In this document: one piece after another, positions 1 through 64,000 of the stretch
Position numbering within the stretch: position 1 is the first letter of the stretch
Layout: the number at the start of each line of letters is the position of its first letter
IMG/VR virus record: IMGVR_UViG_3300044846_002555
Location: 78,860 to 142,859 of that record
DNA: 64,000 bases
Source: a virus
Reading direction: 5' to 3' (one strand)
Made by a program: the position numbers and the translations under genes
The notes under the pieces: model-generated
The model's database searches: none
Told to the model about the DNA's origin: nothing
The model's input: the letters and a program-made list of their open reading frames with translations, nothing else

Positions 1-1
1 A

Positions 2-742
2 ATGACACCAACGCCTACTCAAACAATAACCCCAACAATGACTAAAACTCCAACACCTACACCAACATTAACACCTACACCAACATCTAGTTCGGCTCAA
101 TTATGGTATTTATATTCGTCTTGTTTATTAGTGGATGGAGAGTCACAAGTTATCTTACAACCAATATTAGTATTACCGACATTAACTATTGGTGACGTGT
201 TTGTTTTCAATGTACCGGATAGTAAACCTGAATGTTGGTCATTAATTAATACTTATAATGGTTTACCATCATCAATTCCGTTTGGTGCTTTAGTATTTAA
301 TACTAATTATTTCACATCAGTATCTAACACTATTTACCCATTTAATGAAGGTAGAGAATGTGATGAATGTCAAGAAGGTATAAATAATATTGAACCAATA
401 ACTAATAATTTTTTAGTTACAGTATATAAATCTAATTGTAACATAACAAATATTTCACCACCATTTTACTTTTCTAATGATTCTACATTCCCAATTGATA
501 TTAGTAGTCCATTTGTTGGTGTACATTCAGGTTTTAATGGTGATTTATCCATAACCGTTGTTAGTACATTAAATCAAAGTCAATGTGTTTCCTTGATTGT
601 AGATGGTGTAACTTATTTATCACCACAAACAATAACATTTAACTATCTTGAACCTCAAACTCAAGTTGTTGAGTTTTTAAATGTAAATATATCTGAGAAT
701 TCTACATTTGAAATTAATCTGACCGGAGGGTCTTGTTTATAA
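2..742 (+). CDS. Thr-Pro-rich virion surface protein, C-terminal part (cut by window edge)
   Basis: The frame is open from the first bases, so the gene very probably begins outside the window. Residues 1-30 are a mucin-like Pro-Thr repeat, followed by a beta-rich, Ser/Asn/Thr-rich region with an E-C-D-E-C pair near residue 122. Pro-Thr linkers of the same kind occur in the minus-strand fibre genes at 1384 and 14475, so a tail-fibre or decoration protein is the likely role. No enzyme motif is visible. It converges on the resolvase gene at 778 across a shared terminator. It is the only fibre-like gene on the plus strand here. Confidence 0.7.
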   Translation: MTPTPTQTITPTMTKTPTPTPTLTPTPTSSSAQLWYLYSSCLLVDGESQVILQPILVLPTLTIGDVFVFNVPDSKPECWSLINTYNGLPSSIPFGALVFNTNYFTSVSNTIYPFNEGRECDECQEGINNIEPITNNFLVTVYKSNCNITNISPPFYFSNDSTFPIDISSPFVGVHSGFNGDLSITVVSTLNQSQCVSLIVDGVTYLSPQTITFNYLEPQTQVVEFLNVNISENSTFEINLTGGSCL

Positions 743-743
743 T

Positions 744-780
744 AAAAAACCCCCTCGTTAAAAGGGGGTTATTTTTTTTA
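744..780. terminator. Bidirectional intrinsic terminator
   Basis: The arms AACCCCC (748-754) and GGGGGTT (764-770) form a hairpin with A-rich sequence before and an eight-base T tract after. It lies between the convergent genes ending at 742 and 778 and can serve both strands. Confidence 0.85.
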
Positions 781-1377
781 CCATATTTTTTCTTGTTTCA
801 TATGACCTATAACACAACAGTAAGCATCTGTTTGGTCAAAATTTTCTTTTTTCAGGGTATTGTTTCTTGTATATAACCAAGTGATTTGAGGTTCTTTTTT
901 GGCTATTAAATCCCATATAATCATTTTCTTGTCAATGTCTTTAGGAAGTCCTCCGAATAGTACGTATTTACCTTTATCATTTAATTGAGTTAACTCCGGA
1001 AAGGCGAATTTACGAGAATTGTATGTTGATATAAAATCAGGTACGACACCTAATACATCATATATCTCTTTAGTAACTAAAGTATTGAACCTTAATAAAG
1101 TTTGAACTGTGTAAACATTGTTTGAGTTCAATAAAGGTTCTTCAATAATAACTTTAGTAATACCCATGTCTTTATATTCTAAAAGTTTAGTTCTAAAGAT
1201 TTGACCTTTTAGAAGTAATTCTTTTATTTTATTTTCTTCTTTTGGTTTTGGAACGGGTGATATATGAGTTAATTCAAGTAGTTGTTGACTTTGTATATCA
1301 AATAACGCCCAACCAATTGTTTTTGTACTCACATCTAATCCTAAAACTTTAGGACTTTCTTTAAGTGTTTTTTTCAT
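778..1377 (-). CDS. RuvC-like Holliday junction resolvase
   Basis: This is a 199-residue RNase H-fold protein of the RuvC type. The first strand carries G-L-D-V-S-T (catalytic D15) followed by GWALF. The second acidic site is in VIIEEPL (E79/E80), and the C-terminal site is D-Q-T-D-A-Y (D181, D184). This is the usual four-acid arrangement and the usual length. In phages such enzymes resolve branched replicative DNA before packaging. It sits downstream of the virion genes rather than in the recombination block at 16-23 kb. The start is the only ATG ahead of the catalytic strand, 6 bp after the stop of the gene at 1384. Confidence 0.85.
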   Translation of the reverse strand: MKKTLKESPKVLGLDVSTKTIGWALFDIQSQQLLELTHISPVPKPKEENKIKELLLKGQIFRTKLLEYKDMGITKVIIEEPLLNSNNVYTVQTLLRFNTLVTKEIYDVLGVVPDFISTYNSRKFAFPELTQLNDKGKYVLFGGLPKDIDKKMIIWDLIAKKEPQITWLYTRNNTLKKENFDQTDAYCCVIGHMKQEKIW

Positions 1378-1383
1378 AATTTA

Positions 1384-3873
1384 TTAGAAATCAAATTTAA
1401 CCAAAAACTGTTGAATCCCTTGTCTTAACACAGGAGATTGTAGCTTTGATACAATCATAAGATTCATATCAGAATCGTAAAGCCCAATTTCAGTAATATA
1501 TGAACTTGTTCCTTTAGTCCATGTAGGGTTTGATGTTGATTGAAACTCTGCTTGACCAAGATTAATCTTATATTTCATTTCATAAATGGTTGCTTCAATA
1601 TCCGTTTCTAATGAACCGTAGAAATAATATTCATCACCAAAATTTAATGAAGGTGAAGTTGTATTATTATCTACTAATGGAATGAATAGATTTAAGTTAT
1701 AATCATCAGCCGCTGCATAGTTTTCTTCAGTGATTGTAAATGTTGTTCCTGTTAAACTATCTACGGTTAAATAACCATTGATTGTGGTTGCACTTATTTG
1801 AGGTGTAAAATCAATTATTTTCCAATCATTCGGGTCAGGTCTACCTGTACCAATTACTTTTTGACAAATAACTTGGAATGTGTCAGCGTAAAACCCTGTT
1901 ATTAAGTCACAGGAAGGACACAGAGTCGTTGTTGTTGTCGTTGTGGTAGTTGTGGTTGGAATTAACGTTGGTTGGTTTAAACAAGGGAATTCAGCTCCAA
2001 ATCTAATTGAAACGTTTTGTTCAGTTAAACCTCCACAAGAAATGTTTGGTCCTTGAATTTTGGTGTAGTAATTACAATGTAATGAATTCGTAAAAATATC
2101 GGTATTACTAAATCTATAAGTTACGTACATATATTCAGTGTCCGCTGTTAATATACCGTTAACTGTTGGTTGATTATTCTCAACCACACAAGTGTTAGGT
2201 GTTGTTAGACCAACTTTAGGTGCGGGTAATGTCCAGTTACGATTTGACTTGTAAGACATTGCTGCGATAATCTCCTCATCATCAATTATAATAATTTGTG
2301 AATCAGGGAACACTTTACCAACTCTACTTGGTAACCCGTTACTATTTGGATGGGTGTCCCAAAGTTGATAATATCTAATACCCGGCATATTCATATCCGT
2401 ATTTTTAGTAGAATATAAATACTCAACTTCAAATAATGGACTTCCTTCATCAGTTAAGTCATCAAAACCCGGTGGGTCAACCCAAAAAGTTTCACCTTTA
2501 CAACATTCAGGATTTTTATGCCACATTAACCAAGGTAAATGTAATCTAAAGTTACGAGCTTCACCCGTTGTATCTGTAGGATTATTAGGGTCGTAAGGTT
2601 CAAAGGCAAATTTCTCACCATAGAAGAAATCAATTGATTGATTAGTATAGTGAATAATAGCAATAGCTTTTTGCTCACTTGGTTGAACAACAACTTGTTC
2701 ATCAAATGAATTATAATAATAAACAACACTTGTATCGGTTTGTCCACTATCTGACATATATCCAAAATATTCTTTACTACCTAAATAAGACGCTGAACCA
2801 AAATATTGATAACCTTTATAAAATGAATCATACAACCCAGCAGGATTTTCCGACCAAGGAATATTCATATTCCAAATTTTAACATCGGACTCGTCTGTAC
2901 TACATAAAGATTCAAAATTAATAACATTTTGATTCCAATGAGAACTTGGTGTAACACTATCGTATATTGTAGTCATATTTGGTGGGTATACTAATACTCT
3001 AGCAAAACATCCACTTGAAAAGTTTGAAAAATCAGGTGTTGGTCTGTCTAATGTATAATGACCTAAACAAATATCCACAATTTTATAAGTTAATATCGGA
3101 TAACAACTACTCATTGACATCTCACAGTTAGGTGGAGTCGGAGTCGGAGGTAATGGTGTTGTACAACAAGTTGAGGAAGGTGTTGGTGTAGGTGTAGGTG
3201 ACTCACATAAATAAGTTGTTTGAGTTGGTGTTGGTGTAGGGGTTGGTGAAGAATCTATTGATGGTGTTACTGTTGGAGTTGGGGTTGATGTTGGTGTTAC
3301 ACCTGGTTCACAATAACAATTATATTCTCCTTGACCATCATAATATATTGTAACAAAATCACCAATCATTGGTAATCTTACAATATTTGAATTACACCCT
3401 GAATATACTAATTGAATAACACTACCACCTGTTAATGTAGACATATCTACAAGATAGTTAGAGTTAATTGTATATTGGCTATTTGTTAACGCACTCCAAT
3501 TAATTGTAGTTGCGGTTGTATTACCTGTAAAAAATCCTCTCATAGCCGCTCTATTATATACAGTTTGAGGAACTGACGCCATATAAGGGATTCCATATGT
3601 ATTACCGGTTATTCCGTCAACATAATATGGATATTTAACATTTTGTTTGTTAGATTCAGGTTTACCTGTTGAATTTTGAGCATTAAACGCTGGCTCAAGA
3701 ATTTTTGTTGAGGTTTGATTATAAGGTGTTCCGGTTAATGTATTATAAGACACTTCACTATCACCTACTTGAAAATAAGATATGTTAAAACTACCTTCTG
3801 ATAGTTTTTGTCTTGCAGTATCGGTTAGTCTTGTACTAAGTAAACCTTGTGTATTTTTTAATATGTATCCCAT
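1384..3873 (-). CDS. Large tail-fibre/baseplate-associated protein with Thr-Pro and poly-Thr linkers
   Basis: An 829-residue virion protein. Residues 12-45 (start TRLTDTARQKL, end YFQVGDSEV) resemble the N-terminal attachment region of phage tail-collar fibre proteins, which read 'L-T-D-x-G-x-x-x-L ... F-x-V-G-D'. Residues about 190-250 are Pro-Thr repeats, and an uninterrupted Thr run lies near residue 641 just before a C-P-S-C pair. The C-terminal part (SYITEIGLYDSDMNLM) fits a baseplate-proximal fibre fold. The start lies only 4 nt from a TATTTATA element, implying a nearly leaderless late transcript. The fibre role is inference from these patterns. Confidence 0.65.
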   Translation of the reverse strand: MGYILKNTQGLLSTRLTDTARQKLSEGSFNISYFQVGDSEVSYNTLTGTPYNQTSTKILEPAFNAQNSTGKPESNKQNVKYPYYVDGITGNTYGIPYMASVPQTVYNRAAMRGFFTGNTTATTINWSALTNSQYTINSNYLVDMSTLTGGSVIQLVYSGCNSNIVRLPMIGDFVTIYYDGQGEYNCYCEPGVTPTSTPTPTVTPSIDSSPTPTPTPTQTTYLCESPTPTPTPSSTCCTTPLPPTPTPPNCEMSMSSCYPILTYKIVDICLGHYTLDRPTPDFSNFSSGCFARVLVYPPNMTTIYDSVTPSSHWNQNVINFESLCSTDESDVKIWNMNIPWSENPAGLYDSFYKGYQYFGSASYLGSKEYFGYMSDSGQTDTSVVYYYNSFDEQVVVQPSEQKAIAIIHYTNQSIDFFYGEKFAFEPYDPNNPTDTTGEARNFRLHLPWLMWHKNPECCKGETFWVDPPGFDDLTDEGSPLFEVEYLYSTKNTDMNMPGIRYYQLWDTHPNSNGLPSRVGKVFPDSQIIIIDDEEIIAAMSYKSNRNWTLPAPKVGLTTPNTCVVENNQPTVNGILTADTEYMYVTYRFSNTDIFTNSLHCNYYTKIQGPNISCGGLTEQNVSIRFGAEFPCLNQPTLIPTTTTTTTTTTTLCPSCDLITGFYADTFQVICQKVIGTGRPDPNDWKIIDFTPQISATTINGYLTVDSLTGTTFTITEENYAAADDYNLNLFIPLVDNNTTSPSLNFGDEYYFYGSLETDIEATIYEMKYKINLGQAEFQSTSNPTWTKGTSSYITEIGLYDSDMNLMIVSKLQSPVLRQGIQQFLVKFDF

Positions 3874-3877
3874 GTGA

Positions 3878-3885
3878 TATAAATA
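3878..3885 (-). promoter_or_regulatory. TATTTATA element (candidate late promoter) for 1384
   Basis: A perfect TATTTATA in gene sense, 4 nt upstream of the ATG at 3873. It is one of twelve perfect copies placed within about 30 nt of a start in this window. Confidence 0.5.
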
Positions 3886-3903
3886 TTCTTATTTTTTTTA
3901 TTT

Positions 3904-4929
3904 TTAATTGACACTTATTATTTCTACTCTACAACATCCACAACCACTAATACTAGCGTTACCAATTGAGAATAAATCCTGACTTGATGTGTAAGTACAA
4001 GGTGTTAATGGGTCGTTTTGTGTTATTGTCGTTGTTGTGTTTAATATAATATTGTCTGAAGACGTAAAATTTAACGAATTCCAACTTTCGGTATAATAAT
4101 CTAAATAATTAACTAAATTTTGGCAACCTTGTATTGGATTATAATCAGTGTTAGTTGTTGTTAAACCACTTGTTGTTAGTGGAATAGAAACATTATTTTT
4201 AGATAATATAGTATTAGTCGTTAAAGTTGCTGTGGTAGCGCTTGGTGAATAATAAAAAGTGTTATAATGTAATATGTTAAAATTAACCGTAATACCACTT
4301 GGTAATGCCGGAATTACACTAAAAGTTGTTGTGTATTGTTTAGTTAATGTTGTATTTGTGTTAACTGGATTTGTTATTGTTGTATTTAATTTTAATTGAT
4401 ATAATGTCGGAGGTGCCGGCGCATTCAATGTCACGTTATTACTATTAGTATTACCACTCGAATCAATAACCTTAACACTATATATTCCTGAACACAAATT
4501 AGTAAATGTTGGGGAATTAAAATATGTAATACCATTATCAATTGAGTATTGATAAGGTGGATAACCTCCCGACGCGGATACCATTAAATTACCATCACAC
4601 GTACAAATTGGTTGATTAACACTAAAAGTCAATGAGTTAACTCCTAATGGGTTACAAACCCCTTCATTTACTACCACAGTCCCGTTGGCTCCTAATATAT
4701 ACCAAGAGTTAAGCGGGGGTACTGATGATGGTAATGAAGAAAACATCAAATAAGATAAATTACCACCTGTTAGTTTCCATTTATTAATAGAAGTGTCCCA
4801 AGTGATTAAATAAGTATAATCGTCTGACACCCATTGATTGTAATCATTAGAATCAACACCATAAGGGTTAAAATGTATTTGTAAATTATCTATACTTGAA
4901 TTTAAACAAAAATTATATTCTATTTCCAT
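3904..4929 (-). CDS. Virion protein with a SprB-type repeat
   Basis: A 341-residue protein that I do not recognise as a whole. Residues about 101-163 match the SprB repeat of flavobacterial gliding adhesins: a short Cys-Asp-Gly-Asn lead-in, G-G-Y-P-P-Y-Q-Y-S, then C-S-G-I-Y-S-V-K-V-I-D-S-S-G. The rest is Ser/Thr/Asn-rich and beta-like, ending in GCGCCRVEI. I chose the ATG at 4929 because it follows the previous stop by 2 nt, as elsewhere in this cluster. An in-frame ATG at 4956 would add nine residues and overlap the upstream gene. A surface role next to the fibre genes is inferred. Confidence 0.65.
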   Translation of the reverse strand: MEIEYNFCLNSSIDNLQIHFNPYGVDSNDYNQWVSDDYTYLITWDTSINKWKLTGGNLSYLMFSSLPSSVPPLNSWYILGANGTVVVNEGVCNPLGVNSLTFSVNQPICTCDGNLMVSASGGYPPYQYSIDNGITYFNSPTFTNLCSGIYSVKVIDSSGNTNSNNVTLNAPAPPTLYQLKLNTTITNPVNTNTTLTKQYTTTFSVIPALPSGITVNFNILHYNTFYYSPSATTATLTTNTILSKNNVSIPLTTSGLTTTNTDYNPIQGCQNLVNYLDYYTESWNSLNFTSSDNIILNTTTTITQNDPLTPCTYTSSQDLFSIGNASISGCGCCRVEIISVN

Positions 4930-4931
4930 AA

Positions 4932-5492
4932 TTAAGTTGTTGAAGTTAATTGACATATAGTACTTGCTGTAAAATCACCCCAATAATCAACAACAGTCAC
5001 AGGATAAGAACCAACAGGTAAATTCATAACCGCGGGGCTAATATTCCCTAATACAGGACCACCCCAAATATATTTATAAGGTGGTGTACCACCGGTTATT
5101 GAGACAGATACTCTACCATCATTTGATGTTGGGGTTGTTGGGTTAATCGAATCACACTCAATTGTCATTGGGAATACCGTTATTACATCACATTCATTAG
5201 ATTGAATAAAAGTAATTGCTGGTTGTGGTGGAGGTGGGGGAAAACAACTATAAGCATTTTCAATACAATCAGAGCAATCGGGATATAATACGACACTTCC
5301 ATTTCCCGCATCATATATTAATGACCCGGAAAGTATTGGTCCTTGTATTAGAGTTGCACATCCACTGAATGAAGGTATTGTTATTGAATAAACACTACCT
5401 AAAATCGGGAAAGGTAAAGTAAGGTCATTTACTCCGAAAAAATTATCGGATTCATCAAATTTTTCGCAACATTTTTTAAAATAATATATCAT
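4932..5492 (-). CDS. Virion protein with a C-terminal SprB-type repeat
   Basis: A 186-residue protein. Residues 109-180 form a SprB-type repeat (S-N-D-G-R-V-S-V, G-G-T-P-P-Y-K-Y-I-W, then L-P-V-G-S-Y-P-V-T-V-V-D). The N-terminal half has a D-C-S-D-C pair (near residue 72) like the Cys pairs in the genes at 2 and 12256, followed by a polyproline stretch. The gene is 2 nt upstream of 3904 and probably co-transcribed from the TATTTATA element at 5514. SprB repeats are known from secreted flavobacterial adhesins, so a role at the virion surface is plausible but inferred. Confidence 0.65.
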   Translation of the reverse strand: MIYYFKKCCEKFDESDNFFGVNDLTLPFPILGSVYSITIPSFSGCATLIQGPILSGSLIYDAGNGSVVLYPDCSDCIENAYSCFPPPPPQPAITFIQSNECDVITVFPMTIECDSINPTTPTSNDGRVSVSITGGTPPYKYIWGGPVLGNISPAVMNLPVGSYPVTVVDYWGDFTASTICQLTSTT

Positions 5493-5512
5493 TATAATTT
5501 GTTTCAGTTATA

Positions 5513-6493
5513 CTATAAATAATCCTTTATTTGTTTTTTCACCAAAGATTTCATAACTTCCACATATTTTTTTGTTGAACTTTGAGAACTTACATAATCA
5601 AAAAAGTTAATATCCTCTTTTAATTTATCTAATGGGTTAATATTAATAAAATCTCCTTTATAAAATTTATCTTGTTTTTGGTTACCGGTTACTCCTGCCA
5701 TATGAAGAATTGGTTTATCTTCATATATTTTTATTGAGTCAGTTGCCCATGAAAATTCAAACTCGGGTGTAATTCTTGTCTCAATTCCGTGTAACCATAA
5801 GTTCCATAATAATGACCACATTTCTGCGGTCCAAAATTGAATTTCACCGGGACTTATTGGGAATCTTCTTTGATAATCTAACATTTGGTCATATAGTGGA
5901 ACACAATCTGCATAAATTTTTTCCCATAATAACCAATCGGTGTTTTTAATTAGGTATTGACCACCACCTGAATTTTCTTGATTACATTCGATACATTCGA
6001 CTGAAACACCAATAACATCAGCCATTTCGTTAAGTAATTGACCTTTACCGGATGTAGGGTGAGCACTTTCATAACGATTACAACAATCCATAATATAATT
6101 ATATCCGATATAACCTATGGTATCGGATAAGTAAGTAATATCGTCATTAATTAAACTATCAAAATTTGGTAATTTTCTAAATATAATATCAGAGTCGTGT
6201 AAGAAAAAACATTTACCATATTCAGGAAAATCTTTTAACCATTTTGAAATTAAAAAAGGTTTAACTGTTGGTATATAATGTTTTTGAGGTCTATCGTCAA
6301 TATAATGATGTACGTTAACACCCGTATCTTTTAATTTTAAAGATTCTTCAGTTGGTTTACCATCTTCACTTATTATTCCAAGTAATACGTGTATTTGATT
6401 TGGGGGGACACCATGTTCAATAAAGTTATGTATATATACCATTATTTGCCAATGGAAATATGGTACATCAGGTTGAGCTGTAACAAAAATCAT
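5513..6493 (-). CDS. GT-A-type glycosyltransferase-like protein
   Basis: A 326-residue protein with a GT-A-like layout. It has an N-terminal strand (MIFVTAQPD), then CFFLHDSDIIF with a D-x-D motif (D100, D102) that in this fold binds the metal and sugar nucleotide. A W-rich acceptor region around 200-250 includes GEIQFWTAEMW. There is no signal peptide or membrane segment, so it should act in the cytoplasm. It lies among fibre genes whose Pro-Thr tracts would be natural O-glycosylation sites, so virion-protein glycosylation is a reasonable inference. Transfer to DNA or to host surface sugars is also possible. The start is followed upstream by 78 nt without a gene. Confidence 0.6.
   Translation of the reverse strand: MIFVTAQPDVPYFHWQIMVYIHNFIEHGVPPNQIHVLLGIISEDGKPTEESLKLKDTGVNVHHYIDDRPQKHYIPTVKPFLISKWLKDFPEYGKCFFLHDSDIIFRKLPNFDSLINDDITYLSDTIGYIGYNYIMDCCNRYESAHPTSGKGQLLNEMADVIGVSVECIECNQENSGGGQYLIKNTDWLLWEKIYADCVPLYDQMLDYQRRFPISPGEIQFWTAEMWSLLWNLWLHGIETRITPEFEFSWATDSIKIYEDKPILHMAGVTGNQKQDKFYKGDFININPLDKLKEDINFFDYVSSQSSTKKYVEVMKSLVKKQIKDYL
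5514..5521 (-). promoter_or_regulatory. TATTTATA element (candidate late promoter) for 4932/3904
   Basis: Perfect TATTTATAGTA in gene sense, 21 nt before the ATG at 5492 and overlapping the stop codon of the glycosyltransferase gene. The flanking bases match the copies at 11934 and 60325. Confidence 0.55.
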
Positions 6494-6559
6494 AATAATT
6501 AAAACGTTTTTAATTAAATATAAATGACAATCAAATGTAATAAATGGTAAAGATGATGA

Positions 6560-6567
6560 TATTTATA
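6560..6567 (+). promoter_or_regulatory. TATTTATA element (candidate late promoter) for 6572
   Basis: Perfect TATTTATA, 4 nt upstream of the ATG of the small plus-strand gene at 6572. Confidence 0.5.
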
Positions 6568-6571
6568 TAAT

Positions 6572-6742
6572 ATGAAACTGATTAGAACAATATCAAATTT
6601 GGTTACAGAATCTAAAAGAATTTACGAAGAGGCCTGTGAAAAAGGTGTCAACGAAAAAGAATTAGATAGATTAGAAAAAAACTACAATGAATCTTTAAAA
6701 CTTTTAAAGTTGTACGAAGGTTTAGGTAAAAAAACGGAATAA
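6572..6742 (+). CDS. Small helical protein with N-terminal LVTE tag
   Basis: A 56-residue plus-strand gene embedded in the minus-strand fibre cluster. The start MKLIRTISNLVTES is strikingly similar to MRLTNTLSTLITEQ of the gene at 38164, and both end in [VI]-T-E. The rest is a charged amphipathic helix with leucines at heptad spacing (LDRLEKNYNESLKLLKLYEG). It has its own TATTTATA element 4 nt upstream. I cannot name a function. The tag suggests an internal virion protein matured by the prohead protease (inference). Confidence 0.6.
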   Translation: MKLIRTISNLVTESKRIYEEACEKGVNEKELDRLEKNYNESLKLLKLYEGLGKKTE

Positions 6743-6744
6743 TA

Positions 6745-9700
6745 TTACGTTCCGTAAACTATTTCAATACCTTCAATGTGTATAGTCCATCTTAAAGTTT
6801 CTCCAACAACACCGGTTACCTGTATGTCTAAAGCGTCATTAGTATCGTCAGCGGTAATTGCAACGTCATAAGATGAGTTAGTTTCTACATCAGTACCAAT
6901 AGTTGATACAGTACCGATTAAAGAAGTTACTCCACCTACATTCTTAATCGCAACTTTTCTTATATAGTGAGCTCCTCCTGAACCATCTGATTTAATACCA
7001 CCAATATTTACTGTAACAAACATTGCAGTTCCTGCAATTACGGATATAAGTTGAGTTGTTCCATCTAAAAATATATTAACTGGTGTCGCATTTGTTGTTT
7101 TATTTCTACCAACTAAGTCAATTTGTTGTGATGTTCCTTTTATTAAACCATTAAAACTACCTGAAGAAAAAGACCTTTGACCGAAACGAGGTGCACATGA
7201 TAATGTTCCACCAAGAATTGATGAATAACAACCTGTGGTAGTGTTGCCACAACCTCCACCAATAAATGAATGGGTACCACATGAAATATTTGATATACCA
7301 CCAACAATTGCCGAACAACCACTAAACACGACATTTCCATTACCACCACCAACAAAAGAACCTGATGAACAAACCCCATTTACGTTTCCACCAACAATTA
7401 CAGATAGGGTTGTACTTGATAATGCGGGTGTTGCAATACAGTTTGATTGACCACCACCAATAAAGTTAGAATCACCATGAGTTCTATTTGACATACCGCT
7501 AACAATTGCTGAGTATCCATATACCCATTGGCATGTAATACAGTTTCCATTACCCCCACCTATAAATGAAAAACTTAAACGAGTTGTATTATTATTACCC
7601 CCACCAATAAATGAAGAGTTTCCTATAGTAATATTACAATAACCACCACCAATTGTTGAACATCCCCCACTTGAATTATTCTTTTGACCACCACCAATTG
7701 TTGAAGTATCTCCTGATGAGATATTATTATATCCACCACTGATTGTTGAAGTGGCTCCTGATAAACGGTTTTTAGCTCCACCTCCAATTGTTGATATTCT
7801 ACCACATATCACATTACTATAACCACCACTAATTGTTGTGAAATAACATGATGATGATGTATTATCACAACCACCGGCAATTACCGAACAATTTCCACAA
7901 GCGCGATTTTTATATCCACCACCAATTGTTGAGGTAGCACCGGATGAGACATTACATCTACCACCAACAACAGTTGACCAACTACCTGAAGATAAATTAC
8001 AAACCCCACCACCAATTGTTGAACACGCCCCTGATGCGATGTTTCTATAACCTCCACTTATTGTTGATAATTTACCCGCATTAAATGTACAAGTTGGACT
8101 AGTCGTTACAGCTCCTGTTGTAAAGTTAAATGTTCCTCCACTAGTATTATTAAAAATACCACCACCGATAGTTGTACCTAAAGAACAACATTCGTTATTT
8201 GGTGATTGTATTCTATTATTAAGACCACCACCAATTGTTGAAAATCTTGCATTTATTATGTTAATACAACCACCACCAATTGTTGAAGTATAACCTGAAG
8301 AATTATTATTACTACCACCACCAACAGTTCCAAGTATTCCGTAGACACGATTGTCAATACCACCCCCAATTGTTCCACCATCACCAAAAATTCTTTGTGA
8401 TTGACCACCACTAATCGTTGCTCCTAAACAATACACAACATTTAATGCACCTCCTCCAATGGTTGAAGTATTTCCGCTGATTACATTATCAATTCCACCC
8501 CCAATGAATGAATCACTACCCGATACACTATTAGACCTACCACCACCAATTATTGAACATAAACCTGATGCGGTATTCTTACAGCCACCACCAACAAATG
8601 AACAATTTCCTGATGCGGTATTACAAAAACCACCTAAAATTGATGACCTTAAACCTGATGCGGTATTACATTGACCACCACTTACTGTTGAATAATTACA
8701 TGATGATATATTTTTAAAACCACCACCAATTGTTGAACAAACCCCTATGGCTTGATTACAAATTCCTCCGGCAATTGTTGAAGTAGTTCCTGTTGCGATA
8801 TTATTACATCCTCCCCCAATTGTTGAACTATTACCCACAACAAAATTTTTACAACCACCACCAATAAATGAATGGGTACTTGTTATAGTATTTTGACTAC
8901 CACCAACAATACTTGAAGTGGCTCCTGATACTGTATTACCAATACCTCCACCAATAAATCCTTGACAAAATCCACCTGAACTTGTTGTAAAATTTCGTAA
9001 AAATGGTTGTGAGGAAGAAAAAGGACTCACAGAGACAGTTGCACCACTAACATACAAGTTTGTATATGGTGAGGAATATGTTTGTCCTGTAATAACTACG
9101 TTTCTACTACATCCGAAGTTATCATATGTTAATAAAAGGTCGTTTACGCTAAATGATGATAATTGATTCCCGAACAATTGTAATGTACAAGTATTTGCGG
9201 AATATGAACTTATTAGTTGAGAATTGCCTATAAAGTTTAATGTTCCACCTCCAATTATAGAATGTCTTGCGTAACTTACGTTAACGCTTCCACCCCCAAT
9301 AACACCAAATTCTAACACAACTTTATTATTATTACCACTTACAATACCACCACCATAAGAACATTGAGCCAAACAGTTACCACATCCTCCTAAAATTGCT
9401 GCTCTAACTCCATATGTTTTATTAGCTGTTCCACCGGCTATAACACCATCTTCACCAACACCTGTTGTTCCTGATATTAAGTTACCTCTACCTCCACCAA
9501 TAAATCCGAATTCGTTACATATTTTATTATTTGTTCCACCTGCGATTACTGAATTTGATGGGTTCATTGTATTACTAGTTATACAATTGTAAAAACCACC
9601 ACCTATTGTAGAATATGTTCCACAAACGAGATTAAGTCTACCACCGGCAATTGTTGAGTTATTACAACATGTTGTATTACAACAACCACCACCAACAAAT

Positions 9701-11916
9701 GAAAAACATCCTGATGATGTATTTCCTAATCCACCACCAATAAATGAACAAGCACCACATGCACAATTTGATATACCACCACCAATCGTTGAATGACTTC
9801 CACATGATATATTAGACTCACCACCACCAATTGTTGAGTAATTACAATATGTTCTATTATACGAACCTCCGGCTATTGTTGAACAATTACCGTAAGTGCA
9901 ATTGTGATTACCGCCACCAATAAATGAATTATAACCTGACGATAAATTATTAGTACCATTACCAATAAATGAGTATTGACCACTAGCGACATTATAACTT
10001 CCCGCCCCAATAAATGACGAATAATTACTTGATGTATTACTTGAACCACCACCTATAAAAGATTTAATACCGCTAGCAGTATTTTGTTGACCTCCAACAA
10101 CACTTGACGCATTTCCACTTGCGGTGTTTAATACTCCCGCTCCAATAAACGAGCCGTATGAACCACTTGCGTTATTACAATAACCCCCACCGATAAATGA
10201 CCAATTTCCTGTTGATGTATTTTTACAACCACCACCAATAAATGAATGTGTTCCTCCACTAACTATATTTTGTCGTCCACCAACCACAACTGAAAAATCT
10301 GTTGTTGCAGAGTTTGATAAACCACCTAATACTGCACTACAATTTCCTGATGCAAGATTACTAACACCACATCTAACAGATGAGTTAACGCCTGTTCCTG
10401 TAATGATTACGGCTGATGAACCACCTCCACCACCGGCAATAGGTACTAAAAGTCCATTTGTACTAACTCCAACATAACAACCACTACAAGTACTCATAGA
10501 AGTAATAATCATGTCGTTAACAAATGTCGTACAATCTCTATTTGATGTTATATTTGAACCAATAATGAAAGATTCATTATTTGAAACCGTATTATTCACA
10601 CCTCCGGCTATAAAACTTCCAACACCAATGGCGTTATTTGTTCCACCACCAACTATTGATGAAAGAACACCACTTGCGGTATTTGAACCAAACGAATTCC
10701 CACCACCACCTACAAATGAACGATATCCTGATGCGGTATTACCGCAACCTCCACCAACAAAAGAACCATCACACGACGCGGTATTCTTACTACCACCACC
10801 AATTGTTGAGGTAGTACCTGATGCTATATTACAAAAACCACCACCTATTGTTGAATCATTACCTGATGATATGTTAATACGTCCACCACCAATGAATGAA
10901 CAAGTTCCTGATATTGAATTACATTGACCACCGGCAATTGTTGATTTATCACCACAAACGGTATTTGATTGACCACCTCCAATAGTTGAACTATCACAAT
11001 AAGCTTTATTACCACCACCTCCGGCAATTGTTGAGTTGTTGGATAAGGCTTGATTACAATAACCACCACCAACGGTTGCGTCACCATTATTTGGATATGG
11101 TCCGGTAACACAAGCTATATTATATCCACCACCTGCAATAGTATTTCTTGGTCCGACAACAAGATTACAACAACCACCACCTATTGTTGATGTATTTCCT
11201 GATATTCTATTTAAATGACCACCACCAATAAATGAATGAGTTCCTCCGCTAATAACGTTTTGACAACCTCCACCAATTGTTGCTCCGGATGTTGTTAATA
11301 TGTTACAAAATCCACCACTTATAGTTGAATCATTATTTGATACCGTATTACAACGACCACCTCCAATTATTGAGCAACAACCCGATACGACATTACAATA
11401 ACCACCACCAATTGATGAAATAAATCCTGAAACCTCATTTCTACATCCACCACCAATAATTGAGGCATTCCCTGACGCAGTATTTCTAGTACCACCACCA
11501 ACAGTTGAAGCGAAACTTCCTGATATATTACAACGACCACCACTTATTGTTGAATAACAACCTGCGTTATTATTTTTATAACCACCACCAATTAATGAAT
11601 GTGTTCCACCACTAACTATATTTTGTCGTCCACCAACAACCATTGAATAATTTGTTGTTGCTGAATTTGATAACCCTCCTAACGCGCCGGAATTATTACC
11701 ACATGCTAGATTATTAACATCTCTTCTAATTGATGAGTTAACACCTGTTCCACTTACAATTACAACAAATGGTGAACCACTAATTGCTTCGTCAATTGTT
11801 GATTTATATGATGAACCTGCAGGATTCTGAGTCGGGTTATTAGTATCAACAATGTGAATTAATGTTTGATTAGTTGTAAACCCTGATGGTGAATATGTTC
11901 TTTGAGTTAAAATCAT
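6745..11916 (-). CDS. Giant repeat adhesin / tail fibre (about ninety 15-residue GGG repeats)
   Basis: A 1723-residue protein. After a roughly 60-residue N-terminal region, it consists almost wholly of 15-residue units of the form GGG-x-x-N-x-x-S-G-x-x-S-x-I. These recall the beta-roll head repeats of trimeric autotransporter adhesins. A non-repeat insert lies near residues 960-1040. A second copy of the start block (GTGVNSS ... GGLSNSATT) occurs near residue 505, suggesting internal duplication. The last 130 residues form a distinct non-repeat beta domain ending in IEGIEIVYGT, a candidate receptor-binding tip. Cysteine is unusually frequent, often in the G-G-G-C-x-N position. A TATTTATA element lies 17 nt before the start. 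Confidence 0.8.
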   Translation of the reverse strand: MILTQRTYSPSGFTTNQTLIHIVDTNNPTQNPAGSSYKSTIDEAISGSPFVVIVSGTGVNSSIRRDVNNLACGNNSGALGGLSNSATTNYSMVVGGRQNIVSGGTHSLIGGGYKNNNAGCYSTISGGRCNISGSFASTVGGGTRNTASGNASIIGGGCRNEVSGFISSIGGGYCNVVSGCCSIIGGGRCNTVSNNDSTISGGFCNILTTSGATIGGGCQNVISGGTHSFIGGGHLNRISGNTSTIGGGCCNLVVGPRNTIAGGGYNIACVTGPYPNNGDATVGGGYCNQALSNNSTIAGGGGNKAYCDSSTIGGGQSNTVCGDKSTIAGGQCNSISGTCSFIGGGRINISSGNDSTIGGGFCNIASGTTSTIGGGSKNTASCDGSFVGGGCGNTASGYRSFVGGGGNSFGSNTASGVLSSIVGGGTNNAIGVGSFIAGGVNNTVSNNESFIIGSNITSNRDCTTFVNDMIITSMSTCSGCYVGVSTNGLLVPIAGGGGGSSAVIITGTGVNSSVRCGVSNLASGNCSAVLGGLSNSATTDFSVVVGGRQNIVSGGTHSFIGGGCKNTSTGNWSFIGGGYCNNASGSYGSFIGAGVLNTASGNASSVVGGQQNTASGIKSFIGGGSSNTSSNYSSFIGAGSYNVASGQYSFIGNGTNNLSSGYNSFIGGGNHNCTYGNCSTIAGGSYNRTYCNYSTIGGGESNISCGSHSTIGGGISNCACGACSFIGGGLGNTSSGCFSFVGGGCCNTTCCNNSTIAGGRLNLVCGTYSTIGGGFYNCITSNTMNPSNSVIAGGTNNKICNEFGFIGGGRGNLISGTTGVGEDGVIAGGTANKTYGVRAAILGGCGNCLAQCSYGGGIVSGNNNKVVLEFGVIGGGSVNVSYARHSIIGGGTLNFIGNSQLISSYSANTCTLQLFGNQLSSFSVNDLLLTYDNFGCSRNVVITGQTYSSPYTNLYVSGATVSVSPFSSSQPFLRNFTTSSGGFCQGFIGGGIGNTVSGATSSIVGGSQNTITSTHSFIGGGCKNFVVGNSSTIGGGCNNIATGTTSTIAGGICNQAIGVCSTIGGGFKNISSCNYSTVSGGQCNTASGLRSSILGGFCNTASGNCSFVGGGCKNTASGLCSIIGGGRSNSVSGSDSFIGGGIDNVISGNTSTIGGGALNVVYCLGATISGGQSQRIFGDGGTIGGGIDNRVYGILGTVGGGSNNNSSGYTSTIGGGCINIINARFSTIGGGLNNRIQSPNNECCSLGTTIGGGIFNNTSGGTFNFTTGAVTTSPTCTFNAGKLSTISGGYRNIASGACSTIGGGVCNLSSGSWSTVVGGRCNVSSGATSTIGGGYKNRACGNCSVIAGGCDNTSSSCYFTTISGGYSNVICGRISTIGGGAKNRLSGATSTISGGYNNISSGDTSTIGGGQKNNSSGGCSTIGGGYCNITIGNSSFIGGGNNNTTRLSFSFIGGGNGNCITCQWVYGYSAIVSGMSNRTHGDSNFIGGGQSNCIATPALSSTTLSVIVGGNVNGVCSSGSFVGGGNGNVVFSGCSAIVGGISNISCGTHSFIGGGCGNTTTGCYSSILGGTLSCAPRFGQRSFSSGSFNGLIKGTSQQIDLVGRNKTTNATPVNIFLDGTTQLISVIAGTAMFVTVNIGGIKSDGSGGAHYIRKVAIKNVGGVTSLIGTVSTIGTDVETNSSYDVAITADDTNDALDIQVTGVVGETLRWTIHIEGIEIVYGT
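7195..11710 (-). repeat. Imperfect 45-bp tandem repeat array inside the adhesin gene
   Basis: On the plus strand the core reads about ACCACCACCAATTGTTGA, recurring every 45 bp, with occasional 48-51 bp units. The units differ by many substitutions but keep the frame. Long stretches also stay open in antisense frames because of this repetition, so those antisense frames are not counted as genes. Confidence 0.85.
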
Positions 11917-11933
11917 TGGTTTTTGTTTTATAC

Positions 11934-11941
11934 TATAAATA
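11934..11941 (-). promoter_or_regulatory. TATTTATA element (candidate late promoter) for the adhesin
   Basis: Perfect TATTTATAGTATAAAA in gene sense, 17 nt before the ATG at 11916. It is almost identical to the copy at 5514 over 13 bases. Confidence 0.55.
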
Positions 11942-11946
11942 GTTCA

Positions 11947-12252
11947 TTATTGGAAATCGAATATCTCAAAGTCCATAAATTCAAAATATTCGTAATCTTG
12001 GAATTGTTTTGGAACTGGTGGTAATAAGTTACAATATACCACTTCAAATCTTTCACAACCATCCCCATAAATAACTTTAATACCTACTGCGGCAACATTA
12101 TTAAATTGTGGAGGTAAGACAATAACATTATCCGGAGGTACTGATGTAACAATTGTTGCAATTAATATACATTGGTTACCATAAACATCACACGCATAAA
12201 TTGTATACGGGAAGTTTGAACCTGTAATTGATTGTATGTTAATTGCTGTCAT
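11947..12252 (-). CDS. Small virion-cluster protein, paralogue of 15388
   Basis: A 101-residue beta-rich protein. It shares with the 71-residue product at 15388 the pattern I-x-I-x-x-I-T-G-x-x-(x)-F-P-[YF]-x-[IV]-Y-x-C-D near the N-terminus and I-K-V-I-x-x-[DN]-[GN]-C-E near residue 70. It adds an acidic/aromatic tail (EYFEFMDFEIFDF). It lies 3 nt after the stop of the 734-residue gene, within the same minus-strand operon. It may be a small structural or chaperone-like component; no function is known to me. Confidence 0.6.
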   Translation of the reverse strand: MTAINIQSITGSNFPYTIYACDVYGNQCILIATIVTSVPPDNVIVLPPQFNNVAAVGIKVIYGDGCERFEVVYCNLLPPVPKQFQDYEYFEFMDFEIFDFQ

Positions 12253-12255
12253 ATG

Positions 12256-14460
12256 TTAAAAAGCGTATGATGGGTTAAATGATGTAACTACCCCATTAAC
12301 AACTGTTACCGCTGTAACGGGATAGTTTGATGTGGTTATTGCACCATTAACAATTATATTTGAGTTGATTGTGAAAGTGTTACTTGTAACTCCTTGTGTC
12401 ACTTCAAAGTCATAAAGAGTTACCTCTTGACGTTTAGATTGACCTGATGATAATGTTCGTCCTTTAGAACTGTAATCACATGTTTGTGATGATAATGAGG
12501 GTATTTGTATATATGGTGAACTATTACCCGAAAAAGGGATGGTTGAATTATATGTGTCACAAAAATTGTAAAAACCATAAACCCTATATTTTGGATTATT
12601 TTGTGATACTAAATTTATATAACTATATTTAGCAAAAGGGTCAATATATCTTGAACCGGTATTATTGGTTAATACTCTATTATTACTTGTGGCAATTGAT
12701 GAATTATTAATATTAGTTACAATAGAATTTGTAACAAATTCACAACCAACATCACAATTTGTAAAATTTAAATTATTTTGAATTGTTGGCATTGTTATTT
12801 TTAAGGTATAGTTATTAGAGGTCTCACCTGTTTCTACAATACTTGAAAAGTGGATATTATAAGTCAATTCCTCAATATTATCACCACAAGGTTGATTATT
12901 TGGTGTGTTAGGTATTGAAAGTATTGCGTATTGATAATAAAGAATATTTGTTGAGTCATTAATCCATCCAGACGATGATTTTTTCGATTCATAAGATGAT
13001 TTATATGCGATTAAATCACTTAAATTACTAAAAGTCATATTAATAACACCTTCTACTGATGGACCTGGTATATTTTTTATAAATGAAATAGTATTTGTGT
13101 TTTGAAGTGAGCAAGAGATTTGTCCACCAATCGGTTGTAGGTTACATTGAACATAGTTTGTAGTTGTGTAAGCCTCGCGAGTTATTAATGAAGTTGTATT
13201 ATTACAGAAAACTTGTTCAAAATTATTATTAATATTTACTGATGTTTCTGTTGCCATATACTTATAAATGTCAGAGTTTGTAATTGCGGATGTGGTACAT
13301 CCTGATAGATTAAATTTAATAGTGTTTAGACCACAAGAAGCAGGGATGTTTATAATAGATGAAGTATCTATTTTATATGGGCTGTTTAAATAATCATCTA
13401 AACATAATGAACAATCAAAAGTATCTAAACAAGTAAAATAAAAATCCCAATTGGTTTGTTGATTATTTGGATTCGGAATCACTTCTAAAATTAAATAATC
13501 GCCAGGATTTCTAGATAATGATGTTAATGAAGTCACTTTAGATAAATAAGTACTATCTGGAATCCCGGAATTAATAAATGAACGCGTTGATGCTGATTTA
13601 GGTAATGTTAATAAATTTAAATTTGTAACGGTATCAACACCTATCGTTATAAATTCTAAAATAATTGGTTCACTATATGATGAACCATAAAAAGTGATTT
13701 TAAGAGTGTCAGGGACATTATTACCTTTAAACTTCCATGCAAAATAATCAGTTGTTGCTGATAATTCAAATGTTGAATTTATTGCTAATGGGATTACACC
13801 TGCCGCGGCACCGGCAAAATTAACTCTATGAGTATAATCCCCCTCTTCAGTTCCATTATCACATCTAAATGGTGCAACATTAACAGTTATTGCGTTAAAA
13901 CAATCTAACTCGGCTTGTATATAATTAGTACCACCTGTTTGAGAGAAATTAAGACCATCTAATTTAACTTTATCGATTATTGGAATATAATTTCCGGCTG
14001 GTTGCATTAGATTGGATAGTGGGTGTGTATTTTCGTAGGGTGAAAATTCACTACCATAACCTGATGTAAACGCTAATTGATTAGGGTTATCAGGTCCGTA
14101 CCAAAATATTCTATAATCAGATATTGTGTTTTGACAGCTACCGGTTAATTCTCCCGCAACTATTACTCCAACAGTATTAGTTTCATAATCCTCAAATCCT
14201 AATTCACACGTTTCACATAAATCGTTAGATAATATATCAATAGTAACACAACATTTTGATAATGTATCAATAATTTTAATAATTGTTGTCCCGTCAGGTA
14301 CATTACCCATAATGTATGGACAGTTGTTAAATAATTGAGAATAAGTTACGTTTGATTGGAACTCATTAAAAAATTGGTCAACATTAGAATAAATGTTGAA
14401 TAACCCTCCTAATGGTATTGTACCGGAATTTGTTAAACAAGTTGATGCTGAAAATGACAT
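12256..14460 (-). CDS. Large virion surface protein, unrecognised
   Basis: A 734-residue Ser/Thr/Asn-rich, beta-like protein without a signal peptide or membrane segment. It carries paired cysteines of the C-x-x-C type (L-C-E-T-C near residue 85, D-C-S-L-C-L near residue 353) like other products of this cluster. Codon use and composition match the neighbours. It sits between the Thr-Pro-rich 14475 gene and the small 11947 gene with 3-14 nt gaps, so all are probably one transcript. A tail-fibre, whisker or baseplate decoration role is inferred from position only. Confidence 0.6.
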   Translation of the reverse strand: MSFSASTCLTNSGTIPLGGLFNIYSNVDQFFNEFQSNVTYSQLFNNCPYIMGNVPDGTTIIKIIDTLSKCCVTIDILSNDLCETCELGFEDYETNTVGVIVAGELTGSCQNTISDYRIFWYGPDNPNQLAFTSGYGSEFSPYENTHPLSNLMQPAGNYIPIIDKVKLDGLNFSQTGGTNYIQAELDCFNAITVNVAPFRCDNGTEEGDYTHRVNFAGAAAGVIPLAINSTFELSATTDYFAWKFKGNNVPDTLKITFYGSSYSEPIILEFITIGVDTVTNLNLLTLPKSASTRSFINSGIPDSTYLSKVTSLTSLSRNPGDYLILEVIPNPNNQQTNWDFYFTCLDTFDCSLCLDDYLNSPYKIDTSSIINIPASCGLNTIKFNLSGCTTSAITNSDIYKYMATETSVNINNNFEQVFCNNTTSLITREAYTTTNYVQCNLQPIGGQISCSLQNTNTISFIKNIPGPSVEGVINMTFSNLSDLIAYKSSYESKKSSSGWINDSTNILYYQYAILSIPNTPNNQPCGDNIEELTYNIHFSSIVETGETSNNYTLKITMPTIQNNLNFTNCDVGCEFVTNSIVTNINNSSIATSNNRVLTNNTGSRYIDPFAKYSYINLVSQNNPKYRVYGFYNFCDTYNSTIPFSGNSSPYIQIPSLSSQTCDYSSKGRTLSSGQSKRQEVTLYDFEVTQGVTSNTFTINSNIIVNGAITTSNYPVTAVTVVNGVVTSFNPSYAF

Positions 14461-14474
14461 ATATATTTTAAATT

Positions 14475-15386
14475 TTAAGTTTTAGTATAAGCATAACCTT
14501 CTAATCCACAAGTAGTGATACATTCTGAAGGCATTCCTGATGGAGTTACTGTTGGTGTCGGTGATGGTGTTGGTACAATTGATTCAGAACAGAAAATACA
14601 ATCCGCACCTATTTGACTTCCATAAGGTCCAATTAGTAATGTAATGTTATCAATACCAATTGTGTTATTATTTATACCCATATAACTGATACAAATAATT
14701 TCACCATTAACATTCGCTTGATAAACTTCAAATTGTGTGATAGTATTACCGGTAGGTGTTATAATTTGATTAGTTGTGAATAACATCTTACCTGTACCAT
14801 AACACTCTTGGAATTGATAACTATAAGGACATACTATATTGTCGTCTATAGTGTTAAATGTTACCCCACCTTCAAAAGTACAATCACGACTAATCACCGG
14901 TGACGATGATGGTGTTATTGTTGGAGTTGGAGTTGGTGTTGGTGACACACTTTGAATTGTTGCGCTTATAATAACATTACATAAGTTAGTTGGTGTCGGA
15001 GTTGGTGTTGGTGTTGAGGTTGTTGTTGGAGTTGGAGTAGGTGTAGGTGTTGCGGGAAAATCACAATCAAAAATAGCTGAAAAATTTAAACTTGAACAAT
15101 TTTGAGTTGGACTAGGTGTGGGTGTTGGACACGCTCCACTTGAGAAATAAACATCATCTAAATCCGGACATGGGTTAAAACAAGGTGACTGACCTGATAA
15201 ATCACAAGTTCCGTCTAAAGCGGTTGATAAACACCATTGAGTTGACCCTGTGTTATAATAAATAAATAATCCATTTGTTTGACCGGTCCAATATAGTTCG
15301 GAGTTATGTGTCCCGGCACTAAAATAGATATCATCAAATGTTGGGTAACCAGTGTTTGAAAGGCAATATATTGAACTACACGGCAT
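14475..15386 (-). CDS. Thr-Pro-rich virion surface protein
   Basis: A 303-residue protein with two repeated N-terminal units. Each pairs F-D-D-I-Y-F-S-A-G or L-D-D-V-Y-F-S-S-G with a nearby cysteine. Residues about 89-165 are several Pro-Thr blocks separated by short Cys-containing segments, and another block lies near residue 275. This is a mucin-like linker architecture shared with the genes at 2 and 1384. It starts 1 nt after the stop of 15388. It is likely a fibre or head-decoration protein, and the Pro-Thr tracts are possible glycosylation targets for the enzyme at 5513 (inference). Confidence 0.6.
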   Translation of the reverse strand: MPCSSIYCLSNTGYPTFDDIYFSAGTHNSELYWTGQTNGLFIYYNTGSTQWCLSTALDGTCDLSGQSPCFNPCPDLDDVYFSSGACPTPTPSPTQNCSSLNFSAIFDCDFPATPTPTPTPTTTSTPTPTPTPTNLCNVIISATIQSVSPTPTPTPTITPSSSPVISRDCTFEGGVTFNTIDDNIVCPYSYQFQECYGTGKMLFTTNQIITPTGNTITQFEVYQANVNGEIICISYMGINNNTIGIDNITLLIGPYGSQIGADCIFCSESIVPTPSPTPTVTPSGMPSECITTCGLEGYAYTKT

Positions 15387-15387
15387 A

Positions 15388-15603
15388 TTATAATGTTAAA
15401 TTTAAAATTGATTCACAATTATTGTCATCAATAACTTTTATGTTAAAAGATGTTAACGAACTCCAAATAGGTGGTATTGTTACATTATATGGAAACGTTG
15501 AAATTGTGTCTATATATATTGATAAAGTAATAGGGTTATCGCATAGATACACTTGAAAAGGCGATGCTCCGGTAATATTACTTATAGTTATTTGTGTGCT
15601 CAT
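15388..15603 (-). CDS. Small virion-cluster protein, paralogue of 11947
   Basis: A 71-residue protein and the first gene of the minus-strand cluster. It is colinear with the N-terminal 75 residues of the 11947 product (I-S-N-I-T-G ... Y-L-C-D ... F-N-I-K-V-I-D-D-N-N-C-E) but lacks its acidic tail. A near-match TATTTATT lies about 16 nt upstream in gene sense. It is divergent from the primase gene, and the 85-bp gap between them holds both promoters. Confidence 0.55.
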   Translation of the reverse strand: MSTQITISNITGASPFQVYLCDNPITLSIYIDTISTFPYNVTIPPIWSSLTSFNIKVIDDNNCESILNLTL

Positions 15604-15653
15604 TTCTTTAGGTTATCTCAATAAATATAATGGGAATGAAAAACTTGTGAAGA

Positions 15654-15684
15654 TTGACAGTTATATTATTTTTTCTTATCTTTG
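15654..15684 (+). promoter_or_regulatory. Bacteroidetes-type promoter for the replication block
   Basis: TTG at 15654-15656, then 20 nt, then TATCTTTG at 15677-15684. The expected transcript start is about 15690, right at the ATG at 15689, so the primase message would be leaderless or nearly so. Confidence 0.75.
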
Positions 15685-15688
15685 CTGT

Positions 15689-16588
15689 ATGTCAGATGAT
15701 GCGGAAATTTTATTAGAAATACTACACGATATTCTTGGAGATGAAAAACTCCACTATGAATCAAAAGGTCAAATATCTTTTGACTGTCCGATATGCGATG
15801 AAGACCAACATAAAGGAAACCTCGAGGTAAATTACTTTGAACACGTATATAAGTGTTGGAGTTGTGGTGATGAGAATAACACAAAAGGCCCTCTTGGTAA
15901 ACTTATAGATAACTTTGGAGACAAGAAACAAAAGAAAATATATAACTTACTTCAACCTGAAAACCATAAACCAAAAGAGAAACGTAAGGATTATTTAAAG
16001 TTACCGACAGGATTTACATTATTTAAAGATAGTAGTTTGGTTTATCCGGTTCGTCGTCAAGCTTACAATTACCTTAAACAACGTGGTATTACTGATGAGA
16101 TTATTGAGAAGTATGGTATTGGGTTCTGTGATACGGGAGCATTCTCGGGTAGAATTATTATACCGTCTTATGATAATAAGGGTGTTTTAAATTATTTTAT
16201 TGCAAGAAGTTGGGACCCAAACTCAAGGGCAAAATATAAAAATCCTGAAGCGTCCAAAGATGAGATAATATTTTTTGAGAACACAATAAATTGGAATGAA
16301 GATATCCATCTTTGTGAAGGTGCGTTTGATGCTATATTCCTACCTAATAGTATTGCTATGTTAGGGAAACATATGTCCGAGTTATTACTTAACACGTTGT
16401 ATGAGAAAGCTAATGGTAATATAATTATATGTCTCGATTCAGATGCTTGGGCAGATGCTGTTAAGTTATACCACAATTTAAATGGTGGTAGATTATATGG
16501 TAAGGTTAAAATAATAAAATTAACGGGTGATGCTGATGTTGCCGATTTAAGGGGTAACATCAGTGATTACTATTATAAAATGAAATAG
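15689..16588 (+). CDS. DnaG-type DNA primase (zinc finger plus TOPRIM)
   Basis: A 299-residue primase that lays RNA primers at the replication fork. The N-terminal zinc-binding domain has C33-P-I-C36 and C56-W-S-C59. The catalytic TOPRIM core has L-C-E-G-A-F-D-A, followed by IIICLDSDAWAD with the D-x-D metal site. It lacks the C-terminal helicase-binding domain of bacterial DnaG, as is common in phages. An in-frame TTG-type start further upstream (15596) would overlap the promoter and the divergent gene, so I take the ATG at 15689. It heads the plus-strand replication operon. Confidence 0.85.
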   Translation: MSDDAEILLEILHDILGDEKLHYESKGQISFDCPICDEDQHKGNLEVNYFEHVYKCWSCGDENNTKGPLGKLIDNFGDKKQKKIYNLLQPENHKPKEKRKDYLKLPTGFTLFKDSSLVYPVRRQAYNYLKQRGITDEIIEKYGIGFCDTGAFSGRIIIPSYDNKGVLNYFIARSWDPNSRAKYKNPEASKDEIIFFENTINWNEDIHLCEGAFDAIFLPNSIAMLGKHMSELLLNTLYEKANGNIIICLDSDAWADAVKLYHNLNGGRLYGKVKIIKLTGDADVADLRGNISDYYYKMK

Positions 16589-17452
16589 ATGATTGATTTA
16601 AATGAAGTTGCAAAAGAAATAAGAGGGTTATTAGATAAACGAAGAGAAGAACTTGAACTAACATTCGTTGAGGACACCCACACTTATTATATGAAGGATG
16701 AGACCGGAGTTATTAGAAGTGATTATCCATCAGTTAGTAAGGTAATGAAATACTTCTATGAAGAGTTTGATACTGAAGGGATATCATTCAAGAAAGCCAA
16801 AGGTGACGTGTTTGTCCAACAACAATTATTAGATGAGTGGAAAGCTGCTGGGGATTATTCAACTAATATGGGTAGTAGGGTTCACTATATGTTAGAGAAG
16901 AAAACCATTGAAATGTTTGGAAATTACAAAGAAGTAAGACAACCAATATTTGAATGTGACTTCACCCAAATATTAAAAGGTGATAGTATGATATCTGCCG
17001 GAACAGCATACTTAAACCTTATGATTGAGAGAGGTGCGGTGTTATTAGATACTGAGATTGTATTGGGTGACCCTGAATTAAAATATACCGGGCAACCCGA
17101 TAAGGTATGGTTGATAATGAATAAGGAACAAACCGAGTTTGGATTAGTGATAACCGATTGGAAATCAAATAAACCAAAGAACTTTGAGGAGAGTCATTTT
17201 ACCAAAAAAATGTATTATCCATTTGATAAATTACCAAACAACGCATTGGGTCACTACTTTACTCAATTACCATTTTATGGGAAACTCCTTATTAAAATGT
17301 TACAAGGAACAAAATATGAGAACATAAAATTGTATGGGTGTATTATAGTTCTTGTTAAAGAAATTGGGGAGTATGAAGAATTCCGTGTTCCAAAAGGAGT
17401 TCAAGAAACAATATTACAAATGGATATGTCGAAGTATTTGACTAAAAAATAA
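16589..17452 (+). CDS. PD-(D/E)XK nuclease, RecB/Cas4-like
   Basis: A 287-residue protein that starts directly after the primase stop. Nuclease signs are G-S-R-V-H (95-99), an acidic T-E-I-V-L-G (153-158), G-Q-P-D (168-171) and I-T-D-W-K (188-192). These give the G-x-x-D ... D-x-K core and the N-terminal histidine helix of RecB-family nucleases. A downstream 'QLPFYGKLL' helix is typical of the family. It probably acts as an exonuclease in phage recombination or degradation of host DNA. No cysteine cluster for an iron-sulphur centre is visible, unlike Cas4. Confidence 0.75.
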   Translation: MIDLNEVAKEIRGLLDKRREELELTFVEDTHTYYMKDETGVIRSDYPSVSKVMKYFYEEFDTEGISFKKAKGDVFVQQQLLDEWKAAGDYSTNMGSRVHYMLEKKTIEMFGNYKEVRQPIFECDFTQILKGDSMISAGTAYLNLMIERGAVLLDTEIVLGDPELKYTGQPDKVWLIMNKEQTEFGLVITDWKSNKPKNFEESHFTKKMYYPFDKLPNNALGHYFTQLPFYGKLLIKMLQGTKYENIKLYGCIIVLVKEIGEYEEFRVPKGVQETILQMDMSKYLTKK

Positions 17453-17480
17453 AAATTAACTAAATTTAAAATAAAAACAT

Positions 17481-17696
17481 ATGGACGATTTATTAAAACC
17501 AAAAATTGATTTAAAACAACAACCGACATTAGTGTGTGAGGAATGTAGTGGTATCTACTTCAAAGAAGTTGTGATGATAAAAAAAGTTAACAAATTGTTA
17601 ACAGGAAGTCAGGAAGATACTATCGTTCCGTTTCCAACTTACAGATGCGATGATTGTGGTCACGTAAATGAAGAATTTAAATTATTTGATAAGTAA
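17481..17696 (+). CDS. Small zinc-ribbon protein
   Basis: A 71-residue protein with two cysteine pairs, C-E-E-C (19-22) and C-D-D-C near residue 57, the spacing of a zinc ribbon. It lies in the replication/recombination block and its stop overlaps the next start by one base. Such phage zinc ribbons may bind nucleic acid or polymerase, but nothing here specifies the partner. Confidence 0.65.
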   Translation: MDDLLKPKIDLKQQPTLVCEECSGIYFKEVVMIKKVNKLLTGSQEDTIVPFPTYRCDDCGHVNEEFKLFDK

Positions 17697-17884
17697 TGAG
17701 ATTAATTAAACGACCTGAAGTTTGTGGTATTTGTACCGCATCATTGTGGTGGATACCAACAATGACTTACTTCATTATGAAAATGAATGGTGTTATTGCT
17801 CCGAGTAAAGAATGGGTGTGGTGGGTAGCAATTCCTGTTATGTTTTTAATTTGGGTATTATTAAATTGGAAAATAAAAAAATAA
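17696..17884 (+). CDS. Small two-helix membrane protein
   Basis: A 62-residue protein with hydrophobic segments around 12-28 and 39-57 and a lysine-rich C-terminus (NWKIKK). It starts on the last base of the zinc-ribbon gene and ends 1 nt before the Mre11-like gene. I do not recognise it. Confidence 0.55.
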   Translation: MRLIKRPEVCGICTASLWWIPTMTYFIMKMNGVIAPSKEWVWWVAIPVMFLIWVLLNWKIKK

Positions 17885-17885
17885 G

Positions 17886-18674
17886 ATGATAAAAAAATTA
17901 GTTCACTTTAGTGACTTACATATAAGATTATTTAAAGACCACGACTTATATCGTGGAATCTTGAATAATATGTTGGAACAATTCAGAGAGATTGCTCCGG
18001 ACAGAATTGTCTTTACCGGAGACCTAGTTCATTCCAAAAACCAAATGACACCGGAACTTATTGAGTTTGTTGCTTGGATTCTTACGGAATGTTCTCAAAT
18101 AGCAAAAACGATTATTATAATTGGAAACCACGACTTCTTGGAGAGTAACTCTTCAAGGTTGGATGCTCTTACACCAGTGATTGATTCGTTGAAGAACGAC
18201 AACATCGTGTATTTGAAGAACAGAGGTGAATATGAGGACGATAATGTTGATTGGGTAGTGTATTCATTACTTGACCATAACATTCCACCTGAGATTGAAA
18301 AAACCGGTAGATTGAAGATTGGTTTATTTCACGGGCCAGTTCAGGGATTAACAACCGACATTGGATATAAGTTTGAAACCGGATTTGAAACAGATAAATT
18401 TAACGGATGTGATTTGGTTTTATGTGGGGATATTCACAAAAGACAAATCTTTAATATTCCGGGTGGAAAGAAAGCATATATGGTGGGTTCGACAATTCAA
18501 CAGAACTATGGTGAGACCATAACCAAACACGGGTTTGGTATCTACAATCTTGAGACAGATGATTATTCATTTGTTGATTTGGATAATCCAAAACCTTTCT
18601 TATCATTTAAGATGAAATCATTTGATGATATAATAAACGGAACTGAAAAATTAGTTAATAGTGGGAAATCTTAG
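17886..18674 (+). CDS. Mre11/SbcD-like recombination nuclease subunit (T4 gp47-like)
   Basis: A 262-residue metallophosphoesterase. Motifs in order are F-S-D-L-H, G-D-L-V-H-S, G-N-H-D-F-L-E, G-L-F-H-G-P and C-G-D-I-H-K-R. This is the full set of metal-binding motifs of Mre11/SbcD. With the Rad50-like protein at 21232 it should form the nuclease-ATPase complex that processes DNA ends for recombination-dependent replication, as gp46/gp47 do in T4. It is a little shorter than T4 gp47. Seven small genes separate the two subunits, unlike the adjacent arrangement in many phages. Confidence 0.88.
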   Translation: MIKKLVHFSDLHIRLFKDHDLYRGILNNMLEQFREIAPDRIVFTGDLVHSKNQMTPELIEFVAWILTECSQIAKTIIIIGNHDFLESNSSRLDALTPVIDSLKNDNIVYLKNRGEYEDDNVDWVVYSLLDHNIPPEIEKTGRLKIGLFHGPVQGLTTDIGYKFETGFETDKFNGCDLVLCGDIHKRQIFNIPGGKKAYMVGSTIQQNYGETITKHGFGIYNLETDDYSFVDLDNPKPFLSFKMKSFDDIINGTEKLVNSGKS

Positions 18675-18918
18675 AGACAAATATACTGATGAAGAGTGGG
18701 ATGAACTTGAAAGAGAGATTGAACACGAAAAAAAATTGGGACAACCCGATGATAGGTATTTAACAATTTTTGTTGATAATTTAACTAAAGACCAATTAAT
18801 TCAACTCAAAAATAAATTAATTGAATGTGATACACCAAGACATCAATATTGGAGAATTGATGATTGGATAAAGTATAGAGAAAATAAAGAACGTGAGACA
18901 AATACAATTAACGACTAG
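18661..18918 (+). CDS. Hypothetical charged protein, GTG start
   Basis: An 85-residue acidic, helical protein (D-E-E-W-D-E-L-E-R-E near the start). The start is GTG at 18661, overlapping the gp47-like gene by 14 nt, and the end overlaps the next gene by 26 nt. No recognisable domain. Confidence 0.55.
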   Translation: MGNLRDKYTDEEWDELEREIEHEKKLGQPDDRYLTIFVDNLTKDQLIQLKNKLIECDTPRHQYWRIDDWIKYRENKERETNTIND

Positions 18919-19582
18919 TCAATTAAAATCTGTACAAGAATATTGTAAATTAAATAAAATTGAAGATGTCGACAATTTTATCACAAAATGTTTTGCGTCC
19001 GGATTTAGTATTGAAAAGTACGGGTTACTTGGTGAAGATTCGGAAAAACCGGTAGAGATTGAAATTATCAAAGAAATACGGGTTGAAGTTCCGGTTGAAG
19101 TCATCAAGGAGGTTGAAAAAATTGTTGAAGTTGTTAAGGAAGTTCCGGTCGAAACCATCAAAGAAGTTGAGGTCATCAAATATGTTGATAGAGAGGTGGT
19201 TAAGGAGGTTAAAGTGGAAGTTCCTGTCGAAAAAATAGTATATATTCACGACAAAAAAGAAGAAGAAAGTGTCACAAATTTAGACAATATTTGTGACAAA
19301 CCTGAACCAATAATAGTTGAAAAAATAGTTGAAATTATTAAGGAAGTTCCGGTTGAAAAAATAGTAGAGAAAATTGTAGAAGTTGAAAAGATTGTTGAGG
19401 TAGAAAAACCAAATGATAAGGTATTACTTCTTCAAGAAACTTTACAGACATTAAAAAAAGAATTATCTTTAAAAAACACAAAGATTGAAGAACTTGAAAA
19501 TAAAAATAAACAATTAGAATCTAATATCACAAATCAAAAAGCGGTGTATTTGAAAGGTTCTAACTTAAATGAAACAATGTAA
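18893..19582 (+). CDS. Coiled, EVPVEVIKEVEK-repeat protein
   Basis: A 229-residue protein with a GTG start. Residues 1-50 look like a small helical domain. Residues about 60-175 are tandem Val/Glu/Lys/Pro units (E-V-P-V-E-V-I-K-E-V-E-K and variants), and a coiled-coil tail follows (LKKELSLKNTKIEELENKNK). The repeat is shared with the cytoplasmic tail of the membrane protein at 28412. Long rods of this type are frequent in phage proteins, but their function is not established. It overlaps its neighbours by 26 and 14 nt, so it is probably translationally coupled. Confidence 0.6.
   Translation: MRQIQLTTSQLKSVQEYCKLNKIEDVDNFITKCFASGFSIEKYGLLGEDSEKPVEIEIIKEIRVEVPVEVIKEVEKIVEVVKEVPVETIKEVEVIKYVDREVVKEVKVEVPVEKIVYIHDKKEEESVTNLDNICDKPEPIIVEKIVEIIKEVPVEKIVEKIVEVEKIVEVEKPNDKVLLLQETLQTLKKELSLKNTKIEELENKNKQLESNITNQKAVYLKGSNLNETM
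19069..19408 (+). repeat. Degenerate tandem repeat encoding (E)VPVE-x-IKEVEKIVEV units
   Basis: The DNA repeats GAAGTTCCGGTTGAA and variants at roughly 21-48 bp spacing. The same words recur at 28905-29095, so the two loci have short homologous stretches. Confidence 0.65.
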
Positions 19583-19928
19583 TATGGTATTATTAATTTG
19601 GTTACTAGCGGCATACGGAATGTCAAACATATTGGTCTATGGGTCAATATTTCAAGGATTAAGAAATTTTATAAAAGCGTGGGGTGAATCGGTATTACCT
19701 TTCAATGGGTTAGCTAAATTCATTGGGGATTTACTATCTTGTATGATGTGTACAAGTGCGTGGGTTGGTTTTTTCTTTGGAATTGCTTATTATTCACCAT
19801 CAACATCTTTGATTGGAACACCAACTTGGATTGGATGGTTCTTTGATGGGTTGATTGCGTCAGGGTTTGTTTGGGCATTCAACTCGATGGTAGAATGGTT
19901 TGAAGAAAATAGACCAACAAAGAATTAG
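19569..19928 (+). CDS. Small membrane protein with CxxC (DUF1360-like)
   Basis: A 119-residue protein with about three hydrophobic segments (5-24, 60-75, 88-108) and L-S-C-M-M-C-T-S-A-W-V-G, a C-x-x-C followed by a tryptophan in a membrane segment. I recall this pattern from the DUF1360 family found in phages and Gram-positive bacteria. It overlaps the preceding gene by 14 nt. Function unknown. Confidence 0.6.
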   Translation: MKQCNMVLLIWLLAAYGMSNILVYGSIFQGLRNFIKAWGESVLPFNGLAKFIGDLLSCMMCTSAWVGFFFGIAYYSPSTSLIGTPTWIGWFFDGLIASGFVWAFNSMVEWFEENRPTKN

Positions 19929-19931
19929 AAT

Positions 19932-20447
19932 ATGGAAAAAAGTTTAGGTGAATTTGTAATTAAGTTTTTACAAGACAAAACTCAAACAAGAAAGATTATT
20001 AAGTGTGATGATTTTTTCCAATTGATTGAGGATATGGGTATTACTGATGAAAGTGACGATGTTATAAGTATTATAAATTATTTAGAAGAAAATAATACGG
20101 ATATTAACTTTCACGGAGCAAACACTCAAAATTTTTACACTAGATATCGAAATATTGAAAGAAAAGTTCAGATGTCTAAAATGTTAAAAGGGTCTAAACC
20201 GGAAGTACAAAAACTAATTGAAAAAGTTGAAAGTATAACAGTTAAAGAAAGACCAGATTGGTTAGAAACGTATAGAAATGATGATGAGGGTGAATCACCT
20301 GTCGCTTATACAGATAAAGATAATAATTTAGGTAAAAGTATTCTTGATAGATTAACTAATGAAATTAGAGAACGAGTTGAAAATGAACCGGGGATTACTT
20401 TAGATGAAATACAAGAACAAATGAATAACGAAATAAATAACAATTAA
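19932..20447 (+). CDS. Hypothetical protein in the recombination block
   Basis: A 171-residue, acidic, helix-rich protein without recognised motifs. Residues 75-110 (MSKMLKGSKPEVQKLIEKVE) look like a helical hairpin. It lies 3 nt after the membrane gene and 16 nt before 20464, and is presumably co-transcribed with the gp46/47-like genes. Confidence 0.55.
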   Translation: MEKSLGEFVIKFLQDKTQTRKIIKCDDFFQLIEDMGITDESDDVISIINYLEENNTDINFHGANTQNFYTRYRNIERKVQMSKMLKGSKPEVQKLIEKVESITVKERPDWLETYRNDDEGESPVAYTDKDNNLGKSILDRLTNEIRERVENEPGITLDEIQEQMNNEINNN

Positions 20448-20463
20448 ATAAATAAATACAATT

Positions 20464-20727
20464 ATGCCAAAGTCAAAATTACGTGGTGGAGCAAAGGCTC
20501 ACAACAAAAGAGTTACAACAAGAAACAACACTCTTAGAGGATTAAGAAAGAAAGCTCAAGCGGAGTATCAAGAAATGTTTGAGAAACAAATGGAAGCGTT
20601 AAAAGTTCAATACCAAAATGAAAATGGTGAAACTACTGAATTAAATGCTGAGGTTCTTGGTGACGCAAATGATATTAACGTAACGGATGTTGAAGTTGTA
20701 ACTCCTGAAGTAACTGATGAGAACTAA
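20464..20727 (+). CDS. Small basic/acidic two-part protein
   Basis: An 87-residue protein. The first 35 residues are very basic (KSKLRGGAKAHNKRV) and could bind nucleic acid, while the C-terminal 35 are acidic. Similar small proteins occur in many phages, but I know no function. It overlaps the kinase gene by 11 nt. Confidence 0.6.
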   Translation: MPKSKLRGGAKAHNKRVTTRNNTLRGLRKKAQAEYQEMFEKQMEALKVQYQNENGETTELNAEVLGDANDINVTDVEVVTPEVTDEN

Positions 20728-21226
20728 GATAGTATCAGCATTTCCCGGAGTAGGGAAAACAACTTTTCATAAAAATAATCCGGAAACAACTTTGGATTCT
20801 GATTCAAGTGGGTTTAGTTGGGTTATAAATGAAAATGGTGAAAAGATAAGAAATCCTGAGTTCCCACAGAACTATATTACCCATATCAAAGAGAATATTG
20901 GTAAATACAAATACATCTTTGTTTCTTCACATAAAGAAGTTAGAGATGCGTTATTGGATAATTGTCTATATTTCTATTTGGTTTATCCGGATGATAACCG
21001 AAAAGATGAGTTTATTCAACGATATAGAGATAGAGGTAACGACGAGAACTTTATTAAGTTGGTTGATTCTAAATGGAATGAATGGATGTCAGAATACTAT
21101 TGGATGGATAGAGGTTGTGAAAAACTAACCGCATACGATGATTGGAATTTAGATACCGTGTTGGAAGCTCAAGATAGGAGAGACGGTGGTGATGTCATTG
21201 AAGAAGATGTAGAAGAACTGAATTAA
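20717..21226 (+). CDS. P-loop NTPase / small kinase-like protein
   Basis: A 169-residue protein with Walker A F-P-G-V-G-K-T-T (9-16), then a D-S-D-S-S segment (28-32) that could be the substrate-binding acid. A later Y-L-V-Y-P-D-D-N-R-K-D-E-F helix resembles the lid of adenylate-kinase-like folds. The most likely role is nucleotide or polynucleotide phosphorylation, with substrate unknown. It starts inside the end of 20464 and precedes the gp46-like gene by 5 nt. Confidence 0.65.
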   Translation: MRTKIVSAFPGVGKTTFHKNNPETTLDSDSSGFSWVINENGEKIRNPEFPQNYITHIKENIGKYKYIFVSSHKEVRDALLDNCLYFYLVYPDDNRKDEFIQRYRDRGNDENFIKLVDSKWNEWMSEYYWMDRGCEKLTAYDDWNLDTVLEAQDRRDGGDVIEEDVEELN

Positions 21227-21231
21227 AACAA

Positions 21232-23601
21232 ATGGATTTATTTAATCCCCCAATCGAATTTAATTACACAATAATGATAAAAGATTTAGATATCACAAGT
21301 TTTGATAATCCTTACCTACAGATTGTATGGGAGGACTATGCTGAAAACTTTACACAAGAAAAAATAAAAAGTGTTCGTCATTACTTCCAAAAGAAGTACA
21401 ACACAACCAATGTTAATGTTATTACAAAGACAAAGGTTGCTGACGACACCACACATACCGTAGACATATCCTTTAACATCTTGGATGAGAACTATCAATT
21501 AGAATTAGTTCGTTCATTCTTGGAGTCAAAAGGGAATATGGAACACTACGATGATATCTACCAACTTAATAGTATTGTAGATAACAAATTATTACAAGAC
21601 CAAACCGATGTCACTCCGTTTAAGAGATGGTACATTAAGAACATTGAGTTCTCAAACTTTTTATCCTATGGTGAGAATCAGAAGATAGATTTTGAGAAGT
21701 GTGATGGGATTACGGTTGTAGAGTCAAACCCACCTAACTTTGGGGGTAAGACAGTTCTTACTGTGGATTTACTTATGTTCTTATTTTTTAATGAGACAAC
21801 CAAGACATCAAAAGCTGAGGAGATATTCAACAGATTTACTGAAAGAAACAAAGTTGCCGTAAAAGGTGAGATAACAATCGATGGTGAGGAGTACATCATA
21901 TTGAGAAATATTGAGAGAAAGTTATCAAAGAAAAATGAATGGAACGTTAAAACCGAGTTGGACTTTTATAAAAGATTGTCTGATGGTAGTTTACAGAACT
22001 TCACCGGAGAACAACGAAGAGAGACCGAGGCGTTTATTAAAACGTCAATCGGGACTAAAGAGGACTTCTTAATGACCATTTTAACAACTGCCACCAACTT
22101 GGAAGAACTAATTGATGCCAAACCTACGGCGAGGGGTCAAGTTCTTTCAAGATTTATGGGGTTGGATTTCCTTAAACGAAAAGAAGAAGCTGCCAAAGAA
22201 ATTTATAGTGATTTCTCAAAAGGAATGTTATCAAACATTTATAACTCGGAACAACTTAAAACTGACAACCAAACTAATCAAGAAACCATTGATACTCTAA
22301 CGGAAACTAATGTTACGTTGGACACTCAATTGGAAGACGTTAAAGGTAGAATTGTTAAGGGTCAGGAGTATCGTGATGGATTATTAAAATCCAAACACAA
22401 CATTGATAAGGAATTGACAATGGTATCTCCGGACAAAGTTCAAGAGGAGATTAATGGATTGGATTTACAAAAGGGTAAAGCCATTTCCGATAGAGATGGG
22501 GTTAAGGTTATTGAACCATCTGAATTTTACCACGAGGACAAACACGATGAGGTAAAACAAGAGATTAAGGACTTGATTACCAAACAAGCGGAGAACAACG
22601 CAAAGATTAAAAGTATTGAAGAACTTAAGAGTTCGGTTGATGGTGGAATCAAATGTGAACATTGTGGTATTGAACTTATGAATGCAGCTATAACCAACGC
22701 AAAAATTGGTGAACTTGCCGGGTTTATCACGCACAAAGAGGAATTGGAGGGGTTAATGAGTGAATTAACCAGCAAAGAAGAAGGTTTTGTCAATCTTAAA
22801 AAAGAGTTTGATGAGTATGAAAAAAACAAACTTATCAAAGAGAAATATGAATTAAGTGTTGAACGTTTCCAATTGATGATTGACTCATTGAAAACCAAAT
22901 TGGAAAGATATTCTGAAGTTCAGGATAAGATTGTGGAAAACAATAAGACAGACGGATTATTGATTAAAGCGGGAATCAGAATTGATGAACTTGAGGGTGA
23001 GAAAAAAACCATTGAAACTAGTATCTCAAACAATAAGTTCACCATTAAAACTCTAACCGATAAAATTAATTCTAACTTGGAAACAATTAGAAAAATCGCA
23101 GAAGAGGCCGAAAGAGAAAGAATTTATAAAATCTATTTGGAAATCTTTGGTAAGAATGGGGTAACCAAACTTATAATGAAAACTATGATGCCACTTATTA
23201 ATAGTGAACTTCAAAGATTGTTGGAAGATAGTTGTCACTTCAGATTAGAGGTTAAGATTAATGATAAGAATGAAGTTGACTTCCTTATGATTGATAATAA
23301 CACTCAAGTTGAAAAACCAATGTCTTCCGGTTCAGGGTATGAAAGAACAATTGCCTCACTAGCGTTAAGAGCGGTATTAAGTAAAATCTGTTCATTACCA
23401 AGAGCAAATGTTGTTGTGTTTGATGAGGTATTCGGAAAAATATCCAACGACAACTTGGAGATGGTATCGGAGTTCTTCACAAAAATTAAAGAATACTTTG
23501 AAAAGATATTTGTAATCACACATAATCCACTAGTAACGAATTGGTCGGATAATGTGGTGAGGATTAGAAAAGAAGAAAATATTAGTTATGTTTCCCAATA
23601 A
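21232..23601 (+). CDS. Rad50/SbcC-like recombination ATPase subunit (T4 gp46-like)
   Basis: A 789-residue SMC-type ATPase. An additional N-terminal region of about 130 residues precedes the ABC half (F-S-N-F-L-S-Y-G, then a P-loop written N-F-G-G-K-T). A long coiled coil with a zinc-hook C-E-H-C near residue 478 follows. The C-terminal half has signature S-S-G-S-G-Y-E-R and Walker B V-V-V-F-D-E. It partners the Mre11-like nuclease at 17886 in end resection and recombination-driven replication. T4 gp46 is about 560 residues, so this protein is clearly longer, mostly by its N-terminal extension and coiled coil. Confidence 0.88.
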   Translation: MDLFNPPIEFNYTIMIKDLDITSFDNPYLQIVWEDYAENFTQEKIKSVRHYFQKKYNTTNVNVITKTKVADDTTHTVDISFNILDENYQLELVRSFLESKGNMEHYDDIYQLNSIVDNKLLQDQTDVTPFKRWYIKNIEFSNFLSYGENQKIDFEKCDGITVVESNPPNFGGKTVLTVDLLMFLFFNETTKTSKAEEIFNRFTERNKVAVKGEITIDGEEYIILRNIERKLSKKNEWNVKTELDFYKRLSDGSLQNFTGEQRRETEAFIKTSIGTKEDFLMTILTTATNLEELIDAKPTARGQVLSRFMGLDFLKRKEEAAKEIYSDFSKGMLSNIYNSEQLKTDNQTNQETIDTLTETNVTLDTQLEDVKGRIVKGQEYRDGLLKSKHNIDKELTMVSPDKVQEEINGLDLQKGKAISDRDGVKVIEPSEFYHEDKHDEVKQEIKDLITKQAENNAKIKSIEELKSSVDGGIKCEHCGIELMNAAITNAKIGELAGFITHKEELEGLMSELTSKEEGFVNLKKEFDEYEKNKLIKEKYELSVERFQLMIDSLKTKLERYSEVQDKIVENNKTDGLLIKAGIRIDELEGEKKTIETSISNNKFTIKTLTDKINSNLETIRKIAEEAERERIYKIYLEIFGKNGVTKLIMKTMMPLINSELQRLLEDSCHFRLEVKINDKNEVDFLMIDNNTQVEKPMSSGSGYERTIASLALRAVLSKICSLPRANVVVFDEVFGKISNDNLEMVSEFFTKIKEYFEKIFVITHNPLVTNWSDNVVRIRKEENISYVSQ

Positions 23602-23605
23602 AAGT

Positions 23606-23635
23606 TTGGGGAACATAATTTTTTTATTATCTTTG
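23606..23635 (+). promoter_or_regulatory. Bacteroidetes-type promoter for 23673
   Basis: TTG at 23606-23608, 19 nt, then TATCTTTG at 23628-23635. It directly follows the gp46-like stop, so the modification genes have their own promoter. A 13-codon upstream frame (ATG 23645) overlaps the main start. Confidence 0.8.
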
Positions 23636-23672
23636 TAACCTAATATGGAATTTAAAAACAAAACTATAGACT

Positions 23673-26129
23673 ATGACAAACACTGATAAAAGATTATCAT
23701 CAATTTTAGTTGAGAAAGACGTTGAAAATATTTATCGACAATATTTAACCAAAAAGTTTGGGGATATTATTTTTAACTCACCATTTAAATGCGATGGATA
23801 TGGGGAATCCAAAAAACACAATATTAGACTTATTTGTGAATTCAAAGATATACTTGATTTAACCCTCAGAATAAATCAAATTAAATCATTGTGTCAAGCA
23901 TTATATTATATTAAAAAATTTGAAATTTCAGGTAAAATTTTACCTTCAGTTATTTTTATTGGTGACCGAAGTAAATGTTTTGCGATTCACACTAATGAAA
24001 TATTTAATTATTTAGGGATGGATTTTGATTGGTCTATTGCACCATCTAAATCTTATACTAATATTGAATTAGTTAATTTAATGATGGTGGATGAGAAAAT
24101 TAATCCACACATATTTGGTATTAAAGATATTGCAAATTGTGTTGATAAGATTAAAGACCTTAATGATGGTGTTAAGAGATTAATACCAATTACCCCACAT
24201 AATGTTACCGAAGTATTTAAACACTTTGAAGATAATGTTATTGGTACTCACAAATTAGATACTAATCAATTGGCTAATTTATTTGTACAGTTATTAGTAA
24301 ATCCTGATGAAAATTATCTTCATCCAGTTGTTCGTAGAAAAACTGTTGTGACTAAATCATTTCGTGAAGTAAATCTTAAAAATAGAGAAGTTTTTGTATC
24401 ATTTTTTTCACATTTTTCTCGTGAATATACCCCAAGTCAAAAAGAACATTTAACAGCTGTTGTTGACCGTTTAGTACAAGATATAACTCGTCGTAAACAA
24501 GGTGAGTTTTTTACCCCGACTATTTGGGTAAATAAAGCTCACGAATATATTGAGTCAGTTTATGGGGAAGATTGGAAAGAAAAATATGTGGTATGGGACC
24601 CAGCGTGGGGGACCGGTAATTTAACTCGTGATTATAGATTTAAAGAACTTTATGTGTCAACATTAAATTATAGTGATATTCAAACGGCAGAACAAATGGG
24701 TTTTAACCCGGAATCAATTAAGTTTCAGTCAGATTTTTTAAATGATGATTACAGTTATTTACCTAAAAAATTAAAAGACTCTATAGAAGGGGGTAAACCA
24801 ATTTTTATTTTATTAAATCCGCCCTATGTTGCATCAGCTAATTTTGGGGAAAGTGATAAAAAAGGTGCGTCACAAACAGTTACAAGTATTAATATGGTTA
24901 AAGATGGGTTTGGTAAATCGTCTCAAAATTTATACGCTCAGTTCCTTTATCAAATTTATAAATTAAAGGAAAAAAATAATAATATTAATATTGGGATTTT
25001 TTCACCTTCATTATTTTTTACAGGTTCAAGTTTTAAAATGTTTAGAAAAAAATTTTTTAATGAGTTCAAATATGAAAAAGGGTTTTTATTTGATGCGTCT
25101 AATTTTGACGATGTTTCAAAAGATTGGGGGATAAATTTTGTTTTATTCAGTAGTGGTATTAATGATTCAAATATTTTTAATTTAGATACAATTAAAAAAA
25201 ATAAAAATGATTTTTCATCTGAATTTAATGGTGATGAATATTCATTAGAAGTTATTGGTGATAAGACTTTATATAATTGTGACTCAAATGTTGCGGCATC
25301 TGAGTGGGTTAGGTCTGAAATAAAAAATATTAAAACAGATTCTTCTTTACCACAATTTCAAAACGCAACTAAATTAAGAACGCAAGGAAAACTTAGTGGT
25401 GGATATATTGAAGACTCGTTAGGTTATTTTTATAATAATTCAAATAATATTGACAAGAACAGTCAGAATGTTGCTATGTGGTCGGCAGGATTTTATGCTG
25501 GTCACGGAGTATCGGTTATTAATGAAAATTTTTATAAGTGTGTTTCATTATTCGCAGCAAGAAAATTAATATCTAAAAATTGGGAAAATTCTAAAGATGA
25601 ATATCTTTCACCAAATGAGAATTCGGACAATTATTTTCAATTCAAAATTGACTCTATAGTTCATTCTTTATTTCATATACATTCTTATCAATCTAGTTTA
25701 AGACAAGTAGCACATAATGACCAATTATGGGATATTAAAAATGAATTTTTTTGGATGAGTAAAAACGAAATGACAGGTTTTGCGAATCAAAATAATTACA
25801 CTGAGTTATACAATGATGTGAGAACTGATTCGGACCGTTATGTACACACTTTATTGTTTGGGGAAGATGGTGTTTATGAACAACTTTCAAACGAGGCTAA
25901 GGAAGTTTTAGATGCTGCGACTAATTTAGTTAGACTATCATTCGGAATGAGAAGAAATTTTGCTGATAACACAAATTATCTTAATAGTTGGGATGCTGGT
26001 TATGCTCAACTAAAGTTACTTTGGAAAGAATATTTTCCTGAACAATTTAAAGACTTTAGGGTAAAATATAAATTACTTGAAGATAAAATGAGACCAATGG
26101 TTTATGAATTAGGATTTTTATTACCATAA
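23673..26129 (+). CDS. Type IIG-like nuclease-adenine methyltransferase fusion
   Basis: An 818-residue protein. The N-terminal part has a PD-(D/E)XK-like core, with D41 in K-C-D-G-Y then E56-F-K58 in I-C-E-F-K. The central part is an N6-adenine methyltransferase with G-E-F-F-T-P (277-282), motif I D-P-A-W-G-T-G-N (309-316) and motif IV N-P-P-Y (382-385). About 350 C-terminal residues could be target recognition. This order and length fit type IIG (single-chain restriction-modification) enzymes, though a pure methyltransferase with a decayed nuclease domain cannot be excluded. It has its own promoter and is richer in TTT runs than its neighbours, which may point to separate acquisition. Confidence 0.75.
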   Translation: MTNTDKRLSSILVEKDVENIYRQYLTKKFGDIIFNSPFKCDGYGESKKHNIRLICEFKDILDLTLRINQIKSLCQALYYIKKFEISGKILPSVIFIGDRSKCFAIHTNEIFNYLGMDFDWSIAPSKSYTNIELVNLMMVDEKINPHIFGIKDIANCVDKIKDLNDGVKRLIPITPHNVTEVFKHFEDNVIGTHKLDTNQLANLFVQLLVNPDENYLHPVVRRKTVVTKSFREVNLKNREVFVSFFSHFSREYTPSQKEHLTAVVDRLVQDITRRKQGEFFTPTIWVNKAHEYIESVYGEDWKEKYVVWDPAWGTGNLTRDYRFKELYVSTLNYSDIQTAEQMGFNPESIKFQSDFLNDDYSYLPKKLKDSIEGGKPIFILLNPPYVASANFGESDKKGASQTVTSINMVKDGFGKSSQNLYAQFLYQIYKLKEKNNNINIGIFSPSLFFTGSSFKMFRKKFFNEFKYEKGFLFDASNFDDVSKDWGINFVLFSSGINDSNIFNLDTIKKNKNDFSSEFNGDEYSLEVIGDKTLYNCDSNVAASEWVRSEIKNIKTDSSLPQFQNATKLRTQGKLSGGYIEDSLGYFYNNSNNIDKNSQNVAMWSAGFYAGHGVSVINENFYKCVSLFAARKLISKNWENSKDEYLSPNENSDNYFQFKIDSIVHSLFHIHSYQSSLRQVAHNDQLWDIKNEFFWMSKNEMTGFANQNNYTELYNDVRTDSDRYVHTLLFGEDGVYEQLSNEAKEVLDAATNLVRLSFGMRRNFADNTNYLNSWDAGYAQLKLLWKEYFPEQFKDFRVKYKLLEDKMRPMVYELGFLLP

Positions 26130-26132
26130 TTA

Positions 26133-26660
26133 ATGAAACAACTAACATATAATAGAAAAGGGGTGTTACACACACCCCTCCTTTACTGGCAAACCGACGA
26201 CAAAACTACAATCGCGATATATCAAGGAATGAGGGGTGAAAATCCGGAACTTGATTTTATTGTAAAATATAAGGAGGATGGTAAACGATTAAGAATGCCC
26301 TCACACACTCATTGGATTGTGGATTTATTGGTTAAAGCGGAACACAATAAAGAATTATTATTATCTTATGTTAATAATTTGATTTTAATTTATGAAAACT
26401 CTGAACCATTTAATTGTGTTGAAGAAAGAGATACTTATGAATTAAGACATAATTATGTTATGGATTTAAGATATAATGAGTTAAATGGTTGTGGGTATTA
26501 TAGTATTTCTACTTTGACGGCATTTATTGAGTTATTTTCAATTTGTGAAAAACAAACAAGTGGGGCGTTTATGTTCAAAGGGTTACTTGAAATGGTTAAA
26601 GAATATTGTCAAGGAAAAAAAGATTTTTACCAAATAGTTGGTTATTCCAAAAGAGTTTAG
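26133..26660 (+). CDS. Hypothetical protein linked to the methyltransferase
   Basis: A 175-residue protein starting 3 nt after the methyltransferase stop, hence surely co-transcribed. It contains aromatic- and acid-rich segments (HTPLLYWQTDDKTTIAIYQG at the start) but no motif I recognise. Position suggests an accessory role to the modification enzyme. The sequence itself does not show it. Confidence 0.55.
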   Translation: MKQLTYNRKGVLHTPLLYWQTDDKTTIAIYQGMRGENPELDFIVKYKEDGKRLRMPSHTHWIVDLLVKAEHNKELLLSYVNNLILIYENSEPFNCVEERDTYELRHNYVMDLRYNELNGCGYYSISTLTAFIELFSICEKQTSGAFMFKGLLEMVKEYCQGKKDFYQIVGYSKRV

Positions 26661-26668
26661 TACTTTTG
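26638..26668 (+). promoter_or_regulatory. Bacteroidetes-type promoter for the sigma-factor operon
   Basis: TTG at 26638-26640, 20 nt, then TACTTTTG at 26661-26668, which fits TAnnTTTG. The transcript would start near 26675, 24 nt before the ATG at 26699. Confidence 0.6.
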
Positions 26669-26698
26669 TAACATAATTTAAATTTAAACGTATAACGT

Positions 26699-27274
26699 AT
26701 GGATGGTTTAACCAAATACATTTTATTTGTCTTTGCAAAAAATGACAACCCAAAAGAATTTACAGAACAAATCGCAGAAGAATTATGTGTCATTTCCGAC
26801 ACACCCAATCTTAATTATTATTTCGGACCGGAGTCATCCGTGTTTACCATTTCAACATTAGATTCATATGAGGATGTAAAAGATTTTGTTGATATGATTT
26901 TAGGTGTGGGTGAAATTATGTATATATTACTACCTTTTACTCCTGACAAAATGTCATATGGATTACCTAAAAAAATATCTGAACATCTGTTTAATGATGG
27001 GATTAGTGACTTTATGTCAGGAAAATCTAACAATTCAGAGCCAAATGAATTTGAGGTACGAAAAATGATACAAGACAAAATCCGTGATACATTTAATTTA
27101 AACATTGAAAACTTTGACTTTGAATATGATGAAGATGAATGGTCTGACATTGATGAAATTAAAAATAAACAACGTAGTCCATCTTTAGATGAATTATTAG
27201 AAAAGATTAAAGAAAAGGGTTTAAATTCGCTAACTGAAAAAGAATTAATATTTTTAAACAAATACTCAAATTAA
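26699..27274 (+). CDS. Hypothetical protein upstream of the sigma factor
   Basis: A 191-residue protein, 1 nt before the sigma-factor start. The N-terminal 95 residues look alpha/beta (KYILFVFAKND, then a hydrophobic strand IMYILLPFTPD). The C-terminal 60 residues are acidic and helical (EYDEDEWSDIDEIKNK). Cistron order makes a regulator of the sigma factor possible, but there is no motif to support it. Confidence 0.55.
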   Translation: MDGLTKYILFVFAKNDNPKEFTEQIAEELCVISDTPNLNYYFGPESSVFTISTLDSYEDVKDFVDMILGVGEIMYILLPFTPDKMSYGLPKKISEHLFNDGISDFMSGKSNNSEPNEFEVRKMIQDKIRDTFNLNIENFDFEYDEDEWSDIDEIKNKQRSPSLDELLEKIKEKGLNSLTEKELIFLNKYSN

Positions 27275-27275
27275 T

Positions 27276-28076
27276 ATGAAAGAAAAAAATTCCGGTATTC
27301 CGATTAATCAAGAAGAGATTCAATTATATCTTAAAGATATTCGTAAGATTAAAGTGATGACCCCTGAAAGAGAACGTGAGTTATCTAAATTGATTACCTC
27401 GGGTACTCTAACAGAGAACGAGATTAAGGAGATTAATAAAGAATTATTAGAAGGTAATTTACGTTTTGTAATTACCGTGGCGAAACAATATCAAAATCAA
27501 GGGTTGGATTTCCCTGATTTAATCGCTGAAGGTAATCTAGGATTGATGAAAGCCATCAACAATTTTGATTGGTCAAAGAATTTACGTTTCATTTCTTATG
27601 CGGTGTGGTGGGTTAAACAATCAATCCTTCAATCGTTGAATGACAATGCTCGTACAATCCGACTACCGGTTAATGTGGTTCAAGATTTACATAGAGCCAA
27701 AAAAGAAATTGAATCTAATGGTGGTAAGTTAGATGATAAGTTTCAAAACCTACCTTCAATGATTGATTTAGATATGAATATCAATGAAGATGGTGATACC
27801 CTTGTTGACGTGATTAAAAATGAAGGTGCCGATATGCCTGATGAAGCATTTAATGGTAAAGATTTGTTGAAAGCAAAATTAATTTCATTGTTAAATGTTT
27901 TAGATGAACGTGAAAAAGTTATTGTTGAGGACTATTTCGGATTAACCGGAACACAGAGAACCCTTGAAGATATTGGTAGTGATTTTAATCTAACCAAAGA
28001 AAGGGTTAGACAAATTAAAGAGAAAGCCTTACGAAAATTAAGGAACGACTGTTCGGTATTGTTTGATTATATGTAA
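27276..28076 (+). CDS. RpoD-like primary-type sigma factor
   Basis: A 266-residue sigma-70 family protein. Region 1.2 (L-Y-L-K-D-I-R-K-I, E-R-E-R-E-L) is followed by region 2 (N-L-R-F-V-I-T-V-A-K-Q-Y, D-L-I-A-E-G-N-L-G-L, F-I-S-Y-A-V-W-W-V-K-Q-S-I), a short region 3, and region 4 (L-D-E-R-E-K ... Y-F-G-L-T-G ... E-R-V-R-Q-I-K-E-K-A-L-R-K-L-R). It is colinear with Bacteroidetes RpoD but lacks region 1.1, and region 3 is reduced. It should direct polymerase to phage promoters. Whether it reads TTG/TAnnTTTG like the host factor or the TATTTATA class is open. A strong terminator follows. Confidence 0.9.
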   Translation: MKEKNSGIPINQEEIQLYLKDIRKIKVMTPERERELSKLITSGTLTENEIKEINKELLEGNLRFVITVAKQYQNQGLDFPDLIAEGNLGLMKAINNFDWSKNLRFISYAVWWVKQSILQSLNDNARTIRLPVNVVQDLHRAKKEIESNGGKLDDKFQNLPSMIDLDMNINEDGDTLVDVIKNEGADMPDEAFNGKDLLKAKLISLLNVLDEREKVIVEDYFGLTGTQRTLEDIGSDFNLTKERVRQIKEKALRKLRNDCSVLFDYM

Positions 28077-28085
28077 AAATTTTAG

Positions 28086-28117
28086 AACCTTCTATTTATT
28101 ATAATAGAAGGTTTTTT
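28086..28117 (+). terminator. Intrinsic terminator after the sigma-factor operon
   Basis: An 11-bp stem AACCTTCTATT (28086-28096) / AATAGAAGGTT (28103-28113) with a 6-nt loop and a T tract to 28117. Confidence 0.9.
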
Positions 28118-28146
28118 ACTTTTATGATAAAACTAAAACAAAAATT

Positions 28147-28419
28147 ATGAAAGCAATATTAAATTTTATTGATGTGTGGGGAAACAGAATCATGTTTTTC
28201 TTAATTATTATCGTGTTCTTTAAAACTTGTACCACTAATGGTAGAGTAGATAAAGTGACAAAAAAAGTTGATACTTTAGAAGTTAAAATGACTAAAGAAA
28301 TCAAAATTGAAGGATTAAAATCTGAAAAAAGAATGATTCAAGCAACAGACAGAAAAATCATGGATGTTAACAGACAGACAGAAATTGATAAAGAGATAAC
28401 TAAAATCACAAATGATTAA
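28147..28419 (+). CDS. Small membrane-anchored coiled protein
   Basis: A 90-residue protein with one membrane segment (about 13-27, NRIMFFLIIIVFFKTC), then T-T-N-G and a charged coiled helix. The same order (membrane segment, T-T-N-G, coiled coil) occurs in the 30417 product, suggesting related proteins. It overlaps 28412 by 8 nt. It may be part of the lysis or envelope-active region. Function unproven. Confidence 0.55.
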   Translation: MKAILNFIDVWGNRIMFFLIIIVFFKTCTTNGRVDKVTKKVDTLEVKMTKEIKIEGLKSEKRMIQATDRKIMDVNRQTEIDKEITKITND

Positions 28420-29200
28420 GTCAATTATAAATTGGGTTAAAGAACATCCTGTAAGAGCAATGTTCTTAATCCCGATACTTTTAGTTGCGGGTATCTCAAT
28501 ATCTCACGTTGTGTCTTGGTACGACTTAACAAATCCAATTAGTTGGGCGATTTACCTATCAATAGCTATTGAAGTTGGTGCTATGACCGCATTGGTTGCT
28601 GCTACAAACAGAATTAAAGGTGGTGTATGGTTTATGTTTGGATTAGTGACCTTTATACAAATGATTGGTAATATCTTCTTTTCATTTAAAGAAATTGATG
28701 TTAACGGAGATTTATTTAAATCTTGGGTTGAACTAACGTCACCTGTTTGGGAAATGTTAGGGTCTGATATTAATGACGTGGTTTCACAAAAAAGATGGTT
28801 AGCGTTTTTAGGAGGAGGATTACTTCCAATTATTTCACTAACATCATTACACTTTTTTGTAAAATATGACGAATTAACTAAAGAAGGTGACGACGAAGTT
28901 AAAACCGTTGAGGTTGAAGTCATTAAGGAAGTTGAAAAAATTGTTGAAGTTCCGGTAGAAGTTATCAAGGAAGTTGAAAAAATAGTTGAGGTCATCAAAG
29001 AAGTTGAAGTCCCGGTAGAAGTTATCAAGGAAGTTGAAAAAATAGTTGAGGTTGAGAAGATTGTTGAAGTACCTGTTGAGGTTGTTAAAGAGATTATAGT
29101 AACCAATCAACAACCAATGAATGTTAATTACGCGGACTCGACAACTACAACAACAACCAATGATGGTCTTGTTAGATTAAGTTATGTAAAAAACACCTAA
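28412..29200 (+). CDS. Four-helix membrane protein with EVPVEVIKEVEK-repeat tail
   Basis: A 262-residue protein with four hydrophobic segments (about 14-36, 43-62, 70-90 and 128-150). A tail of Val/Glu/Lys/Pro repeats (about 165-230) follows, matching the repeats of 18893, then a Thr run. It lies directly before the amidase gene. A holin-like or membrane-organising role is conceivable from the position, but four helices plus a long repeat tail is not a standard holin, so I leave it unnamed. Confidence 0.6.
   Translation: MIKSIINWVKEHPVRAMFLIPILLVAGISISHVVSWYDLTNPISWAIYLSIAIEVGAMTALVAATNRIKGGVWFMFGLVTFIQMIGNIFFSFKEIDVNGDLFKSWVELTSPVWEMLGSDINDVVSQKRWLAFLGGGLLPIISLTSLHFFVKYDELTKEGDDEVKTVEVEVIKEVEKIVEVPVEVIKEVEKIVEVIKEVEVPVEVIKEVEKIVEVEKIVEVPVEVVKEIIVTNQQPMNVNYADSTTTTTTNDGLVRLSYVKNT
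28905..29095 (+). repeat. Degenerate tandem repeat encoding VPVEVIKEVEKIVEV units
   Basis: GAAGTTATCAAGGAAGTTGA-type words recur several times, and related words are found at 19069-19408. Confidence 0.65.
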
Positions 29201-29231
29201 CATAATCAAATAAACTTTAAAGTTATAGATT

Positions 29232-29831
29232 ATGATAGACATAATAGATGGTTTTAAACCATGTGGAAAACAAAAGAAAAAAAATCAAATAATCCTCACA
29301 CATTCTTCAAGAAGTGTTGGGGATTATTTGCAATCATTAAAACTTAGATTTAATGGTAAATTTAAACGAATACCTAATTACATCGTTACTCGAGATGGAC
29401 AAATACTTCAATTATTAGGTAATAATGAACATTCAAATTATTTTACTTCAGAGAACATAAATAGAAATTCTATCATCGTTTGTTTGGAAAATTTAGGGTG
29501 GTTAGAAAAAGAACCACTAACTAATCATTACGTTAACTGGATTGGTGATATTTATAAAGGTAATGTGTTTGAAAAAAAATGGAGAGATTATTATTTTTGG
29601 CAACCTTACACATCCATTCAAGTTGAAAACACTTCTATTTTGTGTAGTGAGTTACTAAAAGAAATGAAAATTAAAAACCAAGTAATTGGACATAATACAA
29701 AAATAAATGGTATAGAAAGATATGACGGAATAGTTAGTAAAAGTAACTTTGACACTGATTATACAGATGTTAGTCCGGCATTTAATTTTGAAGAATTTTT
29801 AAAAAAAATAGAGCATGAGCAATTCACATGA
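29232..29831 (+). CDS. N-acetylmuramoyl-L-alanine amidase (endolysin)
   Basis: A 199-residue amidase_2/PGRP-type fold that would cut the bond between N-acetylmuramic acid and the stem peptide. Motifs: I-L-T-H-S-S-R-S with zinc ligand H24, N-Y-I-V-T-R-D-G-Q-I (typical substrate strand), I-V-C-L-E-N near residue 83, and V-I-G-H-N with H153. The third ligand is probably in D-T-D-Y-T-D-V-S-P (about 176-184), which deviates from the usual K-x-D/C-P motif. No signal peptide is present, so it would need a holin. It overlaps the next gene by 17 nt. Confidence 0.8.
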   Translation: MIDIIDGFKPCGKQKKKNQIILTHSSRSVGDYLQSLKLRFNGKFKRIPNYIVTRDGQILQLLGNNEHSNYFTSENINRNSIIVCLENLGWLEKEPLTNHYVNWIGDIYKGNVFEKKWRDYYFWQPYTSIQVENTSILCSELLKEMKIKNQVIGHNTKINGIERYDGIVSKSNFDTDYTDVSPAFNFEEFLKKIEHEQFT

Positions 29832-30417
29832 TGAAATAAAAAGATTGGTAGAGGCATCTAGAAAGATGTTATCTAATAGTACAATTAACGAGGACATTAA
29901 TCGTATTAGACAAAAACACGGTATCATAAACGAACAAGTCGATTTAGCAGACGACAATGTTACCTCAAAATTAAATGTGACAAAAAATGTTGAGGATAAA
30001 ATTGATGATGATACAGATAGTCCGGAAGATAAATCACAAGGATATAGAGTTGTAGGTGGTATTATTGTCTTACACGGTAAAGATAATAATGATTTAGATT
30101 TAACCACAGATGAAAAGATTGCTTTCCAAGAAACAATGAATGAATTTGTTGAGCAAGTTTCGGATTTAGTGGATTTCAATAAATTAAACGTATATCCAAA
30201 TAACGTGGAGTGGTCAGGTAGAATTATTGATTTTGATTTGGACTTCTTTTTTACTATTGGAGAAGAAAACGGTGTTTACATTAACGGTGAGATGTTAAAA
30301 ACTGATGACGATTTTTTAGAAATGATTAATAAATTAAAAGTTTTCTACGAAAAATTTAAATCAAAATGGGCAAAAGTTTTAGCATCAAGAAAACAAACAA
30401 GTAATACTGAAGAGTAA
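29815..30417 (+). CDS. Acidic protein with an INED...GIINEQ motif
   Basis: A 200-residue protein. Residues about 24-42 read I-N-E-D-I-N-R-I-R-Q-K-H-G-I-I-N-E-Q, closely similar to the N-terminus of the LysM protein at 48974 (E-E-E-K-G-D-I-L-S-K-Y-G-L-V-S-E-Q) and to the C-terminus of 32064. A disordered acidic stretch follows, then a globular domain (GYRVVGGIIVLHG). It sits between the amidase and spanin-like genes. The motif suggests a virion-linked protein; no function is known. Confidence 0.6.
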   Translation: MSNSHDEIKRLVEASRKMLSNSTINEDINRIRQKHGIINEQVDLADDNVTSKLNVTKNVEDKIDDDTDSPEDKSQGYRVVGGIIVLHGKDNNDLDLTTDEKIAFQETMNEFVEQVSDLVDFNKLNVYPNNVEWSGRIIDFDLDFFFTIGEENGVYINGEMLKTDDDFLEMINKLKVFYEKFKSKWAKVLASRKQTSNTEE

Positions 30418-30776
30418 TGAAAAATATTGTAACTAATAACAAACAAAATATATTATTAATCATCGTTATTGTATTGGCGGCTTGGAACATATTCACTACC
30501 AATGGAATTAAAACAGATGTTAAATCATATAAAGATAAAATAAATTCAATTCAAACTGAAATTGATTCGGCTAAAGCGATTAACGAAGGAATTGATGTTA
30601 AGATTGATTCAGTAAAAGGTAATGTGGTTAAAATTACAAAAGAAATTCATCACATAGATAATAACATAACAATAATTAAAAAACAAACAGATGAGAAAGT
30701 TAATAGTGTTGACACTCTTACTGCTAACGAGCTTGAGCAGTTTTTCACAAACAGATACGATAAAACCTCAAACTAA
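30417..30776 (+). CDS. Inner-membrane spanin-like protein
   Basis: A 119-residue protein with an N-terminal membrane anchor (about 11-28, NILLIIVIVLAAWNIF) and a long outward coiled coil with regular I/V/L heptads. This is the topology of Rz-type i-spanins. Its 3' end overlaps the next gene by 86 nt in a different frame, the classic Rz/Rz1 nesting. It follows the amidase and 29815. It is also similar in plan to 28147. Spanin identity is inferred from topology and context, not from sequence family. Confidence 0.55.
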   Translation: MKNIVTNNKQNILLIIVIVLAAWNIFTTNGIKTDVKSYKDKINSIQTEIDSAKAINEGIDVKIDSVKGNVVKITKEIHHIDNNITIIKKQTDEKVNSVDTLTANELEQFFTNRYDKTSN

Positions 30777-31137
30777 TATACCTACAACTCAAAGTGATAC
30801 CACTAAGATTAGGTTAAAAGTTCCGGTTGCTAAGTTAGTTATTAAGGATATTCTTAAAGGTGATGGGTGTCAGTTGGAATTGAAAGAAACGCAGGTGAAA
30901 GTTATTAAATTAGAGACTAGGGAAAAAGAGAAAGATTCCCATATTGTTTTTCTTGAAGAAAAAGATAAGAATAATAATTTTATGTTAGGTAAAAAAGACG
31001 AACAATTAAAAGTTTCTGAAGACCTAACAAAAAGTTTACATAAAGAATTAAAAGGACAAAGAACAAAAACTTTCTTATGGAAAGTTGGTACTTTCGCTGG
31101 TATATTGGCATCAACATATCTTATTATAACAAAATAG
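30691..31137 (+). CDS. Signal-peptide protein with coiled coil and C-terminal membrane helix (spanin partner?)
   Basis: A 148-residue protein. Residues 1-19 form a clear Sec signal peptide ending S-S-F-S-Q, without a lipobox cysteine. The middle is a charged coiled coil, and a hydrophobic helix lies near 124-145 (FLWKVGTFAGILASTYLIIT). It begins inside the 3' end of 30417. An outer-membrane spanin would normally be a lipoprotein, so this is not a standard Rz1. It could be a one-piece envelope-bridging protein instead. Confidence 0.55.
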   Translation: MRKLIVLTLLLLTSLSSFSQTDTIKPQTNIPTTQSDTTKIRLKVPVAKLVIKDILKGDGCQLELKETQVKVIKLETREKEKDSHIVFLEEKDKNNNFMLGKKDEQLKVSEDLTKSLHKELKGQRTKTFLWKVGTFAGILASTYLIITK

Positions 31138-31144
31138 AATAATT

Positions 31145-32026
31145 ATGAAAACTAAAGAAAGTATGTCAGCTGACTTAATAAATAAAGTTGAGGATGAAAT
31201 GAGTAAAGCCGGAGTTTATAGTAAAGGTATTGAAGGGATGATGGCAGTTAATGATTTTAAAAATTCATTAGGTGAGGAAAGTGAAATTGATGAAAAATGG
31301 TCAAAAAAATATAAAGACAGTATAGATTGTAAAAACCCTAAAGGTTTCTCACAAAAAGCTCATTGTCAAGGAAAAAATAAAAAAACTGAAACTGATGAAT
31401 CAACTGGTTCAGGTTCTGCAGGTGGGTTTTCCGCTCCATTATTCTCAACAACTAAACAAGAAATGCAAGAAAAATGTTGGCCGGGGTATCAACAAAAAGG
31501 TATGAAAAAAAAAGGTGGAAGGATGGTGCCTAATTGTGTGAACGAAAGTAAAGAAGAGTATTGTGATTCTTGTGATAGAGTTAAATCTAAATGTGTTTGT
31601 GGTGAGAAAAAAACTAAAGAAAAAAAATATTTAGATATTGAAGATATGATTCCTGAATTAAGAAAACAACTTAATAAAGGGACTAGATTAGACAAAGACA
31701 CAAAAAAAGTTGAAGCAACTGAAGCAACAGGTTCAGGGTCATCAGGACAATATTCAACGACGGCAGCTTGGGCTAAATCAACAAATAAAAAAGATTGGAT
31801 GGGTAAATCTAAACCTCAAATACCTGGTGGTAAATTTGTCCAAGTTAAGAAAAAATGTAAAAAATTCCCATACTGTAATCAAGGTGACATTAAAGCCCTT
31901 AAGATATATGAGAATGAGACGGTTAAGAAAGCTATTAAAAATATTAGTGAAAAACACAATATTAGTGAGAATGTAATCAAATCAATTATTTCATATGAGT
32001 ACGAAAAATTAAAATCAAATAAATAA
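31145..32026 (+). CDS. Modular Cys-rich protein, candidate internal virion protein
   Basis: A 293-residue, lysine-rich modular protein. Modules in order: K-Y-K-D-S-I-D-C-K-N-P-K-G-F-S-Q-K-A-H-C, then T-G-S-G-S-A-G-G linker, C-W-P-G-Y-Q-Q-K-G-M-K-K-K-G-G-R-M-V-P-N-C, a cluster C-D-S-C ... C-V-C-G, a second T-G-S-G-S-S-G linker, and F-V-Q-V-K-K-K-C-K-K-F-P-Y-C-N-Q-G. From memory, the same short modules recur in proteins of T4-like marine phages, whose roles are unclear. The C-terminal helix resembles a DNA- or protein-binding helix. I infer a virion-internal or core protein. Confidence 0.6.
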   Translation: MKTKESMSADLINKVEDEMSKAGVYSKGIEGMMAVNDFKNSLGEESEIDEKWSKKYKDSIDCKNPKGFSQKAHCQGKNKKTETDESTGSGSAGGFSAPLFSTTKQEMQEKCWPGYQQKGMKKKGGRMVPNCVNESKEEYCDSCDRVKSKCVCGEKKTKEKKYLDIEDMIPELRKQLNKGTRLDKDTKKVEATEATGSGSSGQYSTTAAWAKSTNKKDWMGKSKPQIPGGKFVQVKKKCKKFPYCNQGDIKALKIYENETVKKAIKNISEKHNISENVIKSIISYEYEKLKSNK

Positions 32027-32041
32027 AGTAAAAAACTAATA

Positions 32042-32049
32042 TATTTATA
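32042..32049 (+). promoter_or_regulatory. TATTTATA element (candidate late promoter) for 32064
   Basis: Perfect TATTTATAATAAA, 14 nt before the ATG at 32064 and downstream of the previous stop. Confidence 0.55.
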
Positions 32050-32063
32050 ATAAAAAAACAACA

Positions 32064-33584
32064 ATGAAAAAATTAAATATAACTTATTTAGAAAAAATGA
32101 TTTCTAAAGTATTGAAAGAAAACTTAGGTGAAAAGGCGGAAACTTTAGTATCTAAAATTAAATCGTCTATTAAAGAAAATTCAGAAGTTTGTGAACAGTG
32201 TGGTGGTAATATGAATGAAGACGTTTGTGAACAGTGTGGTGGAAAAATGATGGATGAAGGGATTTATGATGTAGAAGACATCAATAATAAAGATGAATTT
32301 GATTATGTTCAAGAAGAAGAAGATATCGAAACAAATATGGAGAATGAGGAATCTTGTAAATACCATATGGATAACTTTGGTCCGGAGGATGAAAGAACTA
32401 AACAATTTTGTGGTGACTCAATGAATGAGGGGTTAAAAGGTCGTCAAAAAAAATTAGATAAAAACAAAAACAATAAAATTGATTCGGAGGACTTTAAACT
32501 TTTACGTAAAGAAAAAAAAGGAAATAGCATGAAATTTAAGGATAGACATGGTATGGAAGAAGGTAAACATTTTGGTTCATTTGATGACAACGAATGGATA
32601 GATGATAAAGACAGAATTTTTAACAATGATTTTGACTTTGATTATGATGAGGAAGAATTTAACGATTACCCATCATTCAAAGAAAAACATCCGGATTCTA
32701 AATGGTTTGGTGGTAAAGATTATTTTGACACTTACAAAAAACATCACAACCGTCCATTAAAAGTTAGAAGTAGAAAATTTGAAACAGATGAAGGTAATGC
32801 GTTTTCAGGAGCTTTAGCTGACGCTAAAAAAAGTAGTAGAGATTCTTTTGAAGTTGATGGTAAAAAATATCCGGTTAAAGAATCGGTTAGAATGACTGAA
32901 ACTGAGTTAGTTAATTTGATTGAAAAAATTATTTCAGAACAAAAATCAACAGATGTTAAAGACCCTGCGGAGAAAAATAATCTAAAAACTATTGGAAGTG
33001 CACCAGGGTTAGACAAATACAAACAAGTCCATAAAAAAGACGGTAAAGAAAATGAAGATAACCTTAAAGCTGTTGCTCAAAAAATGAAAGATTATTTGAA
33101 AGATGGGTCTAAAGGTGAATACGATACAAATCCAAAAATTTTCCCTAAAGGAAACGGGGAGTTAGCAAAAATGAGTAAGAAGGCGTATGTTCCATCAGGA
33201 GCGGTTGAAGATTATATTGATAACTTTACAGCGGCAGCTTTAGAGAATTTGGATTATGATGGTATAGAACCTAATGAAGAATGGGTGACTAATAACATAG
33301 AAGGTTCTTCAAAAACAGGTAATAATCCTGATTGGGCAAACACTGGCGAATCTGATGTTAATAAAAAACGTAATAAAATTAGAAAAGATAATTTATTAGG
33401 TAAACTTAAAAGAAAGGCTTATAACAAATCTCCTCAACCGGTTATCAATGATAAGTCGGGTGAAGATAAAGGAAGTGAGATTATGACTAAATTAGAATCG
33501 GTTAACGATAAAAAAACAAAACAAATTAATGAAGAGTTTGACAGAATGAAATCTTTAATGGGTTACAATCAAAAAACTCAATAA
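32064..33584 (+). CDS. Tagged Zn-ribbon/EF-hand protein, candidate internal virion protein
   Basis: A 506-residue acidic protein. The N-terminal helix M-K-K-L-N-I-T-Y-L-E-K-M-I-S-K-V-L-K-E ends in the L-x-E form of a prohead-protease site. Two C-E-Q-C-G-G units (about 41-60) look like paired zinc knuckles. D-K-N-K-N-N-K-I-D-S-E-D near 135-150 fits an EF-hand calcium loop. Mid-protein M-T-E-T-E-L-V-N-L-I-E-K-I-I-S-E repeats the tag theme, and the C-terminus I-N-E-E-F-D-R-M-K-S-L-M-G resembles the motif of 29815. No enzyme motif is visible. A scaffold/core or injected protein is my inference. Confidence 0.6.
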   Translation: MKKLNITYLEKMISKVLKENLGEKAETLVSKIKSSIKENSEVCEQCGGNMNEDVCEQCGGKMMDEGIYDVEDINNKDEFDYVQEEEDIETNMENEESCKYHMDNFGPEDERTKQFCGDSMNEGLKGRQKKLDKNKNNKIDSEDFKLLRKEKKGNSMKFKDRHGMEEGKHFGSFDDNEWIDDKDRIFNNDFDFDYDEEEFNDYPSFKEKHPDSKWFGGKDYFDTYKKHHNRPLKVRSRKFETDEGNAFSGALADAKKSSRDSFEVDGKKYPVKESVRMTETELVNLIEKIISEQKSTDVKDPAEKNNLKTIGSAPGLDKYKQVHKKDGKENEDNLKAVAQKMKDYLKDGSKGEYDTNPKIFPKGNGELAKMSKKAYVPSGAVEDYIDNFTAAALENLDYDGIEPNEEWVTNNIEGSSKTGNNPDWANTGESDVNKKRNKIRKDNLLGKLKRKAYNKSPQPVINDKSGEDKGSEIMTKLESVNDKKTKQINEEFDRMKSLMGYNQKTQ

Positions 33585-33611
33585 TTTACAAACAAATTAA
33601 ATCAATTATAT

Positions 33612-33647
33612 TTTCTCCATAGACAAACATCTATGGAGAATTTTTTT
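33612..33647 (+). terminator. Terminator-like hairpin overlapping a start codon
   Basis: The perfect 11-bp stem TTCTCCATAGA (33612-33622) / TCTATGGAGAA (33630-33640) with a 7-nt loop is followed by seven T. The ATG at 33633 lies in the 3' arm, so the structure would both end the 32064 message and hide the next start. Confidence 0.75.
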
Positions 33648-34100
33648 AACTACATAACGAAACCATTAAAACCTGAAGATATTGATATATGGTTTAAGAT
33701 GAATAATATAATTTCTGAAAAAATGGAATTATATTCTGACTTCTGCCATACATTATATATTTTAATATACGACACGTATTTAGGTCAAGATGATGTGTCC
33801 ACCGAAACTAAAATTAAATTAACGGAAGATGATAATTTAAAACACTTTGAATGGTGTTGGATGAAAGTCATAAATAATTTTGGTAAAGAAAATATTAACT
33901 TCAATAAAAAAGGTGACCATTTCGATTATTTTTATTCATTCTTCAGTGAAATATATTATCTCCAAGTTGAAGATAAAGTTAAAAACTCTATTAATAGTTT
34001 TTTTACAGACCTATTTAATACTAAAAAAACTTTCACAAAATCAGATTTAGATATGGTTTTAACCATTTATAAAATATTAGACAAAAATCTTAAAAAATAA
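33633..34100 (+). CDS. Hypothetical protein with a hairpin-buried start
   Basis: A 155-residue, aromatic- and Asp/Lys-rich protein without known motif. The ATG at 33633 lies in the 3' arm of a terminator-like hairpin. The next in-frame ATG is residue 23 (33699), which would be the start if the hairpin simply terminates the upstream message. The coding frame reads sensibly from 33633 (MENFFNYITKPLKPEDIDIW), so I keep it. A weak inverted repeat lies after the stop at 34105-34130. Confidence 0.5.
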   Translation: MENFFNYITKPLKPEDIDIWFKMNNIISEKMELYSDFCHTLYILIYDTYLGQDDVSTETKIKLTEDDNLKHFEWCWMKVINNFGKENINFNKKGDHFDYFYSFFSEIYYLQVEDKVKNSINSFFTDLFNTKKTFTKSDLDMVLTIYKILDKNLKK

Positions 34101-34182
34101 AAAAATCCTTTATAGTGTTTACTATAGGATAAAAAAAATTATTTTATAAGTATTAAAAATAAATTAATTAACACAATTTGAA

Positions 34183-34359
34183 ATGGAAACATTAGAACAA
34201 ATTAAATCTTTAACCGAAGAGTTATCAGTTGATACTTCAAAATTTTTTGGAGGTAATAAAAGTGCAGGAACAAGAGCAAGAAAATCAGCACAAGATTTGA
34301 AAAAATTATTAGATAGCTTAAGAAAAGAGATTTTATCTGAAAGAAAAAAAGAAGAGTAA
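34183..34359 (+). CDS. Histone H1/Hc1-like nucleoid protein
   Basis: A 58-residue protein matching the core of the histone-H1-like Hc1 family of chlamydiae and Bacteroidetes. An N-terminal helix leads to G-N-K-S-A-G-T-R-A-R-K (24-34), then a helix L-K-K-L-L-D-S-L-R-K-E-I and a Lys/Arg/Glu tail. In the family G-N-K-x-A-G-T-R-A-R-K is the most conserved part. It probably binds DNA and may compact phage or host DNA. It is short, lacking the long lysine/alanine tail of chlamydial Hc1. Its stop overlaps the next start by 1 nt. Confidence 0.8.
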   Translation: METLEQIKSLTEELSVDTSKFFGGNKSAGTRARKSAQDLKKLLDSLRKEILSERKKEE

Positions 34360-34547
34360 TGGATAGTATTGATACAATTTTTTTATTTGTATTTATCTTT
34401 TCAGTTTTAACCGTTTTTAGAACGGTTACTAGATTGGTAAGTTCCCTGTTCTCAAACCCACCAAAGAGATTCCAATGGAATAGAGGGGAACTTATTTATC
34501 TTGGATTGGCAATATCGTATTGTTTAACCTACATTATTAAAAATTAA
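34359..34547 (+). CDS. Small membrane protein
   Basis: A 62-residue protein with hydrophobic segments at about 5-27 and 45-60 separated by a basic loop (NPPKRFQWNRGE). It starts on the last base of the Hc1-like gene. Function unknown. Confidence 0.55.
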   Translation: MDSIDTIFLFVFIFSVLTVFRTVTRLVSSLFSNPPKRFQWNRGELIYLGLAISYCLTYIIKN

Positions 34548-34549
34548 TT

Positions 34550-34996
34550 ATGAGTTTGTATAAAGAATTTTCGGAATTATTACCGTACATTCAATCAGTA
34601 AGAAAGATTGAAAAATATTTATCGTTTGATATTAGTTTTCCAACATCGTGGAAACTACCTAAAAAATATGTCCAAGAAGATAAAGTAATGGAGCAGGAGA
34701 ATAAAATACCTGGTAACCGTACATTTTCTTTTGTTGCGGAAATTAACGAAAGTGATGTAGAACAAGTGACTGAAAATTTACAAAACATTATAAAATATAA
34801 TCTTGAGAGAGAAGAAAAAGATAGATTATTTCAAAATAAAGTTGACGAGTTAAAATCTATTTTTGAAAAACAAAATTTAGAGAGTTTACAGAATTTAAAA
34901 TTTGATTTAAAATCTAAAACATTAAGTAAATTAAAACTTGACGATAATGAAGAAGAACTTACAACAACTAGAGTGGTTGCAGAACGAGATAATTAA
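34550..34996 (+). CDS. Hypothetical coiled protein
   Basis: A 148-residue protein. The N-terminal half carries S-F-P-T-S-W-K-L-P-K-K-Y, and a charged coiled-coil C-terminal half runs from 90 to 140. It overlaps the next gene by 50 nt. Unrecognised. Confidence 0.55.
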   Translation: MSLYKEFSELLPYIQSVRKIEKYLSFDISFPTSWKLPKKYVQEDKVMEQENKIPGNRTFSFVAEINESDVEQVTENLQNIIKYNLEREEKDRLFQNKVDELKSIFEKQNLESLQNLKFDLKSKTLSKLKLDDNEEELTTTRVVAERDN

Positions 34997-35132
34997 AGAT
35001 AAAATTATTCTTGACCAAGAAAAGTCAAAATTAATCGATAATATTAAAAAATTAAAAAAGGAAGATATTCTTCCAAAACCTCCGGAAAAATTAACATTAT
35101 GGCAGAGAATCAAAAAAGTATTGATGGGATAA
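34947..35132 (+). CDS. Small coiled hypothetical protein
   Basis: A 61-residue helical protein (KNLQQLEWLQNEIIKDKI ...) ending L-T-L-W-Q-R-I-K-K-V-L-M-G, an amphipathic tail. I take the ATG at 34947 rather than the in-frame TTG at 34938. It overlaps both neighbours (50 and 34 nt), so translational coupling is likely. Confidence 0.5.
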   Translation: MKKNLQQLEWLQNEIIKDKIILDQEKSKLIDNIKKLKKEDILPKPPEKLTLWQRIKKVLMG

Positions 35133-35335
35133 TTGAAAAGTTAGCAATGATTGTTGACGCTGCAGATGAATTATTTCCCGATGGAAAAATGTTATTAGCG
35201 TTTGAATTAAAAGAAACTGAATTTAAAAAAGTTCAAGGAAACTTTAGAGAAATCGATAAATCTTTTAAACAGTTTAAAATAGAAATGTCGGGTAATGATA
35301 TTATGTTTTTGTTGGATGAGTCGTCGAATGTCTAA
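35099..35335 (+). CDS. Small hypothetical protein
   Basis: A 78-residue protein (V-D-A-A-D-E-L-F-P-D-G-K-M near residue 20), mixed helix and strand, without known motif. It is convergent with 35301 and their ends overlap by 35 bp, with no terminator between. Confidence 0.5.
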   Translation: MAENQKSIDGIIEKLAMIVDAADELFPDGKMLLAFELKETEFKKVQGNFREIDKSFKQFKIEMSGNDIMFLLDESSNV

Positions 35336-35942
35336 TTAAATAATTTTTAGGAAATCCGTTTTCTTCTAATAAATTATATAGGTATTTTCTTTGTGAGGTA
35401 CTATAATCTTTAACAAACATACAATCGTATCGTTTTTCATTTATGAAGTGTTCCGACACATTATCAATAAATCTTAAACTATCATCATCATTTTTAAATG
35501 TTAATAAATTAAATTTATCATCATTTTGAATGATGATTTTATTATTTAATTTAGATATTAATTTAAGACCGTCTACTTTTAAATAAGTTTTTAATAATTC
35601 ACCTAACCCTATTTTTTTATTTTTTGAATAATCTAAAAACAATTCTTCAATTTTAAATTTCATAATTTTTAAAATTGTAAAGTCATCGTCATCTAAATTT
35701 ACTTTAACTTTTCTCCCGTATTCGTCTTTCAAAAATATAGGTAAAAAAGTTCCCGATGTTTTTTCTAATAACGCTAATTCGTAACTACACTCCACACCAT
35801 TTTCATATTTCTTATCAAATATAACTGAATCACTTTCATCCATAAGTGAATCAAAATAATTATTTGCCCTTTTATGGGTTATAAATTTCTTGATTATTTT
35901 CTTTTTTGTTTTATTTTTAAACAATACTATCTGATAGTTCAT
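35301..35942 (-). CDS. Hypothetical protein
   Basis: A 213-residue Lys/Asp/Phe-rich protein on the minus strand, overlapping the convergent gene 35099 by 35 bp. Its divergent neighbour is dnaJ. No recognised domain. The N-terminal strand-loop pattern MNYQIVLFKNKTKKKIIKKF suggests a compact alpha/beta protein. Confidence 0.5.
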   Translation of the reverse strand: MNYQIVLFKNKTKKKIIKKFITHKRANNYFDSLMDESDSVIFDKKYENGVECSYELALLEKTSGTFLPIFLKDEYGRKVKVNLDDDDFTILKIMKFKIEELFLDYSKNKKIGLGELLKTYLKVDGLKLISKLNNKIIIQNDDKFNLLTFKNDDDSLRFIDNVSEHFINEKRYDCMFVKDYSTSQRKYLYNLLEENGFPKNYLIRHSTTHPTKT

Positions 35943-35997
35943 ATTGGGTGTGTATTAATAAATAAGTTAGTTTTATATTAAATATAAGTAAATAAGT

Positions 35998-36915
35998 ATG
36001 GAGAATTTTTATCAAACACTAGGTGTAAATGAAAACGCAACTCAAGATGAGATTAAGAAAGCATATCGTAAATTAGCGGTAGAACATCATCCGGACAAAG
36101 GTGGGAATGAAGATACTTTTAAAAAAATATCGCAAGCTTATGATACCGTAGGTGACGAAAGTAAAAGAAAACAATACGATAACCAAAGAAGTAACCCATT
36201 TTCTAATATGGGTGGAGGAGGGTTTAATCCTTTTGAAGATATGTTTCAAAATGGTTTTTACCAACAAAGAAGAAGAGCCGCTCCTGATAAAATTATTGAA
36301 GTTACCGTTGGTACAATACAATCTTATAATGGTTCAGAAAAAAGTTTTACGTATAATAGAAAACATAAATGTGAACCGTGTAATGGTAATGGTGGTGAAA
36401 GAATAAACTGTAATTCGTGTGGAGGTGAAGGATTTATTACACAAAGAGTTGGTTCAGGATTATTTGTTCAACTTGTAAGACAAACTTGTAATTCGTGTGG
36501 TGGTAAAGGATTTTCGTATAAAACAGTTTGTGGTTCGTGTAATGGTGAGACAACAGTAACTAAACCTGAGACAATTACTATTAAACTTCCTCACGGTATA
36601 GATGAAGGTCAATTTTTAAAACTACAGGGTAAAGGTGACTATGTGAATGGTGTTTATGGTAATTTAGTTATCAAAGTTAAAGTAACGTCAGAAGATAATT
36701 TTGAAAAATCAGGTGATGATTTAATATATAATGCGTATTTTGATTTGAATACGATTAAGAATGAAAAGTTAGATATTAAACATCCAAAAGGTACGATGTC
36801 TATAAAATTACCTGAAGAGTTTGATACAGAAAAACCCCTTCGAGTAAAATCAAAAGGGTTTCATAATACGGGGGATTTATTTGTTAAGTTACACGTTAAA
36901 TTTAAACGAACTTAA
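35998..36915 (+). CDS. dnaJ: DnaJ-type co-chaperone
   Basis: A 305-residue class A J protein. The J domain (1-60) has H-P-D at 31-33. A short Gly/Phe linker (G-G-G-G-F-N-P-F) is followed by a zinc domain with four C-x-x-C-x-G-x-G type repeats (CEPC, CNSC, CNSC, CGSC) and a C-terminal client-binding region. It would stimulate host DnaK and deliver clients such as replication or capsid proteins. It is shorter than bacterial DnaJ (about 375) through a reduced C-terminus and linker. No DnaK gene is in the window. The last zinc repeat reads C-N-G-E-T, so one glycine is lost. Confidence 0.88.
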
Positions 36916-37115
36916 AAAAAATTAATTAGTTCTTTTACTAATTTGATTGTACCGTAAATTGATGAGAATAAAACATATGTTGATATAATCACCATAACCC
37001 AATGTGATTTAGATAATGACTTACGTTTACATGTTTTACATTCTTTTTTAGGTTGTTCAGGGGTGTCGTAGATAATATCCTTTTCTTCGATAATTTGTCC
37101 TTCAAGTTGTTCCAT
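36912..37115 (-). CDS. Small membrane protein with C-x-x-C
   Basis: A 67-residue protein. A cytoplasmic N-terminus with K-T-C-K-R-K and an upstream K-E-C gives a C-x-x-C; a membrane segment follows at about 38-57. It is convergent with dnaJ (4-bp overlap). A near-match TATTTATT lies 14 nt upstream. Unknown function. Confidence 0.5.
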
Positions 37116-37163
37116 AGTAATATATTTTAAATAAATATAATAAAAAATATTTGAAAGAGAAAC

Positions 37164-37194
37164 TTGCTTTTTAACTTTTTATTTCTTATACTTA
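37164..37194 (+). promoter_or_regulatory. Weak Bacteroidetes-type promoter for the Dam-like gene
   Basis: TTG at 37164-37166, 20 nt, then TATACTTA at 37187-37194, two mismatches from TAnnTTTG. It supports the ATG at 37209 over an upstream in-frame TTG-type start at 37164. Confidence 0.4.
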
Positions 37195-37208
37195 AAAAAA
37201 AGAAAATT

Positions 37209-38057
37209 ATGGCATTATCGTACATCGGAGGTAAATCAAAAATAGGTAAATGGATTGTTCCATTCATACCTCAAGATATTGAAACATACATTGAACCATT
37301 TTCAGGTATGTTTTGGGTATTTTTTAATATGGACTTAACAAAGTACCCAAACTTAAAGAACGTTGTTTACAACGACTTTAATCCACTAAACTACAATTTA
37401 TTTCAATGTCTTCAGAATCCGGAAAGATTATTAGAAGAAGTGAATAATATTCCTTGTCAACAAAGGAATGAGTTTCCGACACCGGAGATATATAAAGAAC
37501 AATTTATCAGGTTCCAAGCTGAAATATTTGAAACCAATTTCAGCGTACAAGCTTACGATTATGTGGTTGCTGCTAAATACGCTTATGTATTGGCTCAGGT
37601 ATTCTCAGGGTCTAAACCTGAAACAAGTTCATTTATTGATTTGAAAGGTAAGTATAAATCAAAGTATCTTACATTCAGAGATAAATTATCTAAACCGGAT
37701 TGGGTAGAACACTTTTTAAAAATTACTCACGTTGAGAATATGGACTTCCAAGACGTTATCCAAAAATATGATGGACCATCAACATATGTTTATGCTGACC
37801 CCCCATATTGGAAGACAGAGAACTATTACAACAACCACGACTTTGATAGTAAAGACCATGAGAGATTGGCGGATTGTCTAAAAGGTATTCAGGGTAAGTT
37901 TTCATTATCCTATTATGATTTCCCACAATTACATACTTGGTTTCCACCTCTTCAGTATGTTTGGGAGAAGAAAGAATTTGCTAAGGCGGCGGCTGCGAAG
38001 AAAGGTAAAACACAAAATATGGGGGAAGAACTCCTTATTATGAATTACCAAAAATAA
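37209..38057 (+). CDS. D12-class DNA adenine methylase (Dam-like)
   Basis: A 282-residue methyltransferase that should transfer methyl from SAM to N6 of adenine. The N-terminal Y-I-G-G-K-S-K-I and E-P-F-S-G-M-F-W (motif I) and D-P-P-Y-W (motif IV, 197-201) follow the order of Dam/T4 Dam. The short target-recognition region lies between. I start at the ATG at 37209, which gives the standard MALSYIGGKSK beginning. It is one of three DNA methyltransferases in the window and probably protects phage DNA from host restriction. The recognition site cannot be read from sequence. Confidence 0.85.
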   Translation: MALSYIGGKSKIGKWIVPFIPQDIETYIEPFSGMFWVFFNMDLTKYPNLKNVVYNDFNPLNYNLFQCLQNPERLLEEVNNIPCQQRNEFPTPEIYKEQFIRFQAEIFETNFSVQAYDYVVAAKYAYVLAQVFSGSKPETSSFIDLKGKYKSKYLTFRDKLSKPDWVEHFLKITHVENMDFQDVIQKYDGPSTYVYADPPYWKTENYYNNHDFDSKDHERLADCLKGIQGKFSLSYYDFPQLHTWFPPLQYVWEKKEFAKAAAAKKGKTQNMGEELLIMNYQK

Positions 38058-38058
38058 T

Positions 38059-38088
38059 TTGTAATTTAAAAAATAAGTGTTATCTTTG
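38059..38088 (+). promoter_or_regulatory. Bacteroidetes-type promoter upstream of 38164
   Basis: TTG at 38059-38061, 19 nt, TATCTTTG at 38081-38088. A TATTTATA element follows at 38141, so this gene appears to have both promoter classes. Confidence 0.75.
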
Positions 38089-38140
38089 TCCTCGTTAAAG
38101 AAAAGTAAATGGATTTAACGAATTATTTACAAAATTCAAA

Positions 38141-38148
38141 TATTTATA
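38141..38148 (+). promoter_or_regulatory. TATTTATA element (candidate late promoter) for 38164
   Basis: Perfect TATTTATATTAAAA, 15 nt before the ATG at 38164 and downstream of a host-type promoter. Confidence 0.55.
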
Positions 38149-38163
38149 TTAAAAACGTTTAAA

Positions 38164-39540
38164 ATGAGACTAACTAACACATTATCAACTTTAATTACAG
38201 AACAATCGCGTTTCCAAGTGTTATATGACAAATTGGTGAAACCTTCTGACAAGCCAACAAGACCGGGTGAAAAACCTAAAGGTGCGATGGATTTTGAAAC
38301 ATTAAAGGCCATTATACTTGCTGACCCGACTACAATCGTTCCTGAAGGAATGGACATTGATACAATTTCTTTAGAGGATATGGAAAAAGTTAAAGTTGGG
38401 AAATACTCTCAATGGCTACTTAAAAACTTCATAAAACCGGTATTTACCGATGAGAAAGCTGGTTTAGAACCGGGAACACCTGAATATAAAAAGGCGGCTC
38501 AAGAGTATAGAAGATTATTCTTGGAGGATTTATATAAGGTAACTTCTGACTTAAGAAAATACGAAAAAGTTAAACAATACTTACCTCAAGAGGCAAGAGA
38601 TATTAACAAAGTAACTGCGGCTGAGTTATTCAAATTATTGGATGAGTTTGTAATGCCGGAGAAAAAACAAAAAGAATTAGAGAAGAAGGTAGCTAAGAAG
38701 ACCCGAGAAGGATTTAATCACGCAGGTGGTGAGATTGTATGGGAAGGTCCAAATTGGACTATGATTAGAATCTCTGATAAAGGTGAGGTAGGGAAAGACG
38801 CTGCGGTTTATTACGGTGGATTCCACGAATATGACCAAGGAGAATCAAGATGGTGTACATCATCACCTGGTTTAACATACTTCAATGGGTATATCAAAGA
38901 TGGTCCATTATATGTTGTATTCCCTAATGACGATAAAGGTGAGGTTGGGTTAAAAACCGGTTTACCAAAAGAAAGATATCAATTCCACTTCCCATCTAAC
39001 CAATATATGGATAGAACGGATAGACAAATTAACTTGGTTGAATACTTGAATGGTCCTATGTCGGAACTTAAAGATTTCTTCAAACCTGAATTTGCTAAAG
39101 GATTGGTTAAAGCGGGGACAAGTGATGTTGTAGATATTTCTTATCCTGATAACGCAGCTGGTAAATTCGTTGCATTATATGGTTTTGATGAATTGTTTGA
39201 AAGTTTACCTGATACTATTGTTAGATTATTAATCAGTAATAAATCAAATGAGAATATTGCTTTAGATGTTCCGGAATCAATCGGTAGATTTAAAAACTTA
39301 CAAGCGTTAAAATTAGAGAAAATTTGTAGAACTATTCCAAGTTCAGTTTGTGAATTAAAAGAATTGAATTTCTTGGCTCTACCAAATAACAAAGATTTAA
39401 AATCTTTACCTGAATGTTTAATCAACTTAACTGATTTAGCGTTTATCAATTTAAAAGATAGTAACCCAAATGTTGAAATCCCACCAAAATTAAAGGAGAG
39501 ATTGACAGACGAAGGAATGGGATTCTATTATTTTGACTAG
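38164..39540 (+). CDS. Tagged protein with conserved WCTSS domain and leucine-rich repeats
   Basis: A 458-residue protein. The N-terminal M-R-L-T-N-T-L-S-T-L-I-T-E resembles the tag of 6572 and ends in an I-x-E site. The central domain (about 200-290) contains S-R-W-C-T-S-S-P-G-L-T-Y-F-N-G-Y and G-P-L-Y-V-V-F-P-N; I recall similar 'WCT...FNxY...GPLYV' cores in other phage proteins but not their function. The C-terminal 100 residues are three or four leucine-rich repeats (L-Q-A-L-K-L, L-N-F-L-A-L-P-N-N, L-A-F-I-N-L). It is a possible virion-delivered protein-binding factor; the biochemical role is unknown. Confidence 0.65.
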   Translation: MRLTNTLSTLITEQSRFQVLYDKLVKPSDKPTRPGEKPKGAMDFETLKAIILADPTTIVPEGMDIDTISLEDMEKVKVGKYSQWLLKNFIKPVFTDEKAGLEPGTPEYKKAAQEYRRLFLEDLYKVTSDLRKYEKVKQYLPQEARDINKVTAAELFKLLDEFVMPEKKQKELEKKVAKKTREGFNHAGGEIVWEGPNWTMIRISDKGEVGKDAAVYYGGFHEYDQGESRWCTSSPGLTYFNGYIKDGPLYVVFPNDDKGEVGLKTGLPKERYQFHFPSNQYMDRTDRQINLVEYLNGPMSELKDFFKPEFAKGLVKAGTSDVVDISYPDNAAGKFVALYGFDELFESLPDTIVRLLISNKSNENIALDVPESIGRFKNLQALKLEKICRTIPSSVCELKELNFLALPNNKDLKSLPECLINLTDLAFINLKDSNPNVEIPPKLKERLTDEGMGFYYFD

Positions 39541-39565
39541 TATTAATATTTAAACACCATACAAA

Positions 39566-39856
39566 ATGAAAAATGTTGACGTTGAAATCTACATTAATCA
39601 ATTTAAAACTTTCTTTAACAACAACCCCAACGACTTAATTCAGTTGATTGGGGATGTTTTAAAGGACGACTTCTACGACAGAGTAAAACAACAATCATTA
39701 GATAATTTTGAGAACGGAGAGGACGTTTCCTTAACTCAAAAACAAATCATCTCTATTGTTGTGTCACTTAAACAATCTCAAAACGATGAGGTTGATATGG
39801 ATAAGATTAAGTCCATAATTTATCACACAGAATTTGCTCACTTTTCTCTTAACTAA
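39566..39856 (+). CDS. Hypothetical helical protein
   Basis: A 96-residue all-helical protein (I-Y-I-N-Q-F-K-T-F-F-N-N near the start), 26 nt after the LRR gene. No known motif. Confidence 0.5.
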   Translation: MKNVDVEIYINQFKTFFNNNPNDLIQLIGDVLKDDFYDRVKQQSLDNFENGEDVSLTQKQIISIVVSLKQSQNDEVDMDKIKSIIYHTEFAHFSLN

Positions 39857-39857
39857 T

Positions 39858-39888
39858 TTGTATAATTAAACTTATTGTACTATCTTTG
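39858..39888 (+). promoter_or_regulatory. Bacteroidetes-type promoter for 39907
   Basis: TTG at 39858-39860, 20 nt, TATCTTTG at 39881-39888. The ATG at 39907 is about 12 nt from the expected transcript start. Confidence 0.8.
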
Positions 39889-39906
39889 TACAATTAATTG
39901 TATGTT

Positions 39907-41643
39907 ATGAGAGAAGAACTATTTAATCTTACTAGAAAAGAATATCGGGTACACGAACACTCCGACACAAATAGTGTTATCTATAAAAAAAACGAGAAAG
40001 AAATAGATATTTTTGGAGGTAGTGTAACTGAATTTCGTAGTAGTGCTCCTTGGGGACATTTTAGTTTTAAAACTGAACATACTTCTGAAGAAAAGTTTAC
40101 CGAACATTACGGGAATCCGTTGGCGACTGTTGATATGACAAGAAGGATAATGTGTATTACCAAAGAGGGTGATAAGATTACCTTTAAAATGTTTTGGTAC
40201 AACAGACGAAGAAGAGTTGCGTCAAAATGGTTTAAGACTAGTACTCAATGTAAATTCGTTACCTTCAATTATAAAACCAATGCGTTGTATACTGGTTCAT
40301 TGGATAACTACCATTTGAAAAGAAATTGTCGTAAAAGAATTAGAAGAGTTTTATTCAATAGTGACCCAATAAATAAAATTAGACATTGGGTTAGAGATAG
40401 TTTTAGTTCGGAAGATAAAAAAACAATAGATGTACCAACGATTGTAAATCAAGTGGTGTCGGTCTTTGTTAACTCCATTCCCGGAACTGAAAAATATCCT
40501 GAATTATTACCGGAACAAAAAATATACAGACGTTATTTGGACGCTCAAGGTGTTAAGTATCCGAACAATTGGTTTGAACTTATTGACGCATATCCTCAAC
40601 CAAAGAAAAAAGATTTGGTTAAGTGTGATTACAAGTATGTTGATGCTTTAATGAGAGCTCATAACTTAAAGGGTGATAAAATTAAAAAATCATTACATAC
40701 TATTAATAGGTTTGTTGATGCAAATCATTTCAATACAACTTGTAAGATTTTTGGTGAGAAATTTATATTAAATCAACCTGATGAGGTGATTAATCTTTTT
40801 TTAAGCACGTGGGATATAACTATTTTATCTGAAAATGTTATACGTATGTCAGGTTTAACCAAATCTGAAAAATTAAACTTTTTTGAAATTTATAAATTAT
40901 ATTATAAAAAGTTAATTAATTACCATACTATTTCTGACCACATTAGATTTTATGGGTTATTAAAAAATTTAGAACCGGTTAAATGGAAATCAAAAACTCA
41001 CGATGAATTTACTCAAGAACATTACGATTGGTCTGAAAAATATAATTATTATACCAATGGTGACTTTACACGAATTTACAATCCAACTTTTGTTGAGAAA
41101 ATAAATGAGGTAATATTAACCAAAGATGGGCCGTACTATCCTGAAGTATTGTTAACATCCAAACGATATAACAATGAGTCGTTCTTCCAGTCTAATTGTG
41201 TAAAGACATATGTTAAACGAATAGATTCTCTATTAATCTCTATGAGACGAGGTCAAGGTGAAACTGAAGAGAGAGCGTCAATCGAGTATCGTATTAATTT
41301 AAATCTAAAACATAATACTTTTGATTTAGAGAGAGTTCAAACTTTGGGTAAACGTAACGAAAGATTAGACAATAGTTGGACAGACGCTTTGGTTAAATTG
41401 GATAGTAGAGTATTTGAATATGAAGATTTATTCGATACTTTACAGATTGAAGGTGATTTTGGTAACAGAAAAGTATTTTCTGATTGGGGGACTAAAGAAG
41501 TTGTAAGATATTCTGTAACTAAAACCGGAAAAGACATCACTGAACAACAATTATGTTGGAAAAACGATTCAATTATGAAATTAAATTCATATAATTATAA
41601 CATCGTCGAGGTTCGAGCATGGGACGATGAACTAGGATTTTAA
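39907..41643 (+). CDS. PcfJ-like protein
   Basis: A 578-residue protein. The C-terminal part (about 425-500) has S-N-C-V-K-T-Y, I-S-M-R-R-G, R-A-S-I-E-Y-R-I and V-Q-T-L-G-K-R-N. These correspond in order to the C-V-x-x-Y ... R-x-T-I-E ... Q-x-x-G-x-x-N core of PcfJ-family proteins seen on conjugative plasmids and phages. The remainder is helix-rich. PcfJ function is not established. The start is the ATG at 39907; an in-frame TTG at 39898 would lie closer to the promoter than is likely. It has its own promoter and leads the thioredoxin/glutaredoxin operon. Confidence 0.6.
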   Translation: MREELFNLTRKEYRVHEHSDTNSVIYKKNEKEIDIFGGSVTEFRSSAPWGHFSFKTEHTSEEKFTEHYGNPLATVDMTRRIMCITKEGDKITFKMFWYNRRRRVASKWFKTSTQCKFVTFNYKTNALYTGSLDNYHLKRNCRKRIRRVLFNSDPINKIRHWVRDSFSSEDKKTIDVPTIVNQVVSVFVNSIPGTEKYPELLPEQKIYRRYLDAQGVKYPNNWFELIDAYPQPKKKDLVKCDYKYVDALMRAHNLKGDKIKKSLHTINRFVDANHFNTTCKIFGEKFILNQPDEVINLFLSTWDITILSENVIRMSGLTKSEKLNFFEIYKLYYKKLINYHTISDHIRFYGLLKNLEPVKWKSKTHDEFTQEHYDWSEKYNYYTNGDFTRIYNPTFVEKINEVILTKDGPYYPEVLLTSKRYNNESFFQSNCVKTYVKRIDSLLISMRRGQGETEERASIEYRINLNLKHNTFDLERVQTLGKRNERLDNSWTDALVKLDSRVFEYEDLFDTLQIEGDFGNRKVFSDWGTKEVVRYSVTKTGKDITEQQLCWKNDSIMKLNSYNYNIVEVRAWDDELGF

Positions 41644-41644
41644 T

Positions 41645-41965
41645 ATGAAAGAAATACCACAACATTGTATTGATACCTTCAAGGAAAGGTTCGGAGCACA
41701 TCCTAGTATTGTTGAGTTAACACCTACAATGTCTAGTGAAGACACAGATAAGTTTTTAAGTAAAGCTCATTTGTTATGGTTTGAAAATTTTGTGAATGAT
41801 GAATATAAGATTGTTCCTATGGACAGATTATATGAATATGACTCTAGTGGTATTTTAATACTCCGAAAGTCACATACCAAGATATTTATTTTAACAAAGG
41901 TGGATAAACAAAATGTGGTAGATTTTATATTACTACAATTAAAAAGATTAACAAAAAAAGATTAA
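41645..41965 (+). CDS. Hypothetical protein
   Basis: A 106-residue protein, 1 nt after the PcfJ-like stop and 3 nt before thioredoxin. N-terminal C-I-D-T-F-K-E-R-F-G and a C-terminal helix ending in lysines. Not recognised. Confidence 0.5.
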   Translation: MKEIPQHCIDTFKERFGAHPSIVELTPTMSSEDTDKFLSKAHLLWFENFVNDEYKIVPMDRLYEYDSSGILILRKSHTKIFILTKVDKQNVVDFILLQLKRLTKKD

Positions 41966-41968
41966 AAA

Positions 41969-42292
41969 ATGGAAATTACACAAGAATTATTACAAGAAAA
42001 AATTAACAATGGTGAAAAATTAGTAGTTGACTTTTGGGCTCCATGGTGTGGGCCTTGTAAAGTTATGAAACCGGCTTTTGAAAAAGTTTCTGAAGAATTT
42101 AGAAACGAAAACTCTGAAGTTCAATTGTTCACCTTAAATGTTGAAGAAAATAAAGAATTTGCTGCATCATTAGGTATTAGAGCAATCCCTACGGTTAAAT
42201 CATTTTCAGATGGTAAAGAAGTTTATTCTCAACCGGGAATGCAAATGGAAAGTCAAATTAAACAATTAGTGACTAACCTAATCAATGGATAA
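41969..42292 (+). CDS. Thioredoxin
   Basis: A 107-residue classic thioredoxin. The active site is W-C-G-P-C (26-30) in the strand V-D-F-W-A-P, with cis-proline in R-A-I-P-T. Length is standard and there is no signal peptide, so it is cytoplasmic. It can supply electrons to ribonucleotide reductase (no such gene in this window) or act as a polymerase clamp as in T7. The C-terminus overlaps the glutaredoxin start by 8 nt. Confidence 0.93.
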   Translation: MEITQELLQEKINNGEKLVVDFWAPWCGPCKVMKPAFEKVSEEFRNENSEVQLFTLNVEENKEFAASLGIRAIPTVKSFSDGKEVYSQPGMQMESQIKQLVTNLING

Positions 42293-42569
42293 GTTATTAA
42301 TTCTTTTCACTATGAAAGGTTGTCCTTATTGTGATATGATGAAGGAACAACTTATTAAAAATGATATTGGATTTGTTATAAGAGATATTGATGAACATAA
42401 AGATGAATATGATATGTTTGTCGAAGTAACTGAAAACGAATTTGTCCCAGCTTTTATGATTGTTGAATCTCCGGATGAATCACCTAAAAGTTATTTATAC
42501 GCACCTGAAAGAGATTTTGATGAAATTGATGAAGGTGTTGAAATAATTAAAGAACATTTTAAAAAATAA
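42285..42569 (+). CDS. Glutaredoxin
   Basis: A 94-residue glutaredoxin-fold protein with active site C-P-Y-C (13-16) after the strand L-I-L-F-T-M. V-P-A-F near residue 63 is the cis-proline. It overlaps the thioredoxin gene by 8 nt, so the two dithiol carriers are translated together. The insert E-S-P-D-E-S-P-K-S-Y after the cis-proline is longer than in E. coli Grx1. Confidence 0.85.
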   Translation: MDKLLILFTMKGCPYCDMMKEQLIKNDIGFVIRDIDEHKDEYDMFVEVTENEFVPAFMIVESPDESPKSYLYAPERDFDEIDEGVEIIKEHFKK

Positions 42570-42570
42570 A

Positions 42571-42599
42571 AAAATCCCCTTAATTGGGGATTTTCTATT
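42571..42599. terminator. Bidirectional intrinsic terminator
   Basis: AAAATCCCC (42571-42579) pairs perfectly with GGGGATTTT (42586-42594) across a 6-nt loop. It lies between convergent glutaredoxin and 42599. Confidence 0.9.
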
Positions 42600-43423
42600 T
42601 AGAATAGTATAAGGTCTTTTATTTTATCTTTAATTAACCAAGGTTTGATATCTAAGGGTTTTAGTAAGTCATCCAAAATATTATAATCTTTAATGGTGTT
42701 ATTAAATTTTAACATATCAAAATCAAATACATCCAAAATCATTGAGGTAATATTTTTTGTCGGGTGTATGCTATTAGAAACTATCTTGATGTTATAATCC
42801 TCTGTTTCATCAAGAACTACCGAAGAGTATTCAAATGTTATTTGATTTGTTAATAGGGTATCAAATAATTGATTACAAATATATTCTGAATAGTATAATT
42901 CTTGTCTTCCCATACTCAAACTATACCCGTGAGGAAATTCCGAAGATATATTCAATGGTGAATAGGTGTAGAAACTTAAATTAGAAGTGTTGTCTTCAGA
43001 ATAATCTAATTCATATTCCATTCTGTTGGTGTAGGAGATGGTATTATATTTTGGTTGAATTGGGTCGTTGATTGCATCAATAATTGACTGATGATATATT
43101 GGTCTTGATGAGTTGTAAAAGTCAAACATGTGATAAAACTTTTTAACCAACTCTTGTTCATACATTATTAAATCAATAATGTTAATGTGTGAGTAACCAA
43201 AATCGGTTAATAGTGTTTCGTATTCACTTACAAAGTTATCTTTAACTTGGACCATGTCCAAAATTTTGGAAGATGAGGTCATTCCGTTAACCACCAAAAA
43301 TTTACCACAATCGGTAACTTCAATAACAACATCGTGTTGATTGGTTTTGTTTATCTCTTTTACTAAAAAGTCCGAGAATAGATTTACAATCCCTTTGTTT
43401 GATTTTTCATTAAAGTATTTCAT
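42599..43423 (-). CDS. Hypothetical protein
   Basis: A 274-residue protein with mixed alpha/beta character. It has V-V-I-E-V-T-D-C-G-K-F-L-V-V-N-G near residue 35 and S-I-H-P-T-K-N near residue 222. The first segment faintly recalls SAM synthetase, but none of its catalytic motifs is present. Downstream of 43516 in the same orientation, separated by a terminator. I cannot assign a function. Confidence 0.5.
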   Translation of the reverse strand: MKYFNEKSNKGIVNLFSDFLVKEINKTNQHDVVIEVTDCGKFLVVNGMTSSSKILDMVQVKDNFVSEYETLLTDFGYSHINIIDLIMYEQELVKKFYHMFDFYNSSRPIYHQSIIDAINDPIQPKYNTISYTNRMEYELDYSEDNTSNLSFYTYSPLNISSEFPHGYSLSMGRQELYYSEYICNQLFDTLLTNQITFEYSSVVLDETEDYNIKIVSNSIHPTKNITSMILDVFDFDMLKFNNTIKDYNILDDLLKPLDIKPWLIKDKIKDLILF

Positions 43424-43474
43424 ATTTTTAAATTATACGAAATGATATGTAAAATAAAATTAATTATAAATAAA

Positions 43475-43503
43475 AAAGGGACAAAAAGTCCCTTTATTTT
43501 TTT
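43475..43503. terminator. Intrinsic terminator downstream of 43516
   Basis: AAAGGGAC (43475-43482) / GTCCCTTT (43488-43495), 5-nt loop, with T tracts on both strands. On the minus strand it ends the small 43516 gene before 42599. Confidence 0.85.
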
Positions 43504-43515
43504 AAACACAAAATA

Positions 43516-43674
43516 TTATTTTTTAGTGTAATATCTCTCAACAACTTTACGGATAGATTCTTGTATTGGCTGAGTTTTTGGAGCTTGAGCCTGAACCTGC
43601 TGTAGAGTTTGAGATTGACTTGATTGTTGTGTCGTTTGTGTTTGTTGTGCTTTGTTTTTACATCCGCAACCCAT
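43516..43674 (-). CDS. Small MGCGC / Gln-rich protein
   Basis: A 52-residue protein. The N-terminus is M-G-C-G-C-K-N-K, the middle is Gln/Thr/Ser-rich, and the end is a basic helix E-S-I-R-K-V-V-E-R-Y-Y-T-K-K. Small 'MGCGC' proteins recur in Bacteroidetes phages; their function is unknown to me. The cysteines could bind metal, or the N-terminal glycine could be modified. It is flanked by a terminator downstream. Confidence 0.6.
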   Translation of the reverse strand: MGCGCKNKAQQTQTTQQSSQSQTLQQVQAQAPKTQPIQESIRKVVERYYTKK

Positions 43675-43742
43675 GATTATTTTTATTTAAACGTTTATAA
43701 CCATAAATATCATATATAATGATAATATGTAAATATATTTTA

Positions 43743-43750
43743 TATCTTTG
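43743..43750 (+). promoter_or_regulatory. Host-type -7 element TATCTTTG for 43766
   Basis: TATCTTTG 15 nt before the ATG at 43766, but without a clear TTG 19-20 nt upstream. A TATTTATT near-match at 43755 lies between it and the start. Confidence 0.45.
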
Positions 43751-43765
43751 TGTATATTTATTGAT

Positions 43766-45130
43766 ATGAGTGGTAAAATAATTTTAACGAATAAAGATTT
43801 ACATCAGATTGTAAAACAAATCAAAGAACAAGTTGAGGGTGATTATTATAAGATATCGCCTGAAGAATATATACAATTAATGTCTTTAGGTAGTTATCAC
43901 GGAAAAGCGATAACTAAAATGAGAAAGTTTCAAGGTAAACCATTATGGATAACCGGGGACTTAAATCTATCTAGTACTCCAACAGATAGTTTAGGTAATG
44001 TCGGTTATGTTGATGGAAGTTTAAATATCTCATATACTAAAGTGTCTAGCATAGAAGGAACTAATGTTAAAGGGTGGGTTGCTGATTCTAATTCACCTCG
44101 TGAAAGAATTAGAGAGAAACAAGAACTCAATGCTAAATTAGCTCAACAGGATATACTTCGTGATAATAATGAATGGGATTTTAAAAATGGTGATGAGACC
44201 GGAGAAAAGGCTCAAGCGTTATTTGAAAATTTAATTAATAATGGTGAGATTGACCTGTTATCCGACGAGGACAAAGAAAAATTAACAATTTTGAGACGTA
44301 AACTTCAAGATTTGGAACAAGAGTATGAGGGGCTTGATGATAATGATGATAGAGCATATGAAGTTCAAGAAGCTATTGATGAAACTCAATCGGAAATTGA
44401 TGAGTTAGAAGAAAATGATGCGGATGTTTATATGATGTATCCACAACCAAGATATACTCATTATGGGTTAACACAATTTGAGGTTTTAATACCTGGTTTC
44501 AAAAATAATGAATATACTGTTGGAACTGAAGAAGAGATGGATGATGCGGCATTACAATATGCTAAAAATTATGTTGATGATGTGGGGGCGGATGGATTTA
44601 ATGAATCATTTATTGAAGATTATTTAGATGTTGATGCTATTGTTAATATGGCTGAAGAGGATTATGATTATCAAGTTAGAGATTATCCTGATAGTTATTT
44701 CAGTGATAGTGATTATGAGTTGACCTATGAACAAGAACAAAGAATAGAACAACTTGAATCTCAAATAGAAGATTTAGAACAACAAAAACTTGAATTGGAT
44801 TCAGATGACGAAAATTATTATGACTACGAAGAGGATTTAGATAATCAAATTGAAGCTCTTCAAGAAGAGTTAGATAGTATTGAAGTTGATACCGAACCAA
44901 CTGAAGAAATGATTGAGAATAAAGTTAATGAATTAGTCAGAGACGTAAGAAGAGACCCGTTAGATTATCTTAAAAACTATGGTTTAGATATTAAAGAATA
45001 TATTGATGAAGATGCTTTAGCTCAAGGGTTAGTTGATTCTGATGGTTGGGGTGTTATGAATAGTTATGACGGTCAATACGATAGTGAAGAAGTTAATGGT
45101 GTGACATATTATATAATGAGAACTAACTAA
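43766..45130 (+). CDS. Acidic protein with IILT-type N-terminus and LRR-like segment
   Basis: A 454-residue, strongly acidic protein. M-S-G-K-I-I-L-T-N-K-D-L-H-Q-I-V resembles the tag of 55062 (V-I-L-T-E-K-Q-L-E-K-L-I) but has Asn where the others have the final Glu. Residues about 55-100 (G-K-P-L-W-I-T-G-D-L-N-L-S, then V-D-G-S-L-N-I-S) look like short leucine-rich or beta-solenoid turns. Two long coiled coils follow. I use the ATG at 43766 because an upstream in-frame TTG would lie on the -7 element. Function unknown. Confidence 0.55.
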   Translation: MSGKIILTNKDLHQIVKQIKEQVEGDYYKISPEEYIQLMSLGSYHGKAITKMRKFQGKPLWITGDLNLSSTPTDSLGNVGYVDGSLNISYTKVSSIEGTNVKGWVADSNSPRERIREKQELNAKLAQQDILRDNNEWDFKNGDETGEKAQALFENLINNGEIDLLSDEDKEKLTILRRKLQDLEQEYEGLDDNDDRAYEVQEAIDETQSEIDELEENDADVYMMYPQPRYTHYGLTQFEVLIPGFKNNEYTVGTEEEMDDAALQYAKNYVDDVGADGFNESFIEDYLDVDAIVNMAEEDYDYQVRDYPDSYFSDSDYELTYEQEQRIEQLESQIEDLEQQKLELDSDDENYYDYEEDLDNQIEALQEELDSIEVDTEPTEEMIENKVNELVRDVRRDPLDYLKNYGLDIKEYIDEDALAQGLVDSDGWGVMNSYDGQYDSEEVNGVTYYIMRTN

Positions 45131-45178
45131 AACTATTCCTTTTTCCAATCTTTTCCCGTATATTTTAAATAATAGAAT

Positions 45179-45946
45179 ATGGAAATGAAACAGAAAAATA
45201 AGAATAGATTCATAATGGACACCGATTGGTTATTTGACGGTATTTTAGATGCCGAACAAAAACAATATGTGTTATTAGATTACTTCCAAAAGATGAACAA
45301 ACATCTTGAAAGAATGGAAGTATACCCAATGTTCATAGAACTTTCATTACATTTGGGAAATATACAAACATTACTTACTCAAAATAAAATCTTATACGTA
45401 GATAGAAAATTAACATCCAATGACGATGAACTAGTGTTATCCGATTTGAAGGTTAAAGACATCCCCATTTTAGATGATGAGGAAGTAATTGAATATCATA
45501 AAATATTGAAAAATAGTCAACCACAACTACACGACTATTTTAATTTTGCAAAATCAATATGGAGTATTGTTTATGACTCTATAGAGGTTGTTGTGAAAAA
45601 AAACAAAAACAATCTACAAAGTAAATCCGGATTCTTTTATTACAAGCAACCCGATAATTTATACATTTGGCAATACACTACAAGAAAAGTGTATAAGACC
45701 AAAGGACAAACAAAAACCTCTCTAAAATTAATTTTTAAAGGACAACAGGATAGTTTGACAATCCCGGAAATTATCTCTACATTTTCTAAAACCTATGAAA
45801 AAAACAATGAAGTTGATTATCCAATTTTTGAAGTATTTTGTAGTGATGTGTTTCCATTAGAACAAACATTGGTACCAATTTTTAAAAGAAAAATATTATC
45901 ATATATTAATCAAAGCGTTAAAATAACAAGAAAATTATTATCATAA
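45179..45946 (+). CDS. Hypothetical protein
   Basis: A 255-residue protein with N-terminal R-F-I-M-D-T-D-W-L-F-D-G and a helical middle. I have the impression of similar proteins in other Bacteroidetes phages but know no function. It starts an operon of overlapping small genes (45946, 46115, 46333). Confidence 0.55.
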   Translation: MEMKQKNKNRFIMDTDWLFDGILDAEQKQYVLLDYFQKMNKHLERMEVYPMFIELSLHLGNIQTLLTQNKILYVDRKLTSNDDELVLSDLKVKDIPILDDEEVIEYHKILKNSQPQLHDYFNFAKSIWSIVYDSIEVVVKKNKNNLQSKSGFFYYKQPDNLYIWQYTTRKVYKTKGQTKTSLKLIFKGQQDSLTIPEIISTFSKTYEKNNEVDYPIFEVFCSDVFPLEQTLVPIFKRKILSYINQSVKITRKLLS

Positions 45947-46128
45947 TGGACAAAAGACAGATTAAATCGTTAATGGATAAGTTAAGACAACCAATCCATA
46001 TTAATTATATCTCCAAATACATCCTTAAAAAAGATATAGATGAGACAAAACAACAATTAGATATTTTAATATCTGAAGGTTATATTAAAGAAAGTAAATT
46101 AAGTCAAGGATATTATGTGGCTGTCTAA
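45946..46128 (+). CDS. Small winged-helix-like protein
   Basis: A 60-residue protein with helix-turn-helix-like spacing (Y-I-S-K-Y-I-L-K-K ... L-D-I-L-I-S-E-G-Y-I-K-E-S) ending in a strand Q-G-Y-Y-V-A-V. This is the pattern of a minimal winged helix. It could be a transcriptional regulator; this is a weak structural guess. It starts on the last base of 45179. Confidence 0.5.
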   Translation: MDKRQIKSLMDKLRQPIHINYISKYILKKDIDETKQQLDILISEGYIKESKLSQGYYVAV

Positions 46129-46336
46129 AAAAACATATAACATTGGTTATCGTTGTAGTCAGACCGTGATTAAGTTTTTTAAGTACTCAATTTTATATAG
46201 TACGTCACCGTCCGGATGGTCTATAAGGTTTAATAATGGGATTGGTGTTAATGTTACAACAAAACCTTTATTCTCGGTTAGAAATGGCTATAAAAAAAGC
46301 ATTAAATTAGGAAAATATTATATAGTAAAATTATGA
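46115..46336 (+). CDS. Small hypothetical protein
   Basis: A 73-residue basic, beta-rich protein containing L-F-S-V-R-N-G-Y-K-K. It overlaps its neighbours by 14 and 4 nt, which supports translation in this frame. Unrecognised. Confidence 0.5.
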   Translation: MWLSKKTYNIGYRCSQTVIKFFKYSILYSTSPSGWSIRFNNGIGVNVTTKPLFSVRNGYKKSIKLGKYYIVKL

Positions 46337-46569
46337 GTGAAAACAAAGAAATGGTAAACCACCCGGAACATTACGGTGGTCAGGACAATCCATATGAGGT
46401 TGTAAAAGTTTGTGAAGCTTGGGGTCTTGATAAAGACGCTTATATCTTCAATGTTGTGAAATATGTTGCAAGAGCAGGTAAGAAAGACACGGATAAAGAA
46501 CTTCAGGATATGAAGAAAGCGTTGTGGTATTTGAATCGTAAAATTGAACGTCTTGAGAGTAACAGTTGA
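46333..46569 (+). CDS. DUF3310 phage protein
   Basis: A 78-residue protein matching the DUF3310 family: V-N-H-P-E-H-Y, then A-W-G-L-D-K-D-A-Y-I-F-N-V-V-K-Y-V-A-R-A-G-K, then A-L-W-Y-L-N-R. The family is widespread in tailed phages and is sometimes labelled nucleotide kinase without firm proof. Starts with an ATGA overlap on 46115. Confidence 0.85.
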   Translation: MSENKEMVNHPEHYGGQDNPYEVVKVCEAWGLDKDAYIFNVVKYVARAGKKDTDKELQDMKKALWYLNRKIERLESNS

Positions 46570-46855
46570 TATTGATGAATACGCGGAAGGCGCGGTTCTA
46601 TTGGATGGATTAGAAAGTGCAATCGTTGGGATTGTAGAGGACTTTGGTTCTCCGGGAAGAAAGATGTTATATTCAAAACAAAGAATATTAGACATTCTAC
46701 AAGAGAGAGACCTAATGACCATGGGTGAGGCTGAAGAGTTTTACGACTATAATATATTAGGATTACACGCTAGTGACCAAAACGCAGTGTTTTTAGATTT
46801 AGAAATAACACCAATAAAAAAAGAAGATGGTTGGGAATACCAATTAAAAGAATAA
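46544..46855 (+). CDS. Conserved phage hypothetical protein, TTG start
   Basis: A 103-residue protein overlapping DUF3310 by 26 nt, with TTG at 46544 or 46553 as the only reasonable starts. A-V-L-L-D-G-L-E-S-A-I-V-G and L-Q-E-R-D-L-M-T-M-G-E-A-E-E-F-Y-D-Y-N match, in my memory, a small protein common in tailed phages and of unknown function. Confidence 0.6.
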   Translation: MNVLRVTVDIDEYAEGAVLLDGLESAIVGIVEDFGSPGRKMLYSKQRILDILQERDLMTMGEAEEFYDYNILGLHASDQNAVFLDLEITPIKKEDGWEYQLKE

Positions 46856-46856
46856 T

Positions 46857-47429
46857 ATGGCAAATGTAATGACAACATATGTTAAGATTGTTAATCTTAA
46901 CGAAGAAACGTTTTTAAAATTTATTGATTTATTTAAAACTGAAAATGACAATAGTTCTTATGTAGAATTAGTAAATCATTTTAATAAATTATTTGATGAG
47001 AAATTTAGTGAACCGGATAATGTTATGAACCGAGAATGGATGGAACAAAACATTGGTTCAAAGTGGATTACCGTTGAATTTGGCGATGATGGATATACAC
47101 CTGAAGTTGATGTGATAATCGAAAGTGCTTGGAGTGTTCCTACGGAATATATTCAAAAAGTGGTTGAGGTTTTAAATCGGATGAATAAAGATATTGTCGC
47201 TTATGGTACATACGAAGATGAAGGATTCTCACCTATCGGAGCGTTTGTTTACGGATATGATTATGATGATATTGAAGATTACGATGAAGAAGTTGATTTT
47301 GATGAAATGATGAATGACGACGAGTATCATGAAAAAACATATGATGAACTATATTCATTAAGAGATAGTTTATATAATTCATATCTTGAAGCAAAAAAAG
47401 AAAGAGAAGAAGATGATAGAAACGGGTAA
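46857..47429 (+). CDS. Hypothetical acidic protein
   Basis: A 190-residue protein, 1 nt after 46544. A ferredoxin-like alpha/beta N-terminus (TTYVKIVNLNEETFLKFI) is followed by a very acidic segment (DYDDIEDYDEEVDFDE). It overlaps the methylase by 17 nt. Unknown function. Confidence 0.55.
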   Translation: MANVMTTYVKIVNLNEETFLKFIDLFKTENDNSSYVELVNHFNKLFDEKFSEPDNVMNREWMEQNIGSKWITVEFGDDGYTPEVDVIIESAWSVPTEYIQKVVEVLNRMNKDIVAYGTYEDEGFSPIGAFVYGYDYDDIEDYDEEVDFDEMMNDDEYHEKTYDELYSLRDSLYNSYLEAKKEREEDDRNG

Positions 47430-48276
47430 AATTATTAATGGGGATTGTATTGAGGTAATGAAAACTTTTCCGGAAGGTTCAATTGATTTATTGGTAACCT
47501 CACCGCCATATAACGTAAATATTGCTTATGATGTTCATAAGGATGATTTATCAATGGATGAGTATTATGAATGGACGAAAAACTGGTTGAGAGAAGCGTT
47601 ACGAGTATTAAAAGATGATGGTAGAATTGCTGTTAATGTTCCAAATGAATTGAATGTTCAAGAAAGAGGTGGTAGAATTTTATTCGTTGCTGAGTTTTGG
47701 ATGATGATGAAAGAAGTTGGGTTTAAGTTTAGTGGGTTAGTTGACCTTACAGAAAATAGTCCACACAGAGTTAGACAAACGGCTTGGGGTTCTTGGATGA
47801 GTGCGTCGGCACCTTATGTGTACAATCCAAAAGAATGTGTGATTATTGCTTATAAGAAAAGTAGTAAGAAATTAACTAAAGGAATATCACAATGGTTGGG
47901 AACACCAACTGAAGTTACTAATGAAGATGGTAAAGTTAGAACCAAGATGGTTTATCAGGACGAAGACAAGAAAGAGTTTATGAATTTGGTGTTTGGACGA
48001 TGGGAATATTTTGCGGATACTAGGTCATTAACAAAGGCTACATTCTCAATGGATATTCCTGCAAAGGCGATTAAGATATTGTCATATAAGAACGACATTG
48101 TTCTTGACCCATTTATGGGTAGCGGAACTTCAGCGTTCGCTGCGGAATTATTGGACCGAAGATGGTTGGGAATCGAGTTATCACCGGCTTATACGGAAAT
48201 TGCGAGAAAAAGAGTCCAAGCATTAATTGATGAACGGAAACAAATGAAATTAGAATTAAAAGAAGAGGAGGTTTAA
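47413..48276 (+). CDS. DNA methyltransferase, beta-type motif order
   Basis: A 287-residue site-specific DNA methyltransferase. Motif IV T-S-P-P-Y-N comes first (29-34), and motif I D-P-F-M-G-S-G-T is near the C-terminus, followed by G-I-E-L-S-P-A-Y. This permuted order is that of beta-class N4-cytosine/N6-adenine enzymes. T-S-P-P-Y is compatible with either product. I chose the ATG at 47413 (MIETGKIINGDC); the upstream in-frame TTG would add nine lysine-rich residues. It probably protects phage DNA and is the third methyltransferase in the window. A terminator hairpin overlaps its end. Confidence 0.85.
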   Translation: MIETGKIINGDCIEVMKTFPEGSIDLLVTSPPYNVNIAYDVHKDDLSMDEYYEWTKNWLREALRVLKDDGRIAVNVPNELNVQERGGRILFVAEFWMMMKEVGFKFSGLVDLTENSPHRVRQTAWGSWMSASAPYVYNPKECVIIAYKKSSKKLTKGISQWLGTPTEVTNEDGKVRTKMVYQDEDKKEFMNLVFGRWEYFADTRSLTKATFSMDIPAKAIKILSYKNDIVLDPFMGSGTSAFAAELLDRRWLGIELSPAYTEIARKRVQALIDERKQMKLELKEEEV

Positions 48277-48288
48277 TCCTCTTTTTTT
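48261..48288. terminator. Terminator between convergent genes
   Basis: AGAGGA (48264-48269) / TCCTCT (48277-48282), extended by A-T pairs, followed by T7. The two convergent stops overlap inside the hairpin. Confidence 0.75.
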
Positions 48289-48896
48289 ATGTCATAATAG
48301 AATGAATTAGTGTCTTCACTAACCCATCGGTCTGATTGATTTTCAACTGATGGAAGGTCAGTATCAACTTTAAATTGTTTTAAATTGTCAGGTAATTTTT
48401 TTGTTACCCAATTACTATCTTTCCAAAAGATTCTATTGTTTGGTTGACATAAAAGATATCCATCATCACCACTAAATATGTGACCACATTTATAATCGGA
48501 TGGTTCATCACTATATGGGTTATTAAACCAATCTACAGTAAACATATATGTTCCCCACACTTTAGTTCCGTCTCTCAATACTATTTCTGCTCTATGATAA
48601 GCTAAAAAGTCATATTCAGTTATTGTAACATTTTCTGAAAAACAATCCCAAAGTTGTTTATAGTTAAACGGAATGTCGTTGGTAGGTTCTTTTGTATATA
48701 TTTCAGAGATTGGGACTCGACTTCTAACCATACCGTCATCGGTCATTACATGAAAAGTTAAAATAACTCCTGATACTGATTGAATACCAAAACAATATAT
48801 GTTAAGGAAAAAATTTTTATCTTCTTCATTTTTGGTAAAATGGTATTTTCTTACTAACGCTTTAAAGCTCGGGATGTTTGAATTTAATGTACTCAT
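48273..48896 (-). CDS. Hypothetical protein
   Basis: A 207-residue protein with many Trp/Tyr and Asp residues (TVDWFNNPYSDEPSDY near residue 124), probably a beta-rich fold. No recognised motif. Convergent with the methylase. Confidence 0.5.
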   Translation of the reverse strand: MSTLNSNIPSFKALVRKYHFTKNEEDKNFFLNIYCFGIQSVSGVILTFHVMTDDGMVRSRVPISEIYTKEPTNDIPFNYKQLWDCFSENVTITEYDFLAYHRAEIVLRDGTKVWGTYMFTVDWFNNPYSDEPSDYKCGHIFSGDDGYLLCQPNNRIFWKDSNWVTKKLPDNLKQFKVDTDLPSVENQSDRWVSEDTNSFYYDIKKED

Positions 48897-48951
48897 ATTA
48901 CAAAAATAATTGAAGTTAATACAAAGAGAAGTGTTTAAATCTTTTGTGTTA

Positions 48952-48959
48952 TATTTATA
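48952..48959 (+). promoter_or_regulatory. TATTTATA element (candidate late promoter) for 48974
   Basis: Perfect TATTTATA 14 nt before the ATG at 48974, with an overlapping inverted copy TATAAATA at 48960-48967. Confidence 0.55.
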
Positions 48960-48973
48960 TATAAATATTTATT

Positions 48974-49327
48974 ATGGCAAAAAGATTTATAATTACTGAA
49001 GAAGAAAAAGGCGATATCCTTTCTAAATATGGTTTAGTTAGTGAGCAAATGAACCAACAAAAGGCGGTTGATACTCAAATGGAAAAAATTAAACCTGAAA
49101 CTGGTGGTAAATATTGTTTTGGTGACCCAAAACGACTTCAATCGGCTTATGGTTATAATGTTAAATTATATAAAGTTAAATCAGGTGATACGTTAAGTGA
49201 TATCGCTTCAAAACATCCTGGTGTTACTGACGTTGATGACCTTATTAGAATCAATAAAGGTTGTTCGGTAAGTAAAGGGTTGAAAAGTGGTGATGTAATT
49301 GCGATTGTGATGATGCCTTCAATGTAA
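48974..49327 (+). CDS. Tagged LysM protein
   Basis: A 117-residue protein. The N-terminal M-A-K-R-F-I-I-T-E ends in I-x-E, and residues 8-25 carry the motif E-E-E-K-G-D-I-L-S-K-Y-G-L-V-S-E-Q shared with 29815. A single LysM domain covers about 60-113 (L-Y-K-V-K-S-G-D-T-L-S-D-I-A, I-R-I-N-K-G, G-L-K-S-G-D-V-I), which binds the glycan of peptidoglycan. No signal peptide. A virion protein that touches the cell wall during entry is the natural reading (inference). It precedes the DHH gene by 1 nt. Confidence 0.75.
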   Translation: MAKRFIITEEEKGDILSKYGLVSEQMNQQKAVDTQMEKIKPETGGKYCFGDPKRLQSAYGYNVKLYKVKSGDTLSDIASKHPGVTDVDDLIRINKGCSVSKGLKSGDVIAIVMMPSM

Positions 49328-49328
49328 T

Positions 49329-50732
49329 ATGAAAAAACTTATAAAAGAAAGTGGGATAAGAGATATTAATGCTCTTGCAAAACGATACCCCAAAGCGGAA
49401 ATATATTTTCACCAAGATTTAGATGGGGTGACTACGGCTATTGCTATGAGAGAATATCTTGAAAACAATGGTATTAAAGTAGTGGGTGCTCACGTCATTC
49501 AATATGGTGATAAAGAATTTGCAGTAAAGAAGAATGATGCTAAAGGTGATGTGATGCCGGTCTTGGTTGACTTTGCTCACGGAAAACCAATGTTTGTTAT
49601 TCATACTGACCACCACGATAGACAAGCTGGTGCGGAAGACACAAAATCAACTTCTTTTAGACAATCTCGTTCCAATGTTGAAACCATCTCACAGGTTGTT
49701 TCACCAAAGGAATTATTTCCATCTTCAGATATTTTATTGATATCAACTGTGGATTCTGCAAATTATGCGGTAAACAATATTACGGTTGACCAAGTTATTT
49801 CTTATTTATTTAAATTAGATAAGGATAAATCATTGGAGAAAAATAAAATGTTAATGGGTTTAGTTGTTAACAAATTATTATTGGCGTTTAAAAACAAGCC
49901 AGGGTTTTTAGAAACATTGGTTATGGAATGTTCACCATCATTATTGAATATCTTAAACACCATTAAAAGAATAATGGTTGAAAAAGGTTATGCAAAACCG
50001 GAGGAACTTGAAAAGAACAAAGAGGATTACGTTAAGTCAATGCAGACCAACCCAAATGTTAAAGTAATGGATAACGTTATTGTTCAATATGGTGGTGGGT
50101 CAATGTTTAAACCGGGTTCTTATGATAGATATACGCCATTTAAAAACAATCCTGAAGCTGATTTTATTGTGATTGCTTGGCCGTTAGGGTTAGTTCAAGC
50201 GTCTTGTAATCCATTCAAAGGCGAGAGACAATTAAAAGGTGTGAATTTAGGTGAGATTGCTCAAGAAGTATTATCTAAATGGGAGGACCAATTAAAACAA
50301 AGAGAGATACCATTGTCAACTATTAAATGGGTTTCTGAATCTTCAAAAGATTTTAATCAGGAATCGACAGGGTTTACATTTAAAGATTTTGTTGCTTTAT
50401 ATGGTAAAGAATATAAGACAATGGAAGATGGTAGAGAAAAATTATATCACATTGGTGAAATGATGGAAATGCCTTTTTCTGAATTACCTGAAGAACATAG
50501 AAAAATGTTGGATGACATTAAAGTTAATGCTTGGGATTTCATTCAATCAAATAGTGGTGGACACAAATGTATCACAAACATATCAGGTTTAAACTTTATG
50601 GGTAGAAGTACTAGACCACCAAAAGGTAGTACTAGATATAATGAAGCCGAAGATTCACCTTCAGTTAAGTTTACCAAAATGATTCAGAATGAGTTTGTGA
50701 AAGTATTACAGGAAAAGATAAATCAATCGTAA
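49329..50732 (+). CDS. DHH-family phosphoesterase (RecJ/NrnA-like)
   Basis: A 467-residue protein. Motif I is H-Q-D-L-D-G (28-33), motif III has T-D-H-H-D (93-97), then S-T-V-D-S-A-N gives the fourth acidic site. A C-terminal DHHA1-type G-G-H occurs in N-S-G-G-H-K near residue 416. These residues support a Mn-dependent nuclease acting on ssDNA or short oligonucleotides. M-K-K-L-I-K-E could be the same N-terminal tag as in its neighbours. It is co-transcribed with the LysM protein from a TATTTATA element, an odd place for a replication enzyme and suggestive of virion packaging. Confidence 0.8.
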   Translation: MKKLIKESGIRDINALAKRYPKAEIYFHQDLDGVTTAIAMREYLENNGIKVVGAHVIQYGDKEFAVKKNDAKGDVMPVLVDFAHGKPMFVIHTDHHDRQAGAEDTKSTSFRQSRSNVETISQVVSPKELFPSSDILLISTVDSANYAVNNITVDQVISYLFKLDKDKSLEKNKMLMGLVVNKLLLAFKNKPGFLETLVMECSPSLLNILNTIKRIMVEKGYAKPEELEKNKEDYVKSMQTNPNVKVMDNVIVQYGGGSMFKPGSYDRYTPFKNNPEADFIVIAWPLGLVQASCNPFKGERQLKGVNLGEIAQEVLSKWEDQLKQREIPLSTIKWVSESSKDFNQESTGFTFKDFVALYGKEYKTMEDGREKLYHIGEMMEMPFSELPEEHRKMLDDIKVNAWDFIQSNSGGHKCITNISGLNFMGRSTRPPKGSTRYNEAEDSPSVKFTKMIQNEFVKVLQEKINQS

Positions 50733-51070
50733 TGAACGATTGTATCACCGGATTTAATACCTAACTTTTTGCAAGTTCCACCTTGGACTTCAAGTATCAT
50801 ATCACCTTCACCACAATAATTTTCACAATCCTTTGTTTTACAAGGGGGACAGTTGTGGTGAATTTTTGTTATAACATCATCTTCAATAAAGATTATATCC
50901 AAATTTACTAAACAATTTTTCATCCAAAAGCAGTGTTGACCTTCAGACATAATAAATAACATACCATTAAAGGTATCGTCAAATTTTTTGTTCATCATCC
51001 CTTCACTAGTGTCTTTGGATGACATAACAGTTTTGACTTTAAATTTATTTTTGTTTATAGTTAAATTCAT
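50723..51070 (-). CDS. DUF192 family protein
   Basis: A 115-residue protein with the DUF192 core: F-W-M-K-N-C, L-D-I-I-F-I, a loop C-P-P-C ... C-E-N-Y-C, then I-L-E-V-Q-G-G-T and S-G-D-T-I. The family is of unknown biochemical function. Usually it is exported in bacteria, but here there is no signal peptide. The extra cysteine pairs (C-P-P-C, D-C-E-N-Y-C) could bind metal. The ATG at 51070 is preferred over the in-frame TTG at 51088. Ends overlap the DHH gene by 10 bp. Confidence 0.8.
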   Translation of the reverse strand: MNLTINKNKFKVKTVMSSKDTSEGMMNKKFDDTFNGMLFIMSEGQHCFWMKNCLVNLDIIFIEDDVITKIHHNCPPCKTKDCENYCGEGDMILEVQGGTCKKLGIKSGDTIVHYD

Positions 51071-51075
51071 ATACT

Positions 51076-51083
51076 TATAAATA
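51076..51083. promoter_or_regulatory. TATTTATA/TATAAATA element between divergent genes
   Basis: TATTTATA in the sense of the DUF192 gene (5 nt before its ATG) and TATAAATA in the sense of the Nudix gene (16 nt before its ATG). Confidence 0.45.
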
Positions 51084-51099
51084 CGCAAAAAAATATAAA

Positions 51100-51525
51100 A
51101 TGAAAGAAGTAAAAAGATATTCCGGTGTAATTGTTAAATGTGGTGACGAAGTGTTACTATGTAAAAGAAATGCTACTGATTCTTTACCGGGTCAATGGAG
51201 TATACCTTGTGGACACTTGGAAAAAGGCGAGCATCCAATGAATGGTGTTAAGAGAGAATTTGAAGAGGAAACAAATTATACTTTAGATAATAAATTAAAA
51301 TTAGTTGGATTTGTAAAAAGATACAATCGTGATGGCTCAGAGGTGAAAGGGTTGATGTATGTGTTTATGATGGAAACCGATGAAAAAATAAATCCGGATT
51401 TAGAAAACGCTAAAGATGGTGAAGAACACACAGAATGTGGGTATTTTGACCTTGAAAACCTACCATTTGATAAAAAAGATGACCAATTATGTAAATTAAT
51501 TACGAGAATCTTAAAAAAAGATTGA
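51100..51525 (+). CDS. Nudix hydrolase
   Basis: A 141-residue Nudix enzyme. The Nudix box reads G-H-L-E-K-G-E-H-P-M-N-G-V-K-R-E-F-E-E-E, matching G-x5-E-x7-R-E-U-x-E-E. It follows L-C-K-R-N-A-T-D-S-L-P-G-Q-W-S-I-P, typical of MutT/ADP-ribose-type members. The substrate (oxidised dNTP, NADH, ADP-ribose or RNA cap) cannot be told from sequence. Followed by an intergenic region of 162 bp with a terminator and a new promoter. Confidence 0.88.
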   Translation: MKEVKRYSGVIVKCGDEVLLCKRNATDSLPGQWSIPCGHLEKGEHPMNGVKREFEEETNYTLDNKLKLVGFVKRYNRDGSEVKGLMYVFMMETDEKINPDLENAKDGEEHTECGYFDLENLPFDKKDDQLCKLITRILKKD

Positions 51526-51598
51526 TTTTTGTAATTTTATAATGTATTTATTAATTCATTACGCCAACAACCCCCTTTCTTATTGGTTGGACACATTG

Positions 51599-51636
51599 AA
51601 ACCTCAACAGAGTAAATTTTGTTGAGGTTTTTTTTG
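51599..51636 (+). terminator. Intrinsic terminator whose T tract provides the next -33 TTG
   Basis: AAACCTCAAC (51599-51608) / GTTGAGGTTT (51621-51630), 12-nt loop, T tract ending in TTG at 51634-51636. Confidence 0.85.
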
Positions 51637-51663
51637 TTTATAACAAAAATAGTATTATCTTTG
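51634..51663 (+). promoter_or_regulatory. Bacteroidetes-type promoter for 51688
   Basis: TTG at 51634-51636, 19 nt, TATCTTTG at 51656-51663, with the flank AGTATTATCTTTGT identical to those at 53836 and 57591. Confidence 0.85.
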
Positions 51664-51687
51664 TCGGGAATTTAATTATTAAATAAG

Positions 51688-51879
51688 ATGATAACAAGAC
51701 AAGATGTTTTAGAAATTGCTGTAATGATAGGGGTTGACCCTACTGAAATTGAAATTGATGAGGTTTTATCTCAATATCCGACAGCTCAAGATGACGATTT
51801 AAGTGCGACTTGGGACTTAGTTGTTGAGAATTTATTATGGAGTGTTGTTAGTGAAAGTGACGGAAGAGTTGAATTATAA
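51688..51879 (+). CDS. Small acidic hypothetical protein
   Basis: A 63-residue acidic protein (PTEIEIDEVLSQYP near residue 17), first gene after the promoter at 51634. No known motif. Confidence 0.55.
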   Translation: MITRQDVLEIAVMIGVDPTEIEIDEVLSQYPTAQDDDLSATWDLVVENLLWSVVSESDGRVEL

Positions 51880-51890
51880 AAAATATTATT

Positions 51891-52394
51891 ATGATAGTAT
51901 TAGGAATTATTTTAGGTTTTATCTTGTTAATATTGGCAATGATAGGTGTTGGGGGTTCTATCCAAGACAAAAATAGAAAGAAAAGATGTCAATCTTGGAA
52001 AGTTGGTGACAAATTAGCTTTGTGTAGAGGTAAATATAATGACATTTTAGAACACAGAAAAAAAGAATATGCTATTCTTAAAGGGTGGGATTTAGAAAAC
52101 CTTTATATTGATTGTGGGGATGATATGGTTTATCAGGTTAATTGGTCTGTAATGAATTTCAACAAATCCTCAATTTGGAGAAAAAATTATGAAAACGCTA
52201 AAAAAGTTATGGGTTGTGACCCGGCTTTTAGTGGTGGTGTTGGAGATAGTAATCCTATTGGTAGAATCTATGATGGTAAACCAATTGATACTATGAATGA
52301 GATTGAGTGTGAGGTATATTTGAAAAAAGCTTTGGGTGAAGAAGATTACGACACTGCTGAGTTGATTAAAAAAAGAATGGAAAAATTTAGATAA
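51891..52394 (+). CDS. Membrane-anchored protein with UVR-like C-terminus
   Basis: A 167-residue protein with an N-terminal membrane segment (2-22). Its C-terminal helix pair Y-L-K-K-A-L-G-E-E-D-Y-D-T-A-E-L-I-K-K-R has the pattern of the UVR motif of UvrB/UvrC, which mediates protein contacts. The middle domain is unrecognised. It lies 1 nt before the nucleotidyltransferase gene. Confidence 0.55.
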   Translation: MIVLGIILGFILLILAMIGVGGSIQDKNRKKRCQSWKVGDKLALCRGKYNDILEHRKKEYAILKGWDLENLYIDCGDDMVYQVNWSVMNFNKSSIWRKNYENAKKVMGCDPAFSGGVGDSNPIGRIYDGKPIDTMNEIECEVYLKKALGEEDYDTAELIKKRMEKFR

Positions 52395-52395
52395 G

Positions 52396-53133
52396 ATGAA
52401 AAATATGTTTAAAATGTATGAGGTCGGAGGGAAAGTTAGAGACGAGATTTTAGGTCTTGAATCTAAGGACGTGGATTACGTTGCCGTTCCAAACGATAAA
52501 TTATTACAGGACTTTGATACTGTGGAATCTATGTTCTCTATGTTGGAACAATACCTGAAGGATGAGAAGTTTGAAATCTTCTTGGTTACTCCGGATTGTT
52601 TTACCATCAGAGCTAAGTTTCCAAAGGACCACAAGTATAGTGGTGTTGCTGACTTTGTAATGGCTCGTAAAGAGGTGGGTTACATTCCGGGAACAAGAAC
52701 ACCAATCGTTAAACCGGGGTCTCTATATGATGATTTGGAGAGACGTGACTTCACATTGAACGCGTTGGCAAAAGATGAAGATGGAACTATCATTGACTAT
52801 TTTGAAGGGTTGAGAGATTTGGCGGATGGTAGATTAGTTACACCATTGGAGACAAAGAAAACATTTGACGATGACCCATTAAGAATTTTGAGAGCGGTAC
52901 GTTTCTCAATTACAAAGGGTTTTAGAATGGGTTACATTATGGACGACATTCAAGAATACGATTACGAATCTAAAATGGGTGTAGTTTCAACTGAAAGAAT
53001 CAGAGAAGAATTGTTAAAGTGTTTCAAATACGACACATTAAAAACTTTGGAAATTTTAGATAACATTCCAAGATTAAAAAGATACATATTTAAAAACAAT
53101 CTGTTGTGGTTAAAACCAACGATGGAACAATAA
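52396..53133 (+). CDS. CCA-adding / poly(A) polymerase-type nucleotidyltransferase
   Basis: A 245-residue class II nucleotidyltransferase. The head has G-G-K-V-R-D (11-16) and the catalytic D-V-D-Y (25-28), then R-R-D-F-T-L-N-A near residue 117. The neck has D-D-P-L-R-I-L-R-A-V-R-F-S. This is the head-and-neck part of bacterial tRNA CCA-adding enzymes without the body, tail or HD domain (host enzymes are about 400-470). It might repair tRNA 3' ends during infection, or tail other RNAs. No tRNA gene is seen in this window. Confidence 0.85.
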   Translation: MKNMFKMYEVGGKVRDEILGLESKDVDYVAVPNDKLLQDFDTVESMFSMLEQYLKDEKFEIFLVTPDCFTIRAKFPKDHKYSGVADFVMARKEVGYIPGTRTPIVKPGSLYDDLERRDFTLNALAKDEDGTIIDYFEGLRDLADGRLVTPLETKKTFDDDPLRILRAVRFSITKGFRMGYIMDDIQEYDYESKMGVVSTERIREELLKCFKYDTLKTLEILDNIPRLKRYIFKNNLLWLKPTMEQ

Positions 53134-53140
53134 TAGACAT

Positions 53141-53401
53141 ATGGTAAAATTAATATACAGATACGATTGGGGTGGAGAACCTTGTGGTGGAACAGAATAC
53201 ATACCTTTTGAATATAAAGGTAAAGATGAGTTTGTGTATGATGTTCTAAAAAGATTCAATAAAAAATACTTCAAAGAACATCATTACGCCGAAATCTTGG
53301 GTCAAGACTTAAATGAGGGTGATATAAATGATATTGAACATAATGTTTTAACATTAGAGGAGTGGTTTATTAAAAGAAAAGAAGTTACATTTGCATTGTA
53401 A
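53141..53401 (+). CDS. Hypothetical protein
   Basis: An 86-residue protein beginning with strands around G-G-E-P-C-G-G-T-E-Y and ending in helices. It lies 7 nt after the nucleotidyltransferase in the same operon. Not recognised. Confidence 0.5.
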   Translation: MVKLIYRYDWGGEPCGGTEYIPFEYKGKDEFVYDVLKRFNKKYFKEHHYAEILGQDLNEGDINDIEHNVLTLEEWFIKRKEVTFAL

Positions 53402-53413
53402 ATAGAAATAATT

Positions 53414-53596
53414 ATGGGAAAAACAGGATATGGTCATGGAGACACAAAACCAACATTAAAATTGGATGGTAAAAAAGTAATTGTAGAAAATGTTTCGGTT
53501 TATGATGGTAGTGTTCCTACCTCATATAGACGAGAAGTTATCTATCATTTCAGTGATGAAGATACCGCAGCTGAGTATTATTATAAAAAAAGATAA
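53414..53596 (+). CDS. Small hypothetical protein
   Basis: A 60-residue protein (Y-G-H-G-D-T-K-P near the start, then a beta-hairpin). Same operon as 53141. Unknown. Confidence 0.5.
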   Translation: MGKTGYGHGDTKPTLKLDGKKVIVENVSVYDGSVPTSYRREVIYHFSDEDTAAEYYYKKR

Positions 53597-53604
53597 ATAA
53601 AATT

Positions 53605-53811
53605 ATGGGAGAAAAATTTGAAGCATTCGCAATAACAATATTATCGTTGATAGTATTAGGAATTTTTATGGCTTGGCCAGTTCAATTATTATGGAACGGA
53701 TGTTTAATCCAAGCGGTAGATGGGTTAAATCCAATTACCTTTTGGCAAGCGTTAGGGGTTAATATTTTATGTGGTATATTATTTAAAAATTCGTCAAGTT
53801 CTAAAGATTAA
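53605..53811 (+). CDS. Small membrane protein
   Basis: A 68-residue protein with two hydrophobic segments (about 7-28 and 45-60) and a serine/lysine tail. Its form (W-P-V-Q-L-L-W-N ... F-W-Q-A-L-G-V-N) is typical of a small phage membrane protein family with no known role. Confidence 0.55.
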   Translation: MGEKFEAFAITILSLIVLGIFMAWPVQLLWNGCLIQAVDGLNPITFWQALGVNILCGILFKNSSSSKD

Positions 53812-53813
53812 TT

Positions 53814-53843
53814 TTGTATATTAAAAAAATAGTATTATCTTTG
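53814..53843 (+). promoter_or_regulatory. Bacteroidetes-type promoter for 53864
   Basis: TTG at 53814-53816, 19 nt, TATCTTTG at 53836-53843. The leader begins TACTCACAAAA, as at 57598. Confidence 0.85.
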
Positions 53844-53863
53844 TACTCACAAAACATATAGAT

Positions 53864-54139
53864 ATGACTACATCAAATTACACAATCAGAATTGAGAACG
53901 AGAAGTTTGGGAAACTATTAAATGAAACATTCGTGGATGCCATCCAATTCAAGTTATTCTTGAAGATGGTTCAGGGTTGTCTTGAACTGAAGAATGATTT
54001 GACTTTCTTCAACGGGAGTGACTTCTTAATTCATGTTCCATTCAAATATTTGGTGGATTCAGTTATTGTTACATCAACATTTGATATGACATTGGCTGAC
54101 CATATGAGAAGTAAAGTAGAAGCGTTAGTAACTAAATAA
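53864..54139 (+). CDS. Hypothetical protein
   Basis: A 91-residue helical/strand protein (S-N-Y-T-I-R-I-E-N-E at the start), first after its own promoter. No motif recognised. Confidence 0.55.
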   Translation: MTTSNYTIRIENEKFGKLLNETFVDAIQFKLFLKMVQGCLELKNDLTFFNGSDFLIHVPFKYLVDSVIVTSTFDMTLADHMRSKVEALVTK

Positions 54140-54149
54140 TTAGAAAAAT

Positions 54150-54440
54150 ATGGATAATTTAGGATTATTATTTTTAGCGGTTGTGATATGTTATTTTTTT
54201 TACAAATTTTGGAAAAAAATTATAGCACTGATTGTTCTTGGGTTTGTGTTTGGGTTTATGTTTATGGCATCAAGTGTTAATGATTTTATCACGGATGTAA
54301 AAAAGATAGGTTTTAAACAAGAAACATCTCAAACCGATATGGTTTATGAAGATACTATAACACAACAATATGTTCACACAAATATTGAGGCGGATTCGAC
54401 TAAGTTTGATTATGAAATAGATGATTCAAAAAAAGAATAA
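54150..54440 (+). CDS. Small membrane protein with acidic tail
   Basis: A 96-residue protein with two close hydrophobic segments (4-20 and 25-43) and an acidic soluble tail. 10 nt after 53864. Unknown. Confidence 0.5.
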   Translation: MDNLGLLFLAVVICYFFYKFWKKIIALIVLGFVFGFMFMASSVNDFITDVKKIGFKQETSQTDMVYEDTITQQYVHTNIEADSTKFDYEIDDSKKE

Positions 54441-54444
54441 AGAT

Positions 54445-54948
54445 ATGAGCACAAATTACTACAGAATACCGAAACAAAAAGTTGTTAGAGAGAAATACCT
54501 TGAATTGGTTGAACAAATCAGTTATATGGATATATTCTCACCGGAACAAATTTACAATGAATTTAGAACCATTGAAAAAGGTTTTGAACGTTGGAGTCCG
54601 TGGGACAATTTTATCGATGGATTAAACATTCATATTGGTAAACGTTCAGGTGGTTCGAAATTCCTATGGAACTTTCAAGATGGTAAATTCTATACTAATA
54701 AGGAAGAACTATTAAAGTTCATCCGTTCAGGTAGAATTGTTGATGAGTATGGTGAATTACAAGACACCGAAGAGTTCATTAAGATGGCTTTAGAGTGGTG
54801 TCAACCGGATGGTTATGTGTTGGATGAAAATTATATTGCCGAACAACGTAAGCAACCTAATTACCGACCAAGTTTTATTAATATGTCAAATTATTATGAC
54901 AAAGAGATTGATGGTCTTCGAGTATCATCATCTGTAGAGTTTTCCTAG
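54445..54948 (+). CDS. Conserved phage hypothetical protein
   Basis: A 167-residue protein beginning S-T-N-Y-Y-R-I-P-K. The core H-I-G-K-R-S-G-G-S-K-F-L-W-N and I-R-S-G-R-I-V-D-E-Y-G-E resembles a small protein family found in many tailed phages, with unknown role. Start at the ATG at 54445, just after the preceding stop. A structured RNA-like segment follows. Confidence 0.6.
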   Translation: MSTNYYRIPKQKVVREKYLELVEQISYMDIFSPEQIYNEFRTIEKGFERWSPWDNFIDGLNIHIGKRSGGSKFLWNFQDGKFYTNKEELLKFIRSGRIVDEYGELQDTEEFIKMALEWCQPDGYVLDENYIAEQRKQPNYRPSFINMSNYYDKEIDGLRVSSSVEFS

Positions 54949-54949
54949 T

Positions 54950-55033
54950 TCTCTTTAAAGATAGGATGGTGGAGTCGCCGACATCTCAGTCGGCCCTAAA
55001 ATTAACCCTCACATAAAGTGGGGGTTTTTTATT
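54950..55033 (+). ncRNA. Candidate structured RNA / 3' UTR with two hairpins
   Basis: An 84-nt non-coding, comparatively GC-rich segment. Hairpin 1 is GCCGAC (54977-54982) / GTCGGC (54989-54994) with loop ATCTCA. Hairpin 2 is AACCCTCAC (55004-55012) / GTGGGGGTT (55018-55026) with a T tract and acts as terminator. It is not a tRNA. It may be a small RNA or the structured end of the 54445 message. Confidence 0.4.
55004..55032 (+). terminator. Intrinsic terminator
   Basis: A nine-pair stem with one T-G wobble, 5-nt loop ATAAA, followed by T6. Confidence 0.85.
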
Positions 55034-55041
55034 TAGTTAGA

Positions 55042-55049
55042 TATTTATA
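55042..55049 (+). promoter_or_regulatory. TATTTATA element (candidate late promoter) for 55062
   Basis: Perfect TATTTATAAATAAA, 12 nt before the ATG at 55062 and just after a terminator. Confidence 0.55.
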
Positions 55050-55061
55050 AATAAAAGAATT

Positions 55062-55379
55062 ATGGGTAACGTTATACTAACAGAAAAACAACTTGAAAAG
55101 TTGATTAATAAAATGAAGACCGTTAATGAGAATCATAGTGAAGGTTCTTATATGGCTAAACAACAATTATTTACTATAGCAACATTGGCTCACGCTATGT
55201 GGGAGAAAATGGAAGACGGTGAACAACTTGAGGATTGGATGGAATCTAAGATATCTCAAGCGGAACAAAGTATTGTGGGTGTTGTTAAAACTTTTATGTA
55301 TGATGAGTTTAAAGACGAATCTCAATCTAATGACGGTATGGGAAAACTTAATTATGATGAAATTATAATTGGTAAATAA
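55062..55379 (+). CDS. Small tagged protein (VILTE)
   Basis: A 105-residue protein. The N-terminal M-G-N-V-I-L-T-E-K-Q-L-E-K-L-I-N-K-M is the clearest copy of the window's recurring tag. The rest is an acidic helical domain (A-H-A-M-W-E-K-M-E-D-G-E-Q-L-E-D-W). No known family. Bracketed by a terminator on each side, so it is a single-gene late unit. Confidence 0.6.
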   Translation: MGNVILTEKQLEKLINKMKTVNENHSEGSYMAKQQLFTIATLAHAMWEKMEDGEQLEDWMESKISQAEQSIVGVVKTFMYDEFKDESQSNDGMGKLNYDEIIIGK

Positions 55380-55401
55380 TAAAATAACTTTTACATTTTA
55401 C

Positions 55402-55436
55402 AAACCTTTGTTTATTATTAGACAAAGGTTTTTTTT
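55402..55436 (+). terminator. Intrinsic terminator
   Basis: AAACCTTTGT (55402-55411) / ACAAAGGTTT (55422-55431), 10-nt loop, T8. Confidence 0.88.
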
Positions 55437-55466
55437 ATCAATAAATTATATAAATAACGAAATAAT

Positions 55467-55976
55467 ATGTCAGGAGGTTTATTTACAAGAAAAAAAGTGT
55501 TTCCGGATAATAGAGGTGTGTTTACACCATTATCTTTGAAGGTTGGAGGATTGGATTGGATTCAAAGCAATATCAGTTTTAATCCTAAAAAATATACGTT
55601 AAGGGGTTTACACTTCCAAGTTGGAGAGTTTGCTCAAACAAAATTAATCAAAGTTATTAATGGTGAGATTTTAGATTTTATTGTTGATATCCGTGAGGGT
55701 TCTGAAGATTATATGATGTTATATATGTATCATATGGAAAGTGGTGATGAATTACTAGTACCAAAAGGTTTTGCTCATGGGTTTATTACGTTAAGAGATA
55801 ATACAATAGTCCAATATTTGGTTGATAATGATTATTCGCCTGAAAGTGAAGGGTCAATTGTTTGGACCAACTTTGAACAAATTAAAGTTAAGATTGAAAA
55901 TTTGGTGGGTAATTTTGATGAGAATGATATAACAATATCGGATAAAGATTTAATTACTAAAAATTTTAAATTATGA
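55467..55976 (+). CDS. RmlC-like sugar 3,5-epimerase
   Basis: A 169-residue cupin of the dTDP-4-dehydrorhamnose 3,5-epimerase family. T-L-R-G-L-H-F-Q holds the catalytic histidine region, I-V-D-I-R follows, and V-P-K-G-F-A-H-G-F with L-V-D-N-D-Y-S-P-E-S-E-G closes the active site. Length agrees with RmlC (about 180). The usual partners RmlA, B and D are not in this window, so it must use host sugar nucleotides or act on a different sugar. With the glycosyltransferase at 5513 it may supply a sugar for phage decoration (inference). Confidence 0.82.
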   Translation: MSGGLFTRKKVFPDNRGVFTPLSLKVGGLDWIQSNISFNPKKYTLRGLHFQVGEFAQTKLIKVINGEILDFIVDIREGSEDYMMLYMYHMESGDELLVPKGFAHGFITLRDNTIVQYLVDNDYSPESEGSIVWTNFEQIKVKIENLVGNFDENDITISDKDLITKNFKL

Positions 55977-56110
55977 GTGAAGAAACAAACGAATATGAAT
56001 TAGATTTGATTGATTTGATTAAAAATACTCCAAATGATATGGAGTTAGGTCATAAATTACGTTTATATTATATTAAATACGGAAAAGGTCTTAAGGTTTT
56101 AGTAAAGTAG
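55973..56110 (+). CDS. Small hypothetical protein
   Basis: A 45-residue protein starting with an ATGA overlap on the epimerase stop. Acidic first half, then R-L-Y-Y-I-K-Y-G-K-G. The overlap supports translation; no function is visible. Confidence 0.5.
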   Translation: MSEETNEYELDLIDLIKNTPNDMELGHKLRLYYIKYGKGLKVLVK

Positions 56111-56112
56111 TA

Positions 56113-56120
56113 TATTTATA
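56113..56120 (+). promoter_or_regulatory. TATTTATA element (candidate late promoter) for 56135
   Basis: Perfect TATTTATATATAAA, 14 nt before the ATG at 56135. Confidence 0.55.
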
Positions 56121-56134
56121 TATAAAACTTTATT

Positions 56135-56596
56135 ATGGGGGCAAACAATATATTATTAGAAGTTAAGAAAAAAAACTTAATGAGAGAGCAAAAAGAAGAT
56201 AACGAAACAGAAGTGAAAGAAACTAAAACCGGTTCAGGGTTTAAAGATATGGTTTCAATCTTACTACACTCACAAACTCAAGTACATATCTTTCATTTAC
56301 AAACTAAATCTTATGCTGAACACAAAGCTTTACAAAAATATTATGAAGGTATTGATGCTCTTGTAGATGGGCTTATTGAAAGTTATCAAGGTAAATATGA
56401 TGTAATCACTCAATATAATTCTGTTAAAAACGAGGATTATAAAAGTAATGAACAAGTTATTAAATATTTTAAAACGTTAGACGGTATGATTGAAAAAAAT
56501 AGAAAAGAAGTTAAAGAATCTTTCATTCAAAATCAAATTGATACTGTTCAAGAATTGATTAATTCTACAGTATATAAATTAAGATTCTTAAAATAA
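56135..56596 (+). CDS. Tagged ferritin-like (Dps/DUF5856-like) protein
   Basis: A 153-residue protein. The N-terminal M-G-A-N-N-I-L-L-E and L-M-R-E-Q each fit [IL]-x-E or [LM]-x-E cut sites. The helical body has L-L-H-S-Q-T-Q-V-H-I-F-H-L-Q-T-K-S-Y-A-E-H-K-A-L, then Y-Y-E-G-I-D-A-L-V-D-G-L-I-E-S-Y-Q-G. His/Glu spacing on paired helices recalls ferritin-like Dps proteins and, from memory, the phage family DUF5856. It could bind metal or DNA inside the head. The family assignment is moderate and the packaging idea is inference. It is followed by 56601 after 4 nt. Confidence 0.6.
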   Translation: MGANNILLEVKKKNLMREQKEDNETEVKETKTGSGFKDMVSILLHSQTQVHIFHLQTKSYAEHKALQKYYEGIDALVDGLIESYQGKYDVITQYNSVKNEDYKSNEQVIKYFKTLDGMIEKNRKEVKESFIQNQIDTVQELINSTVYKLRFLK

Positions 56597-56600
56597 TATT

Positions 56601-57542
56601 GTGAAAGAATTAATTAAGAAATTTTTAAAAGAACAACTTGAAGGTGGTGAGGGAGGTAATCCTTTATCACGTAAAGAGATTATTCTATTTAAGTATCTTA
56701 ACAAAAACCGAAAAGACGCTGGTACCCAAAAAGAATTATTGAACTTGGTAAGAGGTATGATGTCTTTCATTGGTCGTCCTGAATCTGATGCTAAATTTTA
56801 CTATGAAGTATACACGGCAAATTTTAGACCGGATGGTGATTATGAGAATTTAGACCAACAAAGTTTCAGAGATTTTAGACAATTCAAACAAAGAAAAACA
56901 CCTAATAACGGAGCGTATGAATATACTGCGGCTAAGATACCTTTCAAAGGTTCAAACCTTGAAGGTTATTGGGATGTTAATGGTAAAAACGAATGGTATT
57001 ATGTTGTAGTTTCTTACGGATGGTATCCATTATTTTTATTCATTAATAATATGTGGTACAGAGTTATGGATAGTTATTCTTCTTCAACCGCAAAACAAAT
57101 ATCACATTCCAATCCTGTAAGATATAATTCAGGTTTAAAAGCTGATGTTATGTCTGTTACACCAAGTGAAATGAAAAGTTTGATTGCCGGTAAAGATGTT
57201 ACCGATATCAAAACAAGTAGAGTTTCTAATTTTACTACAAATAACGAAGTAAAACGTAAAATAATTGGTCTTAAAAAATTAGTTAGTGGTGGTTATGGTG
57301 AAAATGCTCACAAAGTTAGTTTTACAATAGATGATGTTAATGAAGATGGTGGTAAAGTTAAGATAAAAGTTAAAGTGAATAAAGCCGGTAAAATGGTTGA
57401 TAGAAAAATGGTTGCGGACCCCAACTTTAAAGACAACCCTGAATTATTAAGTGATATTGGAAAAACAATTAAACAAGAAATGTTGATGACTTATCCAAAT
57501 TACTTAACGGATGACAATACAGAAATAGAATTAGTATATTAA
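56601..57542 (+). CDS. Hypothetical protein with FLKE-type N-terminus, GTG start
   Basis: A 313-residue protein with a GTG start. M-K-E-L-I-K-K-F-L-K-E-Q ends in L-x-E like the tags of neighbouring late genes. The middle contains an aromatic segment W-Y-Y-V-V-V-S-Y-G-W-Y-P-L-F-L-F; the C-terminal part is a charged beta domain (GGKVKIKVKVNKAGK). No known family. Transcribed with the ferritin-like gene and closed by a terminator. Confidence 0.55.
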   Translation: MKELIKKFLKEQLEGGEGGNPLSRKEIILFKYLNKNRKDAGTQKELLNLVRGMMSFIGRPESDAKFYYEVYTANFRPDGDYENLDQQSFRDFRQFKQRKTPNNGAYEYTAAKIPFKGSNLEGYWDVNGKNEWYYVVVSYGWYPLFLFINNMWYRVMDSYSSSTAKQISHSNPVRYNSGLKADVMSVTPSEMKSLIAGKDVTDIKTSRVSNFTTNNEVKRKIIGLKKLVSGGYGENAHKVSFTIDDVNEDGGKVKIKVKVNKAGKMVDRKMVADPNFKDNPELLSDIGKTIKQEMLMTYPNYLTDDNTEIELVY

Positions 57543-57546
57543 AAAG

Positions 57547-57571
57547 AGGAACATTTTGTTCCTTTTTTTTG
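57547..57571 (+). terminator. Intrinsic terminator whose T tract provides the next -33 TTG
   Basis: AGGAACA (57547-57553) / TGTTCCT (57557-57563), 3-nt loop, T tract ending in TTG at 57569-57571. Confidence 0.8.
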
Positions 57572-57598
57572 TTTATATAAAATAAAGTATTATCTTTG
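57569..57598 (+). promoter_or_regulatory. Bacteroidetes-type promoter for 57621
   Basis: TTG at 57569-57571, 19 nt, TATCTTTG at 57591-57598. The leader TACTCACAAAA is the same as at 53843. Confidence 0.85.
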
Positions 57599-57620
57599 TA
57601 CTCACAAAAACAGAGATATT

Positions 57621-58364
57621 ATGACAACTACCACTACTACAACCATTTCAAGAGTTAGAAATTACGAAGGTTCTGACAAATTTTTATTAAATCTTAAATC
57701 ATCTTTACAAAAATGGGGTAATTTAACTCCAAAACAACTTGAATTCGCTGAAAAAGCACTTAAAAGTGTTCAAACTGTAAATGTTGAGACTATGTCTGAA
57801 GATTTACAAAAGATTGCGAAATACGATGGTCCAAGTGAATTTGTTAATGATATCAAAAGTAAATTAATGAAGTACGGAACTTTGTCTGATAAACAGGTTA
57901 ACGCGTCTCTTAATCAAATTCAAAAAGATATTGATAAGGCGAACACTCACAAAATGAGAATTCCTACTCCGGGAGAGACTATTACTGTTGGACGTAAGAT
58001 TGGACAACAAATGAAGGAAACTTATGGTTTAGAGTTTAACCCAATGATTATTGATATCACTAAGTTGTTAGCGGTTTCACCAAAGGCGGTTAAGTTCTCA
58101 GGGAAGATGACAACAGGAAGAAGTAAAGTTTGTAGATGTTGTGCTAAAACATTGACTGATGAGTTCTCAATGTTAACCGGAGTTGGAAAAACTTGTGCAA
58201 CACATATGAGAATCCCTTACATCACTGATGTAACTCAAGCTGACAGATTCCGTGAGGATTACTTGAGAAGAGTAGATGAGATTGGTGAAATGGAGTTTTG
58301 GGTGCCAAAAGCACAATTGAAAAAATGGGAAGGTAAAACAGAAGTAGTATTACAAATGATATAA
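57621..58364 (+). CDS. Zinc-finger protein with two helical repeats
   Basis: A 247-residue protein. After a Thr run, two similar helical units (F-L-L-N-L-K-S-S-L-Q-K-W-G-N-L-T-P-K-Q and F-V-N-D-I-K-S-K-L-M-K-Y-G-T-L-S-D-K-Q) are followed by a beta domain. A cysteine-rich site C-R-C-C-A-K-T-L-T-D ... G-V-G-K-T-C comes near 172-193, a pattern I know from phage zinc-binding proteins of the DUF6011 type. It could bind nucleic acid. It has its own host-type promoter, so is likely expressed early or middle. Confidence 0.65.
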   Translation: MTTTTTTTISRVRNYEGSDKFLLNLKSSLQKWGNLTPKQLEFAEKALKSVQTVNVETMSEDLQKIAKYDGPSEFVNDIKSKLMKYGTLSDKQVNASLNQIQKDIDKANTHKMRIPTPGETITVGRKIGQQMKETYGLEFNPMIIDITKLLAVSPKAVKFSGKMTTGRSKVCRCCAKTLTDEFSMLTGVGKTCATHMRIPYITDVTQADRFREDYLRRVDEIGEMEFWVPKAQLKKWEGKTEVVLQMI

Positions 58365-58366
58365 AG

Positions 58367-58702
58367 ATGAATCCGTATCCAAAACCTTTACAGTTATTAT
58401 TAACAGAGATATATAAGGAGTTTCCTCACATGAGGAGACATCCTGAATATCGTTTTTATTATCTTCATTATGGTTATCCTAAAAATAGGGAGTATTTTAT
58501 TGTTTTAACAAATTCAATACCGGAATCTGAAGATGATGAATTCGTATCTTATGTAAGTCAAATGGGTTCTGTTTTTGGTTTTATTGAAGGGGTGCTTATG
58601 AAACCTGATGATTTTGAAAAACATATTATGAAACCAATCAATGAAAGTATAAATGAATTACGTGGTAGTGAGTTCAAAACTTTCGGATATGAGGTGTGGT
58701 AA
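58367..58702 (+). CDS. Hypothetical protein
   Basis: A 111-residue protein, 2 nt after 57621. It begins N-P-Y-P-K-P-L-Q-L-L-L-T-E and contains H-Y-G-Y-P-K-N-R-E-Y-F-I-V-L. Unrecognised. Confidence 0.5.
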   Translation: MNPYPKPLQLLLTEIYKEFPHMRRHPEYRFYYLHYGYPKNREYFIVLTNSIPESEDDEFVSYVSQMGSVFGFIEGVLMKPDDFEKHIMKPINESINELRGSEFKTFGYEVW

Positions 58703-58757
58703 TTTGACTTTTGAAAAAAAATGACTATAATATACAAACAAACAATAAAACAAATTT

Positions 58758-59195
58758 ATGAACGTTAAAAAAGCTCTTAAAGAAAAAAACCGATTGGTTA
58801 AAGAAATCCAAGAACTTTATGTTAGATTGTCTCAGTACAATTCAGTTGAGGTTGGAAATGTGAGACCATATTCTCCTAAAGATATGCTTGAGCAAATCAA
58901 TGAGAAAAGTAATGAGTTAGTGGAACTTAAAACCAAAATCCACAAGGCTAACACTCCGGTGTATGATAAAATATTCAGATTGTCTGAATTAAAATCTACA
59001 ATCTCAAGATTAAAATCTTTGGATTGTTCTGAAGGTGTGAGTAATGATTACTATTCAAGAAATAGAGAGAATCCACCGGTAAAAACTGCTGAGGTATCAG
59101 TGGTTGATAGAGATGAAATGGTTAAAGTAATGGAAGGAATGATTGAAGACCTTCAGGATATTTTGGATAACCATAATCAGAATACCGAAATATAA
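58758..59195 (+). CDS. Coiled-coil hypothetical protein
   Basis: A 145-residue, almost fully helical, charged protein with two coiled-coil stretches (V-R-L-S-Q-Y-N-S-V-E, L-E-Q-I-N-E-K-S-N-E-L). A TTGACT (58704) and TATAAT (58726)-like pair lies upstream but does not follow the Bacteroidetes pattern. Function unknown. Confidence 0.5.
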   Translation: MNVKKALKEKNRLVKEIQELYVRLSQYNSVEVGNVRPYSPKDMLEQINEKSNELVELKTKIHKANTPVYDKIFRLSELKSTISRLKSLDCSEGVSNDYYSRNRENPPVKTAEVSVVDRDEMVKVMEGMIEDLQDILDNHNQNTEI

Positions 59196-59196
59196 T

Positions 59197-59385
59197 ATGG
59201 GTGGGGATGTAGAATTTGATAAATGTGATTTTTGTCAAATTGAAAAACCGGTAGGTAGAACATATTTACGACCAAGTAAGTATGTTAAACCTGAAAATCC
59301 GGAGGAATATCTAAAATTAGATAATGAAGGAAATTATTTCATCATCGTTAAAACTTGTTTTGATTGTGGTGAACCTAAAATATAG
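59197..59385 (+). CDS. Small zinc-finger protein
   Basis: A 62-residue protein with C-D-F-C near residue 9 and C-F-D-C near residue 55, spaced as a treble-clef or ribbon zinc site. I start at the ATG at 59197, 1 nt after the previous stop; an in-frame ATG at 59143 would overlap it by 53 nt. Confidence 0.6.
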   Translation: MGGDVEFDKCDFCQIEKPVGRTYLRPSKYVKPENPEEYLKLDNEGNYFIIVKTCFDCGEPKI

Positions 59386-59580
59386 TTCAGAGTTCGGGAG
59401 AAATTTAATAAGACAAGATGGTAACTACCATTTCCTTACAAATTATTCAGAGAGCATTGATAAATGATTGTGATAAAGACGGACATTAAAACCTCAAGAT
59501 TCAAATTTTCAAACCTAAACGGTCAAAACTTAAAACTCTTTTAGTATTTTATTATTGAACTTCCAACCTGACTATAAAAA
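59386..59580. other. Intergenic region without convincing gene
   Basis: About 195 bp. I see only a 23-codon frame (ATG 59418) without support, no tRNA fold and no promoter of either class. It ends in the terminator at 59581. Confidence 0.5.
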
Positions 59581-59610
59581 AACCCCTTGAGAAATCAGGG
59601 GGTTTTGTAT
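59581..59610. terminator. Bidirectional intrinsic terminator with GAAA loop
   Basis: AACCCCTTGA (59581-59590) / TCAGGGGGTT (59595-59604) closed by a GAAA tetraloop, with A- and T-rich flanks. Confidence 0.88.
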
Positions 59611-59612
59611 TT

Positions 59613-60311
59613 TTAGAATCTTATTTCGTAATTTAAGTCAACACTTTGTTCCTCTTCGGTGTTATAATTAAAGTCAAAGAATATTGTTTTATTACCTGAA
59701 TTAAATTCCCAACTTCCTTGAGCACCTTCATTATTTTCCCATCCTGCGTGATTACCATTTAAAATTGAATATAATAATTCTTCAATAGGTTTTGGTATGT
59801 CTTCTTGTTCTCCATCAACAGTCATATCATCTTCAATATAACCATCGTCACCACCACCACTAAAATCAACTCTTGCATCTCTACCATCTAAATAAGTAAA
59901 TAATTCTTCAACGGCTTTTGCGGCATCTTCACCATATTCGTCTTCAATATTTTCTAAAGTATATTCATTACCATATGGGTCAGTTCCATAGATAGTTTCA
60001 TAAGCGTTGATAATTAAACTTTTTTCTTTACAATCAATCTCAACTTCAATTCTTTGTGAACCATCACATTCATTAAAATGATTTATAATTGATTCGTCAT
60101 CAACTAATTTTTCAATAAGTTCATCTATTCTATCATAACCTTCTATACCTCCATTTACATCACGGGAATACCATCTATCATCTTCCCAATCTTTGTCACA
60201 AGCTGATAAATAATATGTTTTATAAACACTATCGGCTCCGTATGAGCGACAATAGTATGCGAATAGTTGTAAGGTTTTTAATTCATCCGGTGTTAATTGT
60301 GGTATATTCAT
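59613..60311 (-). CDS. Acidic hypothetical protein
   Basis: A 232-residue, highly acidic protein (V-D-F-S-G-G-G-D-D-G-Y-I-E-D-D near residue 145). A C-terminal domain includes W-E-N-N-E-G-A-Q-G-S-W-E-F. No catalytic motif. It is preceded by a perfect TATTTATA element, placing it in the candidate late class. Confidence 0.55.
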   Translation of the reverse strand: MNIPQLTPDELKTLQLFAYYCRSYGADSVYKTYYLSACDKDWEDDRWYSRDVNGGIEGYDRIDELIEKLVDDESIINHFNECDGSQRIEVEIDCKEKSLIINAYETIYGTDPYGNEYTLENIEDEYGEDAAKAVEELFTYLDGRDARVDFSGGGDDGYIEDDMTVDGEQEDIPKPIEELLYSILNGNHAGWENNEGAQGSWEFNSGNKTIFFDFNYNTEEEQSVDLNYEIRF

Positions 60312-60324
60312 AAATCTTTTTTAC

Positions 60325-60332
60325 TATAAATA
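60325..60332 (-). promoter_or_regulatory. TATTTATA element (candidate late promoter) for 59613
   Basis: Perfect ATATATTTATAGTA in gene sense, 13 nt before the ATG at 60311. It shares the TATTTATAGTA form with 5514 and 11934. Confidence 0.55.
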
Positions 60333-60334
60333 TA

Positions 60335-60685
60335 TTAATCTACGTTTATGTCCATAGTTCGGGTCATCCAAACAGGTTTTTCTTTTGCATCCATTGCTAA
60401 TATCCATTCACGAGGTGTTGGAACGTAATTGAAACAATCTTCTTTTATATGGTCGGTTAATATATAACGTGTATAAACAACTTTCCCATCTGAGTTGGTA
60501 AAGTGACTACCAAACCTTTGTTCTGCTTCGTGAATACCCATACTATGATGTCTGAACATTCTGTGTATTGAGTGTGGCACCCAAAGTTTGCTTTCGTCTA
60601 GCCATTCGTGAAGGAATAGATAGTCGGTGTATAGTCCGCCATATTTTTTTACGGATGATTTTGCGTGAATTACTGCGTGTGACAT
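60335..60685 (-). CDS. DUF6915-like conserved protein
   Basis: A 116-residue, His- and Trp-rich protein: S-H-A-V-I-H-A-K-S-S-V-K-K-Y-G-G, L-H-E-W-L-D-E-S-K, R-H-H-S-M-G-I-H-E-A-E-Q-R-F-G, then H-I-K-E-D and P-T-P-R-E-W. I recall this combination from the small phage/bacterial family DUF6915, of unknown role; the histidines could bind metal. Divergent from 60736 with a shared TATTTATA/TATAAATA element. Confidence 0.65.
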   Translation of the reverse strand: MSHAVIHAKSSVKKYGGLYTDYLFLHEWLDESKLWVPHSIHRMFRHHSMGIHEAEQRFGSHFTNSDGKVVYTRYILTDHIKEDCFNYVPTPREWILAMDAKEKPVWMTRTMDINVD

Positions 60686-60700
60686 TTCTATAGTTTTAAC

Positions 60701-60708
60701 TATTTATA
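60701..60708. promoter_or_regulatory. TATTTATA/TATAAATA element between divergent genes
   Basis: TATTTATA in the sense of 60736 (27 nt before its ATG) and TATAAATA in the sense of 60335 (15 nt before its ATG). Confidence 0.45.
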
Positions 60709-60735
60709 ATTATAATTTAACAAACGAAATAATAA

Positions 60736-61266
60736 ATGAAACTTATATTAACAGAATCTAAATACAAAAATATATTATTTAAATATTGGGACAAAACCGG
60801 TGGTAAAGTTGATAAAAATTTTATTTCTTTGTTTGGAGTAGGTGGTGGTGGTAGTGATATTACATATAACCAAGCATATAAGTACCTTATCCAATGGAGA
60901 GGTGAAAAACAATCTAAAGAACTTGCAAAAACTTTATTACTTCAGAACCCACACCACGTAGATAATTTTGGGTCATATGATTTTTTCTTTGAGGTTACAG
61001 ATATTAAAAATTGGAGATTAAATGAGGATGAACCAAATGTTGTGGTTAAAGTAAAGGTTGATGATTTGGGTGGTCATCTTGATATAGACGGTGACCATAA
61101 AACATTAGAAGATGCTTTGGATAATGATGATTACGGATGGGAGATTGATGATGAGGTTAATTGGGGTGTTAATGATTACTTCAAGGATAATATCACATCA
61201 CAAACAGGAATAAATATTATATTTGATAGACCAAAATATAGTAGTAGAATTTTTAATTTAAGTTAA
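60736..61266 (+). CDS. Small tagged protein (LILTE)
   Basis: A 176-residue protein. The N-terminal M-K-L-I-L-T-E-S-K-Y-K-N-I-L is a clean copy of the recurring tag. The following G-V-G-G-G-G-S-D-I-T and an acidic C-terminal domain (DDLGGHLDIDGDHKTLEDAL) are not known to me. It is linked to 61269 (2 nt) and 62306 as one unit. Confidence 0.58.
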   Translation: MKLILTESKYKNILFKYWDKTGGKVDKNFISLFGVGGGGSDITYNQAYKYLIQWRGEKQSKELAKTLLLQNPHHVDNFGSYDFFFEVTDIKNWRLNEDEPNVVVKVKVDDLGGHLDIDGDHKTLEDALDNDDYGWEIDDEVNWGVNDYFKDNITSQTGINIIFDRPKYSSRIFNLS

Positions 61267-61268
61267 TT

Positions 61269-62306
61269 ATGAGTGAAAAATATTTAAAATACGTAAACGA
61301 CTTTATTACAGGTGATATTGACCATCTGATTGATATGTTTGATAGTATGGAAAACATATTAAGGTTTTTCCATAAAAAAGATTTATTACAATACATTGAC
61401 CCATTTGATACTGACGTAGAAGATTATCAGTTAGAGATATTAAATTATTTACTAAATGTGGTAAATGATAAAAAAACATTAGAGTATTGTGTTGCTCAAC
61501 TATCTGATGTAATACCTACAGATGATGGTTATTACATGAGAGTCCAAGATAGAGAGGACTTTGCTGAGTTATTTAATGATAGAGGTCGTGACACCACAGC
61601 TAAAGATGTTGCCAAAGCGGTGTTAGGTGAAGATAATGATATATTTGATAGGTGGGGTAATACAACAGATGATATCTATAGAGATGTTATTGAAGAACTT
61701 AATCCGGAAAATATAGAACGATTAAAAAAACATATGTTGGATATATTAACCAATTGGAAAATTGAGGTTGATGATGAGACGCCTGATTTATTTAACAATT
61801 ATTCTGAAGATGGTGTTTTTTATTTAACACCTGAAAATGTAGGTGATGTAATTGGGGATAAGGAATCGTTTATGTATTTAATTGATAATGATTATTTAGA
61901 TGATTTAGAAAGTGATTTAGCTAATGTTCATTCAAATGCTTATAATAGTGCGTATGAGACAGAAATATATAATGATGTTACTAGTGAATTGGAAACATTC
62001 TTTGATATGAAAAGTGCTAAATGGGAGGCGTCTCCTTCATTTAAAGGTTCTCAAAAATTAACAGAATTTTACTATGTTAAATTTAATCCGGGTGAGGTTG
62101 TTAATTCTATTCACAAATATGTTGAGGACAAAAATAATTGGGGGTATTATGATTATAATCTTAATAGTGTTAATACTTGGATAAATATGATGAATACTTT
62201 TATGGAAAATGGGGATGAACCATATCTTGACTTTAGAATTCCGGATTACCCTGATTTTCGTTTAGTAGATAAATATATAAATGAGTTTTTACCTGATTAT
62301 ATATAA
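61269..62306 (+). CDS. Acidic hypothetical protein
   Basis: A 345-residue, Asp/Asn/Tyr-rich protein with mostly helical content and no recognised domain. Its composition resembles 43766 and 60736. It ends on the first base of the 62306 start. A virion or host-takeover role is possible but unsupported. Confidence 0.55.
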   Translation: MSEKYLKYVNDFITGDIDHLIDMFDSMENILRFFHKKDLLQYIDPFDTDVEDYQLEILNYLLNVVNDKKTLEYCVAQLSDVIPTDDGYYMRVQDREDFAELFNDRGRDTTAKDVAKAVLGEDNDIFDRWGNTTDDIYRDVIEELNPENIERLKKHMLDILTNWKIEVDDETPDLFNNYSEDGVFYLTPENVGDVIGDKESFMYLIDNDYLDDLESDLANVHSNAYNSAYETEIYNDVTSELETFFDMKSAKWEASPSFKGSQKLTEFYYVKFNPGEVVNSIHKYVEDKNNWGYYDYNLNSVNTWINMMNTFMENGDEPYLDFRIPDYPDFRLVDKYINEFLPDYI

Positions 62307-62671
62307 TGGACACTGAAGATAAAATAAATAAGTTAGCTGAATTAATCCGTCAAATTGTTGATAAAGACAACAAAATGGAAGGACAATACAGCATGCCTTA
62401 TTCAACATCAGAAGATGATTATGCTGATTGGAAAGTGACGTTTAAAGTAATCCGTGTAAGTTTATGGGAAAGTAAAAAATATAACCAATGTAAATATGGA
62501 GCGTCTGTTTATCTTAAAGCAGATGTTATGGTTGGATTTAATGGTGATTGGGAAGGTAAATTTAACATATGGGATTTACCAAGTTGGGTTAAAGATGATG
62601 TTGAAGATAAAATATTAGATAATATTGACCAATTTTTACCTATGGTCTGTTCTGATTTAACTTTTGTTTAA
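62306..62671 (+). CDS. Hypothetical protein
   Basis: A 121-residue protein with an N-terminal helix and a beta-rich middle (W-K-V-T-F-K-V-I-R-V-S-L-W). It overlaps 61269 by one base and is convergent with 62668 (4-bp overlap, no terminator). Unknown. Confidence 0.52.
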   Translation: MDTEDKINKLAELIRQIVDKDNKMEGQYSMPYSTSEDDYADWKVTFKVIRVSLWESKKYNQCKYGASVYLKADVMVGFNGDWEGKFNIWDLPSWVKDDVEDKILDNIDQFLPMVCSDLTFV

Positions 62672-63339
62672 GTTAAACCATTGCCAAAAGTATCGAAATA
62701 TCCAATTATTGGTGAGATAAACATATAATCGTGGTCAAGAAGATTTGGTTCATCATAGATTACTCTCATCACATCTGAAATAATGTCTTGTTCTTGTTCA
62801 TTAGAGTCGTCATCATATATAAAACTTTGAATAAAATCCTGCAATTCGTCGTCATCAACGTCAACACCATCAATTTTAGGATTAAATAATTCTAAATCTA
62901 AATGGAAGTAAAGTGCTTCGGTGTCCGGATATTCTAAAGACCAATTTTTTACAACACATTCAGAATCTAAAATAACACTACCATCCGCTAATTTTATTTT
63001 ATCAAGATTTTCTAATGCGTTATTTATCTTATTTCTAGTATTTTTACTAACATATACATCTTCTTTACTTAATCTACAATAATCTTTAGATAGTTGTGAC
63101 CAATCAAGACCATTGTTTGCGTTAGTGATAGTAGCTAAACCGGCTAATGACAAAAACTCGTGTAACATTTCTTCAAGATGACCTTCAACGACATTTGTTG
63201 CAAATGAAACATCGTTAGGGTTTTCATATTCCCATCTTATCTTATCATCAATCATAAATGGATGTAACACTAATCCATAAATAATAGTTGGTTTTTTAAG
63301 TTTGTTGTAGTATAATTTTATTAATCTTTGTGATACCAT
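62668..63339 (-). CDS. Hypothetical protein
   Basis: A 223-residue acidic alpha/beta protein (residues 165-195 rich in Asp). A near-match TATTTATT lies just upstream in gene sense. No motif recognised. Confidence 0.5.
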   Translation of the reverse strand: MVSQRLIKLYYNKLKKPTIIYGLVLHPFMIDDKIRWEYENPNDVSFATNVVEGHLEEMLHEFLSLAGLATITNANNGLDWSQLSKDYCRLSKEDVYVSKNTRNKINNALENLDKIKLADGSVILDSECVVKNWSLEYPDTEALYFHLDLELFNPKIDGVDVDDDELQDFIQSFIYDDDSNEQEQDIISDVMRVIYDEPNLLDHDYMFISPIIGYFDTFGNGLT

Positions 63340-63379
63340 AACAATAAATATACATATTTATCAAATATATAACAAGAAT

Positions 63380-63868
63380 ATGAAGGACAGAAAAAAAATA
63401 TTGAATGATTTAATAACTAAAGGTGGTTTATCTTCCGCGGCTAATTTGACCGGATTGTCCAACCTTGAATTAATTAAACGAAGTGATTGTTATATTGATA
63501 CAAAAATGGCGAACGATATTATTCCTGATTTAATTAGAGAGAAAATATTTCCAAAAAAATACAAAAATTGTGAAATAACTTTTGATAGAATGAGTGGTGT
63601 AGTTGAGTGGATTTGTGTTTGGGATAAAGAAACTACATATACATATGCGACACCTTTTTGGGATGTTGAGTTAGGAATACCTGTCGATACTACTGCTTAT
63701 ATGGATGGTTTAGGTAATGAATTTAATGATAATCAATTTACTAATATAAAATGGGGTGAGGGGTTTGATAATCTTGCTTTATACGATAGATGGATAAGAA
63801 GATTTTATTTACCGCAGGTTCACAATGTAATTCAAAAACATTTGGAAGAATATCGTATTAATTCATAG
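63380..63868 (+). CDS. Hypothetical protein
   Basis: A 162-residue protein. The N-terminal helix-turn-helix-like segment G-G-L-S-S-A-A-N-L-T-G-L-S-N-L-E-L-I-K is followed by an aromatic beta domain (V-V-E-W-I-C-V-W-D-K-E-T-T). A TATTTATC near-match lies 17 nt upstream. Function unknown. Confidence 0.52.
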   Translation: MKDRKKILNDLITKGGLSSAANLTGLSNLELIKRSDCYIDTKMANDIIPDLIREKIFPKKYKNCEITFDRMSGVVEWICVWDKETTYTYATPFWDVELGIPVDTTAYMDGLGNEFNDNQFTNIKWGEGFDNLALYDRWIRRFYLPQVHNVIQKHLEEYRINS

Positions 63869-63869
63869 T

Positions 63870-63995
63870 TTAGATTCTAACAACTCCGTTACTATCTCTA
63901 TTAATTAATTCAGGGTTTTCATTCATATGAAATAAAAATGTATCACCATTTTCATAACCTTCATACTCTTCTGATATTTCATAATATTCTCTCAT
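63870..63995 (-). CDS. C-terminal part or whole of a small acidic protein at the window edge
   Basis: A 41-residue minus-strand frame, acidic and Tyr-rich (R-E-Y-Y-E-I-S-E-E-Y-E-G-Y), ending just after the convergent 63380 gene. The frame stays open to the window end, so the true start may be outside. Confidence 0.4.
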   Translation of the reverse strand: MREYYEISEEYEGYENGDTFLFHMNENPELINRDSNGVVRI

Positions 63996-64000
63996 GATTA

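What the first reader, a model, noticed from the sequence alone, without database searches (positions are those of the whole stretch)
6745..11916. Giant Cys-rich 15-residue-repeat fibre with internal duplication
About ninety GGG-x-x-N-x-x-S-G repeats form most of a 1723-residue protein. Cysteine is very frequent at the position after GGG and before N, unusual for a cytoplasmically assembled fibre. The start block (GTGVNSS ... GGLSNSATT ... RQNIVSGGTHS) is repeated near residue 505. The 45-bp DNA repeats allow length change by recombination, so fibre length could vary.
Basis: partly seen in the sequence, partly recalled or inferred. Interest (0 to 1): 0.6.

Follow-up and report, generated by a model that had tools for sequence, protein, structure and literature searches.

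The report
Length-variable, cysteine-rich phage tail fibre
A large phage appears to build its host-grabbing fibre from about ninety copies of a 15-residue coil like that of a bacterial adhesin, and close relatives swap, shorten, lengthen or drop this shaft between a fixed base and exchangeable tips, so fibre length seems to be something these viruses adjust.

Summary
ORF 6745-11916 (minus strand) encodes 1723 residues. It carries 78 well-scoring 15-residue rungs plus irregular ones, 83 cysteines (4.8%, genome mean 1.25%), and a repeated start block (residues 45-136 and 496-587). The rung is the UspA1 type of left-handed beta-roll (PDB 3PR7, E=5e-18; no hit for a reversed 738-residue stretch). 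The gene is most likely a tail-fibre gene of a contractile-tailed phage. Relatives carry it in one slot, between a ~101-residue protein (92-98% identical) and a glycosyltransferase-like protein (92-99%). The fibre there has 898-1724 residues in the close clade, and 177 to more than 3300 more widely. The N-terminal adaptor is conserved; the shaft is a roll, a collagen-like GTSG stretch, or absent; there are about seven tip classes, two found both with and without a roll. Blocks in the middle change order between relatives. Cysteine mostly goes with the roll body, at exposed rung positions; it forms no same-position ladder above chance and is conserved like other surface residues. Length variation is supported, mainly by module exchange; one relative shows an exact 45-bp duplication. 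Trimerisation, virion location and cysteine function are untested.

The parts
6745..11916 (-). Fibre gene, 1723 aa
   Evidence: ORF; UspA1 hit
11767..11916 (-). N-terminal adaptor, aa 1-50 (contains NPAGSSYKSTIDEA); conserved in slot fibres whatever their body or tip
11593..11766 (-). Roll-start cap 1, aa 51-108 (SGTGVNSSIRRDVNN...GALGG)
   Evidence: repeated at aa 496-587
10567..11685 (-). Beta-roll 1, aa 78-450
   Evidence: rung register
10426..10566 (-). Roll-end neck and linker, aa 451-497 (IIGSNITSNRDCTTFVND...); resembles the C-terminal tip of shorter relatives L064 and L065a
   Evidence: (89.8% DNA identity with L066 aa 763-880)
10240..10425 (-). Roll-start cap 2, aa 498-559: the internal duplication
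9211..10377 (-). Beta-roll 2, aa 514-902
   Evidence: AF2 pLDDT 81-89 for aa 700-779, falling to about 50-70 by aa 870
8956..9210 (-). Non-repeat insert domain, aa 903-987, between roll 2 and roll 3
   Evidence: AF2 not confident here
7204..8955 (-). Beta-roll 3, aa 988-1571
   Evidence: C-terminal part of the roll modelled mostly at pLDDT 75-92
6748..7137 (-). C-terminal beta-sandwich tip, aa 1594-1723, after a low-confidence linker (aa 1572-1593)
   Evidence: 49 IMG/VR loci with this domain; AF2 pLDDT mostly above 90, Foldseek hits to phage tailspike/fibre chains and T4 gp9
11947..12252 (-). 101-aa protein just upstream; marks the fibre slot in relatives (adaptor, connector or chaperone not resolved)
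5513..6493 (-). 326-aa protein just downstream, 92-99% identical in close relatives; glycosyltransferase-like by an invariant DSD motif (inference), homologous to a gene beside the major tail protein in Enterococcus phage phiFL1A
   Evidence: no Pfam hit

Best explanation
The gene encodes a tail-fibre (host-attachment) protein of a large contractile-tailed phage. Most of it is a shaft of UspA1-type left-handed parallel beta-roll: three stretches of roll, with a roll-end neck plus roll-start cap between rolls 1 and 2 (this is the internal duplication) and a small domain inserted between rolls 2 and 3. A conserved N-terminal adaptor probably joins it to the virion and a beta-sandwich tip caps the C-terminus. 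The fibre sits in a fixed slot in which different phages carry different shafts (roll, collagen-like or none) and different tips. The shaft therefore works as an exchangeable, length-adjustable spacer that sets reach and multivalent contact, while the tip (and perhaps insert and shaft surface) gives specificity. Length and surface change mainly by recombination that moves multi-rung modules, and sometimes by duplication of a rung. Shown: sequence family, modular variability, slot conservation. Inferred: trimer, virion location, receptor binding, adaptor role.
For: UspA1 head 3PR7: E=5e-18 with the sequence, 1e-23 with a profile; a reversed 738-aa stretch gives no hit. The 15-residue rung with the extra glycine is the published hallmark of the UspA1 roll (PMC9543794). 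AF2 gives strand pairs repeating every 15 residues and a confident C-terminal sandwich resembling phage tailspike and fibre chains and predicted viral trimeric-adhesin-head proteins. Contractile phage: sheath and baseplate wedge hits. Slot: flanking proteins 92-99% identical while the fibre shares about 42-51% in its best local alignment. Block order differs: window aa 451-567 then 695-1021 match L066 aa 763-880 and 409-735 at 90% and 85% DNA identity. L019 and L020 are 98.7% identical upstream, yet their fibres are 1113 and 1259 aa with a replaced middle. Tips 2 and 3 occur on fibres with and without a roll.
Against: No proteomics or microscopy shows the protein in virions. The trimer was not modelled. 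Foldseek of the roll model found nothing significant in PDB, probably because the model mixes the roll with a badly predicted insert. The record is a fragment and the host is unknown.
Confidence: 0.78

Rival explanations
1. The cysteines are functional: they form disulfide or metal-bound ladders along the roll that stiffen the fibre after lysis exposes it to oxygen.
For: Cys reaches 24% of rung position 6 across the family and is 1-5.6% in roll fibres of this lineage, against 0.1-0.5% in roll fibres of other phages. Neighbouring rungs both carry Cys slightly more often than chance: 162 against 147, p=0.0065. A few Cys are invariant in five relatives, e.g. aa 765, 800, 848, 910, 936.
Against: Same-position Cys in neighbouring rungs is not enriched (55 against 49, p=0.18). 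Cys at exposed rung positions is conserved at 41%, like Arg or Ser, so most behave as exchangeable surface residues.
Confidence: 0.15
2. Length is a fast phase-variable trait: 45-bp repeats slip or recombine within a population.
For: L020 has an exact tandem rung duplication (60 bp exact repeat) and L065a has 25 rung pairs at 90% identity or more.
Against: The window gene has no near-identical adjacent rungs and a longest exact repeat of 30 bp. The gene is identical in 2-3 contigs of each of three genotypes. Differences between relatives are mainly multi-rung block exchanges.
Confidence: 0.12
3. Variation is programmed by a dedicated enzyme (diversity-generating retroelement or DNA invertase/recombinase).
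For: Hypervariable slot beside conserved genes.
Against: No reverse transcriptase, serine resolvase or tyrosine recombinase in the record or four relatives, while control genomes give hits. These records are fragments.
Confidence: 0.04
4. Ice-binding or other solenoid protein unrelated to attachment.
For: Weak hits to the LbR_Ice_bind family and to 3ULT.
Against: UspA1 matches are far stronger, and the gene sits among probable tail genes with phage fibre tips.
Confidence: 0.03

Closest known systems
UspA1 head of Moraxella catarrhalis (trimeric autotransporter adhesin; PDB 3PR7, 3NTN; Pfam PF18792 below its cut-off)
   Same: 15-residue left-handed beta-roll rung with an extra glycine; roll followed by a neck
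   Different: No membrane anchor domain was recognised here; the phage protein has about 90 rungs, a phage-type tip and many cysteines
YadA-domain structural proteins of cyanophages and pelagiphages (PMC9146016, PMC3909814)
   Same: Phage tail or structural proteins with a trimeric-autotransporter-type head; in cyanophage S-SZBM1 found in the virion by mass spectrometry
   Different: Described as YadA domains, much smaller in the cited case (444 aa); not reported there as length-variable plug-in shafts or Cys-rich
Adhesin-head-like proteins of uncultured Caudovirales phages (BFVD, e.g. A0A6J5LQZ0)
   Same: Predicted fold similar to the roll plus C-terminal sandwich
   Different: Only about 10-23% sequence identity; function not tested
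T4 gp9 (PDB 1QEX) and tailspikes/fibres of Acinetobacter and Klebsiella phages
   Same: Foldseek resemblance to the query model
   Different: TM-scores at most 0.32 for the whole model; distant at best

Membership tests
UspA1-type left-handed parallel beta-roll | Mostly 15-residue rungs with an additional conserved glycine | tested here: met
   78 rungs, GGG conserved; published definition in PMC9543794
UspA1-type left-handed parallel beta-roll | Sequence homology to the solved roll | tested here: met
   3PR7 E=5e-18; profile 1e-23; no hit for the reversed control
UspA1-type left-handed parallel beta-roll | Regular two-strand coil per repeat | tested here: met
   AF2 monomer secondary structure, period 15
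UspA1-type left-handed parallel beta-roll | Structural match to solved rolls | tested here: inconclusive
   Foldseek of the mixed roll/insert model gave no significant PDB hit
UspA1-type left-handed parallel beta-roll | Homotrimer | not testable with these tools
   Only monomer prediction offered
Trimeric autotransporter adhesin (type Vc) | C-terminal outer-membrane beta-barrel anchor | tested here: inconclusive
   Pfam and NCBIfam found no such domain in the protein, and the C-terminus is modelled as a sandwich shared with other phage proteins; no dedicated search
Phage tail fibre | Lies among tail genes of a tailed phage | tested here: met
   Sheath and baseplate wedge genes in the record; fibre-side cluster
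Phage tail fibre | Present in the virion and binds host | not testable with these tools
   Needs proteomics and adsorption assays

The most novel reading that the evidence does not exclude
These phages carry oxidation-cured fibres: the cysteine-rich roll is assembled reduced in the cell and cross-links in patches after lysis, stiffening the shaft or making it stick, while shaft length is tuned between lineages by swapping roll modules.
Probability: 0.12. Interest if true: 0.75.

Novelty: new variant of a known kind. Interest (0 to 1): 0.52.

Why it matters
The slot gives a natural series in which one adaptor carries shafts of very different length, including none, with tips shared between them. 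That makes the question of what fibre length is for testable by comparison. It also adds the 15-residue UspA1 roll to the shafts used by phages, and shows strong cysteine enrichment that goes with the roll in one lineage.

Tried and rejected
tblastn of the whole protein against isolate phages found nothing, likely because of the low-complexity filter; the N-terminal and neck/cap pieces also found nothing. Two scripts failed or printed nothing. Foldseek of the roll model was uninformative. In one search the 'longest exact repeat' printed for L064 is a stale value and is not used. A Cys-ladder test was negative and a Cys conservation test unremarkable. Retroelement, resolvase and tyrosine recombinase were sought and not found. 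The genome-contig scan with the tip profile gave only distant matches in MAGs of several phyla and no host. The 326-aa neighbour has no Pfam, NCBIfam or PDB hit, so 'glycosyltransferase' rests on its DSD motif.

Full report
Observation. The ORF at 6745-11916 on the minus strand is real and 1723 residues long. A position-weight scan gives 78 non-overlapping rungs of 15 residues, 62 steps between them exactly 15 residues, with irregular rungs between them. Cysteine is 83 of 1723 residues, against a length-weighted mean of 1.25% for the other ORFs of the 142,859-bp record. The start block recurs at residues 496-587 with 62% identity. An identical gene lies in a second IMG/VR contig within 19.9 kb of identical sequence.

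What it is. phmmer against PDB sequences finds the UspA1 head of Moraxella (3PR7, E=5e-18; 3NTN) and weakly an ice-recrystallisation-inhibition protein; profile searches reach 1e-23, and a reversed 738-residue stretch of the protein finds nothing. A published comparison of these rolls states that UspA1 is unusual in having mostly 15-residue repeats with an additional conserved glycine (PMC9543794), which is the pattern here. AlphaFold2 of residues 700-1045 gives strands repeating every 15 residues, with pLDDT of 81-89 for the first 80 residues, but fails on the inserted domain. Residues 1440-1723 are modelled well, ending in a beta-sandwich that resembles phage tailspike and fibre chains and predicted viral adhesin-head proteins. 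The record encodes a tail sheath and baseplate wedge proteins, so it is a contractile-tailed phage. The relatives L016-L018 include a 318-kb contig, so the genome is probably larger than the record.

Anatomy. N-terminal adaptor (aa 1-50); roll-start cap; roll 1; a neck (aa 451-497) that resembles the C-terminal end of shorter relatives; a second cap; roll 2; an inserted domain (aa 903-987); roll 3; linker; C-terminal sandwich. The internal duplication is thus a roll-end plus roll-start junction.

Variability. Close relatives carry the gene in the same place: a ~101-aa protein upstream (92-98% identical) and a 326-aa protein downstream (92-99%), with the fibre itself at about 42-51% in the best local alignment. 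Their fibres have 1724, 1296, 1259, 1113, 967 and 898 residues. Window residues 451-567 and 695-1021 match L066 residues 763-880 and 409-735 at 90% and 85% DNA identity, so block order is swapped. L019 and L020 share 98.7% DNA identity upstream through residue 125 and 92.7% from residue 800 (L019 numbering), while the middle is replaced or diverged and the length differs by 146 residues. Across relatives found through the 101-aa protein, the slot mostly holds a fibre with an N-terminal adaptor of one family, then a roll, a GTSG collagen-like stretch or another or no body, and one of about seven tip classes. Tip 2 occurs with a roll on L231, L250 and L262 and without one on L251 (177 aa), and tip 3 occurs with and without a roll. 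In 16 of the 80 loci no ORF of 100 aa or more lay in the slot, and a few loci held other proteins there. Within a genotype the gene is unchanged in 2-3 contigs. Adjacent rungs are not near-identical in the window gene, but L020 has an exact 45-bp duplication and L065a many similar rungs. No reverse transcriptase, resolvase or tyrosine recombinase was found in five records.

Cysteine. In the family it occurs at rung positions 5, 6, 8, 10-13 and almost never at 1-4, 7, 9, 14, 15. By analogy with the solved rolls these are loop or outward positions (inference). Roll fibres of other phages have 0.1-0.5%. In the same slot, GTSG-bodied or roll-less fibres with the adaptor have 0-0.6% in nearly all cases; one adaptor-bearing protein without rungs (L241) has 7%. 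So cysteine mostly goes with this roll, although neighbouring fibre-side proteins of the window are also cysteine-rich, 2.4-5.9%. There is no same-position ladder (p=0.18), a mild excess of adjacent Cys-bearing rungs (p=0.0065), and ordinary conservation.

How it works. Inferred: the adaptor docks the fibre on the tail, the roll sets reach, and the tip and exposed rung surfaces bind the host. About ninety coils at the usual 0.48 nm per coil would be about 43 nm (own knowledge of beta spacing, not measured). The 326-aa neighbour keeps an invariant DSD motif with phiFL1A gp51, a gene beside that phage's major tail protein; it may glycosylate tail proteins, which is a lead only.

Comparison. YadA-domain structural proteins in phage tails are known (PMC3909814, PMC9146016). 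This is therefore a new variant: the 15-residue UspA1 roll, of great length, cysteine-rich, in a slot with interchangeable shafts and tips. The literature search covered open-access papers only.

Noticed in passing
Outside the window: record G000:C1:3-1604 (L009): 3' end of a second UspA1-type roll fibre, cut by the record's start; in relative G001 (L091) the corresponding fibre (1981+ aa) has a GTSG shaft followed by a roll.
   Followed up: partly
Outside the window: record G000:C1:1639-19544 (L009): A cluster of glycosyl-, methyl- and sulfotransferase-like genes next to the second fibre; five proteins hit glycosyltransferase families in Pfam. Distant phage L046 has related genes downstream of two tandem roll fibres.
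   Followed up: partly
5513-6493: 326-aa protein downstream of the fibre, with 210 IMG/VR matches; no known family, invariant DSD motif, homologous to a gene beside the major tail protein in a Gram-positive phage.
   Followed up: partly
2-742, 1384-3873, 14475-15386: Threonine/proline-rich (PTPTPT) and poly-threonine linkers in fibre-side proteins, which might be glycosylation targets.
   Followed up: no
1-15386: Most fibre-side proteins here are cysteine-rich (2.4-5.9%) compared with the genome mean of 1.25%; two of them carry weak SprB-repeat hits.
   Followed up: partly
10511-10927: 138-aa plus-strand ORF antisense to the fibre; proline-rich mirror of the GGG codons, most likely not a gene.
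   Followed up: no
18893-19582 and 28412-29200: Two proteins with long VEVPVEVIKEV-type charged repeats, probably coiled coils.
   Followed up: no
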